Virus record (IMG/VR): IMGVR_UViG_3300035211_000132
Coordinates: 1-55,592 of that record
DNA length: 55,592 bases
Source: a virus
Reading direction: 5' to 3' (one strand)
Below the pieces are notes generated by a model. That model was not told the origin of the DNA. It saw only the letters and a list, made by a program, of their open reading frames with translations, and did no database searches. Every line of letters starts with the position of its first letter. Position 1 is the first letter of the stretch. Shown piece after piece: positions 1 to 55,592 of this stretch. Made by a program: the position numbers and the translations under genes.

Positions 1-147
1 GCCAGAGCAAACAGCCTGGAGGACCGCGCATACCGGCAGCCGGCAGACGAGCACCGGGCGGAGGTTGCTGAGCGCGATGCCGCGAAGTTGCGCCAGCGGT
101 GTGACGAGTACCGCGACCAGCTCCAGGCCGCGAGGCGGCGGACCTAG
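1..147 (+). CDS. C-terminal end of a coiled-coil protein (partial)
   Basis: The window opens inside this reading frame, which ends at the TAG at 145-147. The visible 48 residues are very rich in Arg, Glu, Ala and Gln with heptad-like spacing (for example AERDAAKLRQR), so the tail of the protein is probably an alpha-helical coiled coil. No family can be assigned from this fragment. The start and any N-terminal domain lie outside the window. About 215 bases without a clear gene follow before the next start. Confidence 0.6.
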   Translation, partial: ARANSLEDRAYRQPADEHRAEVAERDAAKLRQRCDEYRDQLQAARRRT

Positions 148-347
148 CTTCTACGATCACGTTTGCTATGGCCCGCATCATGCATAGCGATCAGCAATGC
201 GACGCTCTACCAGCACGGCAGCACGTGACCGCACCTCGACCCGCGCCCTGGGTGACCTCCTGGGCGCGTCCAGCTCCGCCCCTCCGGTTATACAGAGCCT
301 CGCTGCTAATGCGGCCGCTTCCGTTGCGTCCGCGTCATAGGCGTGCT

Positions 348-363
348 ATGGTGAATATGTCAT
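348..363. promoter_or_regulatory. Imperfect ATGACA-N4-TGTCAT operator at a start codon
   Basis: The right half TGTCAT (358-363) is perfect. The left half at 348-353 (ATGGTG) matches only the first three bases of ATGACA. The site overlaps the ATG at 362 of the T5orf172/Fis-HTH gene, so it could serve for autoregulation. It is weaker than the three full copies at 849, 2842 and 2910. Confidence 0.3.
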
Positions 364-814
364 GATTTACGTCATCGGAGCGTTCCACGCTGGCCGTCTG
401 CTGGCAGTCAAGGTAGGGTTCTCGCTGTATCCTAGAGACAGGCTGGAGAGCCTTCAGACTGGATCGCCTCTGAAGCTCGAAGTTCTCACGACTCGACCAG
501 GCGACCGACTGGCAGAGGTGGCACTGCATCGGGCCATGCAAGCCTGGCGACTGCGCGGAGAATGGTTCTCCCCCACGATTGATGTGCTGGGAATACTTGG
601 AATAGAGGCTCCTGGAGAAGTGGGGGAGGCGGAACCGCTGGCCGAGTCAGTGGAGAGGTTCCGTGGAGCCTGTATTGACCGGGCCCTGGAGCAGACCTGT
701 GGCAACCGAACTGCCGCAGCGGAGTTGCTCAAGTGCAATGTCCGGACGGTCTTCCGACATGTCGCAAAGAATGCGGACCAGCGACATGAGTGTCATAGCG
801 CCGAATCGCAGTAA
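362..814 (+). CDS. T5orf172/GIY-YIG-like domain fused to a Fis-type HTH, probable regulator
   Basis: This 150-residue protein has two parts. Residues 1-80 read like the T5orf172/MUG113 branch of the GIY-YIG superfamily: an N-terminal YVIG strand, VKVGFS, an SLQTGSP motif and a LHRAMQAWRLRGEWF helix. Residues about 100-140 are a Fis-type helix-turn-helix (ALEQTCGNRTAAAELL, then RTVFRHV), the DNA-binding fold at the C terminus of NtrC-type sigma-54 activators. There is no AAA+ ATPase domain. Palindromic operators lie just downstream (849-868) and a weak one overlaps its own start. The likely role is a DNA-binding regulator of the small plus-strand genes. That target is inferred from proximity only. 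The GIY-YIG part may bind DNA rather than cut it. Confidence 0.75.
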   Translation: MIYVIGAFHAGRLLAVKVGFSLYPRDRLESLQTGSPLKLEVLTTRPGDRLAEVALHRAMQAWRLRGEWFSPTIDVLGILGIEAPGEVGEAEPLAESVERFRGACIDRALEQTCGNRTAAAELLKCNVRTVFRHVAKNADQRHECHSAESQ

Positions 815-848
815 TGTCCTGGGCTTAGGTAGTGTTCAGTGGCGTACA

Positions 849-868
849 GTATGACACGTATGTCATAC
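849..868. promoter_or_regulatory. Palindromic operator, GTATGACA-N4-TGTCATAC
   Basis: The two 8-bp arms are perfectly inverted (849-856 and 861-868) around CGTA. The core ATGACA-N4-TGTCAT recurs exactly at 2842-2857 and 2910-2925. It lies about 80 bases upstream of the promoter-like element and start of the HNH gene at 948. This is the arrangement expected for an operator or activator site bound by a dimeric HTH protein. Confidence 0.65.
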
Positions 869-919
869 CCACAATCGGTCGATGGGTGACTTTCGCGCAT
901 ATTCTCGTCGTGCCACCTT

Positions 920-947
920 TGGCATACCACGTGCACTAGTACCTGGC
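920..947 (+). promoter_or_regulatory. Sigma-54-like -24/-12 element, copy 1
   Basis: TGGCAT (920-925) and TGCA (932-935) place GG and GC exactly ten bases apart, the sigma-54 -24/-12 spacing. The following stretch, TAGTACCTGGC before the ATG at 948, is repeated at 2985-2995 upstream of another gene. Transcription would start about two bases before the ATG, giving a nearly leaderless mRNA. No Shine-Dalgarno is visible. The sigma-54 reading is inference from spacing and from the nearby Fis-type regulator. A sigma-70 promoter is possible. Confidence 0.4.
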
Positions 948-1313
948 ATGGCGACACGAAAAGCAGGTCAGGGCAGCAAGTGGATTCGGCCGACGACGCG
1001 GCTGGCGATCTACCTCCGCGACGGCCTGTGCTGCGCATACTGCGGCCACGCGGTCGAAGAGGGCGAGCGCCTGAGCCTCGACCACCTGAGCCCCGCGAGC
1101 CGAGGCGGCCAGAACGACGCAAGCAACCTCGTGACCTGCTGCTCGCACTGCAACAGCGCCCGCGGCAACCGGCCGCTGAGGACCTGGTGCCGCGCTGTCA
1201 GCGCGTACACCGGTGAGGACGCCGCCGCCATCGAGCGCCGCGTCCGCAAGCTGTCCCGCCGCGCCCTTCCGCGCGATGAGGCCCGAGAGATGATCGCCCG
1301 CCGCGCGGGCTGA
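948..1313 (+). CDS. HNH endonuclease
   Basis: This is a 121-residue HNH nuclease. The motif runs CCAYCG, then LSLDHLSPASRGG, then NLVTCCSHCNSARGN, giving two CxxC zinc pairs around the catalytic Asp-His and Asn. A basic helical tail follows. I chose the ATG at 948 because it sits at the end of a promoter-like element that is also found before the gene at 2996. An in-frame extension back to 882 exists. Small HNH proteins in phages often act in packaging or as homing nucleases. Its place far from the terminase argues against packaging here. Confidence 0.8.
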   Translation: MATRKAGQGSKWIRPTTRLAIYLRDGLCCAYCGHAVEEGERLSLDHLSPASRGGQNDASNLVTCCSHCNSARGNRPLRTWCRAVSAYTGEDAAAIERRVRKLSRRALPRDEAREMIARRAG

Positions 1314-1324
1314 GGAGACACGAC

Positions 1325-1552
1325 ATGGACTATATCCGCTACATCACCACGGCCGACGAATCCGACTCTACCGTCACCGTCTCGTCTCGACACCGCAGCC
1401 GACGCGCGGCTGCGCGCACGGGCAGACGGGTCATAGAGCTCACCTACCACAGCGGACTCGGGCGACTCCGCACGCCGCACATCGGCGACCGACTGGGCCT
1501 CTACTCCGAGCCCGGCGGTGCCGTGTACGCACTCGCTCCTCTCGGCGAGTAG
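1325..1552 (+). CDS. Hypothetical 75-residue protein
   Basis: This small soluble protein starts at an ATG after AGGAGACACGAC. The same ribosome-binding stretch precedes the gene at 1888. The middle is Arg-rich (SRHRSRRAAARTGRR) and the C-terminal half looks like a short beta-fold (RVIELTYHSGLG, then GLYSEPGGAVYAL). I do not recognise a family. It lies 11 bases after the HNH gene and is probably cotranscribed with it. Confidence 0.6.
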   Translation: MDYIRYITTADESDSTVTVSSRHRSRRAAARTGRRVIELTYHSGLGRLRTPHIGDRLGLYSEPGGAVYALAPLGE

Positions 1553-1572
1553 TCCGCCCTCTCCCTAGTCCC

Positions 1573-1612
1573 GCCCCGCAGGTTCGTCCCCGGGGCTTGA
1601 GGGCGTAGGAGG
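1573..1612 (+). promoter_or_regulatory. Start-associated hairpin leader, copy 1
   Basis: GCCCCG (1573-1578) pairs with CGGGGC (1591-1596) around a loop containing GTTCG. TTGAGGGCGTAGGAGG follows, ending in a strong Shine-Dalgarno before the ATG at 1617. The stem and loop are nearly identical to the copy at 10116-10139. It is one of seven similar elements in the plus-strand small-gene regions. Confidence 0.6.
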
Positions 1613-1616
1613 CATC

Positions 1617-1871
1617 ATGCGTTTCACGATCCATAGCAACAAACTCAACCGCGATTTCGATTTCTACGCGCCCTCTGGCGGCGGGTACGTTCGCCTCGAG
1701 ACCGAGCGACGCCCCGGGACGCTCGGTGAGCAGATCTGCGAGGGTGGCGGCGTCGGCTACGGTTCCGCGCTCAGTTGTGCGGGCAGCGAGCGCTCGCTTG
1801 AGGTGGTGGCCCGCCGCTGGTACCGCCAACACATGGCCTGGCAGCGCGAGATGGGATTCCCAGACGCCTAG
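1617..1871 (+). CDS. Hypothetical 84-residue protein
   Basis: This small soluble protein of no recognised family follows hairpin leader copy 1 and has TAGGAGG five bases before its ATG. The N-terminal stretch alternates charged and hydrophobic residues (RFTIHSNKLNRDFDFYAPSG). The C-terminal part contains a Trp/Tyr helix (VVARRWYRQHMAW). It probably belongs to the same set of small, individually translated early genes as its neighbours. Confidence 0.6.
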   Translation: MRFTIHSNKLNRDFDFYAPSGGGYVRLETERRPGTLGEQICEGGGVGYGSALSCAGSERSLEVVARRWYRQHMAWQREMGFPDA

Positions 1872-1887
1872 CCACAGGAGACACGAC

Positions 1888-2307
1888 ATGAACGATTGGA
1901 CGCCAACTCACAGAATCACGATCACCCGCAACGACAACGACCCAGAGATTGTCGATGTCATGCTCATCGACGGAGCCGCATACACTGCAGTTGAGTGGGA
2001 CGCCGAAGTAGCCGCTGACTGGGAGCGTGACGTCAACGGAAACTGGTCATTCCAGGGGCGATCTGCCCCGTGCGCCGGTTGCTCCGTCTCCGTCGCGGCG
2101 CTCGCCGAGATCACGATTGCCACAATCACCCGCGCGGACGTTGCTGCTCTCCGCGATGACGCACAGCAATGCGGCGACGAAGCGCTGGCGCGGATCGCGC
2201 ATAAAGCGCTCGTGTCGATCGACACAGCACCGCGCGATGTGCAGTATCCGGACACCGAGTCGCTCAGAGAGTGCGTGCGCGTGATCCGCCGTTCGAGGGA
2301 GGACTGA
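1888..2307 (+). CDS. Hypothetical 139-residue protein
   Basis: The start at 1888 follows AGGAGACACGAC, the same ribosome-binding stretch as the gene at 1325. The N-terminal half looks like a beta-rich domain (HRITITRNDNDPEIVDVML). The C-terminal half is helical and acidic. Two Cys in APCAGC could bind a metal, but no second pair is obvious. I do not recognise a family. Confidence 0.65.
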   Translation: MNDWTPTHRITITRNDNDPEIVDVMLIDGAAYTAVEWDAEVAADWERDVNGNWSFQGRSAPCAGCSVSVAALAEITIATITRADVAALRDDAQQCGDEALARIAHKALVSIDTAPRDVQYPDTESLRECVRVIRRSRED

Positions 2308-2358
2308 CCATCTAGACCGACGGCCGGGTCTGGCCTCATTCCTGCATTAGCTCAGGAC

Positions 2359-2913
2359 ATGACTCTAACAACATCCTGCCGACTGCCAGACCAACGATAC
2401 ATTGACCGAGTGAGGTCCAAGCTCAGGCCGTTCGCTGGTCCCCTATCAACACCCTGCTGGGCCTACACAGGGGGGCATGATGTTGCAGGTTACGCCAGGA
2501 CCACCATCCCCGGTAGCGGCCAGTGGCGCGTCCACGCTCTGTTATGGCGATCCGCGGGCGGGGTGTACCGGGACGGTTGGTGCCTGGACCACCTGTGCCA
2601 TAACCCAGGCTGCTGCAACCCTGACCATCTAGAGCTCGTCCCTCGAGGCCTCAATGCGGCTCGTGGGCTGGTAAAGCTCACTGCCGAGCAGCGCCGTTCC
2701 GTGATCGAATCGTCGGAGACGGCCGCAGTTTTGGCCGCTCGATATAGGGTCAGCAAGAGGACGATTTTTCGCATCCGCCGTGGGACCGGCAGGTTCAATC
2801 GAGAGCTCACCGCTCCCTCCCTATGCAACCGATGCACACCCATGACACACATGTCATACCCGAGAACGTGTGTGTCATCCAATAGTTACGGCAAAAGTCA
2901 AAGTGACCCATGA
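2359..2913 (+). CDS. HNH homing-type endonuclease with C-terminal HTH
   Basis: The protein has 184 residues. Residues about 55-95 hold an HNH_3-type motif (VHALLWRSAGG, then CLDHLCHNPGCCNPDHLELV), as in phage homing endonucleases. An HTH resembling intron-encoded nuclease repeats follows (SSETAAVLAARYRVSKRTIFRIRRG). The reading frame runs through the operators at 2842-2857 and 2910-2925, so its last 25 residues may carry little function. No intron or split gene is visible beside it, so it is probably a free-standing homing nuclease. Confidence 0.8.
   Translation: MTLTTSCRLPDQRYIDRVRSKLRPFAGPLSTPCWAYTGGHDVAGYARTTIPGSGQWRVHALLWRSAGGVYRDGWCLDHLCHNPGCCNPDHLELVPRGLNAARGLVKLTAEQRRSVIESSETAAVLAARYRVSKRTIFRIRRGTGRFNRELTAPSLCNRCTPMTHMSYPRTCVSSNSYGKSQSDP
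2842..2857. promoter_or_regulatory. Palindromic operator ATGACA-N4-TGTCAT, copy 2
   Basis: Perfect 6-bp arms at 2842-2847 and 2852-2857 flank CACA. The core is the same as at 849-868. It lies about 110 bases before the promoter-like element at 2968. A further half site, TGTCAT, is at 2873-2878. Confidence 0.6.
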
Positions 2914-2925
2914 CAGTCATGTCAT
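2910..2925. promoter_or_regulatory. Palindromic operator ATGACA-N4-TGTCAT, copy 3
   Basis: Perfect arms at 2910-2915 and 2920-2925 flank GTCA. It lies about 45 bases upstream of the -24-like box at 2968. Together with copy 2 it forms a tandem pair, as expected for cooperative binding. Confidence 0.6.
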
Positions 2926-2967
2926 GCGCGTCTTCGGTGACAACGCGATTTCTTGGTGACAATTGAC

Positions 2968-2995
2968 TGGCACAGCGCGTGCATTAGTACCTGGC
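2968..2995 (+). promoter_or_regulatory. Sigma-54-like -24/-12 element, copy 2
   Basis: TGGCAC (2968-2973) and TGCA (2980-2983) have the exact -24/-12 spacing and match the sigma-54 consensus better than copy 1. TTAGTACCTGGC and the ATG at 2996 follow, almost as in copy 1. An overlapping TTGACT at 2963-2968 could be a sigma-70 -35 box with a poor -10, so the assignment is not certain. Confidence 0.45.
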
Positions 2996-3208
2996 ATGAC
3001 CACGACGACGACGAACAACACCCTGACCATCGAGACCGACGGCCTGACCCTCAGCTACTCGCCCGAGACCGACAGCCGGGTCATGGCCGCCGAGAACGGC
3101 CGGCTCTACACCCGGAGTGCCAAGAGCGCCCGCGAGCTGGCCAGCGAGCTCAGGTCCTGGGGTGTCGCGAATGCCCAGGCAGTCGGCAAGGGGGTGGTGT
3201 TCGGCTGA
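2996..3208 (+). CDS. Hypothetical 70-residue protein
   Basis: The small protein begins MTTTTTNNTLTIE and continues as a short beta-rich domain and one helix (SAKSARELASELRSW). No family is recognised. The ATG at 2996 is two bases after the predicted transcription start, with no Shine-Dalgarno, so translation may be leaderless. A TTG at 2963 is an alternative start but would place the promoter element inside the gene. Two operators lie upstream, so this is likely one of the most tightly regulated genes here. Confidence 0.6.
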   Translation: MTTTTTNNTLTIETDGLTLSYSPETDSRVMAAENGRLYTRSAKSARELASELRSWGVANAQAVGKGVVFG

Positions 3209-3228
3209 CGCGGCCGCCCCCAGCTCCC

Positions 3229-3270
3229 ACCCCGGTAGGGCTCGACCCCCGGGGTTGAGGTGTCAGGAGG
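3229..3270 (+). promoter_or_regulatory. Start-associated hairpin leader, copy 2
   Basis: ACCCCGG (3229-3235) pairs with CCGGGGT (3249-3255), and an inner GGG/CCC pair extends the stem. TTGAGGTGTCAGGAGG follows before the ATGs at 3273 and 3276. The downstream part matches copy 6 at 10275. Confidence 0.6.
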
Positions 3271-3275
3271 ACATG

Positions 3276-3656
3276 ATGCAGACACTCAGCACCCACAACC
3301 CGCGCCCGATCATGCTCGACCACAGTTCCGGCGGCCTGACATTCCTCGGCAGTGTAGTGGTTCTGACGCGCCATTTCAGCATTCACGCATGCTCGGACGA
3401 AGGCATGGTGCTAGCTGAGCTCTGGCACGGTTCCGAGGAGGGCATCGTACTGGCTCAGGTGTCAAGTGACGAGCCCGACAATAGCGTATTAGACGTCGGA
3501 CTCGCAAAGCGCAGCAGCAATCCGTTACTGCGACTCGCTGCTCGACTCATCGGAAAATCTCCTGTCGTCCACGAAGTCGGGCCGTATGACGCGGCGCTGC
3601 GAGCGAGCCGCCCCGCAAGAGGGCTGCCGCGCCCTGATGTATGCCTGGTATACTAA
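3276..3656 (+). CDS. Hypothetical 126-residue protein
   Basis: I chose the second of two adjacent ATGs (3276) because it is five bases from the AGGAGG of hairpin leader copy 2; 3273 is too close. The protein has a hydrophobic beta-rich N-terminal half (GGLTFLGSVVVLTRHFSIHA) and a basic C terminus (LLRLAARLIGKS). There is no signal peptide or clear membrane span. The family is unknown. Confidence 0.6.
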   Translation: MQTLSTHNPRPIMLDHSSGGLTFLGSVVVLTRHFSIHACSDEGMVLAELWHGSEEGIVLAQVSSDEPDNSVLDVGLAKRSSNPLLRLAARLIGKSPVVHEVGPYDAALRASRPARGLPRPDVCLVY

Positions 3657-3664
3657 TTTCCCAC

Positions 3665-3707
3665 GCCGGCACCCATTCAGTTGGGGCCGGCTTGAAGCCG
3701 TAGGAGG
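3665..3707 (+). promoter_or_regulatory. Start-associated hairpin leader, copy 3
   Basis: GCCGGC (3665-3670) pairs with GCCGGC (3686-3691), and an inner CCC/GGG pair extends the stem. TTGAAGCCGTAGGAGG follows, then the ATG at 3715. Its outer stem is shared with copies 4 and 7. Confidence 0.6.
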
Positions 3708-3714
3708 ATTGAAA

Positions 3715-3915
3715 ATGACACACCGACAACGTGTACTTGCCTGGGCGCGCTGCAACATCCGAGTCGGGGGCAGGACCCCCCGCATGTCCGCTACGTGCGC
3801 CACTGACCCGTCCCTCGGGGTGTCCACGTGGGACGTCTGGGAGTCGGCCGGGCGCAGCCGTAACCGGCTGGCTCGGGTGCGCGTGAGCCGCAGCGAAATT
3901 GAGGTGATCGACTAA
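3715..3915 (+). CDS. Hypothetical 66-residue basic protein
   Basis: This very basic small protein (many Arg, two Cys) follows hairpin leader copy 3 and TAGGAGG. The sequence gives little structure beyond a Trp-containing centre (GVSTWDVWESAGRSRNRLAR). It could bind nucleic acid given its charge, but that is a guess. Confidence 0.5.
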   Translation: MTHRQRVLAWARCNIRVGGRTPRMSATCATDPSLGVSTWDVWESAGRSRNRLARVRVSRSEIEVID

Positions 3916-3941
3916 CCACGCCCAGCCACACCGCCGCCACC

Positions 3942-3983
3942 GCCGGCACCTGCACTGCGGGGCCGGCTTGAGGCGTCAGGAGG
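3942..3983 (+). promoter_or_regulatory. Start-associated hairpin leader, copy 4
   Basis: GCCGGC (3942-3947) pairs with GCCGGC (3962-3967). TTGAGGCGTCAGGAGG follows, then the ATG at 3988. The layout is the same as copy 3, with a different loop. Confidence 0.6.
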
Positions 3984-3987
3984 CATC

Positions 3988-4278
3988 ATGAACGACGTTG
4001 CACGAGCGAGACTAGACCCTGAGATGACCGCCGTAGTCCGAGCACACGACGCGCTCGCCGCCGCAGTAGGGCGCGCCTCGGCCGACTTCGAGCTGTGGCA
4101 CGTACTGCAGCAGCTGCTCAATCGCTTCGTCGCGGACCACGCTGCGGCGTTCGCTGAGCTCGACCGACTGCAGCACGATGGCGACGTCTACGGATGCGAT
4201 GGTGAGCTGCTTCGCGAAGCGCTCAAGAGCGAAGGCCCCGTCTTCCCTGACGGCGGGCTGACATATCAACGGCGTTGA
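3988..4278 (+). CDS. Hypothetical 96-residue helical protein
   Basis: The acidic, mainly alpha-helical protein contains ALAAAVGRASADFELWHVLQ and a second amphipathic helix with DHAAAFAELDRLQHDG. It follows hairpin leader copy 4, with CAGGAGG five bases before the ATG. No family is recognised. Confidence 0.6.
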   Translation: MNDVARARLDPEMTAVVRAHDALAAAVGRASADFELWHVLQQLLNRFVADHAAAFAELDRLQHDGDVYGCDGELLREALKSEGPVFPDGGLTYQRR

Positions 4279-4317
4279 CCGCTGCCCGTGGGTCCGATAC
4301 CGGAAAGGGAGGTTCCG

Positions 4318-4554
4318 ATGCGCGATTACAATACGACGATTCCAACTGCACCGCCAACGACTCCAGCTAGCCCACCGACTGTTCCGCCTGGCGAGGTCGA
4401 CGTGTTTCTGATGGAGGCCGGCGCACGACGCATGCTGCGCCGCCGCGACCGTATCGGTCTAGCACGCGCGATGCTCCAGTACGGCCTCCCAGCGGTTGCC
4501 CCGCGGCCGCGTGGGACGCATGGTGGACAGAGGATCCGAAGGAGGGCAGCGTGA
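4318..4554 (+). CDS. Hypothetical 78-residue protein with Pro/Thr-rich N terminus
   Basis: The first 30 residues are a Pro/Thr-rich, probably unstructured segment. A helix (VDVFLMEAGARRMLRRRDR) and a basic tail follow. The ATG follows GGGAGG at 4308-4313. Its stop overlaps the GTG start of the next gene by four bases, so the genes from here to the Cas12m-like gene look like one operon. Confidence 0.6.
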   Translation: MRDYNTTIPTAPPTTPASPPTVPPGEVDVFLMEAGARRMLRRRDRIGLARAMLQYGLPAVAPRPRGTHGGQRIRRRAA

Positions 4555-4904
4555 TTCATTTCAAGAACGCTCGCGAAGAGCAACTCTGGATTTCCCGCAC
4601 GATGCGCGGCGATTCGTTCGACGAGGCCGATGCGTTCGTCCTCGAGTTCCGCCGCCGCGTCGAAGGGCCGAACACTGAAGGACGAGCTCCCGGCGTATGG
4701 CTTGAGGATGTTGGACCGAGAAAAATCCAGGTCATCAAGCAGATCCGCGAATACACCGGTCTAGGGCTACGCGAGTCGAAGGATGTTGTTGACCGGCAAC
4801 TGCCAACGCTGATTCCACGCCCATGGGGCGTACCTACCACTGACAATACCGCATTCATCAGCGCGTTGAGGAGTGCAGGGGCGACGGTAGTAGAGGTGAA
4901 GTGA
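4551..4904 (+). CDS. Ribosomal protein L7/L12 C-terminal-domain-like protein
   Basis: Residues about 57-117 look like the C-terminal domain of ribosomal L7/L12: KIQVIKQIREYTGLGLRESK, then DVVDRQLP, then a helix and the closing strand FISALRSAGATVVEVK. In bacterial L7/L12 this domain recruits GTPase translation factors. The N-terminal 50 residues (REEQLWISRTMRG, then a helix) are not the L7/L12 dimerisation domain. The GTG start overlaps the previous stop. A role in altering host translation is possible but inferred from the fold alone. Confidence 0.7.
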   Translation: MIHFKNAREEQLWISRTMRGDSFDEADAFVLEFRRRVEGPNTEGRAPGVWLEDVGPRKIQVIKQIREYTGLGLRESKDVVDRQLPTLIPRPWGVPTTDNTAFISALRSAGATVVEVK

Positions 4905-5176
4905 TGAGGGTGGACCCAGCCGAAAGGATGGAAACCATGAAGCTAGGAAAGCACGACTACATCAAGCTTGGACCGGGGAACTATCGCTGCGACACCTTCT
5001 CAGTCGGAATCTTCGAGTGGGTGCCTGCGAAAAGTGGCGGTCTGAAGAAGAGCAAAGCGAAGGTCCGCGTCGCTGGTATGACGTCGCACCCAGAGGCTGT
5101 ATGGACCAAAGCTGACAAAATCGTGGCGCAGCTCGACGCTGGAACGTACACGGGTAGGAAGATGGTGGTAGCATGA
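4901..5176 (+). CDS. Hypothetical protein, paralogue of the 11302-11562 gene
   Basis: The protein starts with MMRVDPAERMETMKLGKHDY; an internal ATG at 4937 is also possible. The core FSVGIFEWVPAKSGG, then KAKVRVAG and IVAQLDAGTYTGRKMVV are shared almost word for word with the protein at 11302-11562, so the two are paralogues about 6.4 kb apart. The domain looks like a small beta-rich fold with one helix. Start and stop overlap the neighbours by four bases. The function is unknown. Confidence 0.65.
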   Translation: MMRVDPAERMETMKLGKHDYIKLGPGNYRCDTFSVGIFEWVPAKSGGLKKSKAKVRVAGMTSHPEAVWTKADKIVAQLDAGTYTGRKMVVA

Positions 5177-5379
5177 CCAGCTCGGAGATTGACGAACTGG
5201 TGCTGCGTAGCATCAGATGTGGGAACAGGACGGCCAGTAGCGTCTGCTTTGATGTCGAGCGGCGCGGAATAGATGTTGGCGGAAGCAACAGATGGAGAAC
5301 CATCGACCGTGCACTACAGCGCCTCCGCAAGCGCGGCGTCATCAACTACACTCGATCATGGGGGTGGAAGGTGAAGTGA
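5173..5379 (+). CDS. Small winged-helix-like protein
   Basis: The 68-residue protein has a helix, a likely recognition helix and a short wing (WRTIDRALQRLRKRGVINYTR, ending WGWKV). That layout resembles small winged-helix DNA-binding proteins. It resembles in layout the lone plus-strand gene at 35214. It overlaps its upstream neighbour by ATGA. It may regulate the Cas12m operon, but its target is unknown. Confidence 0.55.
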   Translation: MTSSEIDELVLRSIRCGNRTASSVCFDVERRGIDVGGSNRWRTIDRALQRLRKRGVINYTRSWGWKVK

Positions 5380-5564
5380 TGCCAGCGCAGCACCTCAAGT
5401 GTCCAAGCTGCGGCAGCCTTTACGATACCGGTCCTGCACACGGGAAGGCATTCGAGTGCGTCGTCTGCGGCGCTTGGTTGCAGGCAGTCGAATTCAAGAT
5501 CGGATCTGGCTATGCGTTGCTGATCGAGCGACGGACTGCAAAGCTGATCCGAAAGCTGTGGTGA
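5379..5564 (+). CDS. Small zinc-ribbon protein
   Basis: The 61-residue protein contains KCPSCG and ECVVCG about 16 residues apart, a classic single zinc ribbon, followed by a basic tail (IERRTAKLIRKLW). The ATG shares one base with the preceding stop; a GTG one codon earlier is also in frame. It sits directly before the Cas12m-like gene. A nucleic-acid-binding or adaptor role is plausible but not shown. Confidence 0.6.
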   Translation: MPAQHLKCPSCGSLYDTGPAHGKAFECVVCGAWLQAVEFKIGSGYALLIERRTAKLIRKLW

Positions 5565-5578
5565 CCAAAGGAGCACTG

Positions 5579-7708
5579 ATGACCACCATCGTCTACAAGT
5601 ACGGGGCACGCGCCCCAATCGCCGGCTTCGAAGCGTTCCGCGAGCAGGAGCGACGTGCGCACAAGTACCGGCGCAAGCTACTCGACATCGAGATTGCACA
5701 CCATGCGACTCTAGCGACTATCGAGCGCGAGCAGCAAGCCGAGATTGCCGAGCTACTGGAGGAGCTTGCCGACGCAGACGACAGGATTGCGTTGCGGCTC
5801 GAGCAGGCGCGTCAGGAGCGGGTGAAGCAGCGCAAGCGCGGCGAGCAAGCAGCAGCGCGCGCCGAACTGAAGGCGCTGAAGGACGCTCGGAAGGACGTGA
5901 AGCGGCGCATCAAGGAGGCTCGTGTTCGAGTCCGTAATGCTCACGAGGCGGCATCACTAGAGTTCGAGTGGCGCTGCGCGGCGGGGCGTGCTGGAGTGCT
6001 AGATGGACGCGGGAAGCCAGCGCTGCTACCGTGCACGCATGGCGAATGGCTCGCCCCGATGAATGCCGAGGAGCGAGCTAAGCTTCGAGCGAAGTTGAAA
6101 GCTGCAACGAAGATTGATCCACCGACAACGGGGGATGTGCGGCGCGAGGTGCTCGCTACGATGCTCCAGGAACAGTGGCCAGCGCACTGGATCGCGCTGC
6201 AACGTGCTGACTGGGATCGATCAAGAGCGCGCCGACGGGCACGTGCTGATAGTGGTCTCTACCACGGGACCTACGCTGCAGTCGAAGACGCTGTGGACGC
6301 TGCGGTGAAGAAGCGGCGTAAGCTAGGGCTTCCTCCAGAACACCACTGGGTCGATCAGGTCCGAATCGGAACACAGTGCCAGGGCGGCGTCACCGCTCAG
6401 CGGTTCGAGTTGGCTGACGAATTGGAATTGTCTGCGCCCGGTCGAGCGTTCCAGCGCGCTGGCGGAAAGCCTCTTCCTGAGCACATGCGCAAGCGCGGAA
6501 CCGGACGGCGCTCTCGGACGCTGCGGACCATGCGTGTCCGCGTCGCGTCCGACGGTCGTGATCCTATCTGGGTGACACTGCCTGTGCAGATGCAACGTCC
6601 GCTACCGAACGGAGCACGAGTTCTGTGGGCATACGTCATCCGTCGCGACCTCGAGCGCGCCCCGTACTCGACGTGGGAGGTACAGCTCACCGTCGACGTC
6701 GATCGGAAGCGTCCAACTGCACAGCGGCACGAAGCGGTTGCCGTCGATGTTGGTTGGCGGCGACGACCAGAGGGCAGCATCCGCGTGGCATATTGGGTTG
6801 GTAGCGACGGCACCGAAGGAACCATCGACGTGCCAGCACGCATCGACGCGGCGCTCAGTCACTCGCACGAGATTCGCGCTGTCAGCGATCGTCTGTTCGA
6901 CGACGTTCGGTCTGTCGTGCTCGAGAACAAGGCGTCGCTTCCGGACGCCGCGCAGGAGATGCTCCGACATGCTGCGCAGTGGAAGCGCCACGGAAAGCTC
7001 GTTCGCGTCGCCACGGTGGTGTCCTACTACACCGACTCTGACTGGGAGTACTGGCGCAAAGAGCGCAAGGATGCACGGTTGCACCTCATGCCGACTGTCG
7101 ATGAGTCGCGAGAGCACGCCGGTGAAGACTGGCTTGCATGGTACCTCTACTGCTGGACTCGGCAAGATCGTCACCTGCATCAGTGGGAGGCCGACGAGCG
7201 TCGGCACGCGCTGCGCAGTCGCGACGAGATATTCCGCGTCGCAGCATCGCGGCTCGCGGCACGCTATCAGACACTCGTGCTCGAGGGTACCAACTCGACC
7301 AAGAGCGGGCTTCTCAACCTCGCCGATCTCGCCAGCAAGGCAGCCTCTACCGAAGCGGAGACCAAGGCGGACGACGCCCAGCGTGCGCAGCGAGTGAAAG
7401 CCGCGCCGGGCGAGTGCAGGTCAGCTCTTGTCCAGGCATTCCGTGGCTCCGTCGAACCAGAGCCGTTGGAGCGCACCACGACCGAGTGCCACCACTGCCA
7501 CGGGCTATGCGAGTGGGACGCTGCACGCGAACTGCGCCACACATGCGAGCACTGCGGAGCACGGTGGGATCAGGACGCAAACGCAGCGAAGAATCTGCTC
7601 CACCGCAGACGCGAGAGGCTCAATGGTGCATCGAACTCCGGAACCGCTCGCAACGCAAAAAAACCGCGCCAGAATGCTGGCGAAGCAGCATCCGACGCGG
7701 CAGAATAG
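5579..7708 (+). CDS. cas12m: Cas12m-like (type V-M) CRISPR effector
   Basis: The protein has 709 residues; the ATG at 5579 follows AAAGGAG. From memory, its layout matches Cas12m: an N-terminal YKY stretch, a long charged coiled coil (about 20-125), a WVTLPVQ strand region near 331, and a C-terminal RuvC domain. RuvC-I has D390 in VAVDVGW, RuvC-II has E569 in LVLEG, and RuvC-III has D664/D666 in DQDANAAKNLL. A zinc ribbon (C637/C640, C656/C659) lies between II and III. The CRISPR array starts 79 bases after the stop, and no cas1 or cas2 is present, as in other type V-M/V-U loci. Studied Cas12m proteins bind DNA without cutting and have a degraded RuvC site. Here the acidic triad looks intact, so cutting is possible. 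The alternative, an IS605-type TnpB, is unlikely given the adjacent repeat array and the length. Confidence 0.88.
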   Translation: MTTIVYKYGARAPIAGFEAFREQERRAHKYRRKLLDIEIAHHATLATIEREQQAEIAELLEELADADDRIALRLEQARQERVKQRKRGEQAAARAELKALKDARKDVKRRIKEARVRVRNAHEAASLEFEWRCAAGRAGVLDGRGKPALLPCTHGEWLAPMNAEERAKLRAKLKAATKIDPPTTGDVRREVLATMLQEQWPAHWIALQRADWDRSRARRRARADSGLYHGTYAAVEDAVDAAVKKRRKLGLPPEHHWVDQVRIGTQCQGGVTAQRFELADELELSAPGRAFQRAGGKPLPEHMRKRGTGRRSRTLRTMRVRVASDGRDPIWVTLPVQMQRPLPNGARVLWAYVIRRDLERAPYSTWEVQLTVDVDRKRPTAQRHEAVAVDVGWRRRPEGSIRVAYWVGSDGTEGTIDVPARIDAALSHSHEIRAVSDRLFDDVRSVVLENKASLPDAAQEMLRHAAQWKRHGKLVRVATVVSYYTDSDWEYWRKERKDARLHLMPTVDESREHAGEDWLAWYLYCWTRQDRHLHQWEADERRHALRSRDEIFRVAASRLAARYQTLVLEGTNSTKSGLLNLADLASKAASTEAETKADDAQRAQRVKAAPGECRSALVQAFRGSVEPEPLERTTTECHHCHGLCEWDAARELRHTCEHCGARWDQDANAAKNLLHRRRERLNGASNSGTARNAKKPRQNAGEAASDAAE

Positions 7709-7770
7709 TGGAGTTGTGGTGTGCGAAATCAGACCGCTCGCAAAGCACCTCGCAAGTCAGCGAGAACACT

Positions 7771-7791
7771 GGAGGCACGACAGGTGCCTCC
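7771..7791 (+). promoter_or_regulatory. Hairpin at the leader end of the CRISPR array
   Basis: GGAGGCAC (7771-7778) and GTGCCTCC (7784-7791) are perfect 8-bp arms around GACAG. The right arm includes the first four bases of repeat 1. A weaker hairpin (CTCGC/GCGAG) lies at 7749-7764. There is no T-run, so this is not a standard terminator. It may mark the first processing site or shield the 5' end of the crRNA precursor. Confidence 0.45.
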
Positions 7792-8261
7792 AACAAGGCA
7801 GCCCGACGCCTTCAAGTCGGGACGCCTGCGCGGCGGCTCGTATTTTCAACGAACGAAGGCTCCAACAAGGCAGCCCGACGCCTTCAAGTCGGGACGATGC
7901 GGTCGAATTTGGCGCACCTAGCGCTAGCGCGACTCCAACAAGGCAGCCCGACGCCTTCAAGTCGGGACAATGAATGGATCGAGGTTGTCGCATTTGTGCG
8001 AGGTCGCCTCCGACAAGGCAGCGCGATGCCTTCAAATCGCGACCCATTCTGTCAGCGCATCATCGATCCCGAGGACTGGCTCGCGATGTTCAGCTCCAAC
8101 ACGGCAGCCCGACGCCTTCAAGTTGGGACGACCCAGGGGCTTGCTTAAGCGACTCCGACAAGGCAGCGCGATGCCTTCAAATCGCGACGCTGACGCGACC
8201 CTTGGCCCGTGCCCTCCATGGGGCTCTCCGACAAGGCAGCTCGACGCCTTCAAGTTGGGAC
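7788..8261 (+). CRISPR. CRISPR array, seven 36-base repeats, six spacers
   Basis: Repeats begin at 7788, 7860, 7933, 8008, 8094, 8153 and 8226, each 36 bases long, starting CTCC and ending GAC. Spacers are 36, 37, 39, 50, 23 and 37 bases. Repeats 1-3 are identical; 4 and 6 form a second type; 5 and 7 carry further changes. A 6-bp stem (CCCGAC with GTCGGG) closes the loop GCCTTCAA. In repeats 4 and 6 the stem changes to CGCGAT with ATCGCG, so both arms changed together; 5 and 7 keep it by G-U pairs. The stem near the 3' end of the repeat fits plus-strand transcription with the handle 5' of the spacer, as in type V. No tracrRNA anti-repeat was seen. The array lies between convergent genes. Spacer 1 matches this phage at 42988-43023. 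Confidence 0.95.
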
Positions 8262-8289
8262 CGTACGGCCAGCAGACCCGTGCACAGAG

Positions 8290-8730
8290 TTAACGGTACC
8301 GATCACGCAGCGACTCGATCTGCTGCTGATGCCGCGCCAGTTCGCTGTCCACTTCGCGCCTGCGATCCTGGTCAGCCTCGCGGTCCGAAATGCGTTGCCC
8401 GCCTAGCCCCTTCACGTCTGCCTTTAGCTCCGCTAGGTCCGACGCAATTGCAGGCAGAGAGTCGAGTCGCGCTTTTGTAACCGGGTCCAACTCCACCTGG
8501 CCGAAGCCTGCCATCCACTGCACGAGAACCGAAGCAACTGCAGTGATCACGGCAGCAACAACTGGAGGGGTCCACAGTCGAGCTTGCGCCGCAATCAGAG
8601 AAGGCTGCTTCGGCGGAGGAGGCAGATGCTCGTCATGGACTCGCGATGGCCGTGACTCCGCCTCTGCGAGTTGCTCCTCGACGTCAGCCGGCGGTACTAG
8701 ACGACCACCGCAGTTGACCAGGCGATGCAT
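8290..8730 (-). CDS. Membrane-anchored coiled-coil protein, possible lysis accessory
   Basis: The 146-residue protein has one strong transmembrane segment at about residues 54-76 (PPVVAAVITAVASVLVQWMA). A polar Pro-rich N terminus precedes it, and a long charged coiled coil follows (SDLAELKADVKG to the end). The single anchor plus coiled coil resembles inner-membrane spanins or pinholins. It ends the cassette that encodes the peptidase at 9074. No specific family is recognised. Its stop lies 29 bases from the end of the CRISPR array. Confidence 0.65.
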   Translation of the reverse strand: MHRLVNCGGRLVPPADVEEQLAEAESRPSRVHDEHLPPPPKQPSLIAAQARLWTPPVVAAVITAVASVLVQWMAGFGQVELDPVTKARLDSLPAIASDLAELKADVKGLGGQRISDREADQDRRREVDSELARHQQQIESLRDRYR

Positions 8731-8732
8731 GA

Positions 8733-9077
8733 CTATGGCTCCATCCCGCCGTCGTCACCGAGCTGACACGGATTGCTGTTCCCGCCTCCGGGCTTGCACG
8801 GGAGTCGTGAGGCTTCGTGCTCGAGCTCTGTGATGCGCTCGTTCCGCAGTCGTGCATCATGCGCCAAGCTCGCGATGTCGGCCTGCATCGCTTTGATCTG
8901 ACTAGCTAGCCATGTGCGGAACTGCGCCTGTTCGCGCCGCTCTATCTCCTGTGCGTCGCGTTCGCGCTCGATGTCTTCGCGTAGCAAGTGCACACGCACC
9001 GCTAGCTGCGCCAACTGCGTGTCTCGTGTCTCTTCTTCAGGATGAGGGGTGTTCTGCGGATCGTCGGTACTGCTCAT
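8733..9077 (-). CDS. Coiled-coil protein of the 8.3-9.7 kb cassette
   Basis: The 114-residue soluble protein begins MSSTDDPQNTPHPEEE and is dominated by a continuous charged coiled coil (LLREDIERERDAQEIERREQ onwards). It ends with two Cys in a Gly/Asn-rich tail. The ATG overlaps the stop of the peptidase gene by ATGA, and the next gene starts two bases after its stop, so the three genes are cotranscribed. The function is unknown. Confidence 0.65.
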   Translation of the reverse strand: MSSTDDPQNTPHPEEETRDTQLAQLAVRVHLLREDIERERDAQEIERREQAQFRTWLASQIKAMQADIASLAHDARLRNERITELEHEASRLPCKPGGGNSNPCQLGDDGGMEP

Positions 9078-9712
9078 TGGGACAACTCCCACTGCTGCGC
9101 GATGTACTCCGCCGGGTCCACTGGGCCAGGGTCTGGCAGCCCATGCGCCGAGCACCAATCAGCGACCGCTAGCGCCGACGCGGTATAGACGATCGTGTCG
9201 GCGTCTACCGATGCCCAGACGCGGCGACCGCGGAGCATCAGGAAGTCGCCGACGCTATCAACCGAGCACTCGAACTGACGACCACCGCCGTGCCACTGTC
9301 CGAAATCTGCGGTCAGTGCTCGCCCATCGGGGGTCTGACCGAGGTATACTGCGATGTGGCCACCACGGTCGAAGTCGTAGCCGATGAAGTCCCCAGGTCG
9401 CAGTTGCTCAAGCTTCGGCAATCGAGGGACGGTGTGTTTACGTTCGCCGTAGAACCAGCCTAGGTCTGGCCTGCCTGTGCTGGGGAATCCGCGGTGCTCG
9501 TCGCGGAGGATGTGCTCGGCACGGCACCCGGCTGCGAATGCGATGCAGTCAGGGAGCTCGACACAGGACGTCCCGGGCTGGCTCGGTGGGTACTGCCGGC
9601 CCTCGACCACAGCCTGCTGGACCGGATGGCCGAATGCGCCTCTACCATCGCTGGTCAAATAGTATCCGAGCTCGACGATGGTGCGGCGGCGAGAGATTTT
9701 CGGGATGGGCAT
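9074..9712 (-). CDS. NlpC/P60- or CHAP-like peptidase, candidate endolysin
   Basis: The protein has 212 residues. Motifs fit the papain-like NlpC/P60-CHAP fold: a Cys region (GTSCVELPDCIAFAAGC, residues 47-63), LRPGDFIGYDF, then GGHIAVYLG with the likely catalytic His at 119. Such enzymes cut peptide bonds in peptidoglycan. I chose the ATG at 9712 (MPIPKISRRR); earlier codons would run into the divergent gene at 9755. It heads a three-gene cassette. It could be an endolysin or a virion wall hydrolase. The lysozyme-like gene at 12616 is a second candidate. Confidence 0.6.
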   Translation of the reverse strand: MPIPKISRRRTIVELGYYLTSDGRGAFGHPVQQAVVEGRQYPPSQPGTSCVELPDCIAFAAGCRAEHILRDEHRGFPSTGRPDLGWFYGERKHTVPRLPKLEQLRPGDFIGYDFDRGGHIAVYLGQTPDGRALTADFGQWHGGGRQFECSVDSVGDFLMLRGRRVWASVDADTIVYTASALAVADWCSAHGLPDPGPVDPAEYIAQQWELSQ

Positions 9713-9754
9713 TTGTTTACTCCTTCCGGCACGCAACCTGCATCCACGGTCACT

Positions 9755-10240
9755 ATGCGAAACTCTACACGCGGCACACCCGCTGCACGCCTGCTCAGGG
9801 CCCGTTTGGGTGTTGGTGACCCAGAGGCCCTGGAATACGTCAGAGACGCGCTGAGGCGCCACGGGAGCGCTGCTGCTGCGGCTGAGGAGCTGGGGGTGTC
9901 GGCGGCGACGGCAGGCAGGTGGGCTCACCTAGTCGGACTGGTCAGACCACGCGGAAACCCGGAGTTTCTTCTACGCAGAAAGTGCAACAGTGCGCAAAAG
10001 GCTGCAGACAAGCCAAACGAGCACGTTTCCTGCGAGACGGTCCGGCGATGTTCGAGAAAGCACGCAGGTTTTATGGGGTGTGCGTCGATCGATGAGGATG
10101 TCGGCACCCGTTCTCGCCCCGCAGGTTCGTCCCCGGGGCTTCGGGGTGCGAGCAGGCCGCGCGCGGCACACAGCGGGCGCCTCGGACCGGCCGGAGACAG
10201 GACGGAGGGTGAGAGCAGCCCCTACCAGAAAGTGGGCTAG
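9755..10240 (+). CDS. Fis-like HTH protein
   Basis: Residues about 20-65 form a Fis-type HTH (RDALRRHGSAAAAAEELGVS, then AATAGRWAHLVGLVRP), similar in type to the C terminus of the 362 gene product. The rest of the 161-residue frame is basic and of low character, and it runs through hairpin leader copy 5 (10116-10139). The true product may therefore be shorter or the tail degraded. It is divergent from the peptidase gene, 42 bases away. The likely role is transcription control of the 10-12.5 kb genes. Confidence 0.5.
   Translation: MRNSTRGTPAARLLRARLGVGDPEALEYVRDALRRHGSAAAAAEELGVSAATAGRWAHLVGLVRPRGNPEFLLRRKCNSAQKAADKPNEHVSCETVRRCSRKHAGFMGCASIDEDVGTRSRPAGSSPGLRGASRPRAAHSGRLGPAGDRTEGESSPYQKVG
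10116..10139 (+). promoter_or_regulatory. Start-associated hairpin leader, copy 5 (no start nearby)
   Basis: GCCCCG (10116-10121) pairs with CGGGGC (10134-10139). The 24-base stem-loop is identical to copy 1 at 1573. Here the bases that follow (TTCGGGGTGCGAGCAGG) have only a weak Shine-Dalgarno and no good ATG. It looks like a relic whose gene was lost or overwritten by the frame from 9755. Confidence 0.5.
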
Positions 10241-10274
10241 CTGCCGCTGGGCGCAGAGCTCGGCACCGACACCA

Positions 10275-10315
10275 CCCCGCCAGGTTCGCCTCGCGGGGTT
10301 GAGGTGTCAGGAGGA
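10275..10315 (+). promoter_or_regulatory. Start-associated hairpin leader, copy 6
   Basis: CCCCGC (10275-10280) pairs with GCGGGG (10293-10298). An inner AGG/CCT pair closes a TTCG tetraloop. TTGAGGTGTCAGGAGG follows, the same as in copy 2, before the ATG at 10320. Confidence 0.65.
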
Positions 10316-10319
10316 TACG

Positions 10320-10778
10320 ATGATCGAAGCGCAAACGCTCTGTCAGTCATGCGGGAATCAAGGGCCTTATCCGCTCGCCACAGGATTGGCGCCAACTCCT
10401 CAGCCATCCTGGTGTACGTGCAAGCGCAACGGCCCGGGATTGCTCCCCGGTGGGCCCTTCGTGGCCGCTCCGGGTGCAGTAGTCCAGTTCGCGTTTGACA
10501 CCCCGGAGGATCGCGCGTTCGCGGAACGCTGCAGGGTCGCCGGGAATGAATACGTGGATGCGCGTGACGCAGCGATAACCGCGAAGTGGACCCCGTGCGG
10601 AAAGATCCGTCCGCGTACCGGAGCGATTCGCAAGGCGGCAGAGCGGAAGTACCGCAATGCGCTCCGCGCTCTCACCAGGCTGCAGTCGCAGTGCCGGCAC
10701 TGGCGCGTGAGCATCTTCGAGCCGACGACGTGTGGTGTGTGTGGCGCCGACTTGAGGCCTTCCAATCATTCTGACTGA
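10320..10778 (+). CDS. Zinc-binding hypothetical protein
   Basis: The 152-residue protein has CQSCG and a second Cys pair (CTCK) within the first 35 residues, a basic helical middle (AIRKAAERKYRNALRALTRL), and CGVCGADL near the C terminus. Two separate metal sites are likely. It follows leader copy 6 with AGGAGG before the ATG. The family is unknown. A nucleic-acid-binding role would fit the charge. Confidence 0.6.
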   Translation: MIEAQTLCQSCGNQGPYPLATGLAPTPQPSWCTCKRNGPGLLPGGPFVAAPGAVVQFAFDTPEDRAFAERCRVAGNEYVDARDAAITAKWTPCGKIRPRTGAIRKAAERKYRNALRALTRLQSQCRHWRVSIFEPTTCGVCGADLRPSNHSD

Positions 10779-10799
10779 CCACCACACCCACCCCATCCC

Positions 10800-10840
10800 G
10801 CCGGTACCCGTTCGCTCGGGGCCGGCTTTCGGGGTAGGAG
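10800..10840 (+). promoter_or_regulatory. Start-associated hairpin leader, copy 7
   Basis: GCCGGT (10800-10805) pairs with GCCGGC (10821-10826), with one G-U pair and an inner CCC/GGG. TAGGAG follows, then the ATG at 10851. It belongs to the GCCGGC sub-type with copies 3 and 4. Confidence 0.55.
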
Positions 10841-10850
10841 AACACGAACC

Positions 10851-11111
10851 ATGGTGGACCTAATCGTGAACCGAGGAGTCAGCGAAGCCGCTTTGGGCAG
10901 CGCCAAGCCCTACGTCGTCGGCAACGGCCTCTACTGCGACGAGGTGGCACGGTACGCCACGTTCGACGAAGCGCTGGCCCACTACCGTAGGCTACGGAAA
11001 CAGCTCCCCGGCGAGTGGCGCGCGATCGGCATCTGGAACGAAGACGAGTGCGACGGTGCCACGGATGGCAATCCCGATGGCCTCACTGACGAGCAGAGGG
11101 AGCAACTCTGA
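10851..11111 (+). CDS. Hypothetical 86-residue protein
   Basis: The small acidic protein has a short beta stretch (KPYVVGNGLYCDEVARYATF) and a helix (DEALAHYRRLRKQL). It looks like a small soluble domain with an acidic tail. It follows leader copy 7. Its stop overlaps the next ATG by one base, so it starts a run of overlapping genes to 12564. No family is recognised. Confidence 0.6.
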   Translation: MVDLIVNRGVSEAALGSAKPYVVGNGLYCDEVARYATFDEALAHYRRLRKQLPGEWRAIGIWNEDECDGATDGNPDGLTDEQREQL

Positions 11112-11305
11112 TGCCTGACCTTCACGGAGCGGCCGCCGACACCAAGGCGCAGACCACCACATCACGCGGTGTCGTACTGGAGATTTCGGCAAGCGAACGT
11201 CGACGTGCCGAACAGCTGTCGCGCTCAGTGCTGGAGAAGCACGAGTCGCGGCGCCTGATGGGCAGCCGTCGGCCAGAGCTGGACAAGAAACAGGAGGAAC
11301 CGTGA
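11111..11305 (+). CDS. Hypothetical 64-residue protein
   Basis: This short, charged, mainly helical protein (EISASERRRAEQLSRSVLEK) overlaps both neighbours (TGATG at its start, a four-base overlap at its end). The function is unknown. Translation is probably coupled to the gene before it. Confidence 0.55.
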   Translation: MPDLHGAAADTKAQTTTSRGVVLEISASERRRAEQLSRSVLEKHESRRLMGSRRPELDKKQEEP

Positions 11306-11562
11306 AACAAGCAGGAACGCACGACTACGAAAAGCCACTCTTCATCACCGATGGTTGTTGGGGTGGAATGCAAACGTTCTCCGTCGGCATCTTCGAGTGG
11401 GTGCCAGCAAAGGGCGGAGGGGTCAAGCGAGGAAAGGCAAAGGTGCGCGTTGTCGGATCCCCGGATCGTCATGCGTCCGTGTTCGCAAAGGCCGACGAGA
11501 TCGTGGCGCAACTAGACGCCGGGACCTACTCTGGTAGGAAACGGGTTATCGTTGGATGGTGA
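11302..11562 (+). CDS. Hypothetical protein, paralogue of the 4901-5176 gene
   Basis: The GTG start overlaps the previous stop. FSVGIFEWVPAKGGG, KAKVRVVG and IVAQLDAGTYSGRKRVI match the product of 4901-5176 closely. The N terminus differs (HDYEKPLFITDGCWGG). In both places the gene sits in a chain of overlapping small genes, so a gene block was probably duplicated and then diverged. The function is unknown. Confidence 0.65.
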   Translation: MKQAGTHDYEKPLFITDGCWGGMQTFSVGIFEWVPAKGGGVKRGKAKVRVVGSPDRHASVFAKADEIVAQLDAGTYSGRKRVIVGW

Positions 11563-11564
11563 GG

Positions 11565-11825
11565 ATGAGCAAACCTATTCCGTCGCTATGGATCCTAGAC
11601 TTATACTCAGCTGGAGCACCTGACGAGGTGCTTGACTGGGTGGCTGCCGGATCGATGTCGCGTCGAATGCTGATGTCCTACGCTAGGATGTTCGGCAGGC
11701 GCCCACGGTGGTGGTGGACAAGGACTCGTCTTGGGAGGATTTACTGGCGTGGGCTGATTGGTGATGGGGCCGGGCTGCCGCCGCGTGGAGCTATTCCGTT
11801 GCGTCAGGGGCAGCTTGCTCCATGA
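11565..11825 (+). CDS. Hypothetical protein with a PRWWWTR motif
   Basis: I chose the ATG at 11565 (MSKPIPSLWIL); 11556 is an alternative that overlaps the previous gene. The centre holds MFGRRPRWWWTRTRLGRIYW. A nearly identical stretch (VRPRWWWTRGRL) is in the otherwise different protein at 52475-52972. The Trp/Arg cluster may be a short nucleic-acid- or membrane-binding element. The stop overlaps the next start by ATGA. Confidence 0.55.
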   Translation: MSKPIPSLWILDLYSAGAPDEVLDWVAAGSMSRRMLMSYARMFGRRPRWWWTRTRLGRIYWRGLIGDGAGLPPRGAIPLRQGQLAP

Positions 11826-12031
11826 CCCGCTGCACCGTCCTGAGATCGGAACGCACCGCACCGCGCCCCGGCTTCTGCCACGGCTGGCGGCTCGTGATGC
11901 CGGCTTGCGAAAGGCACTCGGCTGCAGCTGTGCCACCGGTCTCGGTGGCGTGCCGACGGCAGTGCTGCGGTAGGCATCCGGAGCGCGACTTGCGGCGAGG
12001 TGAGCGGGCCGTGGCTAGGTGGGATTGGTGA
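11822..12031 (+). CDS. Small Cys/His-rich protein
   Basis: The 69-residue protein has several Cys and His residues (TRC, FCHGW, PACERH, VACRRQCCGRH), suggesting one or two zinc sites. The main support is position: its ATG overlaps the upstream stop by ATGA, and its stop overlaps the downstream ATG. The sequence is Arg-rich. The function is unknown. Confidence 0.5.
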   Translation: MTRCTVLRSERTAPRPGFCHGWRLVMPACERHSAAAVPPVSVACRRQCCGRHPERDLRRGERAVARWDW

Positions 12032-12564
12032 TGATCGCAGCGCTATACGTGGCCAAAGGTGGCGTCTACTTCGACCCTGAGCTGACCGACGTTGATCCAT
12101 GGGACGAGGATCGCGATGCGCGACTGTACCATGGTCCGTGGCCTGTTGTTGCACACCCGCCATGCGGAGCTTACTCGAAGCTCGCGAGTCTCTATCAGCG
12201 AGACGATGCCGATTGCGCCGTGCGCGCTGTCGCCCAGGTGCGCGAGTTCGGCGGGGTGCTTGAGCACCCTGCACACTCGCAGCTATGGCGCGTCGAAGGG
12301 ATTGAGCTACCGAAGCCAGGTGATTTGCCGGATCGGTTTGGTGGGACGACAACCGAGGTAACACAGGTCGAGTGGGGGCACGTGGCTCGCAAGCGCACCT
12401 GGCTCTATTGCATGAGGACCGCACCAGTACCGCCGCCACCGTTCCCGGGAAGAGAGCCGACGCACTGGTGTTCGGGGTTCAGGCCTGGCGGCGGGCGAAA
12501 GCACAACTACAAGCGAACCGGCTGCGCGGTCCCGCCAGGGATCAAGGTCTGCTCTCGGCAGTAG
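12031..12564 (+). CDS. Cytosine-methyltransferase-like phage protein
   Basis: The 177-residue protein has VVAHPPCGAYSKL near the N terminus, where a Pro-Cys pair is placed as in C5-cytosine methyltransferase motif IV. VREFGGVLEHPAHSQLW and GHVARKRTWLYC follow. Small phage proteins of this type recur in actinobacterial and proteobacterial phages and are usually called DNA methylase-like. A SAM-binding FxGxG motif is not evident, so catalysis is uncertain. It ends the plus-strand group, and a lysozyme-like gene converges on it. Confidence 0.55.
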   Translation: MIAALYVAKGGVYFDPELTDVDPWDEDRDARLYHGPWPVVAHPPCGAYSKLASLYQRDDADCAVRAVAQVREFGGVLEHPAHSQLWRVEGIELPKPGDLPDRFGGTTTEVTQVEWGHVARKRTWLYCMRTAPVPPPPFPGREPTHWCSGFRPGGGRKHNYKRTGCAVPPGIKVCSRQ

Positions 12565-12609
12565 CGCAACCGCACCCCGCTCCCCTTCCGAGACATGCTG
12601 CTAGACCTG

Positions 12610-12627
12610 GCGCGCTCAGTTGCGCGC
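12610..12627. terminator. Hairpin between convergent genes
   Basis: GCGCGC (12610-12615) and GCGCGC (12622-12627) flank TCAGTT at the junction of the plus gene ending at 12564 and the minus gene ending at 12616. There is no T-run on either side, so any terminator function is weakly supported. Confidence 0.3.
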
Positions 12628-13242
12628 TAGCTGCATCCGCCTCAGCCGATACATCCGCGCCCTGGCTCGAGCGCCGTCGTTTGGCCGCCCTTCCCAGGCG
12701 CAGTCTACCGACCTGTACCCGGCGAATGCTCCAGCCAGTTTCCCGCCTGGGTGCCTCCCATCGCAGCGTTTGAGCGCCCCGAGGAAGCGCTTTCTGGCAC
12801 AGACAGCAAACGCATCTAGCGCCGCCTTGGAACCGCGCCGGTGGCCCCATCCTGAGCGGCAGGCGGTGACTTTCAACTGCCAGTAGGATCGAGACCTGCC
12901 ACGGTCGCAGTGCCCGGCACCATCGGGGATGCCGTCCGGGTAGTGGCAGCCAGAGGCTACGTACTCAGCAAACGCACTCTCGGCCCCGCCGATTGCCAGC
13001 AGCGCAGCGGCTTCCTGCGGTGTCCGCGACGCACGGTCTATCGCGTCGGCTGCCGCATCCAGCCTGGCTGACTGCTCGTCGGGCGTCTCTTCGTCGAACA
13101 CAGAGCGCGGCGTGTGCTCGAGCACGACTCGGATTCGATCGCGCCATGGCTCTCGCTCTTCAGCCTCGACATTACTGGCCCGCCCGCAGCAGTAGCAAAC
13201 GATGGCGACGAGCAGCAGCGCGCAGATAGGTCCATCTCGCAT
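12616..13242 (-). CDS. Lysozyme/transglycosylase-like protein with N-terminal anchor
   Basis: The 208-residue protein starts MRDGPICALLLVAIVCYCC, a signal anchor or lipoprotein-like signal. LLAIGGAESAFAEYV places a likely catalytic Glu at 88, as in goose-type lysozymes and soluble lytic transglycosylases. YWQLKV, GWGHRRG and AGAFAGYRS follow. Several Cys suggest disulphides and an export route. It would cleave glycan strands of peptidoglycan. With the holin-like gene at 15018 it could be the true endolysin of a signal-arrest type. Confidence 0.7.
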   Translation of the reverse strand: MRDGPICALLLVAIVCYCCGRASNVEAEEREPWRDRIRVVLEHTPRSVFDEETPDEQSARLDAAADAIDRASRTPQEAAALLAIGGAESAFAEYVASGCHYPDGIPDGAGHCDRGRSRSYWQLKVTACRSGWGHRRGSKAALDAFAVCARKRFLGALKRCDGRHPGGKLAGAFAGYRSVDCAWEGRPNDGARARARMYRLRRMQLARN

Positions 13243-13504
13243 GGTTGGTACCGTGCACACCCTGGGCATGGTTTGCAAGCGGCAACCTCGCGCCACCAAA
13301 TGCTTCCGTCAAAGGCTCGGTAGATGTAGCGCGGCACTGGGAATCTCCCCAGCGGGGCCGACGAGTAACACCAATCGCGGCGTCTTTGCTCTCGTCAGTC
13401 GCTCCCCCGCTGGCCGGCACGAACTCTGCGCCGAAGCGCAATCCACACCTGTGGCTGATCCGTGTTGTTCCGTGGGCTTGCGAAATGCCCGGAGTTTTCG
13501 CGAA
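13243..13504. other. Intergenic stretch without a confident gene
   Basis: About 260 bases between the lysozyme-like gene and the protease terminator. A minus-strand frame from 13337 starts with a Cys-rich peptide (CKPCPGCARYQPC) that looks protein-like, but it continues through the lysozyme gene in another frame without a nearby stop. I do not call it. TTCGCGAA at 13497-13504 is a perfect palindrome. Confidence 0.4.
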
Positions 13505-13523
13505 ATGAACGCCTAGCGTTCAT
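13505..13523 (-). terminator. Terminator after the protease gene
   Basis: ATGAACGC (13505-13512) and GCGTTCAT (13516-13523) form a perfect 8-bp hairpin with a CTA loop, directly after the protease stop. On the minus strand it is followed by TTCG, and a second GCGTTCAT copy (13524-13531) precedes it. It fits an intrinsic terminator with a short T-run. Confidence 0.5.
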
Positions 13524-13527
13524 GCGT

Positions 13528-14397
13528 TCATTCGGCAGCGCACGCCTCCACCCAATCGAGCACCGCGGGCACCGACGTATTCACTCCTGGGAATCCCGGC
13601 CGACCACAGCCTCGCCCGAAGCTCACGATCCCGAGCTGCTTGCCGTCGCGCACCAGCGGCCCCCCGCTGTCCCCGTAGCAGGCATCGAGATCCTTGCCAC
13701 CGGCGCAGAGCATCGTGTCGTCGAGCGCCAGCGGGTAGGCCTGCCAGCACTGCGCCCACGGCACCAGCGGTAGCTCAGCTTGCAACAGCACCGACGACCC
13801 AGAGCCGCTCTCAGACGTCCGCCCCCAGCCCAGCACCAGAGCGGTCCCGTCGTCTGGCGCGACCCGGGCAAGCTCAATAGGTGGCACACCGACAGGATCG
13901 GCGAGAATCAGCACGGCGACGTCGTGCCCGCTGGTCGTGCTCGTCCACCTCCAGTGGTTGCGCGTCTCCGTGATCCCGATGCGCCGCCCCCCGCTGGTCA
14001 GATCCTGGGTTCCGACGAGCAACGTGTCCGCGGACGGGTCCACCTGACAGTGCGCCGCGGTCAACGCCGCGCGCTCGCCGATCACGGTTGCGGCGCAAAA
14101 CTGGTGCCCGCCGATCATGAGCGCCGCAATCCACGGAGCAGCGCCAGGCGGCGCCGGAGTCCCACCGACGACGCGCGAGACGACCTGCCGTTGGACGTCG
14201 CTGCGCCCACTGGGGAGGTAGCGGCACTCGGTCATTCCACCGGTACCGCCAGTGCTCATAGCTCCACCAGTGGCCAGCGCGCCGCCTGTGCTCGAGCCAC
14301 CGGTTGCAGCGGGCGGCGGTGGGTCAGGAATTTTGCACGTGGCCGCCAGCAGTAGAGGGGCGATGGCGAGCAACGCCAGCCAGGTCCAGCGATTCAT
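13528..14397 (-). CDS. Secreted trypsin-like serine protease (lipoprotein)
   Basis: The 289-residue protein is a trypsin-family (S1) protease. The signal peptide ends at a lipobox (LLAATC, Cys21), followed by a Thr/Gly-rich linker (about 32-54). SRVVGG at 74-79 looks like the zymogen cleavage site, so the mature N terminus is probably Val76. The catalytic triad is H116 (TAAHC), D159 (HDVAVLIL) and S244 (GDSGGPL). D238, six residues before the serine, predicts cleavage after Lys or Arg. Secreted S1 proteases are very unusual in phages. The linker style is that of myxobacterial lipoproteins, so the gene was probably acquired from the host. It lies in the lysis region, so it may act on envelope proteins during lysis or on the lysogen's surface. 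Its start overlaps the previous gene by ATGA. Confidence 0.88.
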   Translation of the reverse strand: MNRWTWLALLAIAPLLLAATCKIPDPPPPAATGGSSTGGALATGGAMSTGGTGGMTECRYLPSGRSDVQRQVVSRVVGGTPAPPGAAPWIAALMIGGHQFCAATVIGERAALTAAHCQVDPSADTLLVGTQDLTSGGRRIGITETRNHWRWTSTTSGHDVAVLILADPVGVPPIELARVAPDDGTALVLGWGRTSESGSGSSVLLQAELPLVPWAQCWQAYPLALDDTMLCAGGKDLDACYGDSGGPLVRDGKQLGIVSFGRGCGRPGFPGVNTSVPAVLDWVEACAAE

Positions 14398-14567
14398 CGA
14401 ATGGCCTCCACCCGCTCCACCTCGGTGTAACCGCCGCACCCGTCCGGTACTAGCCGCGTCATCACGATGGTATCGCTGCGCACATCCGGATGGGGAACTG
14501 TTGGCCTGGTCCACACTGGATTGCACAGCGGACACGGAATCGACGTGCAGTAGTGCTTTGAAATCAC
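14394..14567 (-). CDS. Small Cys-containing protein between lipoprotein and protease genes
   Basis: The 57-residue protein starts at a GTG that overlaps the upstream stop (GTGA) and ends in a TGA that overlaps the protease ATG (ATGA). It contains HYCTSIPCPLCNP, a likely metal-binding knuckle, then a beta-like segment (RSDTIVMTRLVPDGCGGYTE). Both overlaps make it a credible gene despite its size. No family is recognised. Confidence 0.6.
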   Translation of the reverse strand: MISKHYCTSIPCPLCNPVWTRPTVPHPDVRSDTIVMTRLVPDGCGGYTEVERVEAIR

Positions 14568-14854
14568 AGCAGCCCCTCATCACGAGCGACAGCCACGGCC
14601 GCGTCAACTGCGTCAGCCGGATCCGCCGAGCGTTGCATCAGCGCAGCATCCCAGGCGTCGAACACCTCGGGGAATCCGCAGAGCCACGACGCCGTCTGTT
14701 CTAGCGGCCAGCCATACTCGACTGCCGCCTCCTCGACGAGCTCGTGCTCAGCCAGAGCTAGCGCGCAGACCGAGTCCGCGCCATCGATGACCGGGCGCAC
14801 TGCTGCACATCCGCTCAACAGCGCGGCGACGAGAACTAGCTTGATGGTGTTCAT
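14564..14854 (-). CDS. Small lipoprotein of the lysis region
   Basis: The 96-residue protein begins MNTIKLVLVAALLSGCAAV, a clear signal with lipobox LSGC. The mature part is acidic and helical. Its position after a holin-like gene suggests an outer-membrane spanin-like or other lysis accessory role. It lacks the Pro-rich character of Rz1. It overlaps both neighbours by four bases. Confidence 0.65.
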   Translation of the reverse strand: MNTIKLVLVAALLSGCAAVRPVIDGADSVCALALAEHELVEEAAVEYGWPLEQTASWLCGFPEVFDAWDAALMQRSADPADAVDAAVAVARDEGLL

Positions 14855-15021
14855 GACTTCTCTCTCCTCCTGAAGTACAGGCTACCGCACATCTCGCACG
14901 GAGGCTCCGGAGACCAGATTTCTCCAGCCATTGGGTACGGTCCCTTGGTGCGCGACCAGCTATGGCCACACCTACAACACGTGTAATGAAACGTCTTCAC
15001 AGAAGCAGTGTAGCCACTCAC
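14851..15021 (-). CDS. Small zinc-ribbon protein
   Basis: The 56-residue protein has a GTG start overlapping the holin-like gene's stop and a TGA overlapping the next ATG. It contains YTCCRCGHSW and PPCEMCGSLYF, two Cys pairs about 27 residues apart: a typical zinc ribbon. The function is unknown. It belongs to the same translationally coupled cassette. Confidence 0.65.
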   Translation of the reverse strand: MSGYTASVKTFHYTCCRCGHSWSRTKGPYPMAGEIWSPEPPCEMCGSLYFRRREKS

Positions 15022-15524
15022 GCCGCCGGCGGCAACTCGTCATCGGTGACAGGTGGTTTGCCTGACGGCTTCGCGTTGGCTGCAGCGGCCGCCTTCTCGA
15101 TCGCGCGCTTGACCACCCGCTTCGCAATCGCCTTCTGCCGAGAGTCCAGAATCGAATCGATGACAGCTCCGCCGCCGCCCATCGCCTCGACGCCAACGTA
15201 CAGCGCGAGCAACTGGCCTAGGAACACCTGAGCAAACTCGGCCCAGGTCCCGCCGGCGGTGAGTCCAACTGCCGCAGTGGTCAGCGCCGACACAGCTGGC
15301 GGCAGCAGTCGCTTCACCGCAGGGTGCAGCGAGTCCCAAACGTGCGGCTTCGCTCGGCGCCACGCCTGAATCGCGAGCAGCATCACGGCCCCGCCAACGA
15401 TCGACCACTGGCCCCACGATGCGAAGATGAGCGACACGAGCTCGTCGGGTGGCGTCGTTCCGTCGGATGCGAGCGCGACGGCGGACCAAAGGAGGATTGC
15501 GATTACTGTGATGATTCTGATCAT
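15018..15524 (-). CDS. Holin-like membrane protein
   Basis: The 168-residue protein has an N-terminal signal or TM segment (MIRIITVIAILLWSAVALAS), a second span (WSIVGGAVMLLAIQAW), a third hydrophobic stretch (PAVSALTTAAVGLTAGG with FAQVFLGQLLALYVGV), and a basic charged C-terminal tail. Multiple spans plus a charged tail and the lysis-gene context fit a holin. No exact holin family is recognised. Confidence 0.55.
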   Translation of the reverse strand: MIRIITVIAILLWSAVALASDGTTPPDELVSLIFASWGQWSIVGGAVMLLAIQAWRRAKPHVWDSLHPAVKRLLPPAVSALTTAAVGLTAGGTWAEFAQVFLGQLLALYVGVEAMGGGGAVIDSILDSRQKAIAKRVVKRAIEKAAAAANAKPSGKPPVTDDELPPAA

Positions 15525-15536
15525 GGTTCTCTCTCA

Positions 15537-17084
15537 TTACGGTGCGCTCGGTAGCACAACTGTCGGCCGTGGCGCCGTCGCGAGCGCAGCTACACCGCCC
15601 GGCGTGGCCACGACATCGACCGCGTTCTCGCCATCGCGCATTGCTTCTGTCGGCGTAATCCCGAGCGTCCACGTCCGATCGACGCCAACAGCCGTCCCAG
15701 CGGGAACACCGTTGATCGTCACCTCCACACGCTCATTCGCAGGCCAGCAGCGGCCAGTGATCTCACCATATTCTCCAACACGTAGTGGGTTCGTCTCGAA
15801 GTCGGTGGCGAGGTTGCATGCATGCTGACCGTGTGTCGCGATAGCCTCGGTTGCGGCATCAATCACGCGCCCCTGTTCACTCAGCCCGACCGGATCCGTG
15901 CGATGAACGCCGTCGCCAAGCTCGCCAGCTGCCGTCGCTTCTCTACCGCGTTTCAGCAGTCCGCGTGTGTCGATGAATAGCACGCTTGGAACAACCGGCA
16001 GCACCTCATCGTAGATGGCATTACAGTACGATTTCTGCCCCGCAGGAGGATCCGCGTTGCCTGAGTATGCCGTGCGAATCACAACACGGGCGGTCGGCAC
16101 AGCTGCGCGCACGAGTCCGATAAGCTCGATCATGTGCTCACCAAAGCCTGTTGGATCATCGTTGGTCCCGATGTCGATCGTCAGATGCAACGGACTGTTG
16201 CCAACGATCCGCGGCAGCACCTCGCTCCAAAACGCTGCTGGCACGACGTCTGTGTTGAGCCAATGATTGCTCAGCGACGCTCCGCCGACACTTGGGTTAT
16301 AGATCACGACACCAGGATCATCGCGTCCGAAAATCACCGGGGGCAACGCGACGAGTTCGCCGTTCACCGACATCGCCTCTGGCTCGGCAACCCAGTTGAA
16401 GTTCACGTTTCCAGACGTGTGCGACCACCCGGCAGCAACCTGCACAGAGATCTCGGCGTAGGAGCCTTCCTCGAGTGACCCATAGTCGTAGTACGCAGAG
16501 ATTGGTGAGTCGTCGGACGGCGTCGAGTCGTTGTCGGTGCGCAACCACAGCGCGAGTCCGGGCGCAGACTCCACCTTGCCTGTTACCCCGTAGACGACCC
16601 CGCGCAACGTGCACGCCTCGCCCTCGAGCTGCGCGAAGAAGTTCGGGTAGTCGTCTTTTGAAAGCGCCGGCTGAGTCAGTCGGCAGCTCCACTCGTCCGA
16701 CGGCAGCGTAGTCCCAAGAAACTCACCGACCGACCCCAGACAATCCCAGTCGACCGGCGTGACCTTCGTGCTTGTCTGCGAAACATTCTGTGCAACCGCA
16801 ATGTTCTCGACGTCGAAATTCGTGTTCGAGAACACAAGCCCTGGGTGAGTAGACGCGCCAGCGAAATCAACGAACGCAGTCGCCGCCAGCGCCGCGTCCG
16901 CCATTCGTAGCGATTTACTCGCAACGTCGCGCGAGTCACAGATCCTTAGATCGATGATTCGTCGCGTCGGGCTGCCCTGCTCCTGTGCGATCTGCGAAGG
17001 TGAGTAGTGCTCCGGCCCCGGCGATGCGCCACAGGTCCGAGCTACGCACATCGCTAAGCCAATCATCATGCTTAGTCTCATCAC
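15537..17084 (-). CDS. SGNH/GDSL-like hydrolase, secreted or virion-associated
   Basis: The 515-residue protein has a short signal-like start (MMRLSMMIGLAMCVARTCG). The middle and C-terminal halves contain SGNH hydrolase blocks: NPSVGGASLSNHW (likely Ser block), TIDIGTNDD (Asn block) and DGVHRTDPVGLSEQG (Asp-His block). It probably removes ester groups from a surface polysaccharide. It follows fibre-like genes, so it may be a receptor-modifying tail protein. A C-terminal region of about 90 residues looks like a small beta-sandwich (EVTINGVPAG). Confidence 0.7.
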   Translation of the reverse strand: MMRLSMMIGLAMCVARTCGASPGPEHYSPSQIAQEQGSPTRRIIDLRICDSRDVASKSLRMADAALAATAFVDFAGASTHPGLVFSNTNFDVENIAVAQNVSQTSTKVTPVDWDCLGSVGEFLGTTLPSDEWSCRLTQPALSKDDYPNFFAQLEGEACTLRGVVYGVTGKVESAPGLALWLRTDNDSTPSDDSPISAYYDYGSLEEGSYAEISVQVAAGWSHTSGNVNFNWVAEPEAMSVNGELVALPPVIFGRDDPGVVIYNPSVGGASLSNHWLNTDVVPAAFWSEVLPRIVGNSPLHLTIDIGTNDDPTGFGEHMIELIGLVRAAVPTARVVIRTAYSGNADPPAGQKSYCNAIYDEVLPVVPSVLFIDTRGLLKRGREATAAGELGDGVHRTDPVGLSEQGRVIDAATEAIATHGQHACNLATDFETNPLRVGEYGEITGRCWPANERVEVTINGVPAGTAVGVDRTWTLGITPTEAMRDGENAVDVVATPGGVAALATAPRPTVVLPSAP

Positions 17085-17815
17085 GTATACTCGTTGGTCA
17101 AAAAGCCCACAAGCTGTGCGCGCGTGTCCGCGTCGAGCACGCCCTCGTAGAGATCGACCTCGTTGATTTCGCCGCTAATGCCGCGCGCAATCGCCCCGTT
17201 ATTTCCGCTGCCAATCGCGAGCCCAGCCGATACCTCTCCTAGACCGTCGTAAGCGTCGCTTGACGCGATTGCGTCCTCGCCGTCGTACAGCACAGCATCA
17301 CCCGTCGCGGCGTCCAGCGTGAGGATCAGAACGCGGAACGAGCCATCTGCTGCAACAGCCGACGAGACGTTACCGGCACCCGGAGCAGTAAACCCAAACA
17401 AACCGTTATCCGTGCGAATACGCCAAACCTTCGCAGCCGCGATGCTCTCAAAAATGATGCGCGCGCCCGATGCTGCATTGATTGAGCACGCAACCGCGAG
17501 TGTGTGCGAATTGTGATCTTCAAGTCCAGTCTGAGCTGCTACCTTGAGATAATGAACAACCGTGCTCCCGTCCCCCTCGAACGTTGGTGTGCTTGCGGGC
17601 AGTCGCGGTTGGTTCGCGGCAGGCGTGTTGCCCAGCACGACACCCTCAACGATGCCGGTCCACGTTGCGACCGTCGTCTCCCCACCGTCGTCACCCTCAA
17701 CGATGCCAGCGCTTTGAGGCCAGCGCTCAATCAAGCCTTCTGTCGGCTGCTCGTAGCTTGGCGCGGAGCCACCCCTCATCAACCCAACCGCAATCCCGAT
17801 TCCGATCCCAGGCAT
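17081..17815 (-). CDS. LamG-like domain protein, probable tail or fibre component
   Basis: The 244-residue protein starts MPGIGIGIAVGLMRGG. Residues about 85-235 read like a LamG/concanavalin-like beta-sandwich (HTLAVACSINAASGARIIFE, then FRVLILTLDAATGDAVLYDG, closing with SGEINEVDLYEGVLDAD). Such domains bind sugars. The stop overlaps the SGNH hydrolase start by four bases, so the pair probably works together on the host surface. Confidence 0.7.
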   Translation of the reverse strand: MPGIGIGIAVGLMRGGSAPSYEQPTEGLIERWPQSAGIVEGDDGGETTVATWTGIVEGVVLGNTPAANQPRLPASTPTFEGDGSTVVHYLKVAAQTGLEDHNSHTLAVACSINAASGARIIFESIAAAKVWRIRTDNGLFGFTAPGAGNVSSAVAADGSFRVLILTLDAATGDAVLYDGEDAIASSDAYDGLGEVSAGLAIGSGNNGAIARGISGEINEVDLYEGVLDADTRAQLVGFLTNEYT

Positions 17816-17819
17816 TAGC

Positions 17820-18908
17820 TCACCATGTCCACTGCGCCGACGACTCGGCTTGCCAGGCGCCGCCGATGCGTCGGAACGTAATGGCGTGTGGTGTACCGGT
17901 GGTGTACACCACGACTGGGTCAGATCCCCCTGCCGGTTTCGATGCGCCCAGCAGGGTGACCGCGTATGAATTATCGAGGGACATGAACGTGAACCGCAGC
18001 CCGTCGGCTACCCCAGTCGGCAGGGTGAAGTCTCGATCGTTGCTCAACACTCCGCTGGGCAAGACCTGGTAGTCCCCGTCGGCGTAGTCGAGCGTGTGGT
18101 TGGAGTCGGTCGAGATGGAGAAGAGCTTGCGGGCGTTGTTGAAAAGGGCGTTACCCTGGCAATCTACAGCCTTCGATCCATCCGCCATCCCAAGCTTTGC
18201 GTTGCCCGTGCTGGGGTCGATCTTGGCCAGCAGTCTCTCAGTACCAACAGCATCCTTTCCCTGGATACTGTTCCCATTCGAAAGGTTCAGCCCCGCGGTT
18301 GTCGGAGCGTTCCCGCCAATGTCGATGTGTCCGGTACCAAACAGGATGCCTGTGGCAAGCTCCCACGCGCTGCTTGAGTTGTTCCATTGTGCTGCCTGGC
18401 CTGTAGCGGATCCTGCTGGTAGCAGACCAACACTGAACAGTCGCAGGTTGGCTTTGTACGATCCGATCCAGGCATCTACAGAGTAGAACTGAGTCGTCTC
18501 TCCGGAAGCAATGTCGTCGAACCCGCTTCCGCTCAGGATGCGCAGTGCGGTGCTCTCATCCCGCATCGTCGTGCCATCTGCTGGCAGGACGTATGATGCG
18601 CCGTTCTTGATTCCGTTGTTGCCGGTAGCACGCAGCAAGAACTTCCCCCACGGCACACCGGTGAAGTCGAGTTGGGGTGGGGATATCCCAGCGTAGTAGA
18701 ACCGCTCTGCAGTCGCATCAGCCGTCCATCCGCTCGGCGTGCTCATCCCCGTCGGATAGTCCCAGATCTCCCACAGACAATACGTGATCCCGGTCGTATC
18801 CTCGAGTGTCAGGTCGACGGTGTCTCCGTCCACGATTGTGATGCCACCGGACTGGTTCGCCCCGCCATTTACGGAAGCGAGGATCTTGACGTATGGGGTG
18901 GTTGGCAT
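17820..18908 (-). CDS. Probable tail fibre protein
   Basis: The 362-residue protein is rich in Gly, Ser, Thr and Asn, with fibre-like stretches (LNLSNGNSIQGKDAVGTERLLAKI, split by short turns) and a beta-rich C-terminal domain ending AITFRRIGGAWQAESSAQWTW. I chose the ATG at 18908; a TTG at 18980 is in frame. The closing domain resembles in style that of the 20423 gene product (both end with VLxxGYxF/GxW-type strands). Confidence 0.6.
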   Translation of the reverse strand: MPTTPYVKILASVNGGANQSGGITIVDGDTVDLTLEDTTGITYCLWEIWDYPTGMSTPSGWTADATAERFYYAGISPPQLDFTGVPWGKFLLRATGNNGIKNGASYVLPADGTTMRDESTALRILSGSGFDDIASGETTQFYSVDAWIGSYKANLRLFSVGLLPAGSATGQAAQWNNSSSAWELATGILFGTGHIDIGGNAPTTAGLNLSNGNSIQGKDAVGTERLLAKIDPSTGNAKLGMADGSKAVDCQGNALFNNARKLFSISTDSNHTLDYADGDYQVLPSGVLSNDRDFTLPTGVADGLRFTFMSLDNSYAVTLLGASKPAGGSDPVVVYTTGTPHAITFRRIGGAWQAESSAQWTW

Positions 18909-18980
18909 TGGCTTGGTATCGCGGACGTTGAGGCTCCGCGCTGCCGTTGATTGGGTTGTGCGCTGCTTCCCGGACCCCAA

Positions 18981-19536
18981 CCCCCGCCTTCTGGTCTACT
19001 CCTCCTCAGGCTGTCTCCTGAGGTTCGACGAGGACGTGGGTCTCGGCAGTCCCGAGTGACTTGGTAAGCTAGCCCTGCTACAGCACCGGGGGGTGAGCGT
19101 CAGGAGCAGTGGTCAGTGACCAGATTTGCGGTGTGCTCTGAGGCAGCTCTGTGTGGATACGCCACCAGCTCCGACGAGTCTGGTCTGCATGCTGCGCGGG
19201 TTGGGGTCTCCGGTTAACCGGGATGTTGCGCTCATCGCGCCCGATGTCGGCTCGGTGCGCATGCAGTTGACGCAGGCCAACCATCTGGGGATCCCTCCCC
19301 TTCACGAATCCCTGGGGAATCGAGGCCGAGTGAACGGCACCATGTCGATTGGCGGACGACACACCAAAGTACCTACTTGACAATCGGCGCCGACGCAACC
19401 ATCATCTCTGGTGAGTTCTCTGGCGGACGACTCCGAAGCCCGGTGGGTCAAAACGACCTTCCGGGTTTCGTTATTTCGCCGCATCGCTGGAACCATGTTC
19501 AGTTGACCGGCCGGAATGCGAGGTTACCTTAGCAGT
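18981..19536. other. Unassigned stretch with open but unconvincing frames
   Basis: About 550 bases separate the fibre gene from the plus-strand lipoprotein gene. A plus frame from 19126 gives 84 residues (with VALIAPDVGSVRMQL). Another plus frame, 19371-19529, reads LTIGADATIISGEFSGGRL and looks fibre-like but has no start. They may be fragments of one broken fibre gene. The promoter of the lipoprotein gene should also lie here. Confidence 0.35.
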
Positions 19537-20418
19537 ATGAGAGCGCTTCTTCTGGCGGTGTTTGTTGTTGGGTGCGGGTCCGACGCAGGGCAGTTTCGCG
19601 ATGGTCTGGCGGAGTCCGGAGGTACCGTGGGGGCCGCTGGCGCGGATACTGGTGGCTCCCCAACTGGCGGAGATGAGTCTGGCGGGACCGGGGGAGCTTC
19701 GGCGTCTACCGGAGGCAGTCAACTGACTGGCGGCACTCCGACAGGCGGATCCGCGCCGTGCCCCGTCGGATCTGAGCGCTGCCTCTGCTACGGGAACGAC
19801 ACCTGCGACGCTGGGCTCACCTGCTTCTCTGGGCTATGCGTGGATGCGGGGACCGGGGGGGCTGGTAGTGGCGGTGTAGAAACCGGGGGGACCCCCACTG
19901 GAGGTATTGTTGGGACTGGCGGCGTCGAGATGACCGGCGGGTCCACAACCGGAGGAGTTGCAACCGGCGGTCAGTTCCCGATCTGTAGCCCAGGCGATAC
20001 CAATTATTGCGCTTGCAACGGCGACTGGTCGAACCCGGGAGTTACGGAATGCTCCTCTGACCAGCTCTCGTGGACGGAATGTGTTTGTCCGTCTGGAACT
20101 GGCGGGGCCGGGACTGGTGGCGCTTCTACAGGTGGCCAGCAATCATGCGACTGGGATGGAGCCGAATTGCTGCAACCCACTGGACACCAAACATTAGACG
20201 GTGACGGCTGTTATGTGCTCGGCGAAGAAGAGAGCATCTGCGTATTTTCCTTGGAAACACCAGCCGGTTTCACCGGGTCATATGAGACAGTGGATGGCGT
20301 CAGCGGCGCAATCGTCGGACCGACAAGTGCTGACAGTTCTCAGCGAGCAAACTGCCCAGTCTTGCTCGATTTCGAAACCCCGGACGTCGTCGTCATTGTT
20401 TCATGGTCCTACGAATAG
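19537..20418 (+). CDS. Thr-Gly-Gly-rich secreted lipoprotein
   Basis: The 293-residue protein begins MRALLLAVFVVGCGSD, a lipobox signal. Long stretches of repeated TGG (TGGSPTGGDESGGTGGAS and more) alternate with small Cys-rich modules (CPVGSERCLCYGNDTC, then CSPGDTNYCACNG). A C-terminal beta-like domain of about 80 residues follows. This composition is characteristic of myxobacterial surface lipoproteins. It is alone on the plus strand inside the tail-fibre region, so it is probably a moron expressed from its own promoter. It could alter the host surface or block superinfection; that is inference. Confidence 0.75.
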   Translation: MRALLLAVFVVGCGSDAGQFRDGLAESGGTVGAAGADTGGSPTGGDESGGTGGASASTGGSQLTGGTPTGGSAPCPVGSERCLCYGNDTCDAGLTCFSGLCVDAGTGGAGSGGVETGGTPTGGIVGTGGVEMTGGSTTGGVATGGQFPICSPGDTNYCACNGDWSNPGVTECSSDQLSWTECVCPSGTGGAGTGGASTGGQQSCDWDGAELLQPTGHQTLDGDGCYVLGEEESICVFSLETPAGFTGSYETVDGVSGAIVGPTSADSSQRANCPVLLDFETPDVVVIVSWSYE

Positions 20419-20422
20419 GACA

Positions 20423-21265
20423 TCATGGCAGGTATGAAAGATGCCTTGTGACCCATGCCGAACCGGACCAGATCAACTCTGCTGAAAAGCAATAGCCGCT
20501 TGCTGTGCGCAACACTGGCCCGGCCCAACCAGTGGCAGTGATTGTTAGGTTGTATGAAGTGTCGGCATTCGTTATCGTGATGACGTCACCAGCAGCAACG
20601 CCGTTGCCGATCGTCCATGCCCTGTTTAGAGAGAACACCCCGTTCGGGTTGTGTAGGTGATCTCCACTGGTCAGGCTCAGAGATCTATTTCCATCTGTGG
20701 CATTCTCAAAGTACCTTTGGCGGACGCGCCCCGTGCCACTGGTACTCACAGGAGCTGTCAGATCGAAGCCAGCGAACGACGGCGTGCCTGTGAAATCTGG
20801 GTCTCCAGGGAAATCTGGATCTCCGCTGAAAACCGGGTCCCCGCTGAACGTCACTGTACCGGAGAAGGTATGGTTGCCTGACCACGTTGGTCCACCAGCC
20901 CACGTACCAGAAATGGTTCCGCCACCAGACTGGAGTGTCCCAGCCATCGTGATCTGGGTCTGAAACGTCCACGTGCCGGTGGCTTGTGGGTTTCCAGCGA
21001 CGACCCCAGTCAAGCTACCACCGTCGAAGGTCAATTCAGCACCCGACTCAATGCTCAGCGTGCCGGTGACTTCATGGTTGGTGCCGGCCATCGTAATCCC
21101 AGCACCGCCAATCTCGACTGCCGCTGCAGGCGCCCAGGTCCCGCCGTCGTCGCCGTTGATCGACTTGTAGATGCTCTCGTCGATCGACCAGAACTCGCCC
21201 TGAGTAACGATGGTTCCGGCTGCCCAAGCTCCTAGTGACCCACGAATGTACGAAAAATGTGCCAT
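20423..21265 (-). CDS. Tail fibre-like protein with short repeats
   Basis: The 280-residue protein has an N-terminal domain (GSLGAWAAGTIVTQGEFWS) typical of carbohydrate-binding or baseplate-attachment modules. A run of short beta repeats follows (FSGDPVFSGDPDFPGDPDF), as in fibrous shafts. A C-terminal domain ends YCFSAELIWSGSAWVTRHL. It directly follows the DUF2313 baseplate gene, the normal place for fibre genes. Confidence 0.7.
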   Translation of the reverse strand: MAHFSYIRGSLGAWAAGTIVTQGEFWSIDESIYKSINGDDGGTWAPAAAVEIGGAGITMAGTNHEVTGTLSIESGAELTFDGGSLTGVVAGNPQATGTWTFQTQITMAGTLQSGGGTISGTWAGGPTWSGNHTFSGTVTFSGDPVFSGDPDFPGDPDFTGTPSFAGFDLTAPVSTSGTGRVRQRYFENATDGNRSLSLTSGDHLHNPNGVFSLNRAWTIGNGVAAGDVITITNADTSYNLTITATGWAGPVLRTASGYCFSAELIWSGSAWVTRHLSYLP

Positions 21266-21272
21266 GGATCTC

Positions 21273-22232
21273 CTACGTCGCCAGCGTACCGATCGGAGTG
21301 ATTCCGATCATTCCCTCTTCAACCTTGAACGGTCCGAGTTGCCCAGCCGAGTACTCCTCGACGATGTCCCATGTATCAACGGCACGCATCAGCTTGCGTA
21401 GCTTGGCGTTGATCTGCGTCCGCCAGGAATTCGATTGTGCCACCGTCGAGTCTGTAACGATGAGCGTGTGGCGCCCAGTTGTGAACGCCGTCGGCCATGG
21501 TTCTGTCGAGACGATTGTTCCGGAAGCGTGGGCCCGTGCGAAGTTGGCAGTAAGCGTGGTGCCGTTTACCGACTGAACATCGACGGACTCCTGCACACCG
21601 AGGACGCCTGGATCCACGACAAGTTTGTCGCCCACAACGAACATGTCGGTTGACCCGCCGACGTAGGTGGTGTCGATGGTGTTGTCACCAATTGTGTGAA
21701 CAGCGGTGTTCAACGACCGTCGCTTGGCGACCGTGGTAGCTGGCTTCCACGTCCCAGGACGTAGGCTGATGTGGTCCCACTGGTACGGACTGACGTAGTA
21801 CTCGGTGTCGTCAATCTTGCGTACCGCGATGAGGTGGCTGCCGAGCAACTCCTGCATCGCCGTATGCACGACGTCAGCGCGACACCCTTGCGCCGCTTGC
21901 TGGGCGACATCCAGCGCGGCACGCCGCTCGTCATCGCTTGCAGTGGGCAGCGGGGTCAGTCCGTAGACTTGCTCCCAGTAGCTCAGGAGTTCGACCGACT
22001 TCGCCGGGTTCATGTTGCCGCGGACCCGATCGAAATTCCGCTTGGCAGTCGCCAACCGCATTGCGTGAGAATAGAACCTGGCGTGGATCGTCTCGTCCAC
22101 CCTCTCGCCACCGTCCGCCACCATTTCTTCGCCACCGAACGCGCGAATCATGGACTCGTAGATGGTCTCCGCCTCGGACCTCTGCGAGGTGAACCGCAAG
22201 TGCCCGAACCGGGCGAAGCAAGAGAACTTCAT
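21273..22232 (-). CDS. Mu gp48/YmfQ-like (DUF2313) baseplate protein
   Basis: The 319-residue protein contains YWEQVYGLTPLPTASDDERR, the part that recalls the DUF2313/YmfQ family. These proteins follow the gp47 baseplate protein in Mu-like phages and help join fibres to the baseplate. The C-terminal part is longer than usual, with extra beta-rich sequence. The ATG at 22232 overlaps the upstream stop (ATGA). Confidence 0.6.
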   Translation of the reverse strand: MKFSCFARFGHLRFTSQRSEAETIYESMIRAFGGEEMVADGGERVDETIHARFYSHAMRLATAKRNFDRVRGNMNPAKSVELLSYWEQVYGLTPLPTASDDERRAALDVAQQAAQGCRADVVHTAMQELLGSHLIAVRKIDDTEYYVSPYQWDHISLRPGTWKPATTVAKRRSLNTAVHTIGDNTIDTTYVGGSTDMFVVGDKLVVDPGVLGVQESVDVQSVNGTTLTANFARAHASGTIVSTEPWPTAFTTGRHTLIVTDSTVAQSNSWRTQINAKLRKLMRAVDTWDIVEEYSAGQLGPFKVEEGMIGITPIGTLAT

Positions 22233-22723
22233 CGGTAGACCACGGTGAAGCGCATGTCCTGCGGTGACCCGCCGTATGATGTGCGGACCCGCATGGTTCG
22301 CGCACCCTCGTCGAGGACGATCGACCCGTCGACCGTCATGGCTGGGTAGTGCAGCGAGAGCTCTGGATCGAGTTTGCTTGGTGGCAGCAAGTTCGCTGCC
22401 CACGAGATCGTTGTGTCACCGGTTCCGTTGTCGACTAGCGGGAAATCGGTGGTCGTCAGGGCCGAGTTGGCGGCCCAGAACTTGTCGATCTGCGGCGTAC
22501 CGGACACGATGTCGATCGTCATCATCACAGTCGGCATGCTCGCGCCGAGCAGTGCAAGCAGCTCCGCAAACCGGTTCCACTCGTCAGCTGATGGCTCGTC
22601 TGAGCTTGGCGGATAGTTCTGGTCGTCAGCCTTTGTGTTTCCGCCCAGGTTGTCGAGACTCGGGCGATGTGGATAGATGCTGACGCCGTCGCCGTCGAAT
22701 GGCGGATAGTCGATCGCTGGCAT
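22229..22723 (-). CDS. Hypothetical tail/baseplate protein
   Basis: The 164-residue protein starts MPAIDYPPFDGDGVSIYPHR and has a helix (DEWNRFAELLALLGASMP) followed by beta-rich sequence. It lies between the baseplate J-like gene and the DUF2313 gene, and it overlaps the latter. A virion role is likely by position. No family is recognised. Confidence 0.55.
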   Translation of the reverse strand: MPAIDYPPFDGDGVSIYPHRPSLDNLGGNTKADDQNYPPSSDEPSADEWNRFAELLALLGASMPTVMMTIDIVSGTPQIDKFWAANSALTTTDFPLVDNGTGDTTISWAANLLPPSKLDPELSLHYPAMTVDGSIVLDEGARTMRVRTSYGGSPQDMRFTVVYR

Positions 22724-22725
22724 GA

Positions 22726-24207
22726 TTACTCCGGGAAGACCGCAAGCTCGTCAAGCTGCAGGAGACGCGGGCTGCTCGCATGGGTGGTTGCAACGGTGCC
22801 GGAACCTTCGACCACCTCTCCACTAGCAACTGCGTCTAGCGTGAGCAGGGATACGTCCAGCGCCTTCGTCACCTGGTAGGGCCAATACGTCGGCGATGAT
22901 GGATCGCGTTCGCCACGCCGTCCGTCTAGTACAGCGTGGGTGATTGGTCCTGGGCCAACTCCGTCGAAGTAGGCGATGGCAGCCGCAACCAGTGAATCGA
23001 GGGAGTCAGACCACGGCATGACCCGCTGCCCAGTGGTCGGAGTGTATGTCGCGTCAGATGCGTCGTATGATGTGTCGATCGTCACCATCCACGGCCCGGT
23101 TCCACTCACACTGAGAGCAGTCTTGCGGATGAACTTGCGCTGAGTCGGGTCCCAGATCGCAAACACGATGCCGGCGCTGATGTCCCCACACGTGGAGTAG
23201 TCTGCGTTGGCAGTGACGAGCTGGAAATAGGTCGCTGAGGTGACCGTGCCGACCTGCACCGCCCCAGATCCGCTACCGGGACTCTCCTCGAAGTATGCGG
23301 GCCACGGCGTTTCGTTGAGCCACTGCGCCGCGCTTTCTGCCCAGGTGACCTTGGCGACGACGTCAACGGTTTGCGCTGTCGGGTCGAGATAGAACTGCAG
23401 GTCGCTCTTCGGCATCTGCCCGAAGATGTAGTCCCGCACCAGCGTGGAGACCGCGGTGCTAGGCAGCCGCGATCCGTACTTGTTCGGCGCCACCGTGATC
23501 GTCCATCCGATCGTGCCTGGCCCATAGATCGCCGGGTAGCAGAACGCCTCCTCGATCTGGACGCCTGGTGTCTCCTTGATCGTTGCTCGATAGTCGGCGA
23601 CGTTTCCGGATGCCGCCGGGTTCGAGAGGCGGTCGATGATCTTGGCAATGATCTGCTCGCGACCCTCGGCATCGGCACCACCACTTAGACCATCGCCGTT
23701 AGTCTGCTCCATCACTGTGCAGGTTGGTGAGCAGCCTGGTCGCGGCGCCGTCCACTGCAGGACTGTTTCTGCGTCGAGGTTCGTTGTCGGTCCCGTGTCG
23801 ATGGCAGCGACCGGTACGTCCTCGCCGTTGGTGTATAGCTTGGTCTGCGTGCATCGGAACCGGAGTCCAGTGACCTGGTCGGTGAGTTCGTCGCCGCTGA
23901 GGATCGAGGAGCCTCCAGTAGATGTCCGCACGGTGACGTACCCGTTCGAACCGGTCGCTCCCTGCAGCGGAACGCCGAGCTGGGCAGCAAGTTCCTCAAG
24001 CTCATCGAGCGACTTCCCATCGAGTTGCAGCGCGCGCCCCAACTGGATCGCCGCAGCATGAATCGGCATCAACTGGTCTGCCAACAGCACCGCGTCCAGA
24101 TAGGGCGGAGTCCCCACACCCGTCTCAGCACCCTGGTTCCGGAGCTTGTGATCGCGCTGGTACTTCTCAATGATGTCGGCGCGATCGTCGAATTCGAGTT
24201 CGGTCAC
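22726..24207 (-). CDS. Baseplate J-like (Mu gp47-like) protein
   Basis: The 493-residue protein has the layout of baseplate J proteins: an N-terminal helical region (LGRALQLDGKSLDELEELAA), the central GATGSNGYVTVRTSTGGSS with a beta-sandwich, then a RIIDRLSNP-type region (REQIIAKIIDRLSNPAASGN, DYRATIKETPGVQIEEAF). These proteins form the baseplate wedge periphery that changes shape at contraction. The order gp46, gp47, gp48 is conserved here. Confidence 0.75.
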   Translation of the reverse strand: MTELEFDDRADIIEKYQRDHKLRNQGAETGVGTPPYLDAVLLADQLMPIHAAAIQLGRALQLDGKSLDELEELAAQLGVPLQGATGSNGYVTVRTSTGGSSILSGDELTDQVTGLRFRCTQTKLYTNGEDVPVAAIDTGPTTNLDAETVLQWTAPRPGCSPTCTVMEQTNGDGLSGGADAEGREQIIAKIIDRLSNPAASGNVADYRATIKETPGVQIEEAFCYPAIYGPGTIGWTITVAPNKYGSRLPSTAVSTLVRDYIFGQMPKSDLQFYLDPTAQTVDVVAKVTWAESAAQWLNETPWPAYFEESPGSGSGAVQVGTVTSATYFQLVTANADYSTCGDISAGIVFAIWDPTQRKFIRKTALSVSGTGPWMVTIDTSYDASDATYTPTTGQRVMPWSDSLDSLVAAAIAYFDGVGPGPITHAVLDGRRGERDPSSPTYWPYQVTKALDVSLLTLDAVASGEVVEGSGTVATTHASSPRLLQLDELAVFPE

Positions 24208-24659
24208 GATGTCACGCTCCTGCTCTGCTCATCGGCCCGCAGGTTGCGGTAGGTGGTCTTCACGTAGAGCCGTCCAAGCCTTGAGTTCTGGTCCGCCTGG
24301 ATGTTCAAGATCTCGATGTCTCCGGCCGCCAGCAGCCGCTTGATCGGGTTGGCGCTTCGGACGCGCTCCTCGATGTCGCGCTGCAGTCGCGCCTTCGGTT
24401 GACCGAGCTGCACGTCACGCAGGGTGTGACCGATCGTCTTGTCTCCGAGGAACGACCCTTGCGCCCAGAGCAACCCGATCGCGACCTGCGCGTCGACCGG
24501 GTGCAGTTCCTTCCACGCGGTCCCATTGAGCAAATAGGTCTTGGTGCTGGCATCAAAATGCAGCGCCGCTGGACAGACGCGGTTGGCCGCGTCGGATGGG
24601 TCCAGAACCGGGTCGAACCCGGCAGGTGATGCCGCTGGGGCGTAGGATCCAGCACCCAT
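24204..24659 (-). CDS. Mu gp46-like baseplate protein
   Basis: The 151-residue protein ends with a typical gp46/GpW-gp25-like segment (NPIKRLLAAGDIEILNIQAD, then LGRLYVKTTYRNLRADEQ). It would form part of the inner baseplate wedge next to gp45 and gp47. The start lies just after the Pro-rich gene and the stop overlaps the gp47-like gene. Confidence 0.7.
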   Translation of the reverse strand: MGAGSYAPAASPAGFDPVLDPSDAANRVCPAALHFDASTKTYLLNGTAWKELHPVDAQVAIGLLWAQGSFLGDKTIGHTLRDVQLGQPKARLQRDIEERVRSANPIKRLLAAGDIEILNIQADQNSRLGRLYVKTTYRNLRADEQSRSVTS

Positions 24660-24662
24660 GGG

Positions 24663-24989
24663 TCATCCAGTCGCGTCGAGGGGGCAGACGTCTGCCGGGA
24701 GGTTGGGGAGGGATGGGATTCCTGGGATGGGGAGAGCCGGCACAGCAAGCCCCAGCGCCACCATAGGGACGTTTGGGAATCTAGGGGCTGGTACCGCGGG
24801 GAGGCTCGGAATTGACGGCACGCCCGGAATGGGGAGGGCTGGGACGGCAAGCGAAAGGGTGACTAACGGAACATTCGGGAAACGCGGAGCGGGGACTGCC
24901 GGCAGGTTCGGCAGGGACGGGATCCCAGGAACCGGTAGCGCAGGAATGGTAAGCCCGAGGGGGACTACCGGGAATTTGCAGAGAGTCAT
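24663..24989 (-). CDS. Pro-rich tandem-repeat protein
   Basis: The 108-residue protein consists of three copies of a roughly 34-residue unit rich in Pro, Leu and Val (unit core AVPALPIPGVPSIPSLPAVP, then APRFPN). The unit suggests an extended or polyproline-II rod. It sits between the gp45 spike-like and gp46-like genes and overlaps the former by one base. No family is recognised. A structural part of the spike or baseplate centre is possible by position. Confidence 0.6.
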   Translation of the reverse strand: MTLCKFPVVPLGLTIPALPVPGIPSLPNLPAVPAPRFPNVPLVTLSLAVPALPIPGVPSIPSLPAVPAPRFPNVPMVALGLAVPALPIPGIPSLPNLPADVCPLDATG

Positions 24990-25768
24990 CAGAGCCCCTT
25001 GGTCAACGTCGATGCGGTTCCGGCCAGCGCCGCTGCCAGCGCCGTCGCCGCTGCCTTCAACTGGGTCGCAACGGCCGCTCCGGAGTCGGGGGACCCAGTC
25101 GCCGGGATGATCGCATTGATGGCGTTGCAGAACGCTGTCAGCGCCGTCGCCATGGCAGGGTGCAGCACCAGTGGCAACGCGCCGTCGCCGCCCGCCTCGA
25201 ATCCACCATAGGTCTTCAGTGCACCGTTACAGAGGATCCCGTCGTCGCTAATTTCTACGAACACCCCGCCGCCAGCGCTATGGAGGATCGTCTTCTCCTC
25301 GAACATGACTACCGCCATGCCCTCGGAGTGCTGGAGATTCAGGACACTGGCGCCGTTGTCGTCCACGCCGATCTGGACGAAGTGAGCCGAGTCCCCATCG
25401 GGGACGTAGATCGAATGGGTGCCTGTCTCCCCGTCGATCTCGTGGAACGATAGCTCTCCTGCGTCCGTAAAGGCGAACTGGTAGCTGACACCCTTCGTTC
25501 CGTTTGGGATGAGTTCGAGCGTTCTCGGGTCCGACTTTACGAAGGCGTAGCGTTCCCTGCTACCCCGCCGCATCGTGAGCACAGAGCAGCCGCGACCATC
25601 GGCATCGGGGTCGCGTGGGCGCCCGAAGAAGCCATACGGGTGGTGCGCCTCTGCGAGCGGCATCCCTCCTGGGTCTTCATCGCTCGCCACCGGGTCGATC
25701 TGGATTCCGAGGAATCCGTCAGCATCCCAATCGCTCAGCTGTACGGTTCCGAAGTCCCAAGCCGGCAT
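24989..25768 (-). CDS. Mu gp45-like baseplate spike protein
   Basis: The 259-residue protein starts MPAWDFGTVQLSDWDADGF. The central region (YQFAFTDAGELSFHEIDG, then VEISDDGILCNGALKTYGG) has the repetitive beta character of a trimeric spike. The Ala-rich C terminus (AMATALTAFCNAINAI onwards) is helical. Gene order next to gp44 and gp46 supports the central spike assignment. Confidence 0.6.
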   Translation of the reverse strand: MPAWDFGTVQLSDWDADGFLGIQIDPVASDEDPGGMPLAEAHHPYGFFGRPRDPDADGRGCSVLTMRRGSRERYAFVKSDPRTLELIPNGTKGVSYQFAFTDAGELSFHEIDGETGTHSIYVPDGDSAHFVQIGVDDNGASVLNLQHSEGMAVVMFEEKTILHSAGGGVFVEISDDGILCNGALKTYGGFEAGGDGALPLVLHPAMATALTAFCNAINAIIPATGSPDSGAAVATQLKAAATALAAALAGTASTLTKGL

Positions 25769-27006
25769 CAGTCGTCCTCGATGGCGAATATCAAGTCCTC
25801 TGGTCGGTAGAGCTTGACGTTGGTCGTGGTTCCTCCGCCCATGCTGCGCGCAAACGTGACGTCGCCGACCCACATGAGCGCATTCTCTAGACCAATCCTC
25901 TCGTCGTTCACCATGCAACAGAAATTTGGAAGCGGAACCGTGCGCTGTCCTGGAGCATGAAGCGCAGGAACGGTGTGCCCGCTGAACTGGTATTCGATAT
26001 TCCAGGCTTCACGCCGTTCTTCCGCAGCCAGCCTACGAGCTTTGTATTCCGCTTCCTTGGTGGTCCGAATCTGCTCGTCGATGTCGAACCTGACCGTCCG
26101 TTTGGCTCCATAATCGTTGACGCGCCGAAGCATCGCGCCGTCGTCGTGGAACCCAGTGACCTGTTTCTGCCCATCCTTTCCTCCCCCGGCCCTCCCTAAC
26201 ACTCGCACGCGCCAGTGGCGGTTCGTGGTGTCGCGGTGCAGGCGGACCAGGCGGGCGTTTCCTTCCCCGTGTAGGTTGCGCCGGATATCAAACGCTGGCT
26301 CCTGGTCGCCATTGGGTGCGCTGAGCAGAAACCATCCTTGCGGCCCGCACCAAAGGAAGAGCCCGGCCCGCATCAACTGGGCTCTGAGCCATGCGTAGCG
26401 TTGCTCTCCCGCGTTTCCGGTGATGACGTTGTAAACGACCCGAGCGGTCCCCGACTCCACCTCCTCGACTGTCTGCGTCTTCCCGTCTACGCTCGGCGTG
26501 TTGGACTTCGGTGGCTTGACCTGCGTCCCCTGGATCGCCATCAACTCGCGCGCCGTGTCGCCGCTCTTGAGGTCGTTAACAGTAAACCCCACCGCTTCGA
26601 GTTGTGACAGTACCAGGTCGTAGTAGCTTTTCTCTGAGTAGCTTGTGTCCGCCTTGAAGTAGCTCTTGAAAAGCTCGCGCATGTTGTCGCGGCCTTGGTA
26701 CTCGAGCAGCGTCCCACCTTCCCCCTCGACCACGTCCACCGTGTCGAGTCTTCCGGTCTGCAGGACCACTTCTTTTGACTGGTTCTCTCCTGGGTATGGG
26801 ATGTGACGTAGCGCCAGTTCGAACGGCATCTCGTTGTCGTGCCGAGCCCACTGCTCTTGGATCGTTGCCGCCCCGAGCTTCAGCGAGAATGCGCTGGGCT
26901 GTTGGAACACGGAGACGTTTACCGAGTAGTCCTCGGTGCGGTATGCCACGTCCTCGTCGTTGATGCGGATCGAAACCTCGTCCGCCAGCCAGCCTCGATC
27001 CGCCAT
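25768..27006 (-). CDS. Mu gp44-like baseplate hub (late control D-like) protein
   Basis: The 412-residue protein starts MADRGWLADEVSIRINDEDV. It shows the pattern of the gpD/gp44 hub family: an N-terminal beta-barrel (YSVNVSVFQQPSAFSLKLG), a middle with GRLDTVDVVEGEGG, and a C-terminal segment rich in charged strands. It forms the hub onto which the tail tube docks. I use the ATG at 27006, which shares a base with the upstream stop; a GTG one codon earlier is possible. Confidence 0.7.
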   Translation of the reverse strand: MADRGWLADEVSIRINDEDVAYRTEDYSVNVSVFQQPSAFSLKLGAATIQEQWARHDNEMPFELALRHIPYPGENQSKEVVLQTGRLDTVDVVEGEGGTLLEYQGRDNMRELFKSYFKADTSYSEKSYYDLVLSQLEAVGFTVNDLKSGDTARELMAIQGTQVKPPKSNTPSVDGKTQTVEEVESGTARVVYNVITGNAGEQRYAWLRAQLMRAGLFLWCGPQGWFLLSAPNGDQEPAFDIRRNLHGEGNARLVRLHRDTTNRHWRVRVLGRAGGGKDGQKQVTGFHDDGAMLRRVNDYGAKRTVRFDIDEQIRTTKEAEYKARRLAAEERREAWNIEYQFSGHTVPALHAPGQRTVPLPNFCCMVNDERIGLENALMWVGDVTFARSMGGGTTTNVKLYRPEDLIFAIEDD

Positions 27007-27905
27007 CACGCCGCCGGGATATACTTGATGTCGGTTCCAGCTGGGATGTGGTAGGCGTCACCGATCGCGTTGAGATTCAGAATGTCGATCGCGTAGCTGC
27101 TGTCGCCGTCGTAGATGGCGCTCGACACCTCGTCCGCCGTCATCTCGCTCGGTGTCGTGTAGGTCTTGAACTGATCGATCCCGAGCGCCGTCTCTGCGAA
27201 GTCGTTGACGGACTCCCAAAGGCGCTTCATCGCCTCGAGCAATTCCCAATTCTCCGGATCGTTCAGCAAGTCGAGCGTCTCGTCCGCCTCCTGGAACAGC
27301 GCCCGCATCCCCTCGATCTTCTCCGCCAGGAACCCCGCCCACATTTGCGCCGTGTCCCTGAACGCCAGGATCGCGTTCACCCCTTCTCGGATCTGCTGGA
27401 AGACGCTTGGCATCGGATCCGGGCTGAGCGATTCGAAGTCGCCGAGTTGCACAGACATGACCCCGACCTGGAACTGCAATGTCGTGAGCGTGAGGAAGTC
27501 GGACTCCTGGTCCTCTCGAAACGTCAGCTCAACGCTCTCACCGCTGCGCCATTGGACCGAGAGCTCGCGCGTCCAGTTCGTGCAATAGGCGCGAATCTCA
27601 CCAATGTTGGGGATGTAGAGATCTTGTGTGTCGCCGTTCTCGAAGTACTGCTGTAGCACCCCGAGATCGGTCAGCAGGTTTCGATTTGCGAAGCGCCCGC
27701 CACCCCTTCCAATTCGCTCGTCGAACTTAGACGACACGCTGATTTCGTACAGCTTGCGACCGAGCTTCTCCGCAGCCCCTCCATGAACGTGAGGATATTC
27801 GTGGACGTGATCTCGCTGTACACCACGGACGGTGATCCGCTGGTACGGCATCGTGATACCGCCGAACTTCAGCGGCTGCAGTGTATCCAGGTATGCTTCG
27901 GCCAT
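27006..27905 (-). CDS. DNA-circularisation-like (Mu gp43-like) tail protein
   Basis: The 299-residue protein starts AYLDTLQPLKFGGITMPYQR, as in the N-terminal domain of the Mu gpN/gp43 family, historically named DNA circularisation protein. A helical middle and a C-terminal LysM-like end follow (AYHIPAGTDIKYIPAA). In contractile-tailed phages this class links the tape measure and hub. It follows the tape measure gene directly. Confidence 0.65.
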   Translation of the reverse strand: MAEAYLDTLQPLKFGGITMPYQRITVRGVQRDHVHEYPHVHGGAAEKLGRKLYEISVSSKFDERIGRGGGRFANRNLLTDLGVLQQYFENGDTQDLYIPNIGEIRAYCTNWTRELSVQWRSGESVELTFREDQESDFLTLTTLQFQVGVMSVQLGDFESLSPDPMPSVFQQIREGVNAILAFRDTAQMWAGFLAEKIEGMRALFQEADETLDLLNDPENWELLEAMKRLWESVNDFAETALGIDQFKTYTTPSEMTADEVSSAIYDGDSSYAIDILNLNAIGDAYHIPAGTDIKYIPAA

Positions 27906-27908
27906 GGC

Positions 27909-30200
27909 TCACTGCTTGTCGCGTCCAGATGAGTCGATCGTCGGTGTCGCGGCGTTCTTCAGCTCTTGCGTATTCGTCACGCGCACCCGCACCTCGCCTC
28001 GCAGAGCTTGCTGGATCCCGTCGAGTTGCTGCGCCGCTTTCGCCTGCTCGGCCGCCGCCTTTTCGCGCGCCGCAGCTTCCGCCTTCGCGCGCTCGTTCAT
28101 CGCCTTGTCACCGGTCGGGTCGGAGGCAAAGTCGTAAGCCCACTTTCCCGCCTTGTAGACCGAGAGCTCCTTGGCCGCGTCCCCGAGCGACCCACCACCG
28201 GCAAGCGTTCCTAGTGCGCCGACAGCGCCACCGGCAAACAGGAAGTTCGCAACAGAGCCAGCGGTAAGATCGTTCGCTCCGGTCTGGTTCGTTCCACCCC
28301 TGATGTTGCCGCTGAGCGCCATAGCCTCGGTTCCGCCCGCAAGCAGACCAATCGCCATTAGACTTGCCGCCGTCCCAGCGGCCATTGGCGCGGCCTTACC
28401 CGCCGCAGCTCCGACGGCGCCCGGCGCGATGGTTCCTGGAGGAACCGTGCCAGGTGGAATAGTTCCAGGGGGAATAGGGATTCCTCCCCGGGGAATGGAT
28501 CCAAGGATTGCCCTCTCGATCGCACCACGGAACGCTGACTCAAGCCCTGCTCTCGCAATCGAGAAGACGATTGCTGACACGATCGCTTGACCTGGGTTGC
28601 TGGCCGCCCATTGAACGATGCGGCCGAATTGCTCCGCCAACTTCAGGAGTTGAGGTGCCAGCTTTTCGAAGGCTGGGATCAGCTTGTCCGCCATCGAAGC
28701 CACGATCTTCTCAAGCTGCTGGTTGAATCGCTTCGCTTTGGCCTCGGTTCCACCGAGCATGGTTGCTAGATCGCTGTCGATCTGCGATTCAGACACGCGG
28801 CGCGCAAACTTGTCGAACTCCTTGTTGACGGCAGCTACACCAGCCTTGCCTCCACCGGCTCCCTGGAAGACAGTGACGAACTCCTGCATAGCCAAGAATG
28901 CTCTCTTGTTGGGCATTATGGTCTGCAGTTGTTCCAATTGGTTCATCTGCACGCGCCCGCGTCCCCGGACCTTCACCTCGCGAGTCCCCTCCGTTGCCGC
29001 GAGCGTGGAGGTCATGATCTCGCGTAAGCTTCTCATCTTCCCACCGGCGCCGAAAACCTCCACGCCAGCGACCTCTTTAAATTTTGACGCCTGCTTGGTG
29101 AGCGCCAGAGCAAAGTTCTGGGTATATGTAGACGCGGTTGCGGCGTTCTTCGCCGGGCCGCGCTCCGCAAGTTGGGCGATGGCGGTGAGTTCACCTATGT
29201 TCCTGCCTGTCTGGCCCTCGAAGAGGTTGGCGATGCCAGAAAGCTTTGGTAGCTCTTTCGCCATTTTCTCCATGGTGATGGAGCCAATCTTCCCCTGGTA
29301 TACGATCCCCTTCATGAGTTCCAGGGTGACCCGGTTTCGTTTGGCAACATCGCCGGCGTACTCCGCCTGGCTGGCGAGCGCCGAGTCGATCTTTCCGGCC
29401 GCTCGCATGGTGTCCTCAAAATCCACCGCCTGCGATCGCGCAAGCCGCGCAAGCTCTGGAGACAGGGCTCTTGCTCCTTCGAGGTTGCCAAGAAGGTCCA
29501 CGAATGCTTTCTGACCGCGCAGGATCTCCTCCGTTGCGACACTCATTTCCTCACCTAGGGCGCGTGCCTCCTCTCGAAGTTTTCCTGGATCAACACGCTG
29601 ACCCGCGGCTCCTTCTTCGCCTTCCCTGAATGCTTGGATCGACAGGTCCCGCGCCATCTTGTCGGTCTGTACGACGCGACCCATCAGGCTGCCGAAGTTC
29701 GTCTCGACGCCTGCGCCGCGAGCGATGTCCATTGCTCCTCGACGAGCCATCGACATCACAGGGGCGTTGGGCCAGAAGAACCTCGTGGCTCGATGCGACG
29801 TCCGGCGAGCGAATGATTCTCGCTCCTTCATCGCGCGCCGCTCTTGTCTCGCGCGCTCCCTGGCAATTCTTGCTTGCTGCCGCGCAGCCCTCCTCTCTTC
29901 CTTCTCAACCTCCTTCAGGAGCTCACGATGCTCGCGATTGCGCTCGCGCATCTCCCTGCGAATGTCCGCCAGGCGCTTTTGAGATTCGCTCTTCGTCGCC
30001 TGTGTGGCGTGCTTCTCTGCGGCCAGATGTTCTTGCGACCAGGTGTCACGACCTCCCCTGCCGACTCCCTTTCTCTTCCCACCACTCAGTCCCTGCTGGA
30101 CCTTTTTGCCAGCCTGCTGCGCTCTCTTTTCGATCGACGAGAATGGCTTTTCCCATCCGCTTGCTAGCGAACAGCCTACTTTGACGCGGACGGGAGTCAT
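27909..30200 (-). CDS. Tail tape measure protein
   Basis: The 763-residue protein has a basic coiled-coil N terminus (residues about 70-145, rich in Glu/Arg, for example KEVEKEERRAARQQARI), a long helical body and a hydrophobic Gly/Ala/Pro-rich region near residue 540-650 (IPPGTIPPGTVPPGTIAPGA). That hydrophobic segment is typical of tape measures that enter the host membrane. It is among the longest genes here and sits between the chaperone and baseplate genes. Its length should set the tail length; 763 residues predict a tail of about 110 nm by the usual 0.15 nm per residue. Confidence 0.85.
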   Translation of the reverse strand: MTPVRVKVGCSLASGWEKPFSSIEKRAQQAGKKVQQGLSGGKRKGVGRGGRDTWSQEHLAAEKHATQATKSESQKRLADIRREMRERNREHRELLKEVEKEERRAARQQARIARERARQERRAMKERESFARRTSHRATRFFWPNAPVMSMARRGAMDIARGAGVETNFGSLMGRVVQTDKMARDLSIQAFREGEEGAAGQRVDPGKLREEARALGEEMSVATEEILRGQKAFVDLLGNLEGARALSPELARLARSQAVDFEDTMRAAGKIDSALASQAEYAGDVAKRNRVTLELMKGIVYQGKIGSITMEKMAKELPKLSGIANLFEGQTGRNIGELTAIAQLAERGPAKNAATASTYTQNFALALTKQASKFKEVAGVEVFGAGGKMRSLREIMTSTLAATEGTREVKVRGRGRVQMNQLEQLQTIMPNKRAFLAMQEFVTVFQGAGGGKAGVAAVNKEFDKFARRVSESQIDSDLATMLGGTEAKAKRFNQQLEKIVASMADKLIPAFEKLAPQLLKLAEQFGRIVQWAASNPGQAIVSAIVFSIARAGLESAFRGAIERAILGSIPRGGIPIPPGTIPPGTVPPGTIAPGAVGAAAGKAAPMAAGTAASLMAIGLLAGGTEAMALSGNIRGGTNQTGANDLTAGSVANFLFAGGAVGALGTLAGGGSLGDAAKELSVYKAGKWAYDFASDPTGDKAMNERAKAEAAAREKAAAEQAKAAQQLDGIQQALRGEVRVRVTNTQELKNAATPTIDSSGRDKQ

Positions 30201-30202
30201 GG

Positions 30203-30754
30203 TCAGTCCTCGCCCTCGATCTCATCGAGGATGTATCGCGCGTGCCTACGAACCCGTTGGGCGGCCATCTCGTCGAGCCATGGCGGGCACCCATACTCAA
30301 GAAGAAAGTCACCAAGGGCACCAATGTCGGCGTCATCAGCCTCGATCGATGACGGACTCTGCTCGACCTTCAGCCGCTCGACATGATGGTAGATGCGCCG
30401 GATGGTTTCGCTCCGTAGCGCCAATCGGATTGAATCGATCGGGTGCGTGAGTTGCTCTGGGTCGTTGCGGTGGTCGTTCGGATCGCAGACACACGAACCA
30501 ACGAGCGCAGCCATTACAGCGTCATTCCACTCAGCTTCTGCTGAGTCCAGATCGTCGGTCCCACGGAACTTCTCCGCAGCCCTGTCGGCAGCATCATGGC
30601 GTGCGTTGGACTCGTCCTGGTCGCTTGGTAGACGGAGACCGAAGCAGACGTCGCGATCGGGGCGGCCATCCCAACTGGTGGCCCACTCGCCTGGAGTAAG
30701 GACGATCGTCGCGGGCGGCGGCTTGCGGACGGCTGCTACCGCTGACATCTTCAT
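30203..30754 (-). CDS. Hypothetical tail protein before the tape measure
   Basis: The 183-residue acidic protein (TPGEWATSWDGRPDRDVCFG, then a helix-rich C terminus IRRIYHHVERLKVEQSP) lies between the tail assembly chaperone and the tape measure gene. Its ATG overlaps the chaperone stop by ATGA. By position it may be a second tail assembly chaperone, but the sequence does not prove it. Confidence 0.6.
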   Translation of the reverse strand: MKMSAVAAVRKPPPATIVLTPGEWATSWDGRPDRDVCFGLRLPSDQDESNARHDAADRAAEKFRGTDDLDSAEAEWNDAVMAALVGSCVCDPNDHRNDPEQLTHPIDSIRLALRSETIRRIYHHVERLKVEQSPSSIEADDADIGALGDFLLEYGCPPWLDEMAAQRVRRHARYILDEIEGED

Positions 30755-31497
30755 CGCCGCCTACCCTTCGATCTCTTTGTTCTGATCGCGCTTCGGTTTG
30801 GCTCCCTCTCCGCCTCTCTGCTCCTTTGCCCACTCCTCGAAGTCTCCGCAGAGTCGAGCCCACCACCAGACTTGAGCTTGAGACAGATGGCTAGCTGGTT
30901 TGCCGTAGTAAGCGCGAAGTTCAGTAGCGCGCCGTGCCGCAAGCTGCACAAGAAAGGGAAGCCATGTGGGCCCGTCGCTTCCTCGAGCATCACCCGGTAC
31001 TCGTCCTCTGTCAGTTCGTTGAGCTGACCAGACACCTCCATCTGGAATGCGTCGTGCTCCTTGGCTAGCACCTGGATCCCATCAACACCGAGTTCACGCA
31101 GGGAGAGAAGCTGCTCGATCCCCTTGTCGAAGAACGGCTCCGGTTTCGCCGGATCGGAGTCGGGATCCACTACCCCGAGCAGGCAGGTCCAGATCGCCTT
31201 TCCATACTCGTAGAGTTCGTCGTCGGGCTTCGGATCCTCGAGTCCTCTCGCCTTGGCGAATTCTCGTGCTCGTTCGAGGATGACGCCGCTCTGCAGTGGC
31301 TCCAAAGCCAAAAGGCCGACCTCGGGCTGCGGCACGGGATCCGGTTGCCCCGGATGCTCCGCGCGCCACGCCTCGAGATCGGCCTCCTTCTGCTCTGGCG
31401 TCTTGCCGTGCAGTCGTAGTGCTGGGATGGTGCCTGCGATCGGAAGTGGCACCCGTTTGACCTGCGGGTTTCCCCGCAGCAGCTCGCTCGCCTTCAT
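30751..31497 (-). CDS. Tail assembly chaperone, probably with a -1 frameshift product
   Basis: The unshifted product has 248 residues and begins MKASELLRGNPQVKRVPLPI. Two slippery heptamers in the right phase lie near its 3' part: GGGCCCA at 30973-30967 and CCCTTTC at 30958-30952. A -1 shift enters a frame ending at 30761 whose sequence (LVQLAARRATELRAYYGKPA, then QVWWWARLCGDFEEW) is more protein-like than the zero-frame tail. This is the classical arrangement for tail chaperones upstream of a tape measure gene. Which site is used cannot be told from the sequence. Confidence 0.65.
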   Translation of the reverse strand: MKASELLRGNPQVKRVPLPIAGTIPALRLHGKTPEQKEADLEAWRAEHPGQPDPVPQPEVGLLALEPLQSGVILERAREFAKARGLEDPKPDDELYEYGKAIWTCLLGVVDPDSDPAKPEPFFDKGIEQLLSLRELGVDGIQVLAKEHDAFQMEVSGQLNELTEDEYRVMLEEATGPHGFPFLCSLRHGALLNFALTTANQLAICLKLKSGGGLDSAETSRSGQRSREAEREPNRSAIRTKRSKGRRR

Positions 31498-31525
31498 TTT
31501 TGCCCCGCTTGGTTGGTAATCTAGG

Positions 31526-31903
31526 TCATCCGGTGATCTTCGGCTTGCCGCCCATCAGCGTGATGGACCCGGTCTGCGTTCCATTCCTGTGGTCGCCAGC
31601 GAATGAGGCTTCGGTGATCCGCATCGGCTTGATGGTCACGAGTTTTCCGTTGATCGGCCCCATCGTGATCTCCACCTCTTCCTGCTCGACGAAGTACTCC
31701 TCGAGATTTGAGCCGTCTCCGCCGACTGGAACGGCGCGATTCATCTGCACCTGTGAGGTGAGTGGACCCGTCGAATGGTTCTCGTAACCACCCTCGATAA
31801 TGATGGCCTCGGATCCGTCGCTCATCTGAAGCGAGCCGTCGGTTTGGAACTTGAAGCGCCTGTTTTTGACGTAGATAGACGCGGCGCGAAACTTCGAAGC
31901 CAT
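31526..31903 (-). CDS. Tail tube protein
   Basis: The 125-residue protein has the layout of the Mu gpM-type tube family: ASIYVKNRRFKFQTDGSLQM, central GGYENHSTGPLTSQVQMN, and a beta strand end (TQTGSITLMGGKPKITG). It lies directly after the sheath gene, as in Mu and P2. Its copies stack as hexamer rings inside the sheath. Confidence 0.75.
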   Translation of the reverse strand: MASKFRAASIYVKNRRFKFQTDGSLQMSDGSEAIIIEGGYENHSTGPLTSQVQMNRAVPVGGDGSNLEEYFVEQEEVEITMGPINGKLVTIKPMRITEASFAGDHRNGTQTGSITLMGGKPKITG

Positions 31904-31954
31904 GGATGCTCCTCGGCTGTGGGCTCGCGCTGGGCGCGGCCATGAAAGGGTGCC

Positions 31955-31995
31955 GGCTCGCCCCGCGGCAGCGGGGTCACGCCACTAGGCGAGCC
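31955..31995 (-). promoter_or_regulatory. Nested hairpin between sheath and tube genes
   Basis: GGCTCGCC (31955-31962) pairs with GGCGAGCC (31988-31995), and an inner CCCCGC/GCGGGG stem lies within. It fills the only long gap (112 bases) in this part of the operon. On the minus strand it is followed by a short CTTTC rather than a T-run. It may adjust the ratio of tube to sheath mRNA by partial termination or 3'-end protection. Confidence 0.45.
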
Positions 31996-32015
31996 GACAG
32001 AGACTGGGCGTCAGA

Positions 32016-33533
32016 TCAGGCGGCGACCTGTCGAATGAGGTTGGCGAGCTGCAGTTGGTGCGGCCGCACGATGCATGGGAAAATCGTGTCGATCCGCTTC
32101 GGCGTACTACTCGAGTTGTAGGCGCTGATGGGAACCGACTCGTTGCCGTCGTCGTCCTCTGCCATCAGGTAGCCGGCGGTGACTAGGTCCTCGTGGAGCT
32201 TCGTCGCCGACGCATTCCACAGGCTCGGGGTGCCGACGCCTTCGATCTGCGGGCGCCCATCGGGCAGGTCTGGGCCGACGCCTGGGTTCGACTCAAGGAA
32301 CTCCTGCGACAGCGCCCCCAACTGCTCCCGAGCGTACTGCGGGACCGTGACGCACTGGGTGCCCCAGCAGCGGTCGTCGGGGTCCGTGCCATTCAGGCTG
32401 TAGGTGGTGATCGAGTAGACGATCCTGGTCGTCCCAGCGAACGGCATGACGGGAGTTACTCCGGCGGCCAGAGCCACGTTCAGTTCAGCATGCGAAGGAA
32501 TGTCCGCCGCCAATTGTGGGTTGGTCGTCCAGAGCTTCGAAGCCGGGTCGTTGAAGGTGCCAGCTGCGCGCACGTTCGGGTTCTGCTGCTCGTAGACCGC
32601 CCGAACCGCAGCTACGCGCGCCGCGATCTGACTCGAATGGCGCACCGAGTAGCGGCACCAGGCAAGTTGGCAGAGGAAAGCGTTCAGCGTCGTCTGGGCG
32701 ATGCTTGCGGCAGCCGAATAGGCTCCGTTGTGGCCGACAACGCCCTGCTCCAGGTGCTCAACGAGCGCCCCGGATTGAGCGTCCAGGTAGGTCTCCAGCA
32801 GAGCTGCGTTTGTGGCATCATTCTGCGCGAATGCGATCCGCTTGTACTCCGCGTTCTCCAGCAATCCGAGTACCGTCGTGGCGTTGTCTGCTCCGGACCC
32901 GCCGGTGAACGGCACCATGCCGGACGTCGTGGGGGTTCCACCAGCGTGCGCAGTTGAGTTTCCAGTCGGAGCTTCGGTGGTGATGAGCTTCGTGTAGAAG
33001 TCATTCATCCGGACACCCTTGCTCTTCGTAGTGAGCGTCACCGTATAATCAGGGCCGGCACCCTTCGCTGCAGTGTAGCCAAGCTTCGTCTTGGCGTTGA
33101 TCGCTGCGACGCAGTTGTCGGCGGTGTTCTCCTTCGACGCGGTGTCTACGGCCCAGGAAATCTCTCCCTGCTCTGTCCACAGGTAGAGGGTTCCAGCCCC
33201 GCTCCCGAGCGTGGTCCAGGTCAGGGTCTGGGTTCCTGCTTGTGCGCCACCCGCCTCCGCAACCGGGGCCAGGACGCAGACAGCACCGGCAGCGATCACC
33301 TCGTAGGCCTGTAGAGCGCACTCAGATCCAGGCCCCACGTAGGCGTCGACGTCGGCGTCCGAGTAGGCATACTCGACGTCTTGGTCGGCCGTCATCGATC
33401 CAGCGGACGTTTTGGTGCCAGTGCACGCAACGATCCACACGCCTTCTCCAGTGGAGCGGCCCTGCGCGTATTGGTTCTCTTGCGCGACAATCGGCACGCG
33501 ACCGATGCTTGCGGACAGGGTGAACAGGGGCAT
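32016..33533 (-). CDS. Tail sheath protein
   Basis: The 505-residue protein matches Mu gpL-type sheath proteins in length and position. Features include VPIVAQENQYAQGRSTGEGV near the N terminus, a central GGSGADNATTVLGLLENAEY with a helix, and a conserved-type C-terminal domain (RIVYSITTYSLNGTDPDD, then DTIFPCIVRPHQLQLANLIR). Sheath subunits contract to drive the tube through the envelope. Its presence shows the phage is a myovirus. Confidence 0.8.
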   Translation of the reverse strand: MPLFTLSASIGRVPIVAQENQYAQGRSTGEGVWIVACTGTKTSAGSMTADQDVEYAYSDADVDAYVGPGSECALQAYEVIAAGAVCVLAPVAEAGGAQAGTQTLTWTTLGSGAGTLYLWTEQGEISWAVDTASKENTADNCVAAINAKTKLGYTAAKGAGPDYTVTLTTKSKGVRMNDFYTKLITTEAPTGNSTAHAGGTPTTSGMVPFTGGSGADNATTVLGLLENAEYKRIAFAQNDATNAALLETYLDAQSGALVEHLEQGVVGHNGAYSAAASIAQTTLNAFLCQLAWCRYSVRHSSQIAARVAAVRAVYEQQNPNVRAAGTFNDPASKLWTTNPQLAADIPSHAELNVALAAGVTPVMPFAGTTRIVYSITTYSLNGTDPDDRCWGTQCVTVPQYAREQLGALSQEFLESNPGVGPDLPDGRPQIEGVGTPSLWNASATKLHEDLVTAGYLMAEDDDGNESVPISAYNSSSTPKRIDTIFPCIVRPHQLQLANLIRQVAA

Positions 33534-33555
33534 TCTTGTCTACTCCTCGATGGTT

Positions 33556-34080
33556 TCAGGGCTTCGCCTTGCGGCCGCTGGACTTGGTGTCGGGCTTCGG
33601 AGTGGGCTCCGGTTCTGGATCTGGTGCAGCGTCGGGCTGCGTCGCCTTCGGAGCATCGCCCTTCCACAGCGGATCAACCTCGCACCCTTGGCGCTTCCGC
33701 CAGGATTCGCGCACCTCGTCCGGAGCAACGAACTTGATCCCGCACGCCTTCGCCGTCTCCGCGTTCGCGGCTAGCAGCACGCCGTCAGCGACCTGGAGTC
33801 GATTGTAGCGGGTGTCAGCGATCTCGATGTCTCCAGGATCGAAGACGTAGCGAATGTGGACCTTGGCCTTCGTGAAGCGTCCGATCTCTGGATCGCCAGG
33901 GGGGGCCTCGCGCTCGACCTCTGGGTTCGACGCGCGTCTGGCGCCGATGAACTCGGTGGGGCGGAAGAGTTGCCCATTCCGACCCTTCACGAACTCGTGG
34001 GCGGCAACGCCGCACGGACACCCGTGGTGGTCGAGTGCGAAGAATGGATTGGTGCGCACGCGCAGTGTTTTTGCGCTCAT
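33556..34080 (-). CDS. Hypothetical protein of the tail region
   Basis: The 174-residue protein begins MSAKTLRVRTNPFFALDHHG, with CPCG next to it, and ends in a Pro/Lys-rich disordered tail. It includes VADGVLLAANAETAKACGIKF. Mu-like phages often carry a DUF2635-like or short adaptor gene at this position, before the sheath. I do not recognise this one firmly. Confidence 0.6.
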   Translation of the reverse strand: MSAKTLRVRTNPFFALDHHGCPCGVAAHEFVKGRNGQLFRPTEFIGARRASNPEVEREAPPGDPEIGRFTKAKVHIRYVFDPGDIEIADTRYNRLQVADGVLLAANAETAKACGIKFVAPDEVRESWRKRQGCEVDPLWKGDAPKATQPDAAPDPEPEPTPKPDTKSSGRKAKP

Positions 34081-34259
34081 TGATCTTCACCCTTCGTGAC
34101 CGTCAGAGCGATCGGCGCGAAGTCCTTTTCCACAACGGCGTTGCCGTCTGACCAGATGCACGCGACTCGACCGGATTGGATCGCCACAACCGTCATCTTC
34201 GGGCCACCGCTGCGCAGCATGACAACGTCGCCTGGCTTCGGAGATGTTCCGGAGCTCAT
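34077..34259 (-). CDS. DUF2158/YodC-like small protein
   Basis: The 60-residue protein has KPGDVVMLRSGGPKMTVVAI, then VACIWSDGNAVVEKDF, matching the DUF2158 (YodC) pattern of a small beta-barrel. I start it at the ATG at 34259. It overlaps both neighbours by four bases. The function of this family is unknown. Confidence 0.75.
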   Translation of the reverse strand: MSSGTSPKPGDVVMLRSGGPKMTVVAIQSGRVACIWSDGNAVVEKDFAPIALTVTKGEDQ

Positions 34260-34360
34260 GCAGCACCCCTCTCCGCGTGAGCGCGCTCCAGGTTGATGGT
34301 CCCCTGCAAGCCATCGGCAGCAGTGACAAAATCCTGGATCGGTGTCCCTTCGATCTTCAT
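34256..34360 (-). CDS. 34-residue protein
   Basis: This tiny frame starts at the ATG at 34360 (MKIEGTPIQDFVTAADG) and ends in a TGA overlapping the next ATG (ATGA). A short upstream GGGG may serve as ribosome-binding site. Its composition is soluble and mixed helix/coil. Position and overlap are the main support. Confidence 0.4.
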   Translation of the reverse strand: MKIEGTPIQDFVTAADGLQGTINLERAHAERGAA

Positions 34361-34407
34361 CGTTACCCCGCTTGCTGTGCGCCGGCGTTGGCTCGGCGCG
34401 GTGGTCG

Positions 34408-35133
34408 CTAGCTCGCTGTACGAACTGTTGTCTGCACGAACACCGGGTCATCACCCGGCTCGTTGATCACTGTCTGGATCTGAGTACCCAACCCGCTTTG
34501 CGTCCCTGGCACGTGGTTCTCGCGCGTGGCAATCTGCCAGAGGAGCCCGGACATTTGCTGAGTACCGATGCTCACCTCGGTGAACTTGATGTCGCCTTCA
34601 GGCTCGACGATCCAGAACCCGCCCTGGTCGAGCAGGCTCGAGCCGTAGGTGGCCGCGTAGGGGTCGGTGTCGCCATCCACGACCCATGCCGGGTGGCGCC
34701 CGTCGAGCTCGAGCAGAGCCTTGGTCAGCGCCGCCGCCACCCCATTGGCGATCGGAGCCATCTGGGTGCCCAGCAGCTCATCCGCCGGGGGGAAGACCCA
34801 CAGGCACATGATGGTGGAGGTGGACCCACGATAGCCGTCCTCGAACCGTTGGGGGGTAATGGACCCGCGCCAGCAGAAGAGCGACGGCAGCCAGTTCGCC
34901 TCAAGTAGGTCCTCCCGCGGATCGTGCGGGTAGGCCTTGCGGCAGACGCTGTCCTCGACGGGAAAGTCGGTGGTGAAGGCGTCGTCCAGCTCGGCGACGA
35001 GGACGGCCTTCAAGAAGTCGGCCAGGACCACCAGCCCGGGGTCGGTGATCGCCGGAGAGGTATCGGCTGGATCTACTGGCTCGGCGCCGCGACTGACGGC
35101 CGGGAGCGGTGCGATGCCGTGGTAGTCGGTCAT
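34408..35133 (-). CDS. Hypothetical head-tail or tail-terminator region protein
   Basis: The 241-residue protein (LADFLKAVLVAELDDAFTTD, then SLFCWRGSITPQRFEDGY, and a C-terminal strand DPVFVQTTVRT) lies between the gp10-like gene and the tail genes. It has a mixed alpha/beta composition. By position it may be a tail terminator or adaptor. No family is firmly recognised. Confidence 0.6.
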   Translation of the reverse strand: MTDYHGIAPLPAVSRGAEPVDPADTSPAITDPGLVVLADFLKAVLVAELDDAFTTDFPVEDSVCRKAYPHDPREDLLEANWLPSLFCWRGSITPQRFEDGYRGSTSTIMCLWVFPPADELLGTQMAPIANGVAAALTKALLELDGRHPAWVVDGDTDPYAATYGSSLLDQGGFWIVEPEGDIKFTEVSIGTQQMSGLLWQIATRENHVPGTQSGLGTQIQTVINEPGDDPVFVQTTVRTAS

Positions 35134-35213
35134 GGCATGTGACGATTCGTACCCAGTACGACAAAACTCAGATCGGGCAGTGTACTGTCACATTCGACTG
35201 CCAAGATTGGCCT

Positions 35214-35462
35214 ATGACTAGATTGCAAAGGTACTGCCGCTCGGTCGTTTTGCGTGAACTGCGGCGCGGCCCAAGAACGTGGCCAGAATTGCGCAAAACG
35301 TGCTCCTGCATCTCTCGATCTGAACTGCTCGCAACGCTGAAGGTTCTGGTTTACGAGAAGCGGATCACAGAGAAGAAGTCTTGGAATTGGTGCCGGCGCG
35401 CATGGTGTCTCAGTTCCAGCGCGCAGCGATCGACACCCACCCGCGTTCCACCGTCTGAATAA
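35214..35462 (+). CDS. Lone plus-strand winged-helix-like protein (moron)
   Basis: The 82-residue protein points against the late operon. Residues 1-60 read like a winged-helix domain (RSVVLRELRRGPRTWPELRK, then LLATLKVLVYEKRITEKKSW). It resembles in layout the protein at 5173-5379. Its DNA is visibly less GC-rich than its surroundings, and it sits in a 276-base gap. The last 53 bases overlap the minus gene at 35410. It is probably a small regulator with its own promoter upstream of 35214. Confidence 0.5.
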   Translation: MTRLQRYCRSVVLRELRRGPRTWPELRKTCSCISRSELLATLKVLVYEKRITEKKSWNWCRRAWCLSSSAQRSTPTRVPPSE

Positions 35463-35910
35463 GCGTCTTCTGGGCCTCGAGCGACCCGGGCGCCATGAAC
35501 GGCTGGGGCTGCGTGCCGGGGTGGTTGACTGAGAAGCCCTCGAACACTCCGCCAATCACTGGCCAATAGAAGACCAACTGGAAGGCTCTGGATGCCCGGA
35601 TCGGGTGCGGGCGGGTTCCATCCTCGACGTACCTGGAGTACGGTGTCGGTGACACGAACTCCCACTCGGACCCGAATGGAACCGCGCGATCGAATCTGAC
35701 CGTGATCTCACGCTTCAGCCGGCCGCCGCGGTAGCTACTCCCATCGAGGTTGTAGTACGTCCCAACCGGCGCCCGTTCCTTCGCTCGGTCACGCCCCGCC
35801 TTCGCTGCGTCGCGCGCCGCCCGCATGCACAGGCCCGCCGCCGCCCGCTTCGTCTGGTCGCGGAGGCGGTAAAACTCGGACAGGTCGACGGTGGCAGTCG
35901 CAGAAAGCAC
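35410..35910 (-). CDS. HK97 gp10-like head-tail connector protein
   Basis: The 166-residue protein has an N-terminal helix (AAGLCMRAARDAAKAGRDRA) followed by KERAPVGTYYNLDGSSYRGG and GRLKREITV, the signature order of HK97 gp10-like proteins. PYSRYVEDGTRPHPIRASRA follows. These proteins form a ring that helps connect head and tail. The start is a GTG at 35910. Confidence 0.7.
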   Translation of the reverse strand: MLSATATVDLSEFYRLRDQTKRAAAGLCMRAARDAAKAGRDRAKERAPVGTYYNLDGSSYRGGRLKREITVRFDRAVPFGSEWEFVSPTPYSRYVEDGTRPHPIRASRAFQLVFYWPVIGGVFEGFSVNHPGTQPQPFMAPGSLEAQKTLIQTVERGWVSIAARWN

Positions 35911-35988
35911 GGACTCGGAACCCCAGCAGGTGGCATCGGTAGATGTGGATCGGCATCCCGGGAGGGCGCGGAAGAGGGCGCTTGCCCA

Positions 35989-36462
35989 TCAGTAATCTGA
36001 AAATCCTCCGATCCGAAACGTGTTGAGCGAGGCGGCGGACGTCGCCGACGGGCTGACCGTGCCCCCCACGTTCTCAGGCTCGACAGTGTCGTCCTCGATG
36101 TCGAGCTTGGTGAAGGCCTCCCGCAGGAGCTTGAGCTCCGCGTTGTTGGCCTTCATCAGCTCCATCCAGTCGTGCTCAGGGGCCGCCCTCGGATGGCGTT
36201 TGACCGCCATCCATTCGAAGGCGTCGAGGGTGAGGCGGACAACCTCGTGGACCTTGTTCTCGCCGAGACGAGTGGCGACCACATCGAGGTCGTAGTTCCC
36301 CTGCATGTATCCCGCAACCTTGCTGGTGGCGTCGTTCATCAACTGCGTGACGACGTCGGTGTCAGCGGTGCCGTCACGGTTGTCGTCCATCAGGCGCTTC
36401 AGCAACTGTGCGCTGATGCGGTTCGTCGCCTGCGCCTGGGTGATGAACGTGTACTCGGCCAT
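35989..36462 (-). CDS. Mu gp36-like (DUF1320) head-tail joining protein
   Basis: The 157-residue protein has the DUF1320 pattern: AEYTFITQAQATNRISAQLL, then TDVVTQLMNDATSKVAGYMQ and a helix with RLTLDAFEWMAVKRHPRA. DUF1320 proteins are head-tail adaptors next to the capsid gene in Mu-like phages. The gap 35911-35988 holds no clear gene. Confidence 0.75.
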   Translation of the reverse strand: MAEYTFITQAQATNRISAQLLKRLMDDNRDGTADTDVVTQLMNDATSKVAGYMQGNYDLDVVATRLGENKVHEVVRLTLDAFEWMAVKRHPRAAPEHDWMELMKANNAELKLLREAFTKLDIEDDTVEPENVGGTVSPSATSAASLNTFRIGGFSDY

Positions 36463-36469
36463 GGGTTAC

Positions 36470-36886
36470 TCAAACCGGCTCCACCGCGTCGCCCAGCGAC
36501 CGCGCGTCGTCCTCGGAGATGTCGATCTCGGTTCCGGGCTGGTGGTGGGTCCGATCCTTCAGGACACTGCCAGGGCCCCGCACACGGTAGCGACCCGCCT
36601 TGCGCTTCTCCGCTGGGACAGGCTTGGGTGGAGGTTCCCCAAGAGCCACTGCGGCACCGAGTTTCTCTGCCTCTTCCTTGGTGAGCTCGAGAAGCTCCCC
36701 AGGTGGCAAAGGCTTCCCACCGATGAGGACCGAGCCGGGTCCAACAACATGGTAGATGTCGGTCTTCACCTTGGACTCGGTGACATTGGTGGTGACGGTC
36801 TCACTTGAGACCGGTTCGCTCGCGGCGGTCGGGGAACTCTTGGAGTCCGTCCGACCGCCATCCCTATTGCTACGCCCCGCTGCCAT
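36470..36886 (-). CDS. Mu gp35-like protein with duplicated domain
   Basis: The 138-residue protein has a disordered Ser/Thr-rich N terminus and two copies of a short domain: VVGPGSVLIGGKPLPPGELL near residue 50 and RVRGPGSVLKDRTHHQPGTE near 100, each followed by an acidic helix (TKEEAEKLGAAV, SEDDARSLGDAV). The small domain resembles Mu gp35/FluMu-type proteins next to capsid genes. The duplication is unusual. Confidence 0.65.
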   Translation of the reverse strand: MAAGRSNRDGGRTDSKSSPTAASEPVSSETVTTNVTESKVKTDIYHVVGPGSVLIGGKPLPPGELLELTKEEAEKLGAAVALGEPPPKPVPAEKRKAGRYRVRGPGSVLKDRTHHQPGTEIDISEDDARSLGDAVEPV

Positions 36887-36896
36887 GGCTCACCGA

Positions 36897-38030
36897 TCAG
36901 GTGTTGATGACCGTGGTGTAGAGGTAGCCGCAGGACGCCGAGACGACCTTGTGTGAGTCGGCGTGCGCGACCTTCGAAATGAACTCGCCCCATCCGCCAG
37001 AGTCCGGGTTGAAGAACTCAGTCTCCGCGAACGGTTCCTGCAGTGTGATGCCGAAGCACGCCTGCTTGATCGCCGGCATCTGCGAGACGCGGACAACGCC
37101 GAACACGGTGTCCGTCCAGCATCGGCTGTAGCTGGCAGTTGCGCCGCGGAGCGACGTGTTCAGCCGAGCCCTGCCCACATACAGGTCGTCGAGGTCCAGC
37201 CATGCCGCCACTTGCTGCCGCGAGAGCAGCGGATCGCCGGTTGCCCGGTACTTGTACATGTCGAGCGCGGCTGGGTGCCGGCGCAGCACGTTCCAAGCGG
37301 CGACGCCGCAGAACCCAACGGTTCGGTTGAGGCTGCTGCCAAGGAGCAGCGTATCCTTCGCCGTTGCGACGGCGCCGGTTGGGTCGCCTCCACCAGCAGC
37401 GTTCCAGCGATCACCCGCAGCGATTGCCGAGGTGTTCGAGCCGTAGTTGCTGGACGTGCAAGCAGCAGTGGCGATACGACTTTCCTGGCGAGCCAGAAGC
37501 GCGTCCATCACCGATGCCAGCGGGTCGAGCAGCAACCTAACGACGTTGTCCATCGCCGCCTGCGTGCGAGCATCGACTCGATCCTCGAGCGCATGCGGGT
37601 TCATGGTGGCGGAGTCCTTGGTCAGGCCCGCGCTCACTTGGTTGACGCTGCCGTCGGTTCCGATGGTGTCGTCGGGAGCGGTCAGCGCAGTCTCAGCGCT
37701 CTCCACCCAGTATTCCGCGGCGCCGGTTCCAGCCGCCACCGGGACACGAGGCATGACCTCCAGCCCGACATACTCGTCGTTCGCGTACTTGACCGCGAAC
37801 TCCTGCAGTACAGGGGTGGTCTGGACGTCGCCGACCGTGAGGGCCTTCATGACCGCTTCTGGACTGACCTTGCCGGACTTGCGAGCCGCCATGAACTTCA
37901 GCGCCTCGTTCATCTCTGACAGGTCCTTCGCCACCTCGGAGGGGACGCTGGACGGATTGTTGAGCGCCTTGAGCAGACGCTCTCGGTAGGCCTTGAATTC
38001 CTTGCCGCGGGGGGTCTCATTGAGTGCCAT
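36897..38030 (-). CDS. Major capsid protein
   Basis: The 377-residue protein lies after the decoration-protein gene. It has the length and pattern of HK97-fold capsid proteins: a helical N-terminal arm (SEVAKDLSEMNEALKFMAAR), a central domain with TMNPHALEDRVDARTQAAMD, and a C-terminal part rich in strands and Trp (TDTVFGVVRVSQMPAIKQA). The N-terminal about 60 residues may be removed by the protease at 39.7 kb. Confidence 0.8.
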   Translation of the reverse strand: MALNETPRGKEFKAYRERLLKALNNPSSVPSEVAKDLSEMNEALKFMAARKSGKVSPEAVMKALTVGDVQTTPVLQEFAVKYANDEYVGLEVMPRVPVAAGTGAAEYWVESAETALTAPDDTIGTDGSVNQVSAGLTKDSATMNPHALEDRVDARTQAAMDNVVRLLLDPLASVMDALLARQESRIATAACTSSNYGSNTSAIAAGDRWNAAGGGDPTGAVATAKDTLLLGSSLNRTVGFCGVAAWNVLRRHPAALDMYKYRATGDPLLSRQQVAAWLDLDDLYVGRARLNTSLRGATASYSRCWTDTVFGVVRVSQMPAIKQACFGITLQEPFAETEFFNPDSGGWGEFISKVAHADSHKVVSASCGYLYTTVINT

Positions 38031-38060
38031 TTTCTGGTTCTCCTTATTCTGTTCCGCGAC

Positions 38061-38513
38061 TTACGAAGCCGTGACGGAGACGCACCCGGCGCCCAGGTTG
38101 ACGAGAGGGAGTTCGCCGGCCGCGGTCGCTGTTTCCTCGACCTGGCCAATCACGTTGCAAAGCGCCGTTCCGGCACCGAGCGTTACGTCCACCGCTCCGC
38201 CGCTACCTGGACAGCACATGCCTCCAGCGGTGAGTCCGGCTGCAGTCGATCGGACCGGGATCGCGCAAGGCGAACCGCGCTTCACCACGGTGACTCGCTC
38301 ACCAGCCGTCGCCGTCCATGGGCGCGTGTCGGTGGGAAGAATGTCTTCGTTCACGTAGGCGATGCCGATGTACAGGTCGTCATCGGAATCGCACTCGACA
38401 ATCGCCGTGCCTGACAGCATGACTGCCATGCCCTGGCGAACTTCGTTGCTGGTAGCGACCAAGTAGGTGCGCTTGTAGGCCGCAGGGATGTTGTACCCTT
38501 CCTGAAGAGACAT
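38061..38513 (-). CDS. DUF2190-like capsid decoration protein
   Basis: The 150-residue protein is beta-rich and low in charge (RQGMAVMLSGTAIVECDSDD, then IGIAYVNEDILPTD, GERVTVVKRGSPCAIPVR). This fits DUF2190-type decoration proteins that cap the capsid surface, next to the capsid gene. Confidence 0.65.
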   Translation of the reverse strand: MSLQEGYNIPAAYKRTYLVATSNEVRQGMAVMLSGTAIVECDSDDDLYIGIAYVNEDILPTDTRPWTATAGERVTVVKRGSPCAIPVRSTAAGLTAGGMCCPGSGGAVDVTLGAGTALCNVIGQVEETATAAGELPLVNLGAGCVSVTAS

Positions 38514-38548
38514 CAGTAGGCTCCTGTGTGTTGGTTGTTAGATGGCCT

Positions 38549-39031
38549 TCAGCTGGCCTGGTTGAGGTACTCGCTGGTGGCCTTTCCAGAGCCGTCAGCA
38601 ACGGTCGGATCGGGGAGCGTCGACTTGGTCGTGTCCTCCGGAATCTTGGTCTTGCCGGTGGAGAGGTCGGCGCGGCGCTCCATGCGCTCCGCGAACTTCT
38701 CCTTGCCGTAGGACTTGCGGTCCTCGCGCATGTCGTCGATCTCGCTGGCGTGGAACTTCTTCCCAACCAGAGCCTTGAGTTCGGCTTCGATCGCCTCGCT
38801 CTCGAAGGTGTCGCGCTCAGCAGTCAGAGTCGCGATCGACTCTTGCGCCTTGGTGAGATCGGCCTTCACCGTGTCGCGCTCCTGCTCGGCAGAAGCGGCG
38901 CGCTCGGTTGCCTCGGTGGCCTTCGTCTCGTTCTGCTGCGCCAACTCCAGCGCGGCCTTCTCGTTGGTCTTGGATGCCTCGAGCTTCGCCTCGAGCTCCG
39001 CGACCTTTGCCTTGAACTCAGCTTCAGTCAT
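38549..39031 (-). CDS. Internal in-frame start giving a free scaffold
   Basis: An ATG at 39031 (MTEAEFKAKVAEL) is preceded by AGGAGA about ten bases upstream, in frame with the protease gene. It would yield a 160-residue coiled-coil scaffold in excess over the protease. This nested arrangement is known for lambda Nu3 and Mu gpZ. The evidence here is only the ribosome-binding site and the domain border. Confidence 0.45.
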   Translation of the reverse strand: MTEAEFKAKVAELEAKLEASKTNEKAALELAQQNETKATEATERAASAEQERDTVKADLTKAQESIATLTAERDTFESEAIEAELKALVGKKFHASEIDDMREDRKSYGKEKFAERMERRADLSTGKTKIPEDTTKSTLPDPTVADGSGKATSEYLNQAS

Positions 39032-39736
39032 GTCGCTTGTCTCCTGGCCGCTCGCGGCCTGTGAATCGTCGTCGCTCTCGAATTCGAGCGAGCGTTGTGC
39101 GCACTCTGCGGCGCGCTTTTCGAGGTATTCGCGGCGCGCTTCGCGGTCCTCTTCCGAGGAGTTCGCGACGGCGTTCGCATTCGCTCCGATCGGGCAGATC
39201 GAGAACTCGAACAACTCGTTCTTGCTGAGGATGTAGACATCGGCGTCGTCGTGGGTTTCGCGCCTGACATCGTGTGGGAAGAAGCCCACGGAACCGGCTT
39301 TCAGAAACCCGCTACTGACAAGCGCCCAAATCGCCTCGATGCGCTTGCCGTCGTCACCCATCTTCTGCGTGACGGACTCTGGAACGAACTCAACCTTTCC
39401 GATCAGGCGATACCCCGAGGACTTATTCCCCTTCTTCTTCAGTGTGTCGTAGATGATTCGCCCGACGGGAAACGTGTCTCCTGGTTTCAGGCCGCTGCCA
39501 CCGAGGAACCCCGCGCCGGTTTGCCTGTTGTGCGAATAGAGGACGGTCGGGTTGTTCTTGAACCGATCGAGGATCCATTCCTGTTCTACGATCTCGCCGT
39601 AGCTGTCGATTGAGTCGTCGCTGAGCACATAGTCGACGGTCCTGGACTCCTCGTCGATCGACAGAACATGAGCATCCGACCAAGAGCGTTCTAGCCTCTC
39701 GCTTCGAACGTCGTCGCGATTCGTTCGTACCGTCAT
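38549..39736 (-). CDS. Prohead protease with C-terminal scaffold
   Basis: The 395-residue protein has two parts. Residues 1-200 are an HK97-type prohead protease (SRTVDYVLSDDSIDSYGEIV, SHNRQ with the likely catalytic His, then VSSGFLKAGSVGFFP with the likely Ser). Residues about 236-330 are a long coiled coil (SDMTEAEFKAKVAELEAKL, then ERAASAEQERDTVKADLTKA) typical of scaffolds. An internal start at 39031 could give the scaffold alone. The protease trims the capsid and scaffold after assembly. Confidence 0.8.
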   Translation of the reverse strand: MTVRTNRDDVRSERLERSWSDAHVLSIDEESRTVDYVLSDDSIDSYGEIVEQEWILDRFKNNPTVLYSHNRQTGAGFLGGSGLKPGDTFPVGRIIYDTLKKKGNKSSGYRLIGKVEFVPESVTQKMGDDGKRIEAIWALVSSGFLKAGSVGFFPHDVRRETHDDADVYILSKNELFEFSICPIGANANAVANSSEEDREARREYLEKRAAECAQRSLEFESDDDSQAASGQETSDMTEAEFKAKVAELEAKLEASKTNEKAALELAQQNETKATEATERAASAEQERDTVKADLTKAQESIATLTAERDTFESEAIEAELKALVGKKFHASEIDDMREDRKSYGKEKFAERMERRADLSTGKTKIPEDTTKSTLPDPTVADGSGKATSEYLNQAS

Positions 39737-39891
39737 CGTGTCACCACTGGCCGCGCTTCGCGGTCGATGTATCCGGGCTGGTGCCAGCGCTTCGCCTGTT
39801 TGGCGCTACGCGGCTTCTTTGACGTCTTCGCCGCTTCCGTCTCCGCCGCCTTCTGGCGAGGAGTCGCGTGGTTCGCAGAGTTCGTCTTCAT
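39733..39891 (-). CDS. 52-residue basic protein overlapping portal and protease genes
   Basis: The frame starts inside the 3' end of the portal gene (MKTNSANHATPRQKAAETEA) and ends in a TGA that overlaps the protease ATG (ATGA). It continues with AKQAKRWHQPGYIDREARPV. The protein is very basic and probably extended. The tight coupling to the protease start and good codon pattern argue for a real gene. Confidence 0.55.
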   Translation of the reverse strand: MKTNSANHATPRQKAAETEAAKTSKKPRSAKQAKRWHQPGYIDREARPVVTR

Positions 39892-41161
39892 CGGTAGGAT
39901 CCGGGCAGCCGATCTGATCTCGCACCCATCCCTGCGGGATTTTCACGCCGGCAGCGACGAGCAAGCTGACAACCTTGGCCATTATCTCGAGGTCGACACC
40001 GTCCTCGGTGTGGAACCTGAGAGTGCCGCGGCGCATTGAGTCGCCGTGGTTGAATGCGTAGTAGGGTTCGACCAGGCAGAGGTTGAGCGACTCCGCGATG
40101 CCGCGGGCGTCCCCCTCGTTGATCATGTGGAGAATGTTCTCGTGGATGTCACCGAGCGACCGGGCGCCTCGACTGCCTGCCTCGGTGGTGAGTGTCTGGC
40201 CGAGGACCGCCTTCGAAATCTCTTGGCCGAAGAACTCGCAGAGCTCACGGTGAACGCTCTGCAGATTCGATCCTGTGGACTTGGGCCACGAGACTTTCAG
40301 ATCGACTGTTTCCGGGTAGGCGGCCCCACCCGATGCGGTCAGCGCCTCGATCGCCTCCTCAGCGAACGCGCGATCCTTCCCGTCTGATCCCTTCTTGTAC
40401 TGGGCGAGCATCCAGGGCTTCCAGCCCATCTCGCCAGCAAGCGCCCAGTCCCTGACACCCCAGTTACGGTATACGAGATTCCAGACGATGGTGCGGGCCA
40501 GCCCCTCGCGGACTGCCACGTCACCATTTACGCGGGGGCGGAAACAGATGAAGTTTCCTGGACCGTACTCCTCGAACAGGTCGATCCCCTTCGACTCCGG
40601 ATCTTGGCCGGCCTCGACGAAGACGATCGATCCGTCGGTTCGCTTGAACCCGAAGCGGCGGCAGCTGATCGGTTTTGCCAGGATCGGAACTTCGCGCCCG
40701 GCGAGTTCTCCGGTCAGCTTGTATTCCCAAGCGATCTCCGCCCAGGCCCCGGTGGGGAAGAGATTACCTTCGCCGGCCAGATGTGCGAGCAGGACGTGCC
40801 AGCCACCGCAGGCGCGTAGCGCCTTCTCGCAGAGCAGCGCCTCGGCTTTCTCGTTCTCGTCGGCGTCCTCTGGCGGGTCGATCGACCACTTCAGACTGGC
40901 GAGAGAGAGCTCACGGACACCCAACACCGCTTGGGTGTGGCCGTCCTTTTGGCGCCCCTCGTGGACCAGATCGACGAGTCGAGCCGGTCGGCCCACGTCC
41001 GCCTCGCGAATGATGTTCGCGATCTGGTTGGGCATCAGCCCGCCGCCGATGCGGCTGAACTGGTTGTAGAGTTGGACTTCTGGGATCAGCAGAGCCCGCA
41101 GGGTGTTCGCGGCGCCTACCGCCACGCCTGCTGCGCGCTGTACGATGGAGAGAAAGCTCAC
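39806..41161 (-). CDS. Portal protein (Mu gp29/DUF935-like)
   Basis: The 451-residue protein fits DUF935 portals: an N-terminal helix (ADVGRPARLVDLVHEGRQKD), LSLASLKWSIDPPEDADENE, then GEMGWKPWMLAQYKKG and a helix with EFFGQEISKAVLGQTLTTEA near residue 310. Portal rings form the DNA entry vertex. It lies in the Mu order: terminase, then the 41.2-43 kb genes, then portal, then protease. Confidence 0.85.
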   Translation of the reverse strand: MSFLSIVQRAAGVAVGAANTLRALLIPEVQLYNQFSRIGGGLMPNQIANIIREADVGRPARLVDLVHEGRQKDGHTQAVLGVRELSLASLKWSIDPPEDADENEKAEALLCEKALRACGGWHVLLAHLAGEGNLFPTGAWAEIAWEYKLTGELAGREVPILAKPISCRRFGFKRTDGSIVFVEAGQDPESKGIDLFEEYGPGNFICFRPRVNGDVAVREGLARTIVWNLVYRNWGVRDWALAGEMGWKPWMLAQYKKGSDGKDRAFAEEAIEALTASGGAAYPETVDLKVSWPKSTGSNLQSVHRELCEFFGQEISKAVLGQTLTTEAGSRGARSLGDIHENILHMINEGDARGIAESLNLCLVEPYYAFNHGDSMRRGTLRFHTEDGVDLEIMAKVVSLLVAAGVKIPQGWVRDQIGCPDPTDEDELCEPRDSSPEGGGDGSGEDVKEAA

Positions 41162-41176
41162 GTATCCTCGCTGACG

Positions 41177-41788
41177 TCAGTCGAGGATCGCAACCCCAAC
41201 ATCGGTTGTGTCTGCGTAGATGCGGTACGGGCTGATTGGGGCGACCAGGTATGCCTGCACTGGGAAGTTGTCGGTGACACCGTCTGGCCACCCCACCTTC
41301 ACCGTTCCGGTGTCAACGGCCATGAACGGGAAGCGCTGGTCGACGAGATGCCGACGCGGGCACGCGATGCCGCTGAACCCAAGCTCCATCAGCCCGCCGC
41401 CACCCAGTTGAGCCGGGACGTAAACCGAGGTGAGCGTATCGAGCGGCGTTGTGCCGATGATGGTTTCGTTTCCGCCGGCCTGGGTTAGCAGGGTCTGCAC
41501 CGTTACTTCAACCCCGCCACGGGTGCCGGTCCAGATGATCGGGTCCGTGGTGTTGAAGGTCGCAGGGGATGCATTGGTGGTGACGCTCGGGTAGCGCGCC
41601 ACCTTCATCTTCAGGTCGGTGACGGGGCCCGGGTTGGCCAGCGCCCCGTCGAGCGTGGCAACGCTGTACGTAGTTGCCGATGTCGGAGACGCAAACGACG
41701 CCTTGAAAGCGTCCGTGTCAGCCAGGGCAGCCGCGGTCGCAAACGTCGTACTGCGCCTGAGCGCCAGCGCTAGGTCAACACCGTACAT
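41177..41788 (-). CDS. Hypothetical virion-region protein
   Basis: The 203-residue beta-rich protein (KMKVARYPSVTTNASPATFN, then TSVYVPAQLGGGGLMELGFS) sits between the portal gene and the 41799 gene. It has the character of a small virion domain. It follows the 41799 gene by 10 bases and is likely to be cotranscribed with it. No family is recognised. Confidence 0.6.
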   Translation of the reverse strand: MYGVDLALALRRSTTFATAAALADTDAFKASFASPTSATTYSVATLDGALANPGPVTDLKMKVARYPSVTTNASPATFNTTDPIIWTGTRGGVEVTVQTLLTQAGGNETIIGTTPLDTLTSVYVPAQLGGGGLMELGFSGIACPRRHLVDQRFPFMAVDTGTVKVGWPDGVTDNFPVQAYLVAPISPYRIYADTTDVGVAILD

Positions 41789-41798
41789 GGGTCACCGA

Positions 41799-42977
41799 TC
41801 AGGCGAGAACGTGGAACCAAACAGTGACGTCGAGCTCACCAGCATCCAAATCAGCTAGATCGTGGCTTCCGTCCGGGGTGAACGTGATAGTCAATTGTTC
41901 AGACGAAAAGCTGCCAACCGGGTGTACTCCGGCGGTGCTGAACGCTAGCTTCCCTGTCGCTGCCCCAGTGAAAACGTCGTGCCCGTCACCGATCGCATCA
42001 GCGTCAGTTCCGCCAACGTCGATGGTCACCGCCGTAGCTCCTCCACCACTGAACAGCGTAGTGATATCAACCTCGCTCGCTACCACTACAGCATTTGCTG
42101 GCAGAGCGGCTCCGATATTTAGAGCTTGTGCAACCCCATCAGACGATTCAGTGAGATCAGCCTGAGTAACGTTCAGCGTCCGCTTCTGGAAGATAGCGGC
42201 AGTGTTCGTGTTGATCAGCGCGCGGTTTTCCGCGAGCGCTGCCTCGACTGTCGTCCCAGTGATTAGCGTCCCGGAGTCTTCGATGCCGACCAGTGAAGCG
42301 CCCTCCCCATTGGAGGTAGACGCAAGCAGCGTCTGCAGCGCCGTCCCAGTCGTAGTCGTCGCGATAGCCGAGAAGGTCAGTGCGGTCGTGTTGAGTACGA
42401 TCGCGTCGTCCGTCGTGAGCATGAACAGGGTGTTCCCGTTCGCTGTACCCTCGTTTACAGTGATGAGGACTCCGGCGCGCATCTGGTCGCTCTGGGAGTG
42501 CGTAGATGCACGAACCATCGACCACTTTGCGTCGGCGGCTCCGATGCCGGTCAGTACGTAGAGACCGTTGTTGGCACCAGTGGACTCGTTCTTCACCAGC
42601 ACCAGCTCACCAACGGCAAGGTCGGTTAGGCCGTCGATGCCGGTGTCATTCAGCGCTGCGTTTGCGTCGGCTGTCAGCGTGTTGCTGGTTCGAGTATTGG
42701 CTGGTAGTGCAGCAGCAGTAGCGACGCGCACACGAATCAGCGCCGACGCCTCTCCGCGCACCAGCCACTTGCCGGACCCGCTCGAAGGGGACAGCCCATC
42801 AGAGGCAGTCGAGTCATCGTCGAACTGGAAGACCTTGCCTCCAGCTACTACCACCATTCCGTCCGCGCGATACGCTGGACCCAATGCCTGCAGCGCCGCC
42901 TCGGTGGCAAATGCTCCGCCAAATCGCTCAGAAACTTCTCGCGCCGCCGCGTCGCCGTACTTGAGTGCACCTGACAT
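41799..42977 (-). CDS. Fibre-like virion protein; gene next to the self-targeted site
   Basis: The 392-residue protein is Ala/Thr/Gly/Asn-rich and repetitive in style (TDLAVGELVLVKNESTGANN, then TALQTLLASTSNGEGASLV, ending with a beta domain of about 110 residues). It looks like a head or tail fibre. It is the first gene after the large terminase on the minus strand. Its ribosome-binding site (GAAGGAAACGACACC before the ATG) begins at the edge of a stretch identical to CRISPR spacer 1 (42988-43023). Interference there would block this gene and probably all structural genes below it. A homologue could not be named. Confidence 0.6.
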   Translation of the reverse strand: MSGALKYGDAAAREVSERFGGAFATEAALQALGPAYRADGMVVVAGGKVFQFDDDSTASDGLSPSSGSGKWLVRGEASALIRVRVATAAALPANTRTSNTLTADANAALNDTGIDGLTDLAVGELVLVKNESTGANNGLYVLTGIGAADAKWSMVRASTHSQSDQMRAGVLITVNEGTANGNTLFMLTTDDAIVLNTTALTFSAIATTTTGTALQTLLASTSNGEGASLVGIEDSGTLITGTTVEAALAENRALINTNTAAIFQKRTLNVTQADLTESSDGVAQALNIGAALPANAVVVASEVDITTLFSGGGATAVTIDVGGTDADAIGDGHDVFTGAATGKLAFSTAGVHPVGSFSSEQLTITFTPDGSHDLADLDAGELDVTVWFHVLA

Positions 42978-42987
42978 GGTGTCGTTT

Positions 42988-43023
42988 CCTTCGTTCGTTG
43001 AAAATACGAGCCGCCGCGCAGGC
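42988..43023 (-). other. Self-protospacer: 36/36 match to CRISPR spacer 1
   Basis: The minus strand here is identical over all 36 bases to spacer 1 (7824-7859). The site ends 11 bases before the ATG at 42977 and covers part of the hairpin at 43011-43025 and the start of the ribosome-binding region. On the crRNA-like strand the 5' flank is ACCCC, so the PAM position reads CCC. The T-rich PAM reported for characterised Cas12m effectors is absent. The 3' flank is AAACGACACC. Confidence 0.97.
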
Positions 43024-43025
43024 GG
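43011..43025 (-). promoter_or_regulatory. Hairpin in the leader of the 41799 gene
   Basis: CCGCC (43011-43015) pairs with GGCGG (43021-43025) around five bases. On the minus strand the stem is followed by CTCGTATTTT, which resembles a short intrinsic terminator after the terminase gene or an attenuator for the downstream genes. TATTTT could also serve as a weak -10 box. Most of the element lies inside the self-protospacer. Confidence 0.45.
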
Positions 43026-43119
43026 GGTGGGTGATGCGTGGACTCAGGTTGGAACGGCCGAGCCCACAGGAGAGCCGCTGGTCAGGGACCTGGGGAGGAG
43101 GATGGATGCAAGGAACGGA

Positions 43120-44715
43120 TCAGAATGGGGCGCGACCGTGACGGCCGGCCATGGATCTGCGAGCACGCATCGCGTCTGGCCCGAAGCGCGAATGCAGGCG
43201 CGTGTTGGCGATGAGGCGCTTGTTCGTCTCGGCGGCTCCGGAGTAGTCGACGGCGCCGCTTTCGCACGCCAGAGCCAACCCCATCGCGTTCGCATGGTCA
43301 GGGCTGCGCTTCAGGCGCTTCTTGATCGAGTCCTGTGACTCGACGCGGATCTTACCGGCTGGCGTGAGAGAGTACGTCGGCGCCACCAGTTCGCGCTCAA
43401 GCTCGTGGTTCGGCTCTAGTGCTGCCCCGTCAACCAGCCACTCCCGCAACATCCACCACATCTCGTCGCGGATTCGATCGAAGCGGTCCGTGTCGTTCGC
43501 AGACTGCGCTGAGTTGATCCCAACCACTGAGAGCCCGACTATGTCGCGCAACTCCTCGATCACACCATCGACGACGCCAGCGCCAAGCCCGCCCTCGTCG
43601 ATTCCAATCACGACCGGCTCGTTGCCTCGTCGCAACTCCTTGGCTGCACTGACGATCTCGCCCGTAACCTCGGTGGTCGGCGCCCCGTGGATCGTCCTGT
43701 GGGTCCCGCCGTAGTCGCCGCGTTTCCACGCGATTACGGTGTCATCGTCTCCGTAGCGCGCGATGTCGGCTCCGATGCAAAGCTTCCCGGATGCGGTTCC
43801 TGCCGGATCCAATGACGGGTCTTCGCGCCAGAGTTCCAGCGCTGCCTCGAGTGCGAAAAGCGGAACGACCACGTTGGGTCCGGACTTGGGGAAGTCGCCA
43901 CCAACACGGACGTCCCAGACGGGTTCCCCGGGCCCGCCGTACTCGCGCGCCATCTCCTCTGCCCAGATGGGCTCAGCGAGACCCGGTACCACAATCTCGC
44001 CAGCCAGGATGTTCGGCGACTCGAGGCTGGAGATATGAAGCAGCGCCCCTTCCTCGAACAGGTTCCGCTTGTCGTGGAACGAGTCGAAGAAGTGGCCGGT
44101 AGTAGTAGTCGGGTTCCCGGTCTCGACGAGCTTTCCGCCGCCGGCCAGGTTGCCCATGATGGCCTCGAAGACGGCGTCCTTCACGCCGCTGGCTTCGTCG
44201 ACCAGGTAGAGGACCTCCGGCGCCGAGATGCCCGAGAAGGAATCCGGGTCGTCAACGGTGAACCCGAGGATCTGCGAGCCGTTCGGAAGCAGGATGCCGG
44301 TGGATGGGTCCAGCGGGACGACTGGCAGCGCGTTGCCGCGCTGTGCCATGGAGCGGAGCTTCCTCACCTCGCGCCAGATCGTCTCCTTTACCTGCCGCGC
44401 TGTCGGATGAGTGGCAACGACTCGAACCCCCGGGCGAGTCAGTGCGAACCACCACGCGAGCAACGCGATCGAAAGAGTCTTGCCGGTCTTGTGACCGGAC
44501 CTGCACGCTACACGGCGAAACTTGGCGACCGCTCGGCAGAGGTCTGCCTGCTTCGTGTAGCCTTCGAACTCAAGACGGAGTCCAAAGAATTCCTTCGCGA
44601 AAGCAACTGGGTCGTTGCGGTATGACTCAATGGAGTCGGCCGTCCTCTTCTGCTTCCTGACCTTCCGCGCCGCCTCCGCCCAACGCGGCGACAATGCGAT
44701 CGAATGTTTCGTCAT
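43120..44715 (-). CDS. terL: Terminase large subunit
   Basis: The 531-residue protein has an ATPase domain with Walker A (CRSGHKTGKT) near residue 75 and Walker B (EVLYLVDEAS) near 170. A C-terminal RuvC-type nuclease domain follows (KLCIGADIARYGDDDTVIAW near 310; SPDHANAMGLA near 480). It drives packaging. It overlaps the small subunit gene by 89 bases. About 140 bases with the self-protospacer follow before the next gene. Confidence 0.9.
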   Translation of the reverse strand: MTKHSIALSPRWAEAARKVRKQKRTADSIESYRNDPVAFAKEFFGLRLEFEGYTKQADLCRAVAKFRRVACRSGHKTGKTLSIALLAWWFALTRPGVRVVATHPTARQVKETIWREVRKLRSMAQRGNALPVVPLDPSTGILLPNGSQILGFTVDDPDSFSGISAPEVLYLVDEASGVKDAVFEAIMGNLAGGGKLVETGNPTTTTGHFFDSFHDKRNLFEEGALLHISSLESPNILAGEIVVPGLAEPIWAEEMAREYGGPGEPVWDVRVGGDFPKSGPNVVVPLFALEAALELWREDPSLDPAGTASGKLCIGADIARYGDDDTVIAWKRGDYGGTHRTIHGAPTTEVTGEIVSAAKELRRGNEPVVIGIDEGGLGAGVVDGVIEELRDIVGLSVVGINSAQSANDTDRFDRIRDEMWWMLREWLVDGAALEPNHELERELVAPTYSLTPAGKIRVESQDSIKKRLKRSPDHANAMGLALACESGAVDYSGAAETNKRLIANTRLHSRFGPDAMRARRSMAGRHGRAPF

Positions 44716-45112
44716 CCGCTACCCCGCGAATCACCTCAAGGAGCGCGATGCGTTCGCCTTGCTCCAGTCGGATCGTCTGCTCTGTCAGCCCCATGTTCTT
44801 GGACAGGAGCTCCAGGCCGCGGAGTGCATCCGTGATGCGCGACCGTTTCGTCGCCATCGCGACGAGGACGTTGACCTGAGCGTTCACCCTCGCCCGGAGC
44901 TCCTCTCGATCGTCGTCGCTGCCCCTGAGCATCCGTGAAACTTCGGCAGCTTCACGGTCGATCGTTGTTTGGTGCACCCCGTATTCGTCGGCCAATCGGG
45001 CCGCTGTCACGCCTTTCGTCCAGGCCCCGGGGGTCGTCATCAAACGGATGATGCGTTGCAGACGCTCGTTCTTCTCCTCACGCAACTGGGCGCGCGATTT
45101 TCCTTTGGCCAC
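44627..45112 (-). CDS. Terminase small subunit-like HTH protein
   Basis: The 161-residue protein has a helix-turn-helix (TAARLADEYGVHQTTIDREA) in its N-terminal third and a coiled C-terminal part (RELLSKNMGLTEQTIRLEQ-type helix), typical of small terminases. It is next to terL and overlaps it. It would bind packaging sites on phage DNA. Mu-like DUF3486 proteins are similar in size. Confidence 0.7.
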   Translation of the reverse strand: MAKGKSRAQLREEKNERLQRIIRLMTTPGAWTKGVTAARLADEYGVHQTTIDREAAEVSRMLRGSDDDREELRARVNAQVNVLVAMATKRSRITDALRGLELLSKNMGLTEQTIRLEQGERIALLEVIRGVADDETFDRIVAALGGGGAEGQEAEEDGRLH

Positions 45113-45122
45113 GTCAATATGC

Positions 45123-46439
45123 CTAGTTAGCGTTCGCGCTATGTCGCTCCGCTTTTTGTCCTGTCAGTTTCTCCCAGCGCTCCACGATGACGTCGCAGTA
45201 GCGCGGGTCGAGTTCAATTGTGAAGCAGCGGCGTACGGTGCGCTCGCATGCGATGAGCGTAGTCCCTGAGCCGCCGAATGGGTCCGCCACCATGTCGCCC
45301 CGCAGCGAGGAAAGCTTGATGCAGTACTCGACCAGTTCCACCGGCTTCATGGTTGGGTGTTCCGCGGAGCGCGTCGGCTTGGAAAACTCAAGCACGCTGG
45401 TCTGTTTACGATCTCCGCGGAAGCGATGCTCAGCGCCAGGCCTCCACCCGTAGAAGATTGGCTCGTGCTGGTAGTGGAAGTCGGAGTGGCCAAGAACCAA
45501 AGACCCCTTGTCCCAGACTAGGTACTGCCTCCAGATGTCCAGGTCGCGAAGCACCGCGCCGAAGTGGTGGTGCAGTGGGCCGGGCGGAGCCGCTACATAC
45601 CAACCGCCGCCCGGCTTCGTTGCTGCGCAGGCAAGCCCAAGGGCATTGCGCAACAACTGGTGCAGTTTCTCCGGATCGAGTTTGTCGTTCTCGATGGTGA
45701 GAGCGTCCTTGGTCTTTCCGACATAGGCCACACCATAGGGCGGGTCGGTCCATACCATCTCGACCTCGACACCATCCCAGAGCGAAGCGTCTTGCGAGTC
45801 TCCGCAGACCAGTGTGTGTTCGCCGAGCGTCCAGACGTCGCCGAGTTTGGTGCGCGGCTCCTTCGGAACTTCAGGGATCGAATCCAGGTCTTCCTCGCCG
45901 AAGTCGTCCTCTTGCCCCTCTAGCAGTCGGTCCAGTTCACCGGGGTCGAGCCCGAGATCCGCTATCAGCCCTTCCTCTGCCAGGTCGGCGAGCACCGAAC
46001 CAAGCAGCTCGTCGTCCCAGTCGGCCTTCTCGCCGGTCTTGTTGTCGGCCACGGCGAGCGCGTCGCATTGGGCTTCGGTCAGCCCGAACTTGCGGCGCAC
46101 CGGAACCTCGCCGGTGTCCTTCGTGCGAATCGCGTCCGGGTGCCAGTCTTCACGTTCCCGAGTTCGAGCTCGCATCCAAAGCTGCTTCAGCCGCTCGGCC
46201 GCCTTCGCCCGGGTGTGGCCGGCGATGATCCGATCATCCTCGCCACGGACCAGGATCGGGGCGCCCCAACCGAATGCGATGATGCTCCGCGCAACATCGT
46301 CGACCGCCTGCGTGTTCTTCCTCGGGTTGCGCCTCCAGGGGGAGAGAAACGAGACGGTGAGCCACTCGAGTTCGGGCGGCGGTCCGGCGTCGCGCGTACG
46401 TGACTGGTCTGGCTTTTTCTTCCTGGTTGACCCCGCCAT
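45123..46439 (-). CDS. ParB-like/DNA methyltransferase fusion
   Basis: The 438-residue protein has a ParB/Srx-like N-terminal domain (NPRKNTQAVDDVARSIIAFG, then IIAGHTRAKAAERL) and an amino-methyltransferase domain: TDPPYGVAY near residue 236 (catalytic) and ADPFGGSGTTLIACE near 395 (SAM-binding). The order, DPPY before FxGxG, is that of beta-class N4-cytosine or N6-adenine methylases. It probably modifies the phage genome to escape restriction. It is next to the terminase genes, as in other Mu-like phages. Confidence 0.85.
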   Translation of the reverse strand: MAGSTRKKKPDQSRTRDAGPPPELEWLTVSFLSPWRRNPRKNTQAVDDVARSIIAFGWGAPILVRGEDDRIIAGHTRAKAAERLKQLWMRARTREREDWHPDAIRTKDTGEVPVRRKFGLTEAQCDALAVADNKTGEKADWDDELLGSVLADLAEEGLIADLGLDPGELDRLLEGQEDDFGEEDLDSIPEVPKEPRTKLGDVWTLGEHTLVCGDSQDASLWDGVEVEMVWTDPPYGVAYVGKTKDALTIENDKLDPEKLHQLLRNALGLACAATKPGGGWYVAAPPGPLHHHFGAVLRDLDIWRQYLVWDKGSLVLGHSDFHYQHEPIFYGWRPGAEHRFRGDRKQTSVLEFSKPTRSAEHPTMKPVELVEYCIKLSSLRGDMVADPFGGSGTTLIACERTVRRCFTIELDPRYCDVIVERWEKLTGQKAERHSANAN

Positions 46440-46446
46440 GTCTCCC

Positions 46447-46674
46447 TCACCCTGCGTTCAGCTCATCAACCAGCCGCCCCAGCTTTGCCGCAGCGTGCTC
46501 CGCGATGCTGGCTCGGAGCGCTTCCCGCTCCAGCCGCGGCCCCCGTTCTCTGTCCAGCTCCTTGACCTTCTGTGCCATGGCGTCGAGCACCAGCCGCTTT
46601 GCTCTCGGTCGAGTTCGCTTCATGTTGACTTGACTACCTGGCCGGTCTGCGTTACTTTCCGCAGCGTGAGCCAT
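46447..46674 (-). CDS. Small helical hypothetical protein
   Basis: The 75-residue protein is highly charged and helical (KRLVLDAMAQKVKELDRERG, then EREALRASIAEHAAAKLGRL). The second ATG at 46623 gives a shorter form of 58 residues that may be the true start. It lies just upstream of the methyltransferase gene in the same direction and looks like a small accessory of the packaging region. Confidence 0.5.
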   Translation of the reverse strand: MAHAAESNADRPGSQVNMKRTRPRAKRLVLDAMAQKVKELDRERGPRLEREALRASIAEHAAAKLGRLVDELNAG

Positions 46675-46867
46675 GACTTCGCAGCACCTGACCAGCTGGG
46701 CTATCGAGCTCGAATCGCTGGGCCTCTACCAGGCCGCTGCTGAGGTACGTGCTCGGATTGCTGCCTCTGCGTCGGTGACTGCTGGCCGCGCTGCCCGTGA
46801 TGCTGAGGCTTGCGGGGACTGGCGGCGTTGGGCTGAGCTGCTGGCTCAGGCCGGTTTGGCTGGGTAG
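46673..46867 (+). CDS. Small helical plus-strand protein (uncertain)
   Basis: The 64-residue frame is divergent from the 46674 gene and lies in a 320-base gap. It has a helix-rich sequence (WAIELESLGLYQAAAEVRAR, then AACGDWRRWAELLAQAGLAG-like). The ATG overlaps the start of the divergent gene, so promoter space is short. The amino-acid pattern is plausible, but no homologue is known to me. Confidence 0.4.
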   Translation: MTSQHLTSWAIELESLGLYQAAAEVRARIAASASVTAGRAARDAEACGDWRRWAELLAQAGLAG

Positions 46868-46993
46868 TCCCGCTTGCCTCGGGGTTCGTCTGGGTGGTTT
46901 GGAGCGCCTGGACTCGGCAGGTTTTCGCTGCCTGACAGGACTCCCTCACCCCCTGTATCCCCCGCTCCCTCTATGTCGTGTGCTCACCGTGGG
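46868..46993. other. Gap between the 46673 and 46994 genes
   Basis: The 126 bases hold no convincing gene. The stretch is rich in CCT/CTC and ends in the tandem decamer repeat. It might hold the promoter of the packaging/structural operon on the minus strand, but I see no clear -35/-10 pair. Confidence 0.3.
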
Positions 46994-47016
46994 CTACCGT
47001 GGGCTACCGTGGGCTA
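46987..47016. repeat. Triple tandem decamer
   Basis: The decamer CCGTGGGCTA is repeated three times without a gap. The last two copies and part of the first form the end of the minus gene at 46994 (VAHGSPR). It could be a slippage product or a small iteron-like binding site. Confidence 0.6.
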
Positions 47017-47428
47017 CTTGGCTTGGCCACCCAGCAAGCACTTCGAGACGCTCCGCTAGACCCTTCAGCCCATTTGCCAGTTCGCTGTCCACCTGACGCA
47101 GCTCCTCAAGCTGTGGCTCCACCGTTTGCTCGATCTGCTCGGCGACTCGTTCCCGGATCCGATCGTCAATCCGGCCTAGGAACTTAGCAACGTCTCGTGC
47201 CACCTCGTCCGCCTTCGACCGGCGCATGTCCGGGCAGTGGCGGTAGACGCTCGACTCGGTAACCTGCCATGGGCTCTTGGGGTTCGGTCCGCTGCGGGTC
47301 ATGATGGTGACACCCTGGGAGCGTTCGCGACGGCGGAGCTCCCGGAGTAGGCGCCTGCCGGGGCGGGGTCCCTTCCAGCCGAGTCGACGCGCCATTTCGG
47401 ACAGGGGGATTGGCTCAGTAGTGCTCAC
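46994..47428 (-). CDS. HTH-containing hypothetical protein
   Basis: The 144-residue protein begins MSTTEPIPLSEMARRLGWKG, a likely HTH (SEMARRLGWKGPRPGRRLLR). RERSQGVTIMTRSGPNPKSP follows, resembling phage excisionase-like or replisome-organiser DNA-binding starts, and a long C-terminal coiled coil ends it. It might act in control or replication. The stop lies at the decamer repeat. The start overlaps the 47425 gene stop. Confidence 0.55.
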   Translation of the reverse strand: MSTTEPIPLSEMARRLGWKGPRPGRRLLRELRRRERSQGVTIMTRSGPNPKSPWQVTESSVYRHCPDMRRSKADEVARDVAKFLGRIDDRIRERVAEQIEQTVEPQLEELRQVDSELANGLKGLAERLEVLAGWPSQVAHGSPR

Positions 47429-48384
47429 CGGCCGTCCTCCGATGCGTGGTGGTCATCGCCGTATTCGAGCGTGGGCAGGTCTCCACCAGTAGCCGGCGCG
47501 TCGCCCACCACGAAGTTCCAGATCCTTCGGGCAAGGGTCAGGAGCTCTCTCGATTGTTCGTCAGCAGCCTGGAATTGCAGCTTTCTGTTCGCCGTCGGTT
47601 TGCGGGACTGCTCATCGATGAGGTTCGCGAACGCCTCACGATGCCGCAGGGCACTGATCTTGCGGCCACGCAGCATCGTCTTGCCGGCTGGGGTCAGGTG
47701 CCAGACCGCTACCCAGGTGTTCCCGTCGGGGGCGTAATAGCACTCCAGAGCCTCGCGACTCGCCTGGTGCACGTTCCCCACGCCTGCCAGGCGGCTCCCT
47801 ACGATGAGGTCGGCGGCGTCCGGGCAGTATGACCCGCCCAGTTTCGATCGGACGCTGGAACCGGTCATGCGGGCCGTCAGCGGGCCGTGGGCTCCGGACA
47901 GGTAGCGCGCATGGTACCCGCACCCATCGCACTCCGGGCAGACCCGGTCGAGCATCGGGGGGAGGTCGGGAGCGTTGATTCCGATCCATTCAAGCATCAT
48001 CCGCTGGGTCTCGGATGCTGGTCGGCGGTCTGGCTTCGACGCCACGAAACCGCGTCCGCCGCACTCGTAGCACGGCTCGGCATGGTGGGCGTAGAGCGCC
48101 GCCCGGTCGAGCTGCGCCCCAAATGTGCTCGCTTGCCCTCGGGCTCCGCCACCACCACGCATATACCCACGGATATCCGTTGCGTCGTCGGCGCTAATGA
48201 ATCCCGAGCACTCACACATGCCAGGCGGAAGCGAACGCTCGACCGCTTCCAGCCATCCACTACGACAATCGAATATGGCGGGGATCACGACGACACCACG
48301 ATGGGCTGAACGACACCTGAACTTGACCAATTGCTCGCCATCCGTCAGATTCCTCTCTGCAGGGTGCCGCACACCAGGCCTCAA
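47425..48384 (-). CDS. Hypothetical protein with two CxxCxGxG-like zinc knuckles
   Basis: The 319-residue protein has CYECGGRGFV and CPECDGCGYH in the middle, as in DnaJ-type zinc knuckles, and a C-terminal region with WHLTPAGKTMLRGRKISAL. The exact start is uncertain; a GTG near residue 32 (VVVIPAIFDCRSGWLEAV) is an alternative. It may bind DNA or RNA. The family is unknown. Confidence 0.55.
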   Translation of the reverse strand: MRPGVRHPAERNLTDGEQLVKFRCRSAHRGVVVIPAIFDCRSGWLEAVERSLPPGMCECSGFISADDATDIRGYMRGGGGARGQASTFGAQLDRAALYAHHAEPCYECGGRGFVASKPDRRPASETQRMMLEWIGINAPDLPPMLDRVCPECDGCGYHARYLSGAHGPLTARMTGSSVRSKLGGSYCPDAADLIVGSRLAGVGNVHQASREALECYYAPDGNTWVAVWHLTPAGKTMLRGRKISALRHREAFANLIDEQSRKPTANRKLQFQAADEQSRELLTLARRIWNFVVGDAPATGGDLPTLEYGDDHHASEDGR

Positions 48385-48426
48385 CGCCGCCTCCCGCCAG
48401 GGGCGGCGTTGCTCGTTTCAGCTTGC

Positions 48427-48560
48427 TCAGGGGACCGGTTCCACTCGCTCCATCTCAAGCAACAGCTTCTCCATGTTGCCCTTCGACTCCGGGTCCGGAA
48501 GCTTCTTCGCTGCAGCCAGAGCCGATAGGCTGATTGGTACCGTGTTCCTTGTTTTGCTCT
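48427..48560 (-). other. Gap with a startless coding-like frame
   Basis: The minus frame ending at the TGA at 48427 reads SLSALAAAKKLPDPESKGNM, then EKLLLEMERVEPVP, and looks coding, but no ATG, GTG or TTG lies near its 5' end. The only start is an ATG at 48475, giving 15 residues. It may be a fragment, or translated by a frameshift from the gene that ends at 48561. Confidence 0.35.
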
Positions 48561-48851
48561 CTATGTCGGTTTTCGTGTTTCATCCTCATTTGCCAGCTCA
48601 GGCCACAATCCGACCTGCACCATCCCGTCGACCGCGGCCCTCAGCTTCTTGTCACTCTGCCTATCCGACGCCTCACCGCGCAATTGCATCGGCAGGTGAC
48701 CCGTCCAGCACAGCACACACAACAGGTAGAGCTCGTCGCACTCGTCATCGGTGGCCGGCTCCAGTCGGTGCCGCTGCTTCAACTCGGCGACCATCTCCGG
48801 CCGCATCGCCTGCGCAGCGTCGTGCTCGGCGAAACCAGGGAATGCGCTCAT
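48561..48851 (-). CDS. Hypothetical 96-residue protein
   Basis: The protein starts at the ATG at 48851 (MSAFPGFAEHDAAQAMRPEM) and is helical, with ELYLLCVLCWTGHLPMQLRG and a final helix. The ATG overlaps the upstream stop (ATGA). No family is recognised. Confidence 0.6.
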   Translation of the reverse strand: MSAFPGFAEHDAAQAMRPEMVAELKQRHRLEPATDDECDELYLLCVLCWTGHLPMQLRGEASDRQSDKKLRAAVDGMVQVGLWPELANEDETRKPT

Positions 48852-49054
48852 CGCCACCGTCGTATCTCCTCCTGAATATCCTCCAGCACCTCTGCGCGCC
48901 TGTCTCGCTGGCGTTCTGGTGTCGGTGGGAGTTGGGCGTAATCGTCTGGCTGCGGCGCTTTCCGTGGTGTCTGGCGCGGTGCCAGGATGATGACCTCTGG
49001 GTTGTCGCGCTTGCGTTTGCGACTGCGGCGGCCTGGTTGGTGTCGGCGGGACAT
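48848..49054 (-). CDS. Small basic hypothetical protein
   Basis: The 68-residue protein starts at 49054 (MSRRHQPGRRSRKRKRDNPE) with a highly basic N terminus and an acidic helix at the C terminus (RAEVLEDIQEEIRRWR). It is translationally coupled on both sides (TGATG, ATGA). Nucleic-acid binding is plausible. Confidence 0.55.
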   Translation of the reverse strand: MSRRHQPGRRSRKRKRDNPEVIILAPRQTPRKAPQPDDYAQLPPTPERQRDRRAEVLEDIQEEIRRWR

Positions 49055-49476
49055 CAGAACCCACTCCACGACTGGATCATCCAGCCGTTCTCGGGCTTGC
49101 CGGCCATCATTTCCAGCTTCCGCCCGTTGCCCTTCAGTGTCACGACGAACACCGTTGGGCCCTGAATGTACTGCTGCGCTGTCTCCGCGTTCCCGTGGCG
49201 CTCTGTCCAGAGTTGCAGCGCCATCTCGTAGTTGAGCGTTGCGACCACCATCTCGGCGTCGGTCATGGTGTGCGTCTCGTACCTGACGGTCTCTTCATAT
49301 CCGTCCCAGTCTTCCTCAATGGTTTCGTACTCACGCTCTGGCGGGCGCGGCTTATGGACTTCGTATGGGCCCTCACGCTGGGTGTCGTACCGGACCTCAA
49401 TCGACTCGACCCATTCGATCCATGACGCGGGGAGGTGCAGTTGTGCGAGTCCTTTGGCGATTGCTGCTCTAGTCAT
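49054..49476 (-). CDS. Hypothetical 140-residue protein
   Basis: The ATG at 49476 overlaps the upstream stop. The protein contains LPASWIEWVESIEVRYDTQR, an acidic stretch with EEDWDGYEETVRYETHTM, and a C-terminal beta-rich part (GPTVFVVTLKGNGRKLEMMA). No family is recognised. Confidence 0.6.
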   Translation of the reverse strand: MTRAAIAKGLAQLHLPASWIEWVESIEVRYDTQREGPYEVHKPRPPEREYETIEEDWDGYEETVRYETHTMTDAEMVVATLNYEMALQLWTERHGNAETAQQYIQGPTVFVVTLKGNGRKLEMMAGKPENGWMIQSWSGF

Positions 49477-49817
49477 TCGACCACTCGCAGTTCCTGCCGT
49501 CGCAACACGGCTGCCAGTTCGCCCCACGTTCTTGCTTCCGCCTTCATGTGGCTGGCGCCCGGGTCCGACGACGCCTCCCAAGACTGGATGCCGGAAGCGG
49601 TGCACTCGACCCGGTAGGAGACCCCCTCGACGTAGCGCCGCGCCGCCATCTCTTCCTCGAGTTGTGCTACGTAATCAGCCAGCGCCTCGATCTCCGCTGG
49701 GTCCGGGATGCCGGGTCCAGTACTCTTCAGGCGCATGGCGATCGATCGAATGGCTCGTGCCAGTGGGTAGCGAGTGAACGGGGGCCGTGTTGTGTCATCA
49801 AAATCCGACATAGACAT
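49473..49817 (-). CDS. Hypothetical 114-residue protein
   Basis: The protein starts MSMSDFDDTTRPPFTRYPLA (a second in-frame ATG is at 49811). It is mainly helical, with ADYVAQLEEEMAARRYVEGV and AEARTWGELAAVLRRQELRV. It overlaps the genes on both sides. The function is unknown. Confidence 0.55.
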   Translation of the reverse strand: MSMSDFDDTTRPPFTRYPLARAIRSIAMRLKSTGPGIPDPAEIEALADYVAQLEEEMAARRYVEGVSYRVECTASGIQSWEASSDPGASHMKAEARTWGELAAVLRRQELRVVE

Positions 49818-50175
49818 CCTTGTACGTTTCGTACCCGGGCAACCAACACTGCTCCTCGTTATCTTCTCTCCGAACCAGCAGCCACGGCTCGGGGCCCGGG
49901 TCTAAATCGAGCGGGCTTCGTTTCAAAACCCACCAAGCGTCCGCCGTCCAGACTTCGCGCTGCCAGATTTCGACGCTGGTTCTTCCGTGGCCAATGATTC
50001 GTGTCCCACGCAGTTCGATCGTGTCTATGCGCAGCGTCGCCCCGAACTGGGCCGCCACCGTCCTGGTCTTCACCAGGTTGGGATGAGTGACCGCGTCGAA
50101 ACGTCGCTCTGCGGATAGCTGGTCCGGGTTCCCTTCGAACGTCGGGATTGGGGTCAGGTCGAACAGAGCTGCCAT
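49798..50175 (-). CDS. Hypothetical 125-residue protein
   Basis: The protein begins MAALFDLTPIPTFEGNPDQL and continues as a mainly beta domain with several Trp (EIWQREVWTADAWWVLKRSP). The ATG at 50175 shares a base with the upstream stop. The Trp-rich core recalls small phage proteins of unknown role. No family is recognised. Confidence 0.6.
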   Translation of the reverse strand: MAALFDLTPIPTFEGNPDQLSAERRFDAVTHPNLVKTRTVAAQFGATLRIDTIELRGTRIIGHGRTSVEIWQREVWTADAWWVLKRSPLDLDPGPEPWLLVRREDNEEQCWLPGYETYKDVYVGF

Positions 50176-51059
50176 CAGCAAACCCCTTTCCCGTGCAGCT
50201 CGTCGAGGATGGCGAGCAGGCGGGTGCCCAAAACACGATTGGCCGCAGCACGCGCATCGCTCCACGCCCAGTAAATGGCATCTGCCAGCGTCCTGGCGTT
50301 CGCACCCGGCTTCCCTGCGTCGAGTCGGCTGGCTTCTTGACACAAATCCTCCGCCAGCGCCCGAACGTGGTCGGGCAGATAGCATCCACGCGAGCGATAG
50401 TGTCTCGCCAGCAGCGCGTTCATTGTCGCTACCGTTGGCGGGTCTGGAACGTCAGGTTGTCCGACATCAGAACTCAGACACCAATCTCCTGGCGAGTATT
50501 CGTGAATGCAATGACGGGTTGCTGATTCGTACTCGCACTCTCCCTCGATAACCCATTCGCCATCCCACCGACTCCCATCATCCAGCGGCGGCAGTCCATC
50601 CGTGTCGTCGTCTGCTACCGCAGGACCAGGCAGCACATCCTCGTGCCCCCGTCGTCCGTCCTCCGGATCGAACGGCGAGTGCATCTCACCAAGCAGCTCT
50701 GCCATCTGTTCCGCTGTTGCATCCTCGCCGGTCTCCCGGTTGACGATGCGGATGCTGTCGGCGCCGTTCCCATCGGTATCATCGCTCGGAATCCACTTCT
50801 GTGTTGATCCAAACGCCGCAACGTAGACCTGGCCACAGTGGCAACAACTGATGCGCAGGGGTTCTGCTTCGGTGTTCCGCGTGGAGAACCCGCAGTTGCA
50901 GCACGTAACCAATGAGGGAATGAACGGAACCTTTGGCTCACATACGCTGACCGCCATCGTGAATGGGCTTCCTGTCCCTCGCCATGTGCCCTTGAGCTTT
51001 GCAACATACGGCTTCCGCCATGCCGCGTTGCTGCCGTTCCAGAGGCCGATGTAGCTCAT
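50175..51059 (-). CDS. Zinc-binding hypothetical protein
   Basis: The 294-residue protein has a Cys-rich N-terminal third: TCCNCGFSTRNTE and CCHCGQVYVAAFG form a zinc ribbon. An acidic linker and a helical C terminus follow (NARTLADAIYWAWSDARAAA). The ATG at 51059 overlaps the upstream stop. It could act as a DNA- or RNA-binding adaptor. No family is recognised. Confidence 0.55.
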   Translation of the reverse strand: MSYIGLWNGSNAAWRKPYVAKLKGTWRGTGSPFTMAVSVCEPKVPFIPSLVTCCNCGFSTRNTEAEPLRISCCHCGQVYVAAFGSTQKWIPSDDTDGNGADSIRIVNRETGEDATAEQMAELLGEMHSPFDPEDGRRGHEDVLPGPAVADDDTDGLPPLDDGSRWDGEWVIEGECEYESATRHCIHEYSPGDWCLSSDVGQPDVPDPPTVATMNALLARHYRSRGCYLPDHVRALAEDLCQEASRLDAGKPGANARTLADAIYWAWSDARAAANRVLGTRLLAILDELHGKGVC

Positions 51060-51379
51060 GCTCCGGCCATCCTCAGAGCAACCGACTTCATCTCGTCGCG
51101 CCATTCAGTATCAGGAGTCTGATAGGCACTAAACTCTCGCTTCGCTAGCGCCGCCCACGTCGTTATGGTTGGCTCCCACTGGCCCTCCAGACCATAGCAG
51201 GAACAGTGCGAGCCGTTGACCTCATACAGCTTCCCGTCGCGCTCGAACAAAACGAAGGCACTCCCTTCGTAGTCGGCGCACTCGTACACGGCAGCTAGGA
51301 GTTTCACGCCATCCAGTTGGTCCTTGGTGATTTCAAACTCGCTCACGATATCGTCTTCTGTCATCCGAACTAGACCCAT
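51056..51379 (-). CDS. Hypothetical 107-residue protein
   Basis: The protein starts MGLVRMTEDDIVSEFEITKD and is a mixed alpha/beta domain (VKLLAAVYECADYEGSAFVL, then LYEVNGSHCSCYGLEGQWEP). SHCSCYGLEGQW resembles motifs in other phage small proteins I cannot name. It overlaps both neighbours. Confidence 0.6.
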   Translation of the reverse strand: MGLVRMTEDDIVSEFEITKDQLDGVKLLAAVYECADYEGSAFVLFERDGKLYEVNGSHCSCYGLEGQWEPTITTWAALAKREFSAYQTPDTEWRDEMKSVALRMAGA

Positions 51380-51705
51380 CGTTCCCTCGCTTTCTCTTCC
51401 GCCGACGCCTTGCACTCCTCGAGCGTTCCGCCGCCCATTCGCTTGCCTTTCCAGAACCACGACCAGCCATCTCCTCGGTAGTGCTTGGCACACGTCGCAA
51501 CGTGTTTCCCATTTGTGTATAGCACGAAGCAACCGTCATCCCACTCGCGCCAATATGGCTCGCGCTTCTTCAGTTCCTTCTCGAGCATGGCGAGCCGTTC
51601 TCGGTATGGTGGTGCCAGCGACTTCCCGAGCCCGGCGCGTTCGATCGTGTCGATGTACGACCTGCACTCCGCGATCTCGCAAATGATGCGTTCCTCAATG
51701 GTCAC
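51370..51705 (-). CDS. Hypothetical 111-residue protein with GTG start
   Basis: The GTG at 51705 overlaps the upstream stop (GTGA). The protein has a helix (RIICEIAECRSYIDTIERAG) and a Trp-rich end (KHYRGDGWSWFWKGKRMGGG). No family is recognised. Confidence 0.6.
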   Translation of the reverse strand: MTIEERIICEIAECRSYIDTIERAGLGKSLAPPYRERLAMLEKELKKREPYWREWDDGCFVLYTNGKHVATCAKHYRGDGWSWFWKGKRMGGGTLEECKASAEEKARERWV

Positions 51706-52145
51706 AGCGTCACCTTCAGCAGGTAGCCTGGATGCCGGCTCATCACGGTTCGGTTCGCGTCTGCTTCTATCCGATCCGCTTTCGTCTCCCACCCGTCAGC
51801 CACCGCGTTCAACGTCTTCATCATAACCACAACTTCCGCAGCTAACAAGTCAACTCTCCGCGCCGCGTGCTCGCGCGGGTAGGTCACGCCGTCGATATGC
51901 TTCCAGAGCTCCAGTTGGGCGTCAATGAGCCGCTCGCGGCCGCGCCTGGCTGCCTCTTCCAGTCCGTAGAGTTGGCGTTCTGACAGGAGGCAACGGCTGG
52001 CCTCTCTGTTGATGGCAGCGGCAAGCTCCGCATGAATGCCGTGCCCAGGAATCTTCTTCCGAAAGCTGAGATGCGACCGTATTGGGATGTTTCTCCAGGT
52101 GAAGCTCTTCTGTTCCAGCATCTTGCGCGACTCCTCCGGCATCAT
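51702..52145 (-). CDS. Hypothetical 147-residue helical protein
   Basis: The protein begins MMPEESRKMLEQKSFTWRNI and is mainly helical (RRGRERLIDAQLELWKHIDG, then VDLLAAEVVVMMKTLNAVAD). It has the pattern of small phage accessory proteins. It overlaps both neighbours by four bases. The function is unknown. Confidence 0.6.
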   Translation of the reverse strand: MMPEESRKMLEQKSFTWRNIPIRSHLSFRKKIPGHGIHAELAAAINREASRCLLSERQLYGLEEAARRGRERLIDAQLELWKHIDGVTYPREHAARRVDLLAAEVVVMMKTLNAVADGWETKADRIEADANRTVMSRHPGYLLKVTL

Positions 52146-52471
52146 CTCGCCATCCTACCTTCCCACATCCATCGCTTGTGGCTTCCGCGCGCCCTTATTC
52201 GTTGCGTCTTCCGCCACCCCTTCCTCCGCTCCAGCCTCCGCTTGTTGACGCGATAGTTGCGGTGCCGCTTGACGCCATTCATGAAGCACTCCAGCTCGGC
52301 GAATGCCTTTCGGTTCTTGCGCGTCCGCTCGATGGTCATTGTGGCTGTGCTGGACTCTGGCAAAAACCGAGTGATCGATCGCAACCCCATGTGCTCTGGC
52401 TGCATGGTGAACGCAACATCTGTCACGTTCGCTACCGGCTCCCCGTTGACGTAGATGGTTGCTTCACTCAT
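52142..52471 (-). CDS. Hypothetical basic protein
   Basis: The 109-residue protein has a beta-rich N-terminal half (ATIYVNGEPVANVTDVAFTM) and a very basic C terminus (RNYRVNKRRLERRKGWRKTQ). It may bind nucleic acid. It is three bases from the upstream stop. No family is recognised. Confidence 0.55.
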   Translation of the reverse strand: MSEATIYVNGEPVANVTDVAFTMQPEHMGLRSITRFLPESSTATMTIERTRKNRKAFAELECFMNGVKRHRNYRVNKRRLERRKGWRKTQRIRARGSHKRWMWEGRMAR

Positions 52472-52474
52472 CGA

Positions 52475-52972
52475 TCATTCCTCGTCTCCGCCTTCGTCGG
52501 CCGTCAATTCCCACGGTTCACCGGTCCTCCCGACTCGCGTCACCTTGTAGACACCATGCGGTCCCTTGGGCTCCGCGTCGAACTCTTCCTGCGTCATCAG
52601 TCCCAATGCGACTGGGTCAAGCTCGACTGTATCGCCTAGTTCAAGCCCGTCTACCTGTGCATAGTCTTCTGGTGCACGAGAGAAGGAAACGGTTGGGCAA
52701 CGCTTCGGCGGATCTCCGTTGACCTTCCTCAACACCTGCGACGCGCCGAGCCCAAAGTCCACAGCAACCATGTCTCCAGGCTCCAGGTCCTCGCCGGCTA
52801 CACCAATCACGACGTTGCGCATCCGACCGCACACGGCCACGCTCAGCGAATCAGACACGCGGGCACGCCACTCCGCCCAGAGACGACCTCGTGTCCACCA
52901 CCACCGTGGGCGCACGCCGAGCTTGCGGAGTGAGCGACGCATGGCGCCACTGGTTGGGGTATTGTTAGTCAT
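52475..52972 (-). CDS. Hypothetical protein sharing the PRWWWTR motif
   Basis: The 165-residue protein has a short N-terminal segment (LRKLGVRPRWWWTRGRLWAE) nearly identical to part of the 11565 gene product. A beta-rich domain follows (EDLEPGDMVAVDFGLGASQV, then GLELGDTVELDPVALGLMTQ). The shared motif in two unrelated contexts suggests recombination or a common short binding element. Confidence 0.6.
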   Translation of the reverse strand: MTNNTPTSGAMRRSLRKLGVRPRWWWTRGRLWAEWRARVSDSLSVAVCGRMRNVVIGVAGEDLEPGDMVAVDFGLGASQVLRKVNGDPPKRCPTVSFSRAPEDYAQVDGLELGDTVELDPVALGLMTQEEFDAEPKGPHGVYKVTRVGRTGEPWELTADEGGDEE

Positions 52973-53271
52973 TCGATGTCGCTCGCTCCCTGGATGAGGC
53001 GCTCGCGGCCAGTGGTTGCGCGTTGTGATAGGTCGGAGTATGGGTCAGTCCTTAGATGGCTGTGCTTCAAGTCGAATCCGTAGCAGGCATCAGATATCCG
53101 ATCGTCTCCAATCTCCAGCCTGCCACGAAGCTCCTCATCAGTCTCGGGGTGCGGACCGTTAATGCTCTCGCGTCGTTCGATGCCGTACACCTCGTGCGCC
53201 AGCAGGTCGAGGTATTCGCCAACTGCCATGGCCTCAATGGTCGCAGTTGCCTCAGCAAGTTCAGTTGCCAT
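52969..53271 (-). CDS. Hypothetical 100-residue protein
   Basis: The ATG at 53271 (MATELAEATATIEAMAVGEY) opens a helical protein with DLLAHEVYGIERRESINGPH and an acidic middle. It overlaps the downstream gene by ATGA. No family is recognised. Confidence 0.55.
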   Translation of the reverse strand: MATELAEATATIEAMAVGEYLDLLAHEVYGIERRESINGPHPETDEELRGRLEIGDDRISDACYGFDLKHSHLRTDPYSDLSQRATTGRERLIQGASDIE

Positions 53272-53479
53272 TGCGCCTCGCCTCCAGTTCCGCGATCGTC
53301 TCCCGCATGTCATCATCGCTGTCACACAGGTGCATGGTCAGGCTCACAAAGCCATCCTCGACGTTCCACTCGTTGACGACGGTCAGCTTCGCGTCGCCCT
53401 CGGTGCCAACACGCCGCGCAGCATCGACGACCAGCGCCTTGGCTATCTCCTCGCTGGTGAAGGTGACTCGGCGCCGCAT
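53261..53479 (-). CDS. Hypothetical 72-residue protein
   Basis: The protein starts MRRRVTFTSEEIAKALVVDA and ends AELEARRNGN. It has a short helix and three strands (LTVVNEWNVEDGFVSLTMHL). The ATG at 53479 shares a base with the stop of the 24-residue frame upstream. The function is unknown. Confidence 0.55.
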   Translation of the reverse strand: MRRRVTFTSEEIAKALVVDAARRVGTEGDAKLTVVNEWNVEDGFVSLTMHLCDSDDDMRETIAELEARRNGN

Positions 53480-53553
53480 CACTCCTCCCTTTCCACAAGC
53501 GCGTAAACCAAGTCAACCGGGAAGCGAAATTCGAATGCAATCCAATCACTCAT
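53479..53553 (-). CDS. 24-residue protein
   Basis: A tiny frame MSDWIAFEFRFPVDLVYALV with four more residues starts inside the end of the HNH gene and ends in a TGA that overlaps the next start. GGAGATGGTGATG upstream could act as ribosome-binding site. It is amphipathic and might be a short membrane-active peptide. Support is positional only. Confidence 0.35.
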   Translation of the reverse strand: MSDWIAFEFRFPVDLVYALVEREE

Positions 53554-54274
53554 CACCATCTCCAATCATCTCTAGCACATCATCCCAGGCTTCGGCTCTG
53601 GTCCGCCATCGGATCGCGCTCTCGTAGTCGCCGTCGTCTGCAGCAGCGTCACGCTCCCGTCGCGCTTCCTCGATCCGCCCGTCTAGGTCCGACCGGAGCT
53701 TCGACACGTCGACCAGCGGAGTGGGCGGATCTGGACGGCTCTCGGTGTATTCAGTCCAGTGGGTCCAGTCCGTTAGCTCGTAGTCAGCCAGATGGATAGC
53801 AACGACAACTTCGTCATTGGCGTTTTCGTCCCATGCCCAAACCTTGTCATTTCCATCTGGCGGCTCGTCTCTCGTTAAGTGCCAGACCGGAGGCTTCTTG
53901 GGCTGCGACTCGGTGTTCTCCGGCAGCTCTGGCCTCGGTATGACTTGATAGTGGGTATAGCTATCCCAATCCTCCTTCCTAATCCTGCCGTTGGGGAAAT
54001 CCCACCCAGCAAGTCGCGCTTTCGCCTGCGTCACCTCGACTGCCATGCGCTCCCATGCCTTGATGTGCCGCTTCTCGAATCCACGGAACGGCCCCCGCAG
54101 GTCGTGGCGTGCTTGATGGCAATCCCGGCAGAGCGGGACGGCACTCGCGTCTGGTGATCGCTGGGCGACTCCGTGGCTTCCGCAATGATGGGCTTCTCCG
54201 GCCGGCTCGCGACCGCACCCAAGGCATAGTTGCCGACGAACCCAACAGAGATAGTTTCGATCGTCGTTAGCCAT
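53546..54274 (-). CDS. HNH/DUF968-like nuclease with UVR-like C-terminal motif
   Basis: The 242-residue protein has CLGCGREPAGEAHHCGSHGV, then SAVPLCRDCHQARHD, the pattern of DUF968/Ref-like HNH proteins that coordinate zinc. The C terminus (RIEEARRERDAAADDGDYES, then AIRWRTRAEAWDDVLEMI) resembles the UVR motif of UvrB/UvrC, which binds partner repair proteins. It may act in phage recombination or repair. Confidence 0.65.
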   Translation of the reverse strand: MANDDRNYLCWVRRQLCLGCGREPAGEAHHCGSHGVAQRSPDASAVPLCRDCHQARHDLRGPFRGFEKRHIKAWERMAVEVTQAKARLAGWDFPNGRIRKEDWDSYTHYQVIPRPELPENTESQPKKPPVWHLTRDEPPDGNDKVWAWDENANDEVVVAIHLADYELTDWTHWTEYTESRPDPPTPLVDVSKLRSDLDGRIEEARRERDAAADDGDYESAIRWRTRAEAWDDVLEMIGDGDE

Positions 54275-54839
54275 GTCGTTCGCCCCTGGTTGCCTTGCCA
54301 GCTTGTTTGCAGCGCATCATCGGCATCGGCCGCCTGTACTCCGGTGCCGCCCGCACGCCGCGGTTGCGGAACTCGCCATTCTCGTCGCGGTGATAGTTCG
54401 TCAGTTCGCTGTCTCCAACCAGCGCCCACGTAGACGCCGACGATCCCTGTCTTAGCACTTCTGTTGCCGTCGGCATCTGCTCTGCTTGATACTCGAGCCC
54501 GCAGCGACACACGCCGTCTGGCACTCGGTCGCCCGCATCCTCTGCACCAGGCCGCAGCTTCGACGGTCTGCGCCATGGGAGTCCGCAGCACTGTTCGCAG
54601 AACAGCACCGACGAGTCGCGCTGCTTGTCGCACTCGCGGCACCGATAGCGCCTGCCGTCTCTGCTGGTCTCTGACTCAGCAAACGTTTCAAGCGGCTTGA
54701 CGCTCTTGCACGCCGGACAGCGCTTCATGCCATCGTATCGCGTCCTTGCAGCAGCGTAGCACTTGATACAGCGGCCATCACGGCAAGCGTAGTGCAGCTC
54801 GAGCTGTCCACAGTGGCGGCAGATTTTCTGGAGCTTCAT
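54267..54839 (-). CDS. Multi-zinc-ribbon protein
   Basis: The 190-residue protein has up to four Cys pairs: CRHCG, CIKCY, CPACK, CREC, then CEQCC and CRCG. The N-terminal half resembles zinc-ribbon proteins often near phage HNH nucleases. The C-terminal half is polar. It is probably a nucleic-acid-binding protein, and it overlaps the HNH gene by eight bases. Confidence 0.65.
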   Translation of the reverse strand: MKLQKICRHCGQLELHYACRDGRCIKCYAAARTRYDGMKRCPACKSVKPLETFAESETSRDGRRYRCRECDKQRDSSVLFCEQCCGLPWRRPSKLRPGAEDAGDRVPDGVCRCGLEYQAEQMPTATEVLRQGSSASTWALVGDSELTNYHRDENGEFRNRGVRAAPEYRRPMPMMRCKQAGKATRGERHG

Positions 54840-54952
54840 TCACCTACTCCGTCAGCCATTCTACGGTAGTGCGCGTAGCAGAGACCGGACCGGTATGCGC
54901 GCATGGTGCATGGATCGCCAGGAGCTACTGGGGGCACGCCTCTGCTTCTCAT
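54836..54952 (-). CDS. Small zinc-finger-like protein
   Basis: The 38-residue frame starts at 54952 and ends in TGA overlapping the next ATG. It reads PCTMRAYRSGLCYAHYRRMA, matching the C-x(n)-GLCxxHYxR pattern found in many small phage zinc-binding proteins. It shares sequence with the frame at 54861-54998 in another phase, so only one may be real; this one has the better motif. Confidence 0.5.
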   Translation of the reverse strand: MRSRGVPPVAPGDPCTMRAYRSGLCYAHYRRMADGVGE

Positions 54953-54998
54953 GCGCGTCGTGCACAGCGCGTCGGATGAGGCGGCGGGTTGGGTTCAT
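54861..54998 (-). CDS. 45-residue basic frame (uncertain)
   Basis: It starts MNPTRRLIRRAVHDAHEKQR at an ATG overlapping the upstream stop (ATGA). The protein is basic and helical at first, then of poor character where the better-supported 54836-54952 frame overlaps. The coupling supports translation, but the length may be a chance run. Confidence 0.35.
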   Translation of the reverse strand: MNPTRRLIRRAVHDAHEKQRRAPSSSWRSMHHARIPVRSLLRALP

Positions 54999-55339
54999 GG
55001 CGTCACCTCGAGTTCGCGCAGCAAGTCGTTGATATCGCGAACGACGTCTTCCTGTCCGTCAGCTTCTGCTTCTGCGAGAATCTTGAGCAGTGACTCTCGG
55101 TAGCTCCTGCACTCGGCCGCCCACCAGTCCGCGTATCTGCGTTTCGCCCTGTCTTCGTCGAACTCGAATTCAACACCGCCGTTGCGCCACGGACATTCTT
55201 GGGGAGGGACCCGAAAACCGCCGCCGGGACCGTCGTAGCCCAGTAGTGTGCAGTGGTCACGGTCGCGACTTCTGGCGTTGCTAGAGTCGAATGGGCACGT
55301 GTTGCAGAGCGTGATCGTTACCTTGTTGGGTGTGCTCAC
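54995..55339 (-). CDS. Hypothetical 114-residue protein
   Basis: The GTG at 55339 overlaps the upstream stop (GTGA). The protein starts MSTPNKVTITLCNTCPFDSS; CNTCPF, a later Cys-Pro-Trp (QECPW) and DRDHCTLLGYDG suggest an Fe-S or zinc site. A helical C terminus follows (SYRESLLKILAEAEADGQED). No family is recognised. Confidence 0.6.
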   Translation of the reverse strand: MSTPNKVTITLCNTCPFDSSNARSRDRDHCTLLGYDGPGGGFRVPPQECPWRNGGVEFEFDEDRAKRRYADWWAAECRSYRESLLKILAEAEADGQEDVVRDINDLLRELEVTP

Positions 55340-55592
55340 GGCTTCACCTCTTGGTCGGTGTCGGACTCGATTGGGCCGAGCAACTCCCACGCCCGGAGGA
55401 AGTCCTCGTAGCGCGGCAGTTGGTTCGCTACGAACGGCTGCGGTCCGTTTTCGATGGCTCGGGCCACAGCGTTTGCGAGCGTCATCGGAAGCGCGAATGG
55501 GCGCAGCGCTTCACGTAGCCGCGCAATCTCGGTCTCCAGGGTAATCCTCGCATCCGTGCTGTCCAGGGTGACGAGAGTTTCCCCGCACTGTG
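55336..55592 (-). CDS. C-terminal part of a hypothetical protein (partial)
   Basis: The frame runs in from the right end of the window and stops at 55336. The visible 85 residues include TLETEIARLREALRPFALPM and YEDFLRAWELLGPIESDTDQ, mostly helical. The start lies outside. Its stop overlaps the next gene's GTG, continuing the same chain of coupled genes. Confidence 0.6.
   Translation of the reverse strand, partial: QCGETLVTLDSTDARITLETEIARLREALRPFALPMTLANAVARAIENGPQPFVANQLPRYEDFLRAWELLGPIESDTDQEVKP

Follow-up and report, generated by a model that had tools for sequence, protein, structure and literature searches.

A gene for a Cas nuclease homologue followed by a CRISPR array whose repeats change in sequence while keeping their pairing, all within a phage genome, raises the question of which effector the array serves, what RNA structure its repeats encode, and at which DNA its spacers are directed. 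We address this question in the window, that is, the whole 55,592-nt stretch of the IMG/VR virus record IMGVR_UViG_3300035211_000132. As judged from sequence, the locus is very probably a Cas12m (subtype V-M) array carried by a phage, with the Cas12m pseudoknot as its crRNA handle.

Genes for terminase, portal, major head protein, tail sheath, and baseplate mark the contig as that of a phage. The array and the target of spacer 1 are also present on a virus contig of 90,329 bp, which is identical to the window where the two were compared (window 1-13705). This longer contig has replication genes and an anti-repressor; a tyrosine-family integrase was not detectable on it. Cas1 was looked for in this 90-kb contig and none was found, and new spacers would therefore need help from the host. 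The first-pass annotation had placed seven repeats at 7788-8261, and all seven were confirmed, each of 36 nt, at the starts given below. The array is read on the + strand and adjoins cas12m, and its ~36-nt repeats have the 3' end AC expected for Cas12m. The features of the locus are as follows, the cas12m assignment being from PADLOC, the PDB profile, and Foldseek, and repeat 1 from repeat finding and sequence.

5579..7708, + strand: cas12m, 709 aa
7709..7787, + strand: leader-side gap between cas12m and repeat 1, from sequence
7788..7823, + strand: repeat 1, consensus
7824..7859, + strand: spacer 1 (36 nt), with 36/36 identity to the phage's own genome at 42988-43023 (minus strand)
7860..7895, + strand: repeat 2, same sequence as repeat 1
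7896..7932, + strand: spacer 2 (37 nt), without a detected match elsewhere
7933..7968, + strand: repeat 3, same sequence as repeat 1
7969..8007, + strand: spacer 3 (39 nt), without a detected match elsewhere
8008..8043, + strand: repeat 4, both stem arms altered (CGCGAT/ATCGCG)
8044..8093, + strand: spacer 4 (50 nt), without a detected match elsewhere
8094..8129, + strand: repeat 5, G-U in the stem and one mismatch in the pseudoknot helix
8130..8152, + strand: spacer 5 (23 nt)
8153..8188, + strand: repeat 6, same sequence as repeat 4
8189..8225, + strand: spacer 6 (37 nt)
8226..8261, + strand: repeat 7, last of the array, stem with U-G and G-U, rival hairpin predicted

By sequence and predicted fold, the effector is Cas12m, of subtype V-M. 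The best PADLOC model was Cas12u1 (V-U1/Cas12m; E 7.6e-65), and a PDB search with a profile built from 27 viral relatives matched MmCas12m2 (8hhl, E 1.3e-88), GoCas12m (8pm4, E 6.8e-85), and 23vw (E 1.1e-177), with profile positions 4-559 of 592 (near full length) aligning to MmCas12m2. When the predicted model (mean pLDDT 81, pTM 0.59) was compared with solved structures using Foldseek, the top four matches were Cas12m or Cas12m2; the overall TM-scores were only ~0.4-0.5, and domain placement in the model is therefore unreliable. The RuvC residues D390, E569, and D666 are conserved, as is a zinc finger (C637-C640-C656-C659). His269 of MmCas12m2, which contacts C-1, apparently corresponds to Gln339 in the phage protein, and Arg340 is retained. 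The best start is ATG 5579, behind AAAGGAG; the long open frame itself runs from GTG 5399, which would add 60 codons (5399-5578). Upstream of cas12m, a small protein encoded at 4551-4904 (+ strand) contains the C-terminal domain of ribosomal protein L7/L12 (Pfam E 3.3e-13). A derived-pattern search of bacterial genome contigs yielded no close relative of the Cas12m protein.

The genome of the phage itself contains a match to spacer 1, lying between the terminase gene and the first gene of the head operon, 11-46 nt upstream of the latter.

43120..44715, - strand: terminase large subunit, adjoining the self-target on its upstream side
42988..43023, - strand: spacer-1 protospacer in the phage's own genome, 5' flank CACCCC
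41799..42977, - strand: gene of 392 aa, first after terminase and downstream of the self-target, with weak matches to PHROG families (head decoration, tail fibre)

The protospacer stops 10 nt short of the next gene's ATG and overlaps with a terminator-like hairpin (43025-43011); the guide corresponds to the coding strand. For spacers 2-4 there was no outside protospacer in IMG/VR, and phage and plasmid collections held no protospacer for any of the spacers. When the spacers of 24 Cas12m phages were scanned against their own contigs, some of them fragments, self-matching spacers were found in 3/24 genomes (2/23 besides this phage). In one of these (G007), an array spacer at L060:10413 matches G007:54153 at 36/36 positions, and in the other (G008), a spacer at L061:10084 matches G008:15319, beside a baseplate gene, at 34/35; both targets are on the sense strand of an open frame, and their flanks (CTCGG and GTACA, respectively) are not obviously T- or C-rich. 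Because these two matches are within genes, self-matching alone is no sign of regulation. Self-matching is recurrent but rare, and fits sibling-derived guides as well as self-regulation.

To the reading of spacer 1 as an accident, by which it was recently taken up from this phage or a sibling by the host adaptation machinery and is tolerated since its flank is not a valid PAM, we would give about even weight. Spacer 1 is leader-proximal, making it the newest by the usual polarity; repeats 1-3 are identical, the phage is without cas1, and the two other self-matching phages lack an obviously T- or C-rich flank. However, the flank is C-rich here, and the spacer matches a 5' leader rather than a random place. 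More doubtful is a reading in which spacer 1 evolved as a regulatory guide, with Cas12m-crRNA1 sitting on the leader of the phage's own head operon and keeping the late genes off until the right time. A perfect match directly upstream of the first head gene would suit such a role, given that only ~3.9% of the contig is noncoding and within 50 nt upstream of a start, as would a coding-strand guide and a C-rich PAM-side flank, Cas12m PAMs including T- and C-rich ones (PMC11013384). This is nevertheless a single case set against the intragenic matches of G007 and G008 and their different flanks; no relative carrying the same spacer-1 site was found; and the seed may misfold, the first bases of the spacer-1 guide being able to compete for the AAGGC of the repeat in a pseudoknot-free fold.

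The repeats themselves conform to a solved scaffold. The 36-nt scaffold solved by cryo-EM for MmCas12m2 pairs C-22..C-17 with G-8..G-3 and G-23 with A-2; A-24 is flipped, C-1 is recognised, and the 5' end (-36 to -30) is disordered (PMC10442227). The window repeat has A-24, G-23, CCCGAC at -22..-17, GTCGGG at -8..-3, A-2, and C-1, which are the MmCas12m2 positions. In addition, AAGGC at -29..-25 can pair with GCCTT at -16..-12 to give an H-type a-b-a'-b' pseudoknot; by register, this helix would equate to the 'stem' of MmCas12m2, which the text of PMC10442227 does not describe base by base. As first described, repeats 1-3 have CCCGAC/GTCGGG, and repeats 4 and 6 have both arms changed (CGCGAT/ATCGCG). 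In these two repeats, one C-G pair has become G-C and another U-A, each through a change in both arms. Repeats 5 (CCCGAC/GTTGGG) and 7 (CTCGAC/GTTGGG) keep pairing through G-U compensation, such that all changed stem cells in the window repeats still pair. The AAGGC/GCCTT pairing is likewise intact in six of the seven repeats, as had been stated, with ACGGC in repeat 5 giving one mismatch. Minimum-energy folding without pseudoknots returned the hairpin for repeats 1, 4, and 5, and for repeat 7 preferred a different, 11-bp hairpin built on AAGGC/GCCTT. An Rfam search gave no matching family for the repeat RNA. The proposed a-b-a'-b' pseudoknot is almost certainly real, to judge from the MmCas12m2 register and from covariation across the phage family; it is the already known Cas12m handle and is ordinary for the Cas12m family.

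In the window alone there are four distinct repeats, in which pair counting gives 97.7% of cells paired. As many as 37/500 shuffles were equally good on the covariation measures, only two pairs are double-changed, and repeats 4 and 6 are a single inherited variant; the covariation evidence from the window is modest because so few of its repeats are distinct. With the hairpin held and the rest of the window repeat shuffled, a 5-pair helix arose at the pseudoknot position in 0.6% of shuffles. The family-wide comparison used 21 hand-chosen repeats from 12 phage arrays, all of 36 nt (arrays with 34-, 35-, or 37-nt repeats were left out). Here, 92.2% of cells pair, vs. 62.6% in shuffles, and 71 cells are doubly changed, vs. 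24.6 in shuffles (0/500 reaching this number) and 22 in the best slid register. Double changes affect 6/6 pairs of the hairpin helix and 4/5 pairs of the pseudoknot helix, and the signal is lost when partners are slid by 1-3 columns; because the shuffles ignore relatedness, the family count leans also on these slid controls. Covariation in the second, AAGGC/GCCTT-type helix as well led us to reject a plain, unknotted hairpin. From these alignments, we conclude that RNA structure is under selection across the phage Cas12m repeat family. The first-pass annotation had argued that selection acts on RNA structure and that the array is consequently used: the first part is borne out by covariation in both helices, whereas use does not follow, covariation being a history of the repeats.

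It is quite improbable that the paired changes arose by mutation rather than selection, through template switching in a DNA hairpin (quasi-palindrome correction) that copies one arm to the other, in an array that may be unused. The stems of repeats 4 and 6 are indeed perfect DNA palindromes of one inherited variant, and the window holds only two double changes. However, the G-U and U-G states of repeats 5 and 7 are mismatches in a DNA hairpin and are not expected from correction, such states are common in a second phage array (L071) as well, and the hairpin mechanism leaves unexplained the family-wide covariation of a second helix that is not nested. A Cas12f-like (V-F) system that uses a tracrRNA is by far the least credible reading: the PADLOC Cas12f model also scores (E 1.1e-59), but Cas12m outranks it in the PADLOC, PDB profile, and fold searches, the nearest solved structures and folds being all Cas12m, and an anti-repeat of at least 11 nt is absent from the + strand between 4500 and 9500 (the minus-strand list is occupied by the array itself).

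The same kind of knot can form in a wider set of loci. One scan gave ~40 virus contigs with Cas12m, some of them near-duplicates, and in most of the related phages the array is downstream of cas12m. All 25 arrays considered (23 phage, two plasmid) allow the a-b-a'-b' knot, although a second helix of as few as 3 pairs was accepted, a weak criterion for any one array; in a shuffle control that keeps the hairpin, an equal second helix appears in up to 55% of shuffles for short-helix arrays, and the combined p is ~1e-7. The L071 array alone has 28 repeats, all different, in which 96.8% of cells pair and each of the six stem pairs shows a double change in at least one repeat.

Several of these arrays are unusual in other respects. 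The 28 all-different repeats of L071 (9772-11098 of IMGVR_UViG_3300024243_000005) are ~30 nt each, and L069 and L070 are apparently the same array. Its 'spacers' are mostly 15-21 nt (median ~18), near the 17-bp Cas12m heteroduplex, and their best own-genome match did not exceed 14/16. Cas1-Cas2 does not normally produce spacing this short. In L076 (9963-10860 of IMGVR_UViG_3300050505_000468), the far-end repeats are only ~5-14 nt apart and the near-end spacers are normal. On the Allomeiothermus silvanus plasmid pMESIL02 (L031:7127-7667), an array beside the Meiothermus silvanus Cas12m has differing repeats with compensatory stem changes, and in Virus Rctr197k (L009:4515-7980; KX853510) a Cas12m gene adjoins an array of >20 repeats with the same knot, the only labels in the public record being 'similar to transposase' for the gene and CRISPR.

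For the phage Cas12m system, we propose that the array would be transcribed and that Cas12m would bind the knot, the transcript being processed as in its relatives (PMC10442227; PMC11013384). In each 36-nt repeat, the crRNA handle would be an H-type pseudoknot in which a 6-bp stem and a 5-bp 5' helix interlock, the structure that the WED and RuvC domains of Cas12m bind. Cas12m contacts the helices mainly via the backbone and reads few fixed bases (among them G-23, A-2, and C-1 in MmCas12m2); for this reason, stem letters could drift if pairing is kept, giving the compensatory changes. By homology, the complex would bind target DNA beside a PAM over ~17 bp and block target transcription without cutting; the Cas12m proteins described to date act in this manner against both transcription and phage growth (PMC11013384). 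There is perhaps an even chance that the spacers are aimed at sibling, related, or rival phages, some with genomes so similar to this one as to account for the spacer-1 self-match. On our reading, the phage-borne system silences siblings or rivals by binding, and possibly its own late genes too. An RNA-guided switch on the phage's own head-gene operon, by which crRNA1 at the terminase/head-gene leader blocks late transcription in the phage itself or in co-infecting siblings, appears unlikely. The findings place a well-supported Cas12m system in a phage, with ~25 such arrays sharing a solved crRNA knot while their stem letters drift, and make it possible to test directly a guide that a phage carries against its own head operon. 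As the knot is already known, more interest attaches to this self-matching guide and to the other phage Cas12m arrays, one of them with very short spacers.

Among known systems, MmCas12m2 (PDB 8HHL/8HIO; PMC10442227) shares with the phage system the 36-nt scaffold, pairing register, G-23/A-2, A-24, C-1, full-length homology, and fold. It differs in its non-canonical H-D-D RuvC triad (PMC11013384), vs. D-E-D in the phage Cas12m, and in His269, apparently Gln in the phage protein; here, moreover, the system is phage-borne and the repeats vary within the array. The crRNA of GoCas12m has a triplex and a pseudoknot (PMC11013384), in the latter respect like the phage handle. GoCas12m and MsCas12m, with T- and C-rich PAMs and silencing by binding, D-E-D variants included (PMC11013384), would also resemble the phage enzyme, although their hosts are bacteria or plasmids rather than a phage. 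The Meiothermus plasmid array has divergent repeats too. Virus Rctr197k (KX853510) is alike in arrangement, with a phage-borne cas12m followed by a varied-repeat array and the same knot; it differs in having >20 repeats and no self-match in 197 kb. TldR (PMC13418256) regulates host flagellin and arose in parallel to CRISPR-Cas, being TnpB-derived and without a CRISPR array, whereas the phage studied here has a seven-repeat array and at most one guide to its own gene; the two are alike as phage-borne, RNA-guided systems of the TnpB/Cas12 lineage for transcription control, a role that the phage Cas12m would share.
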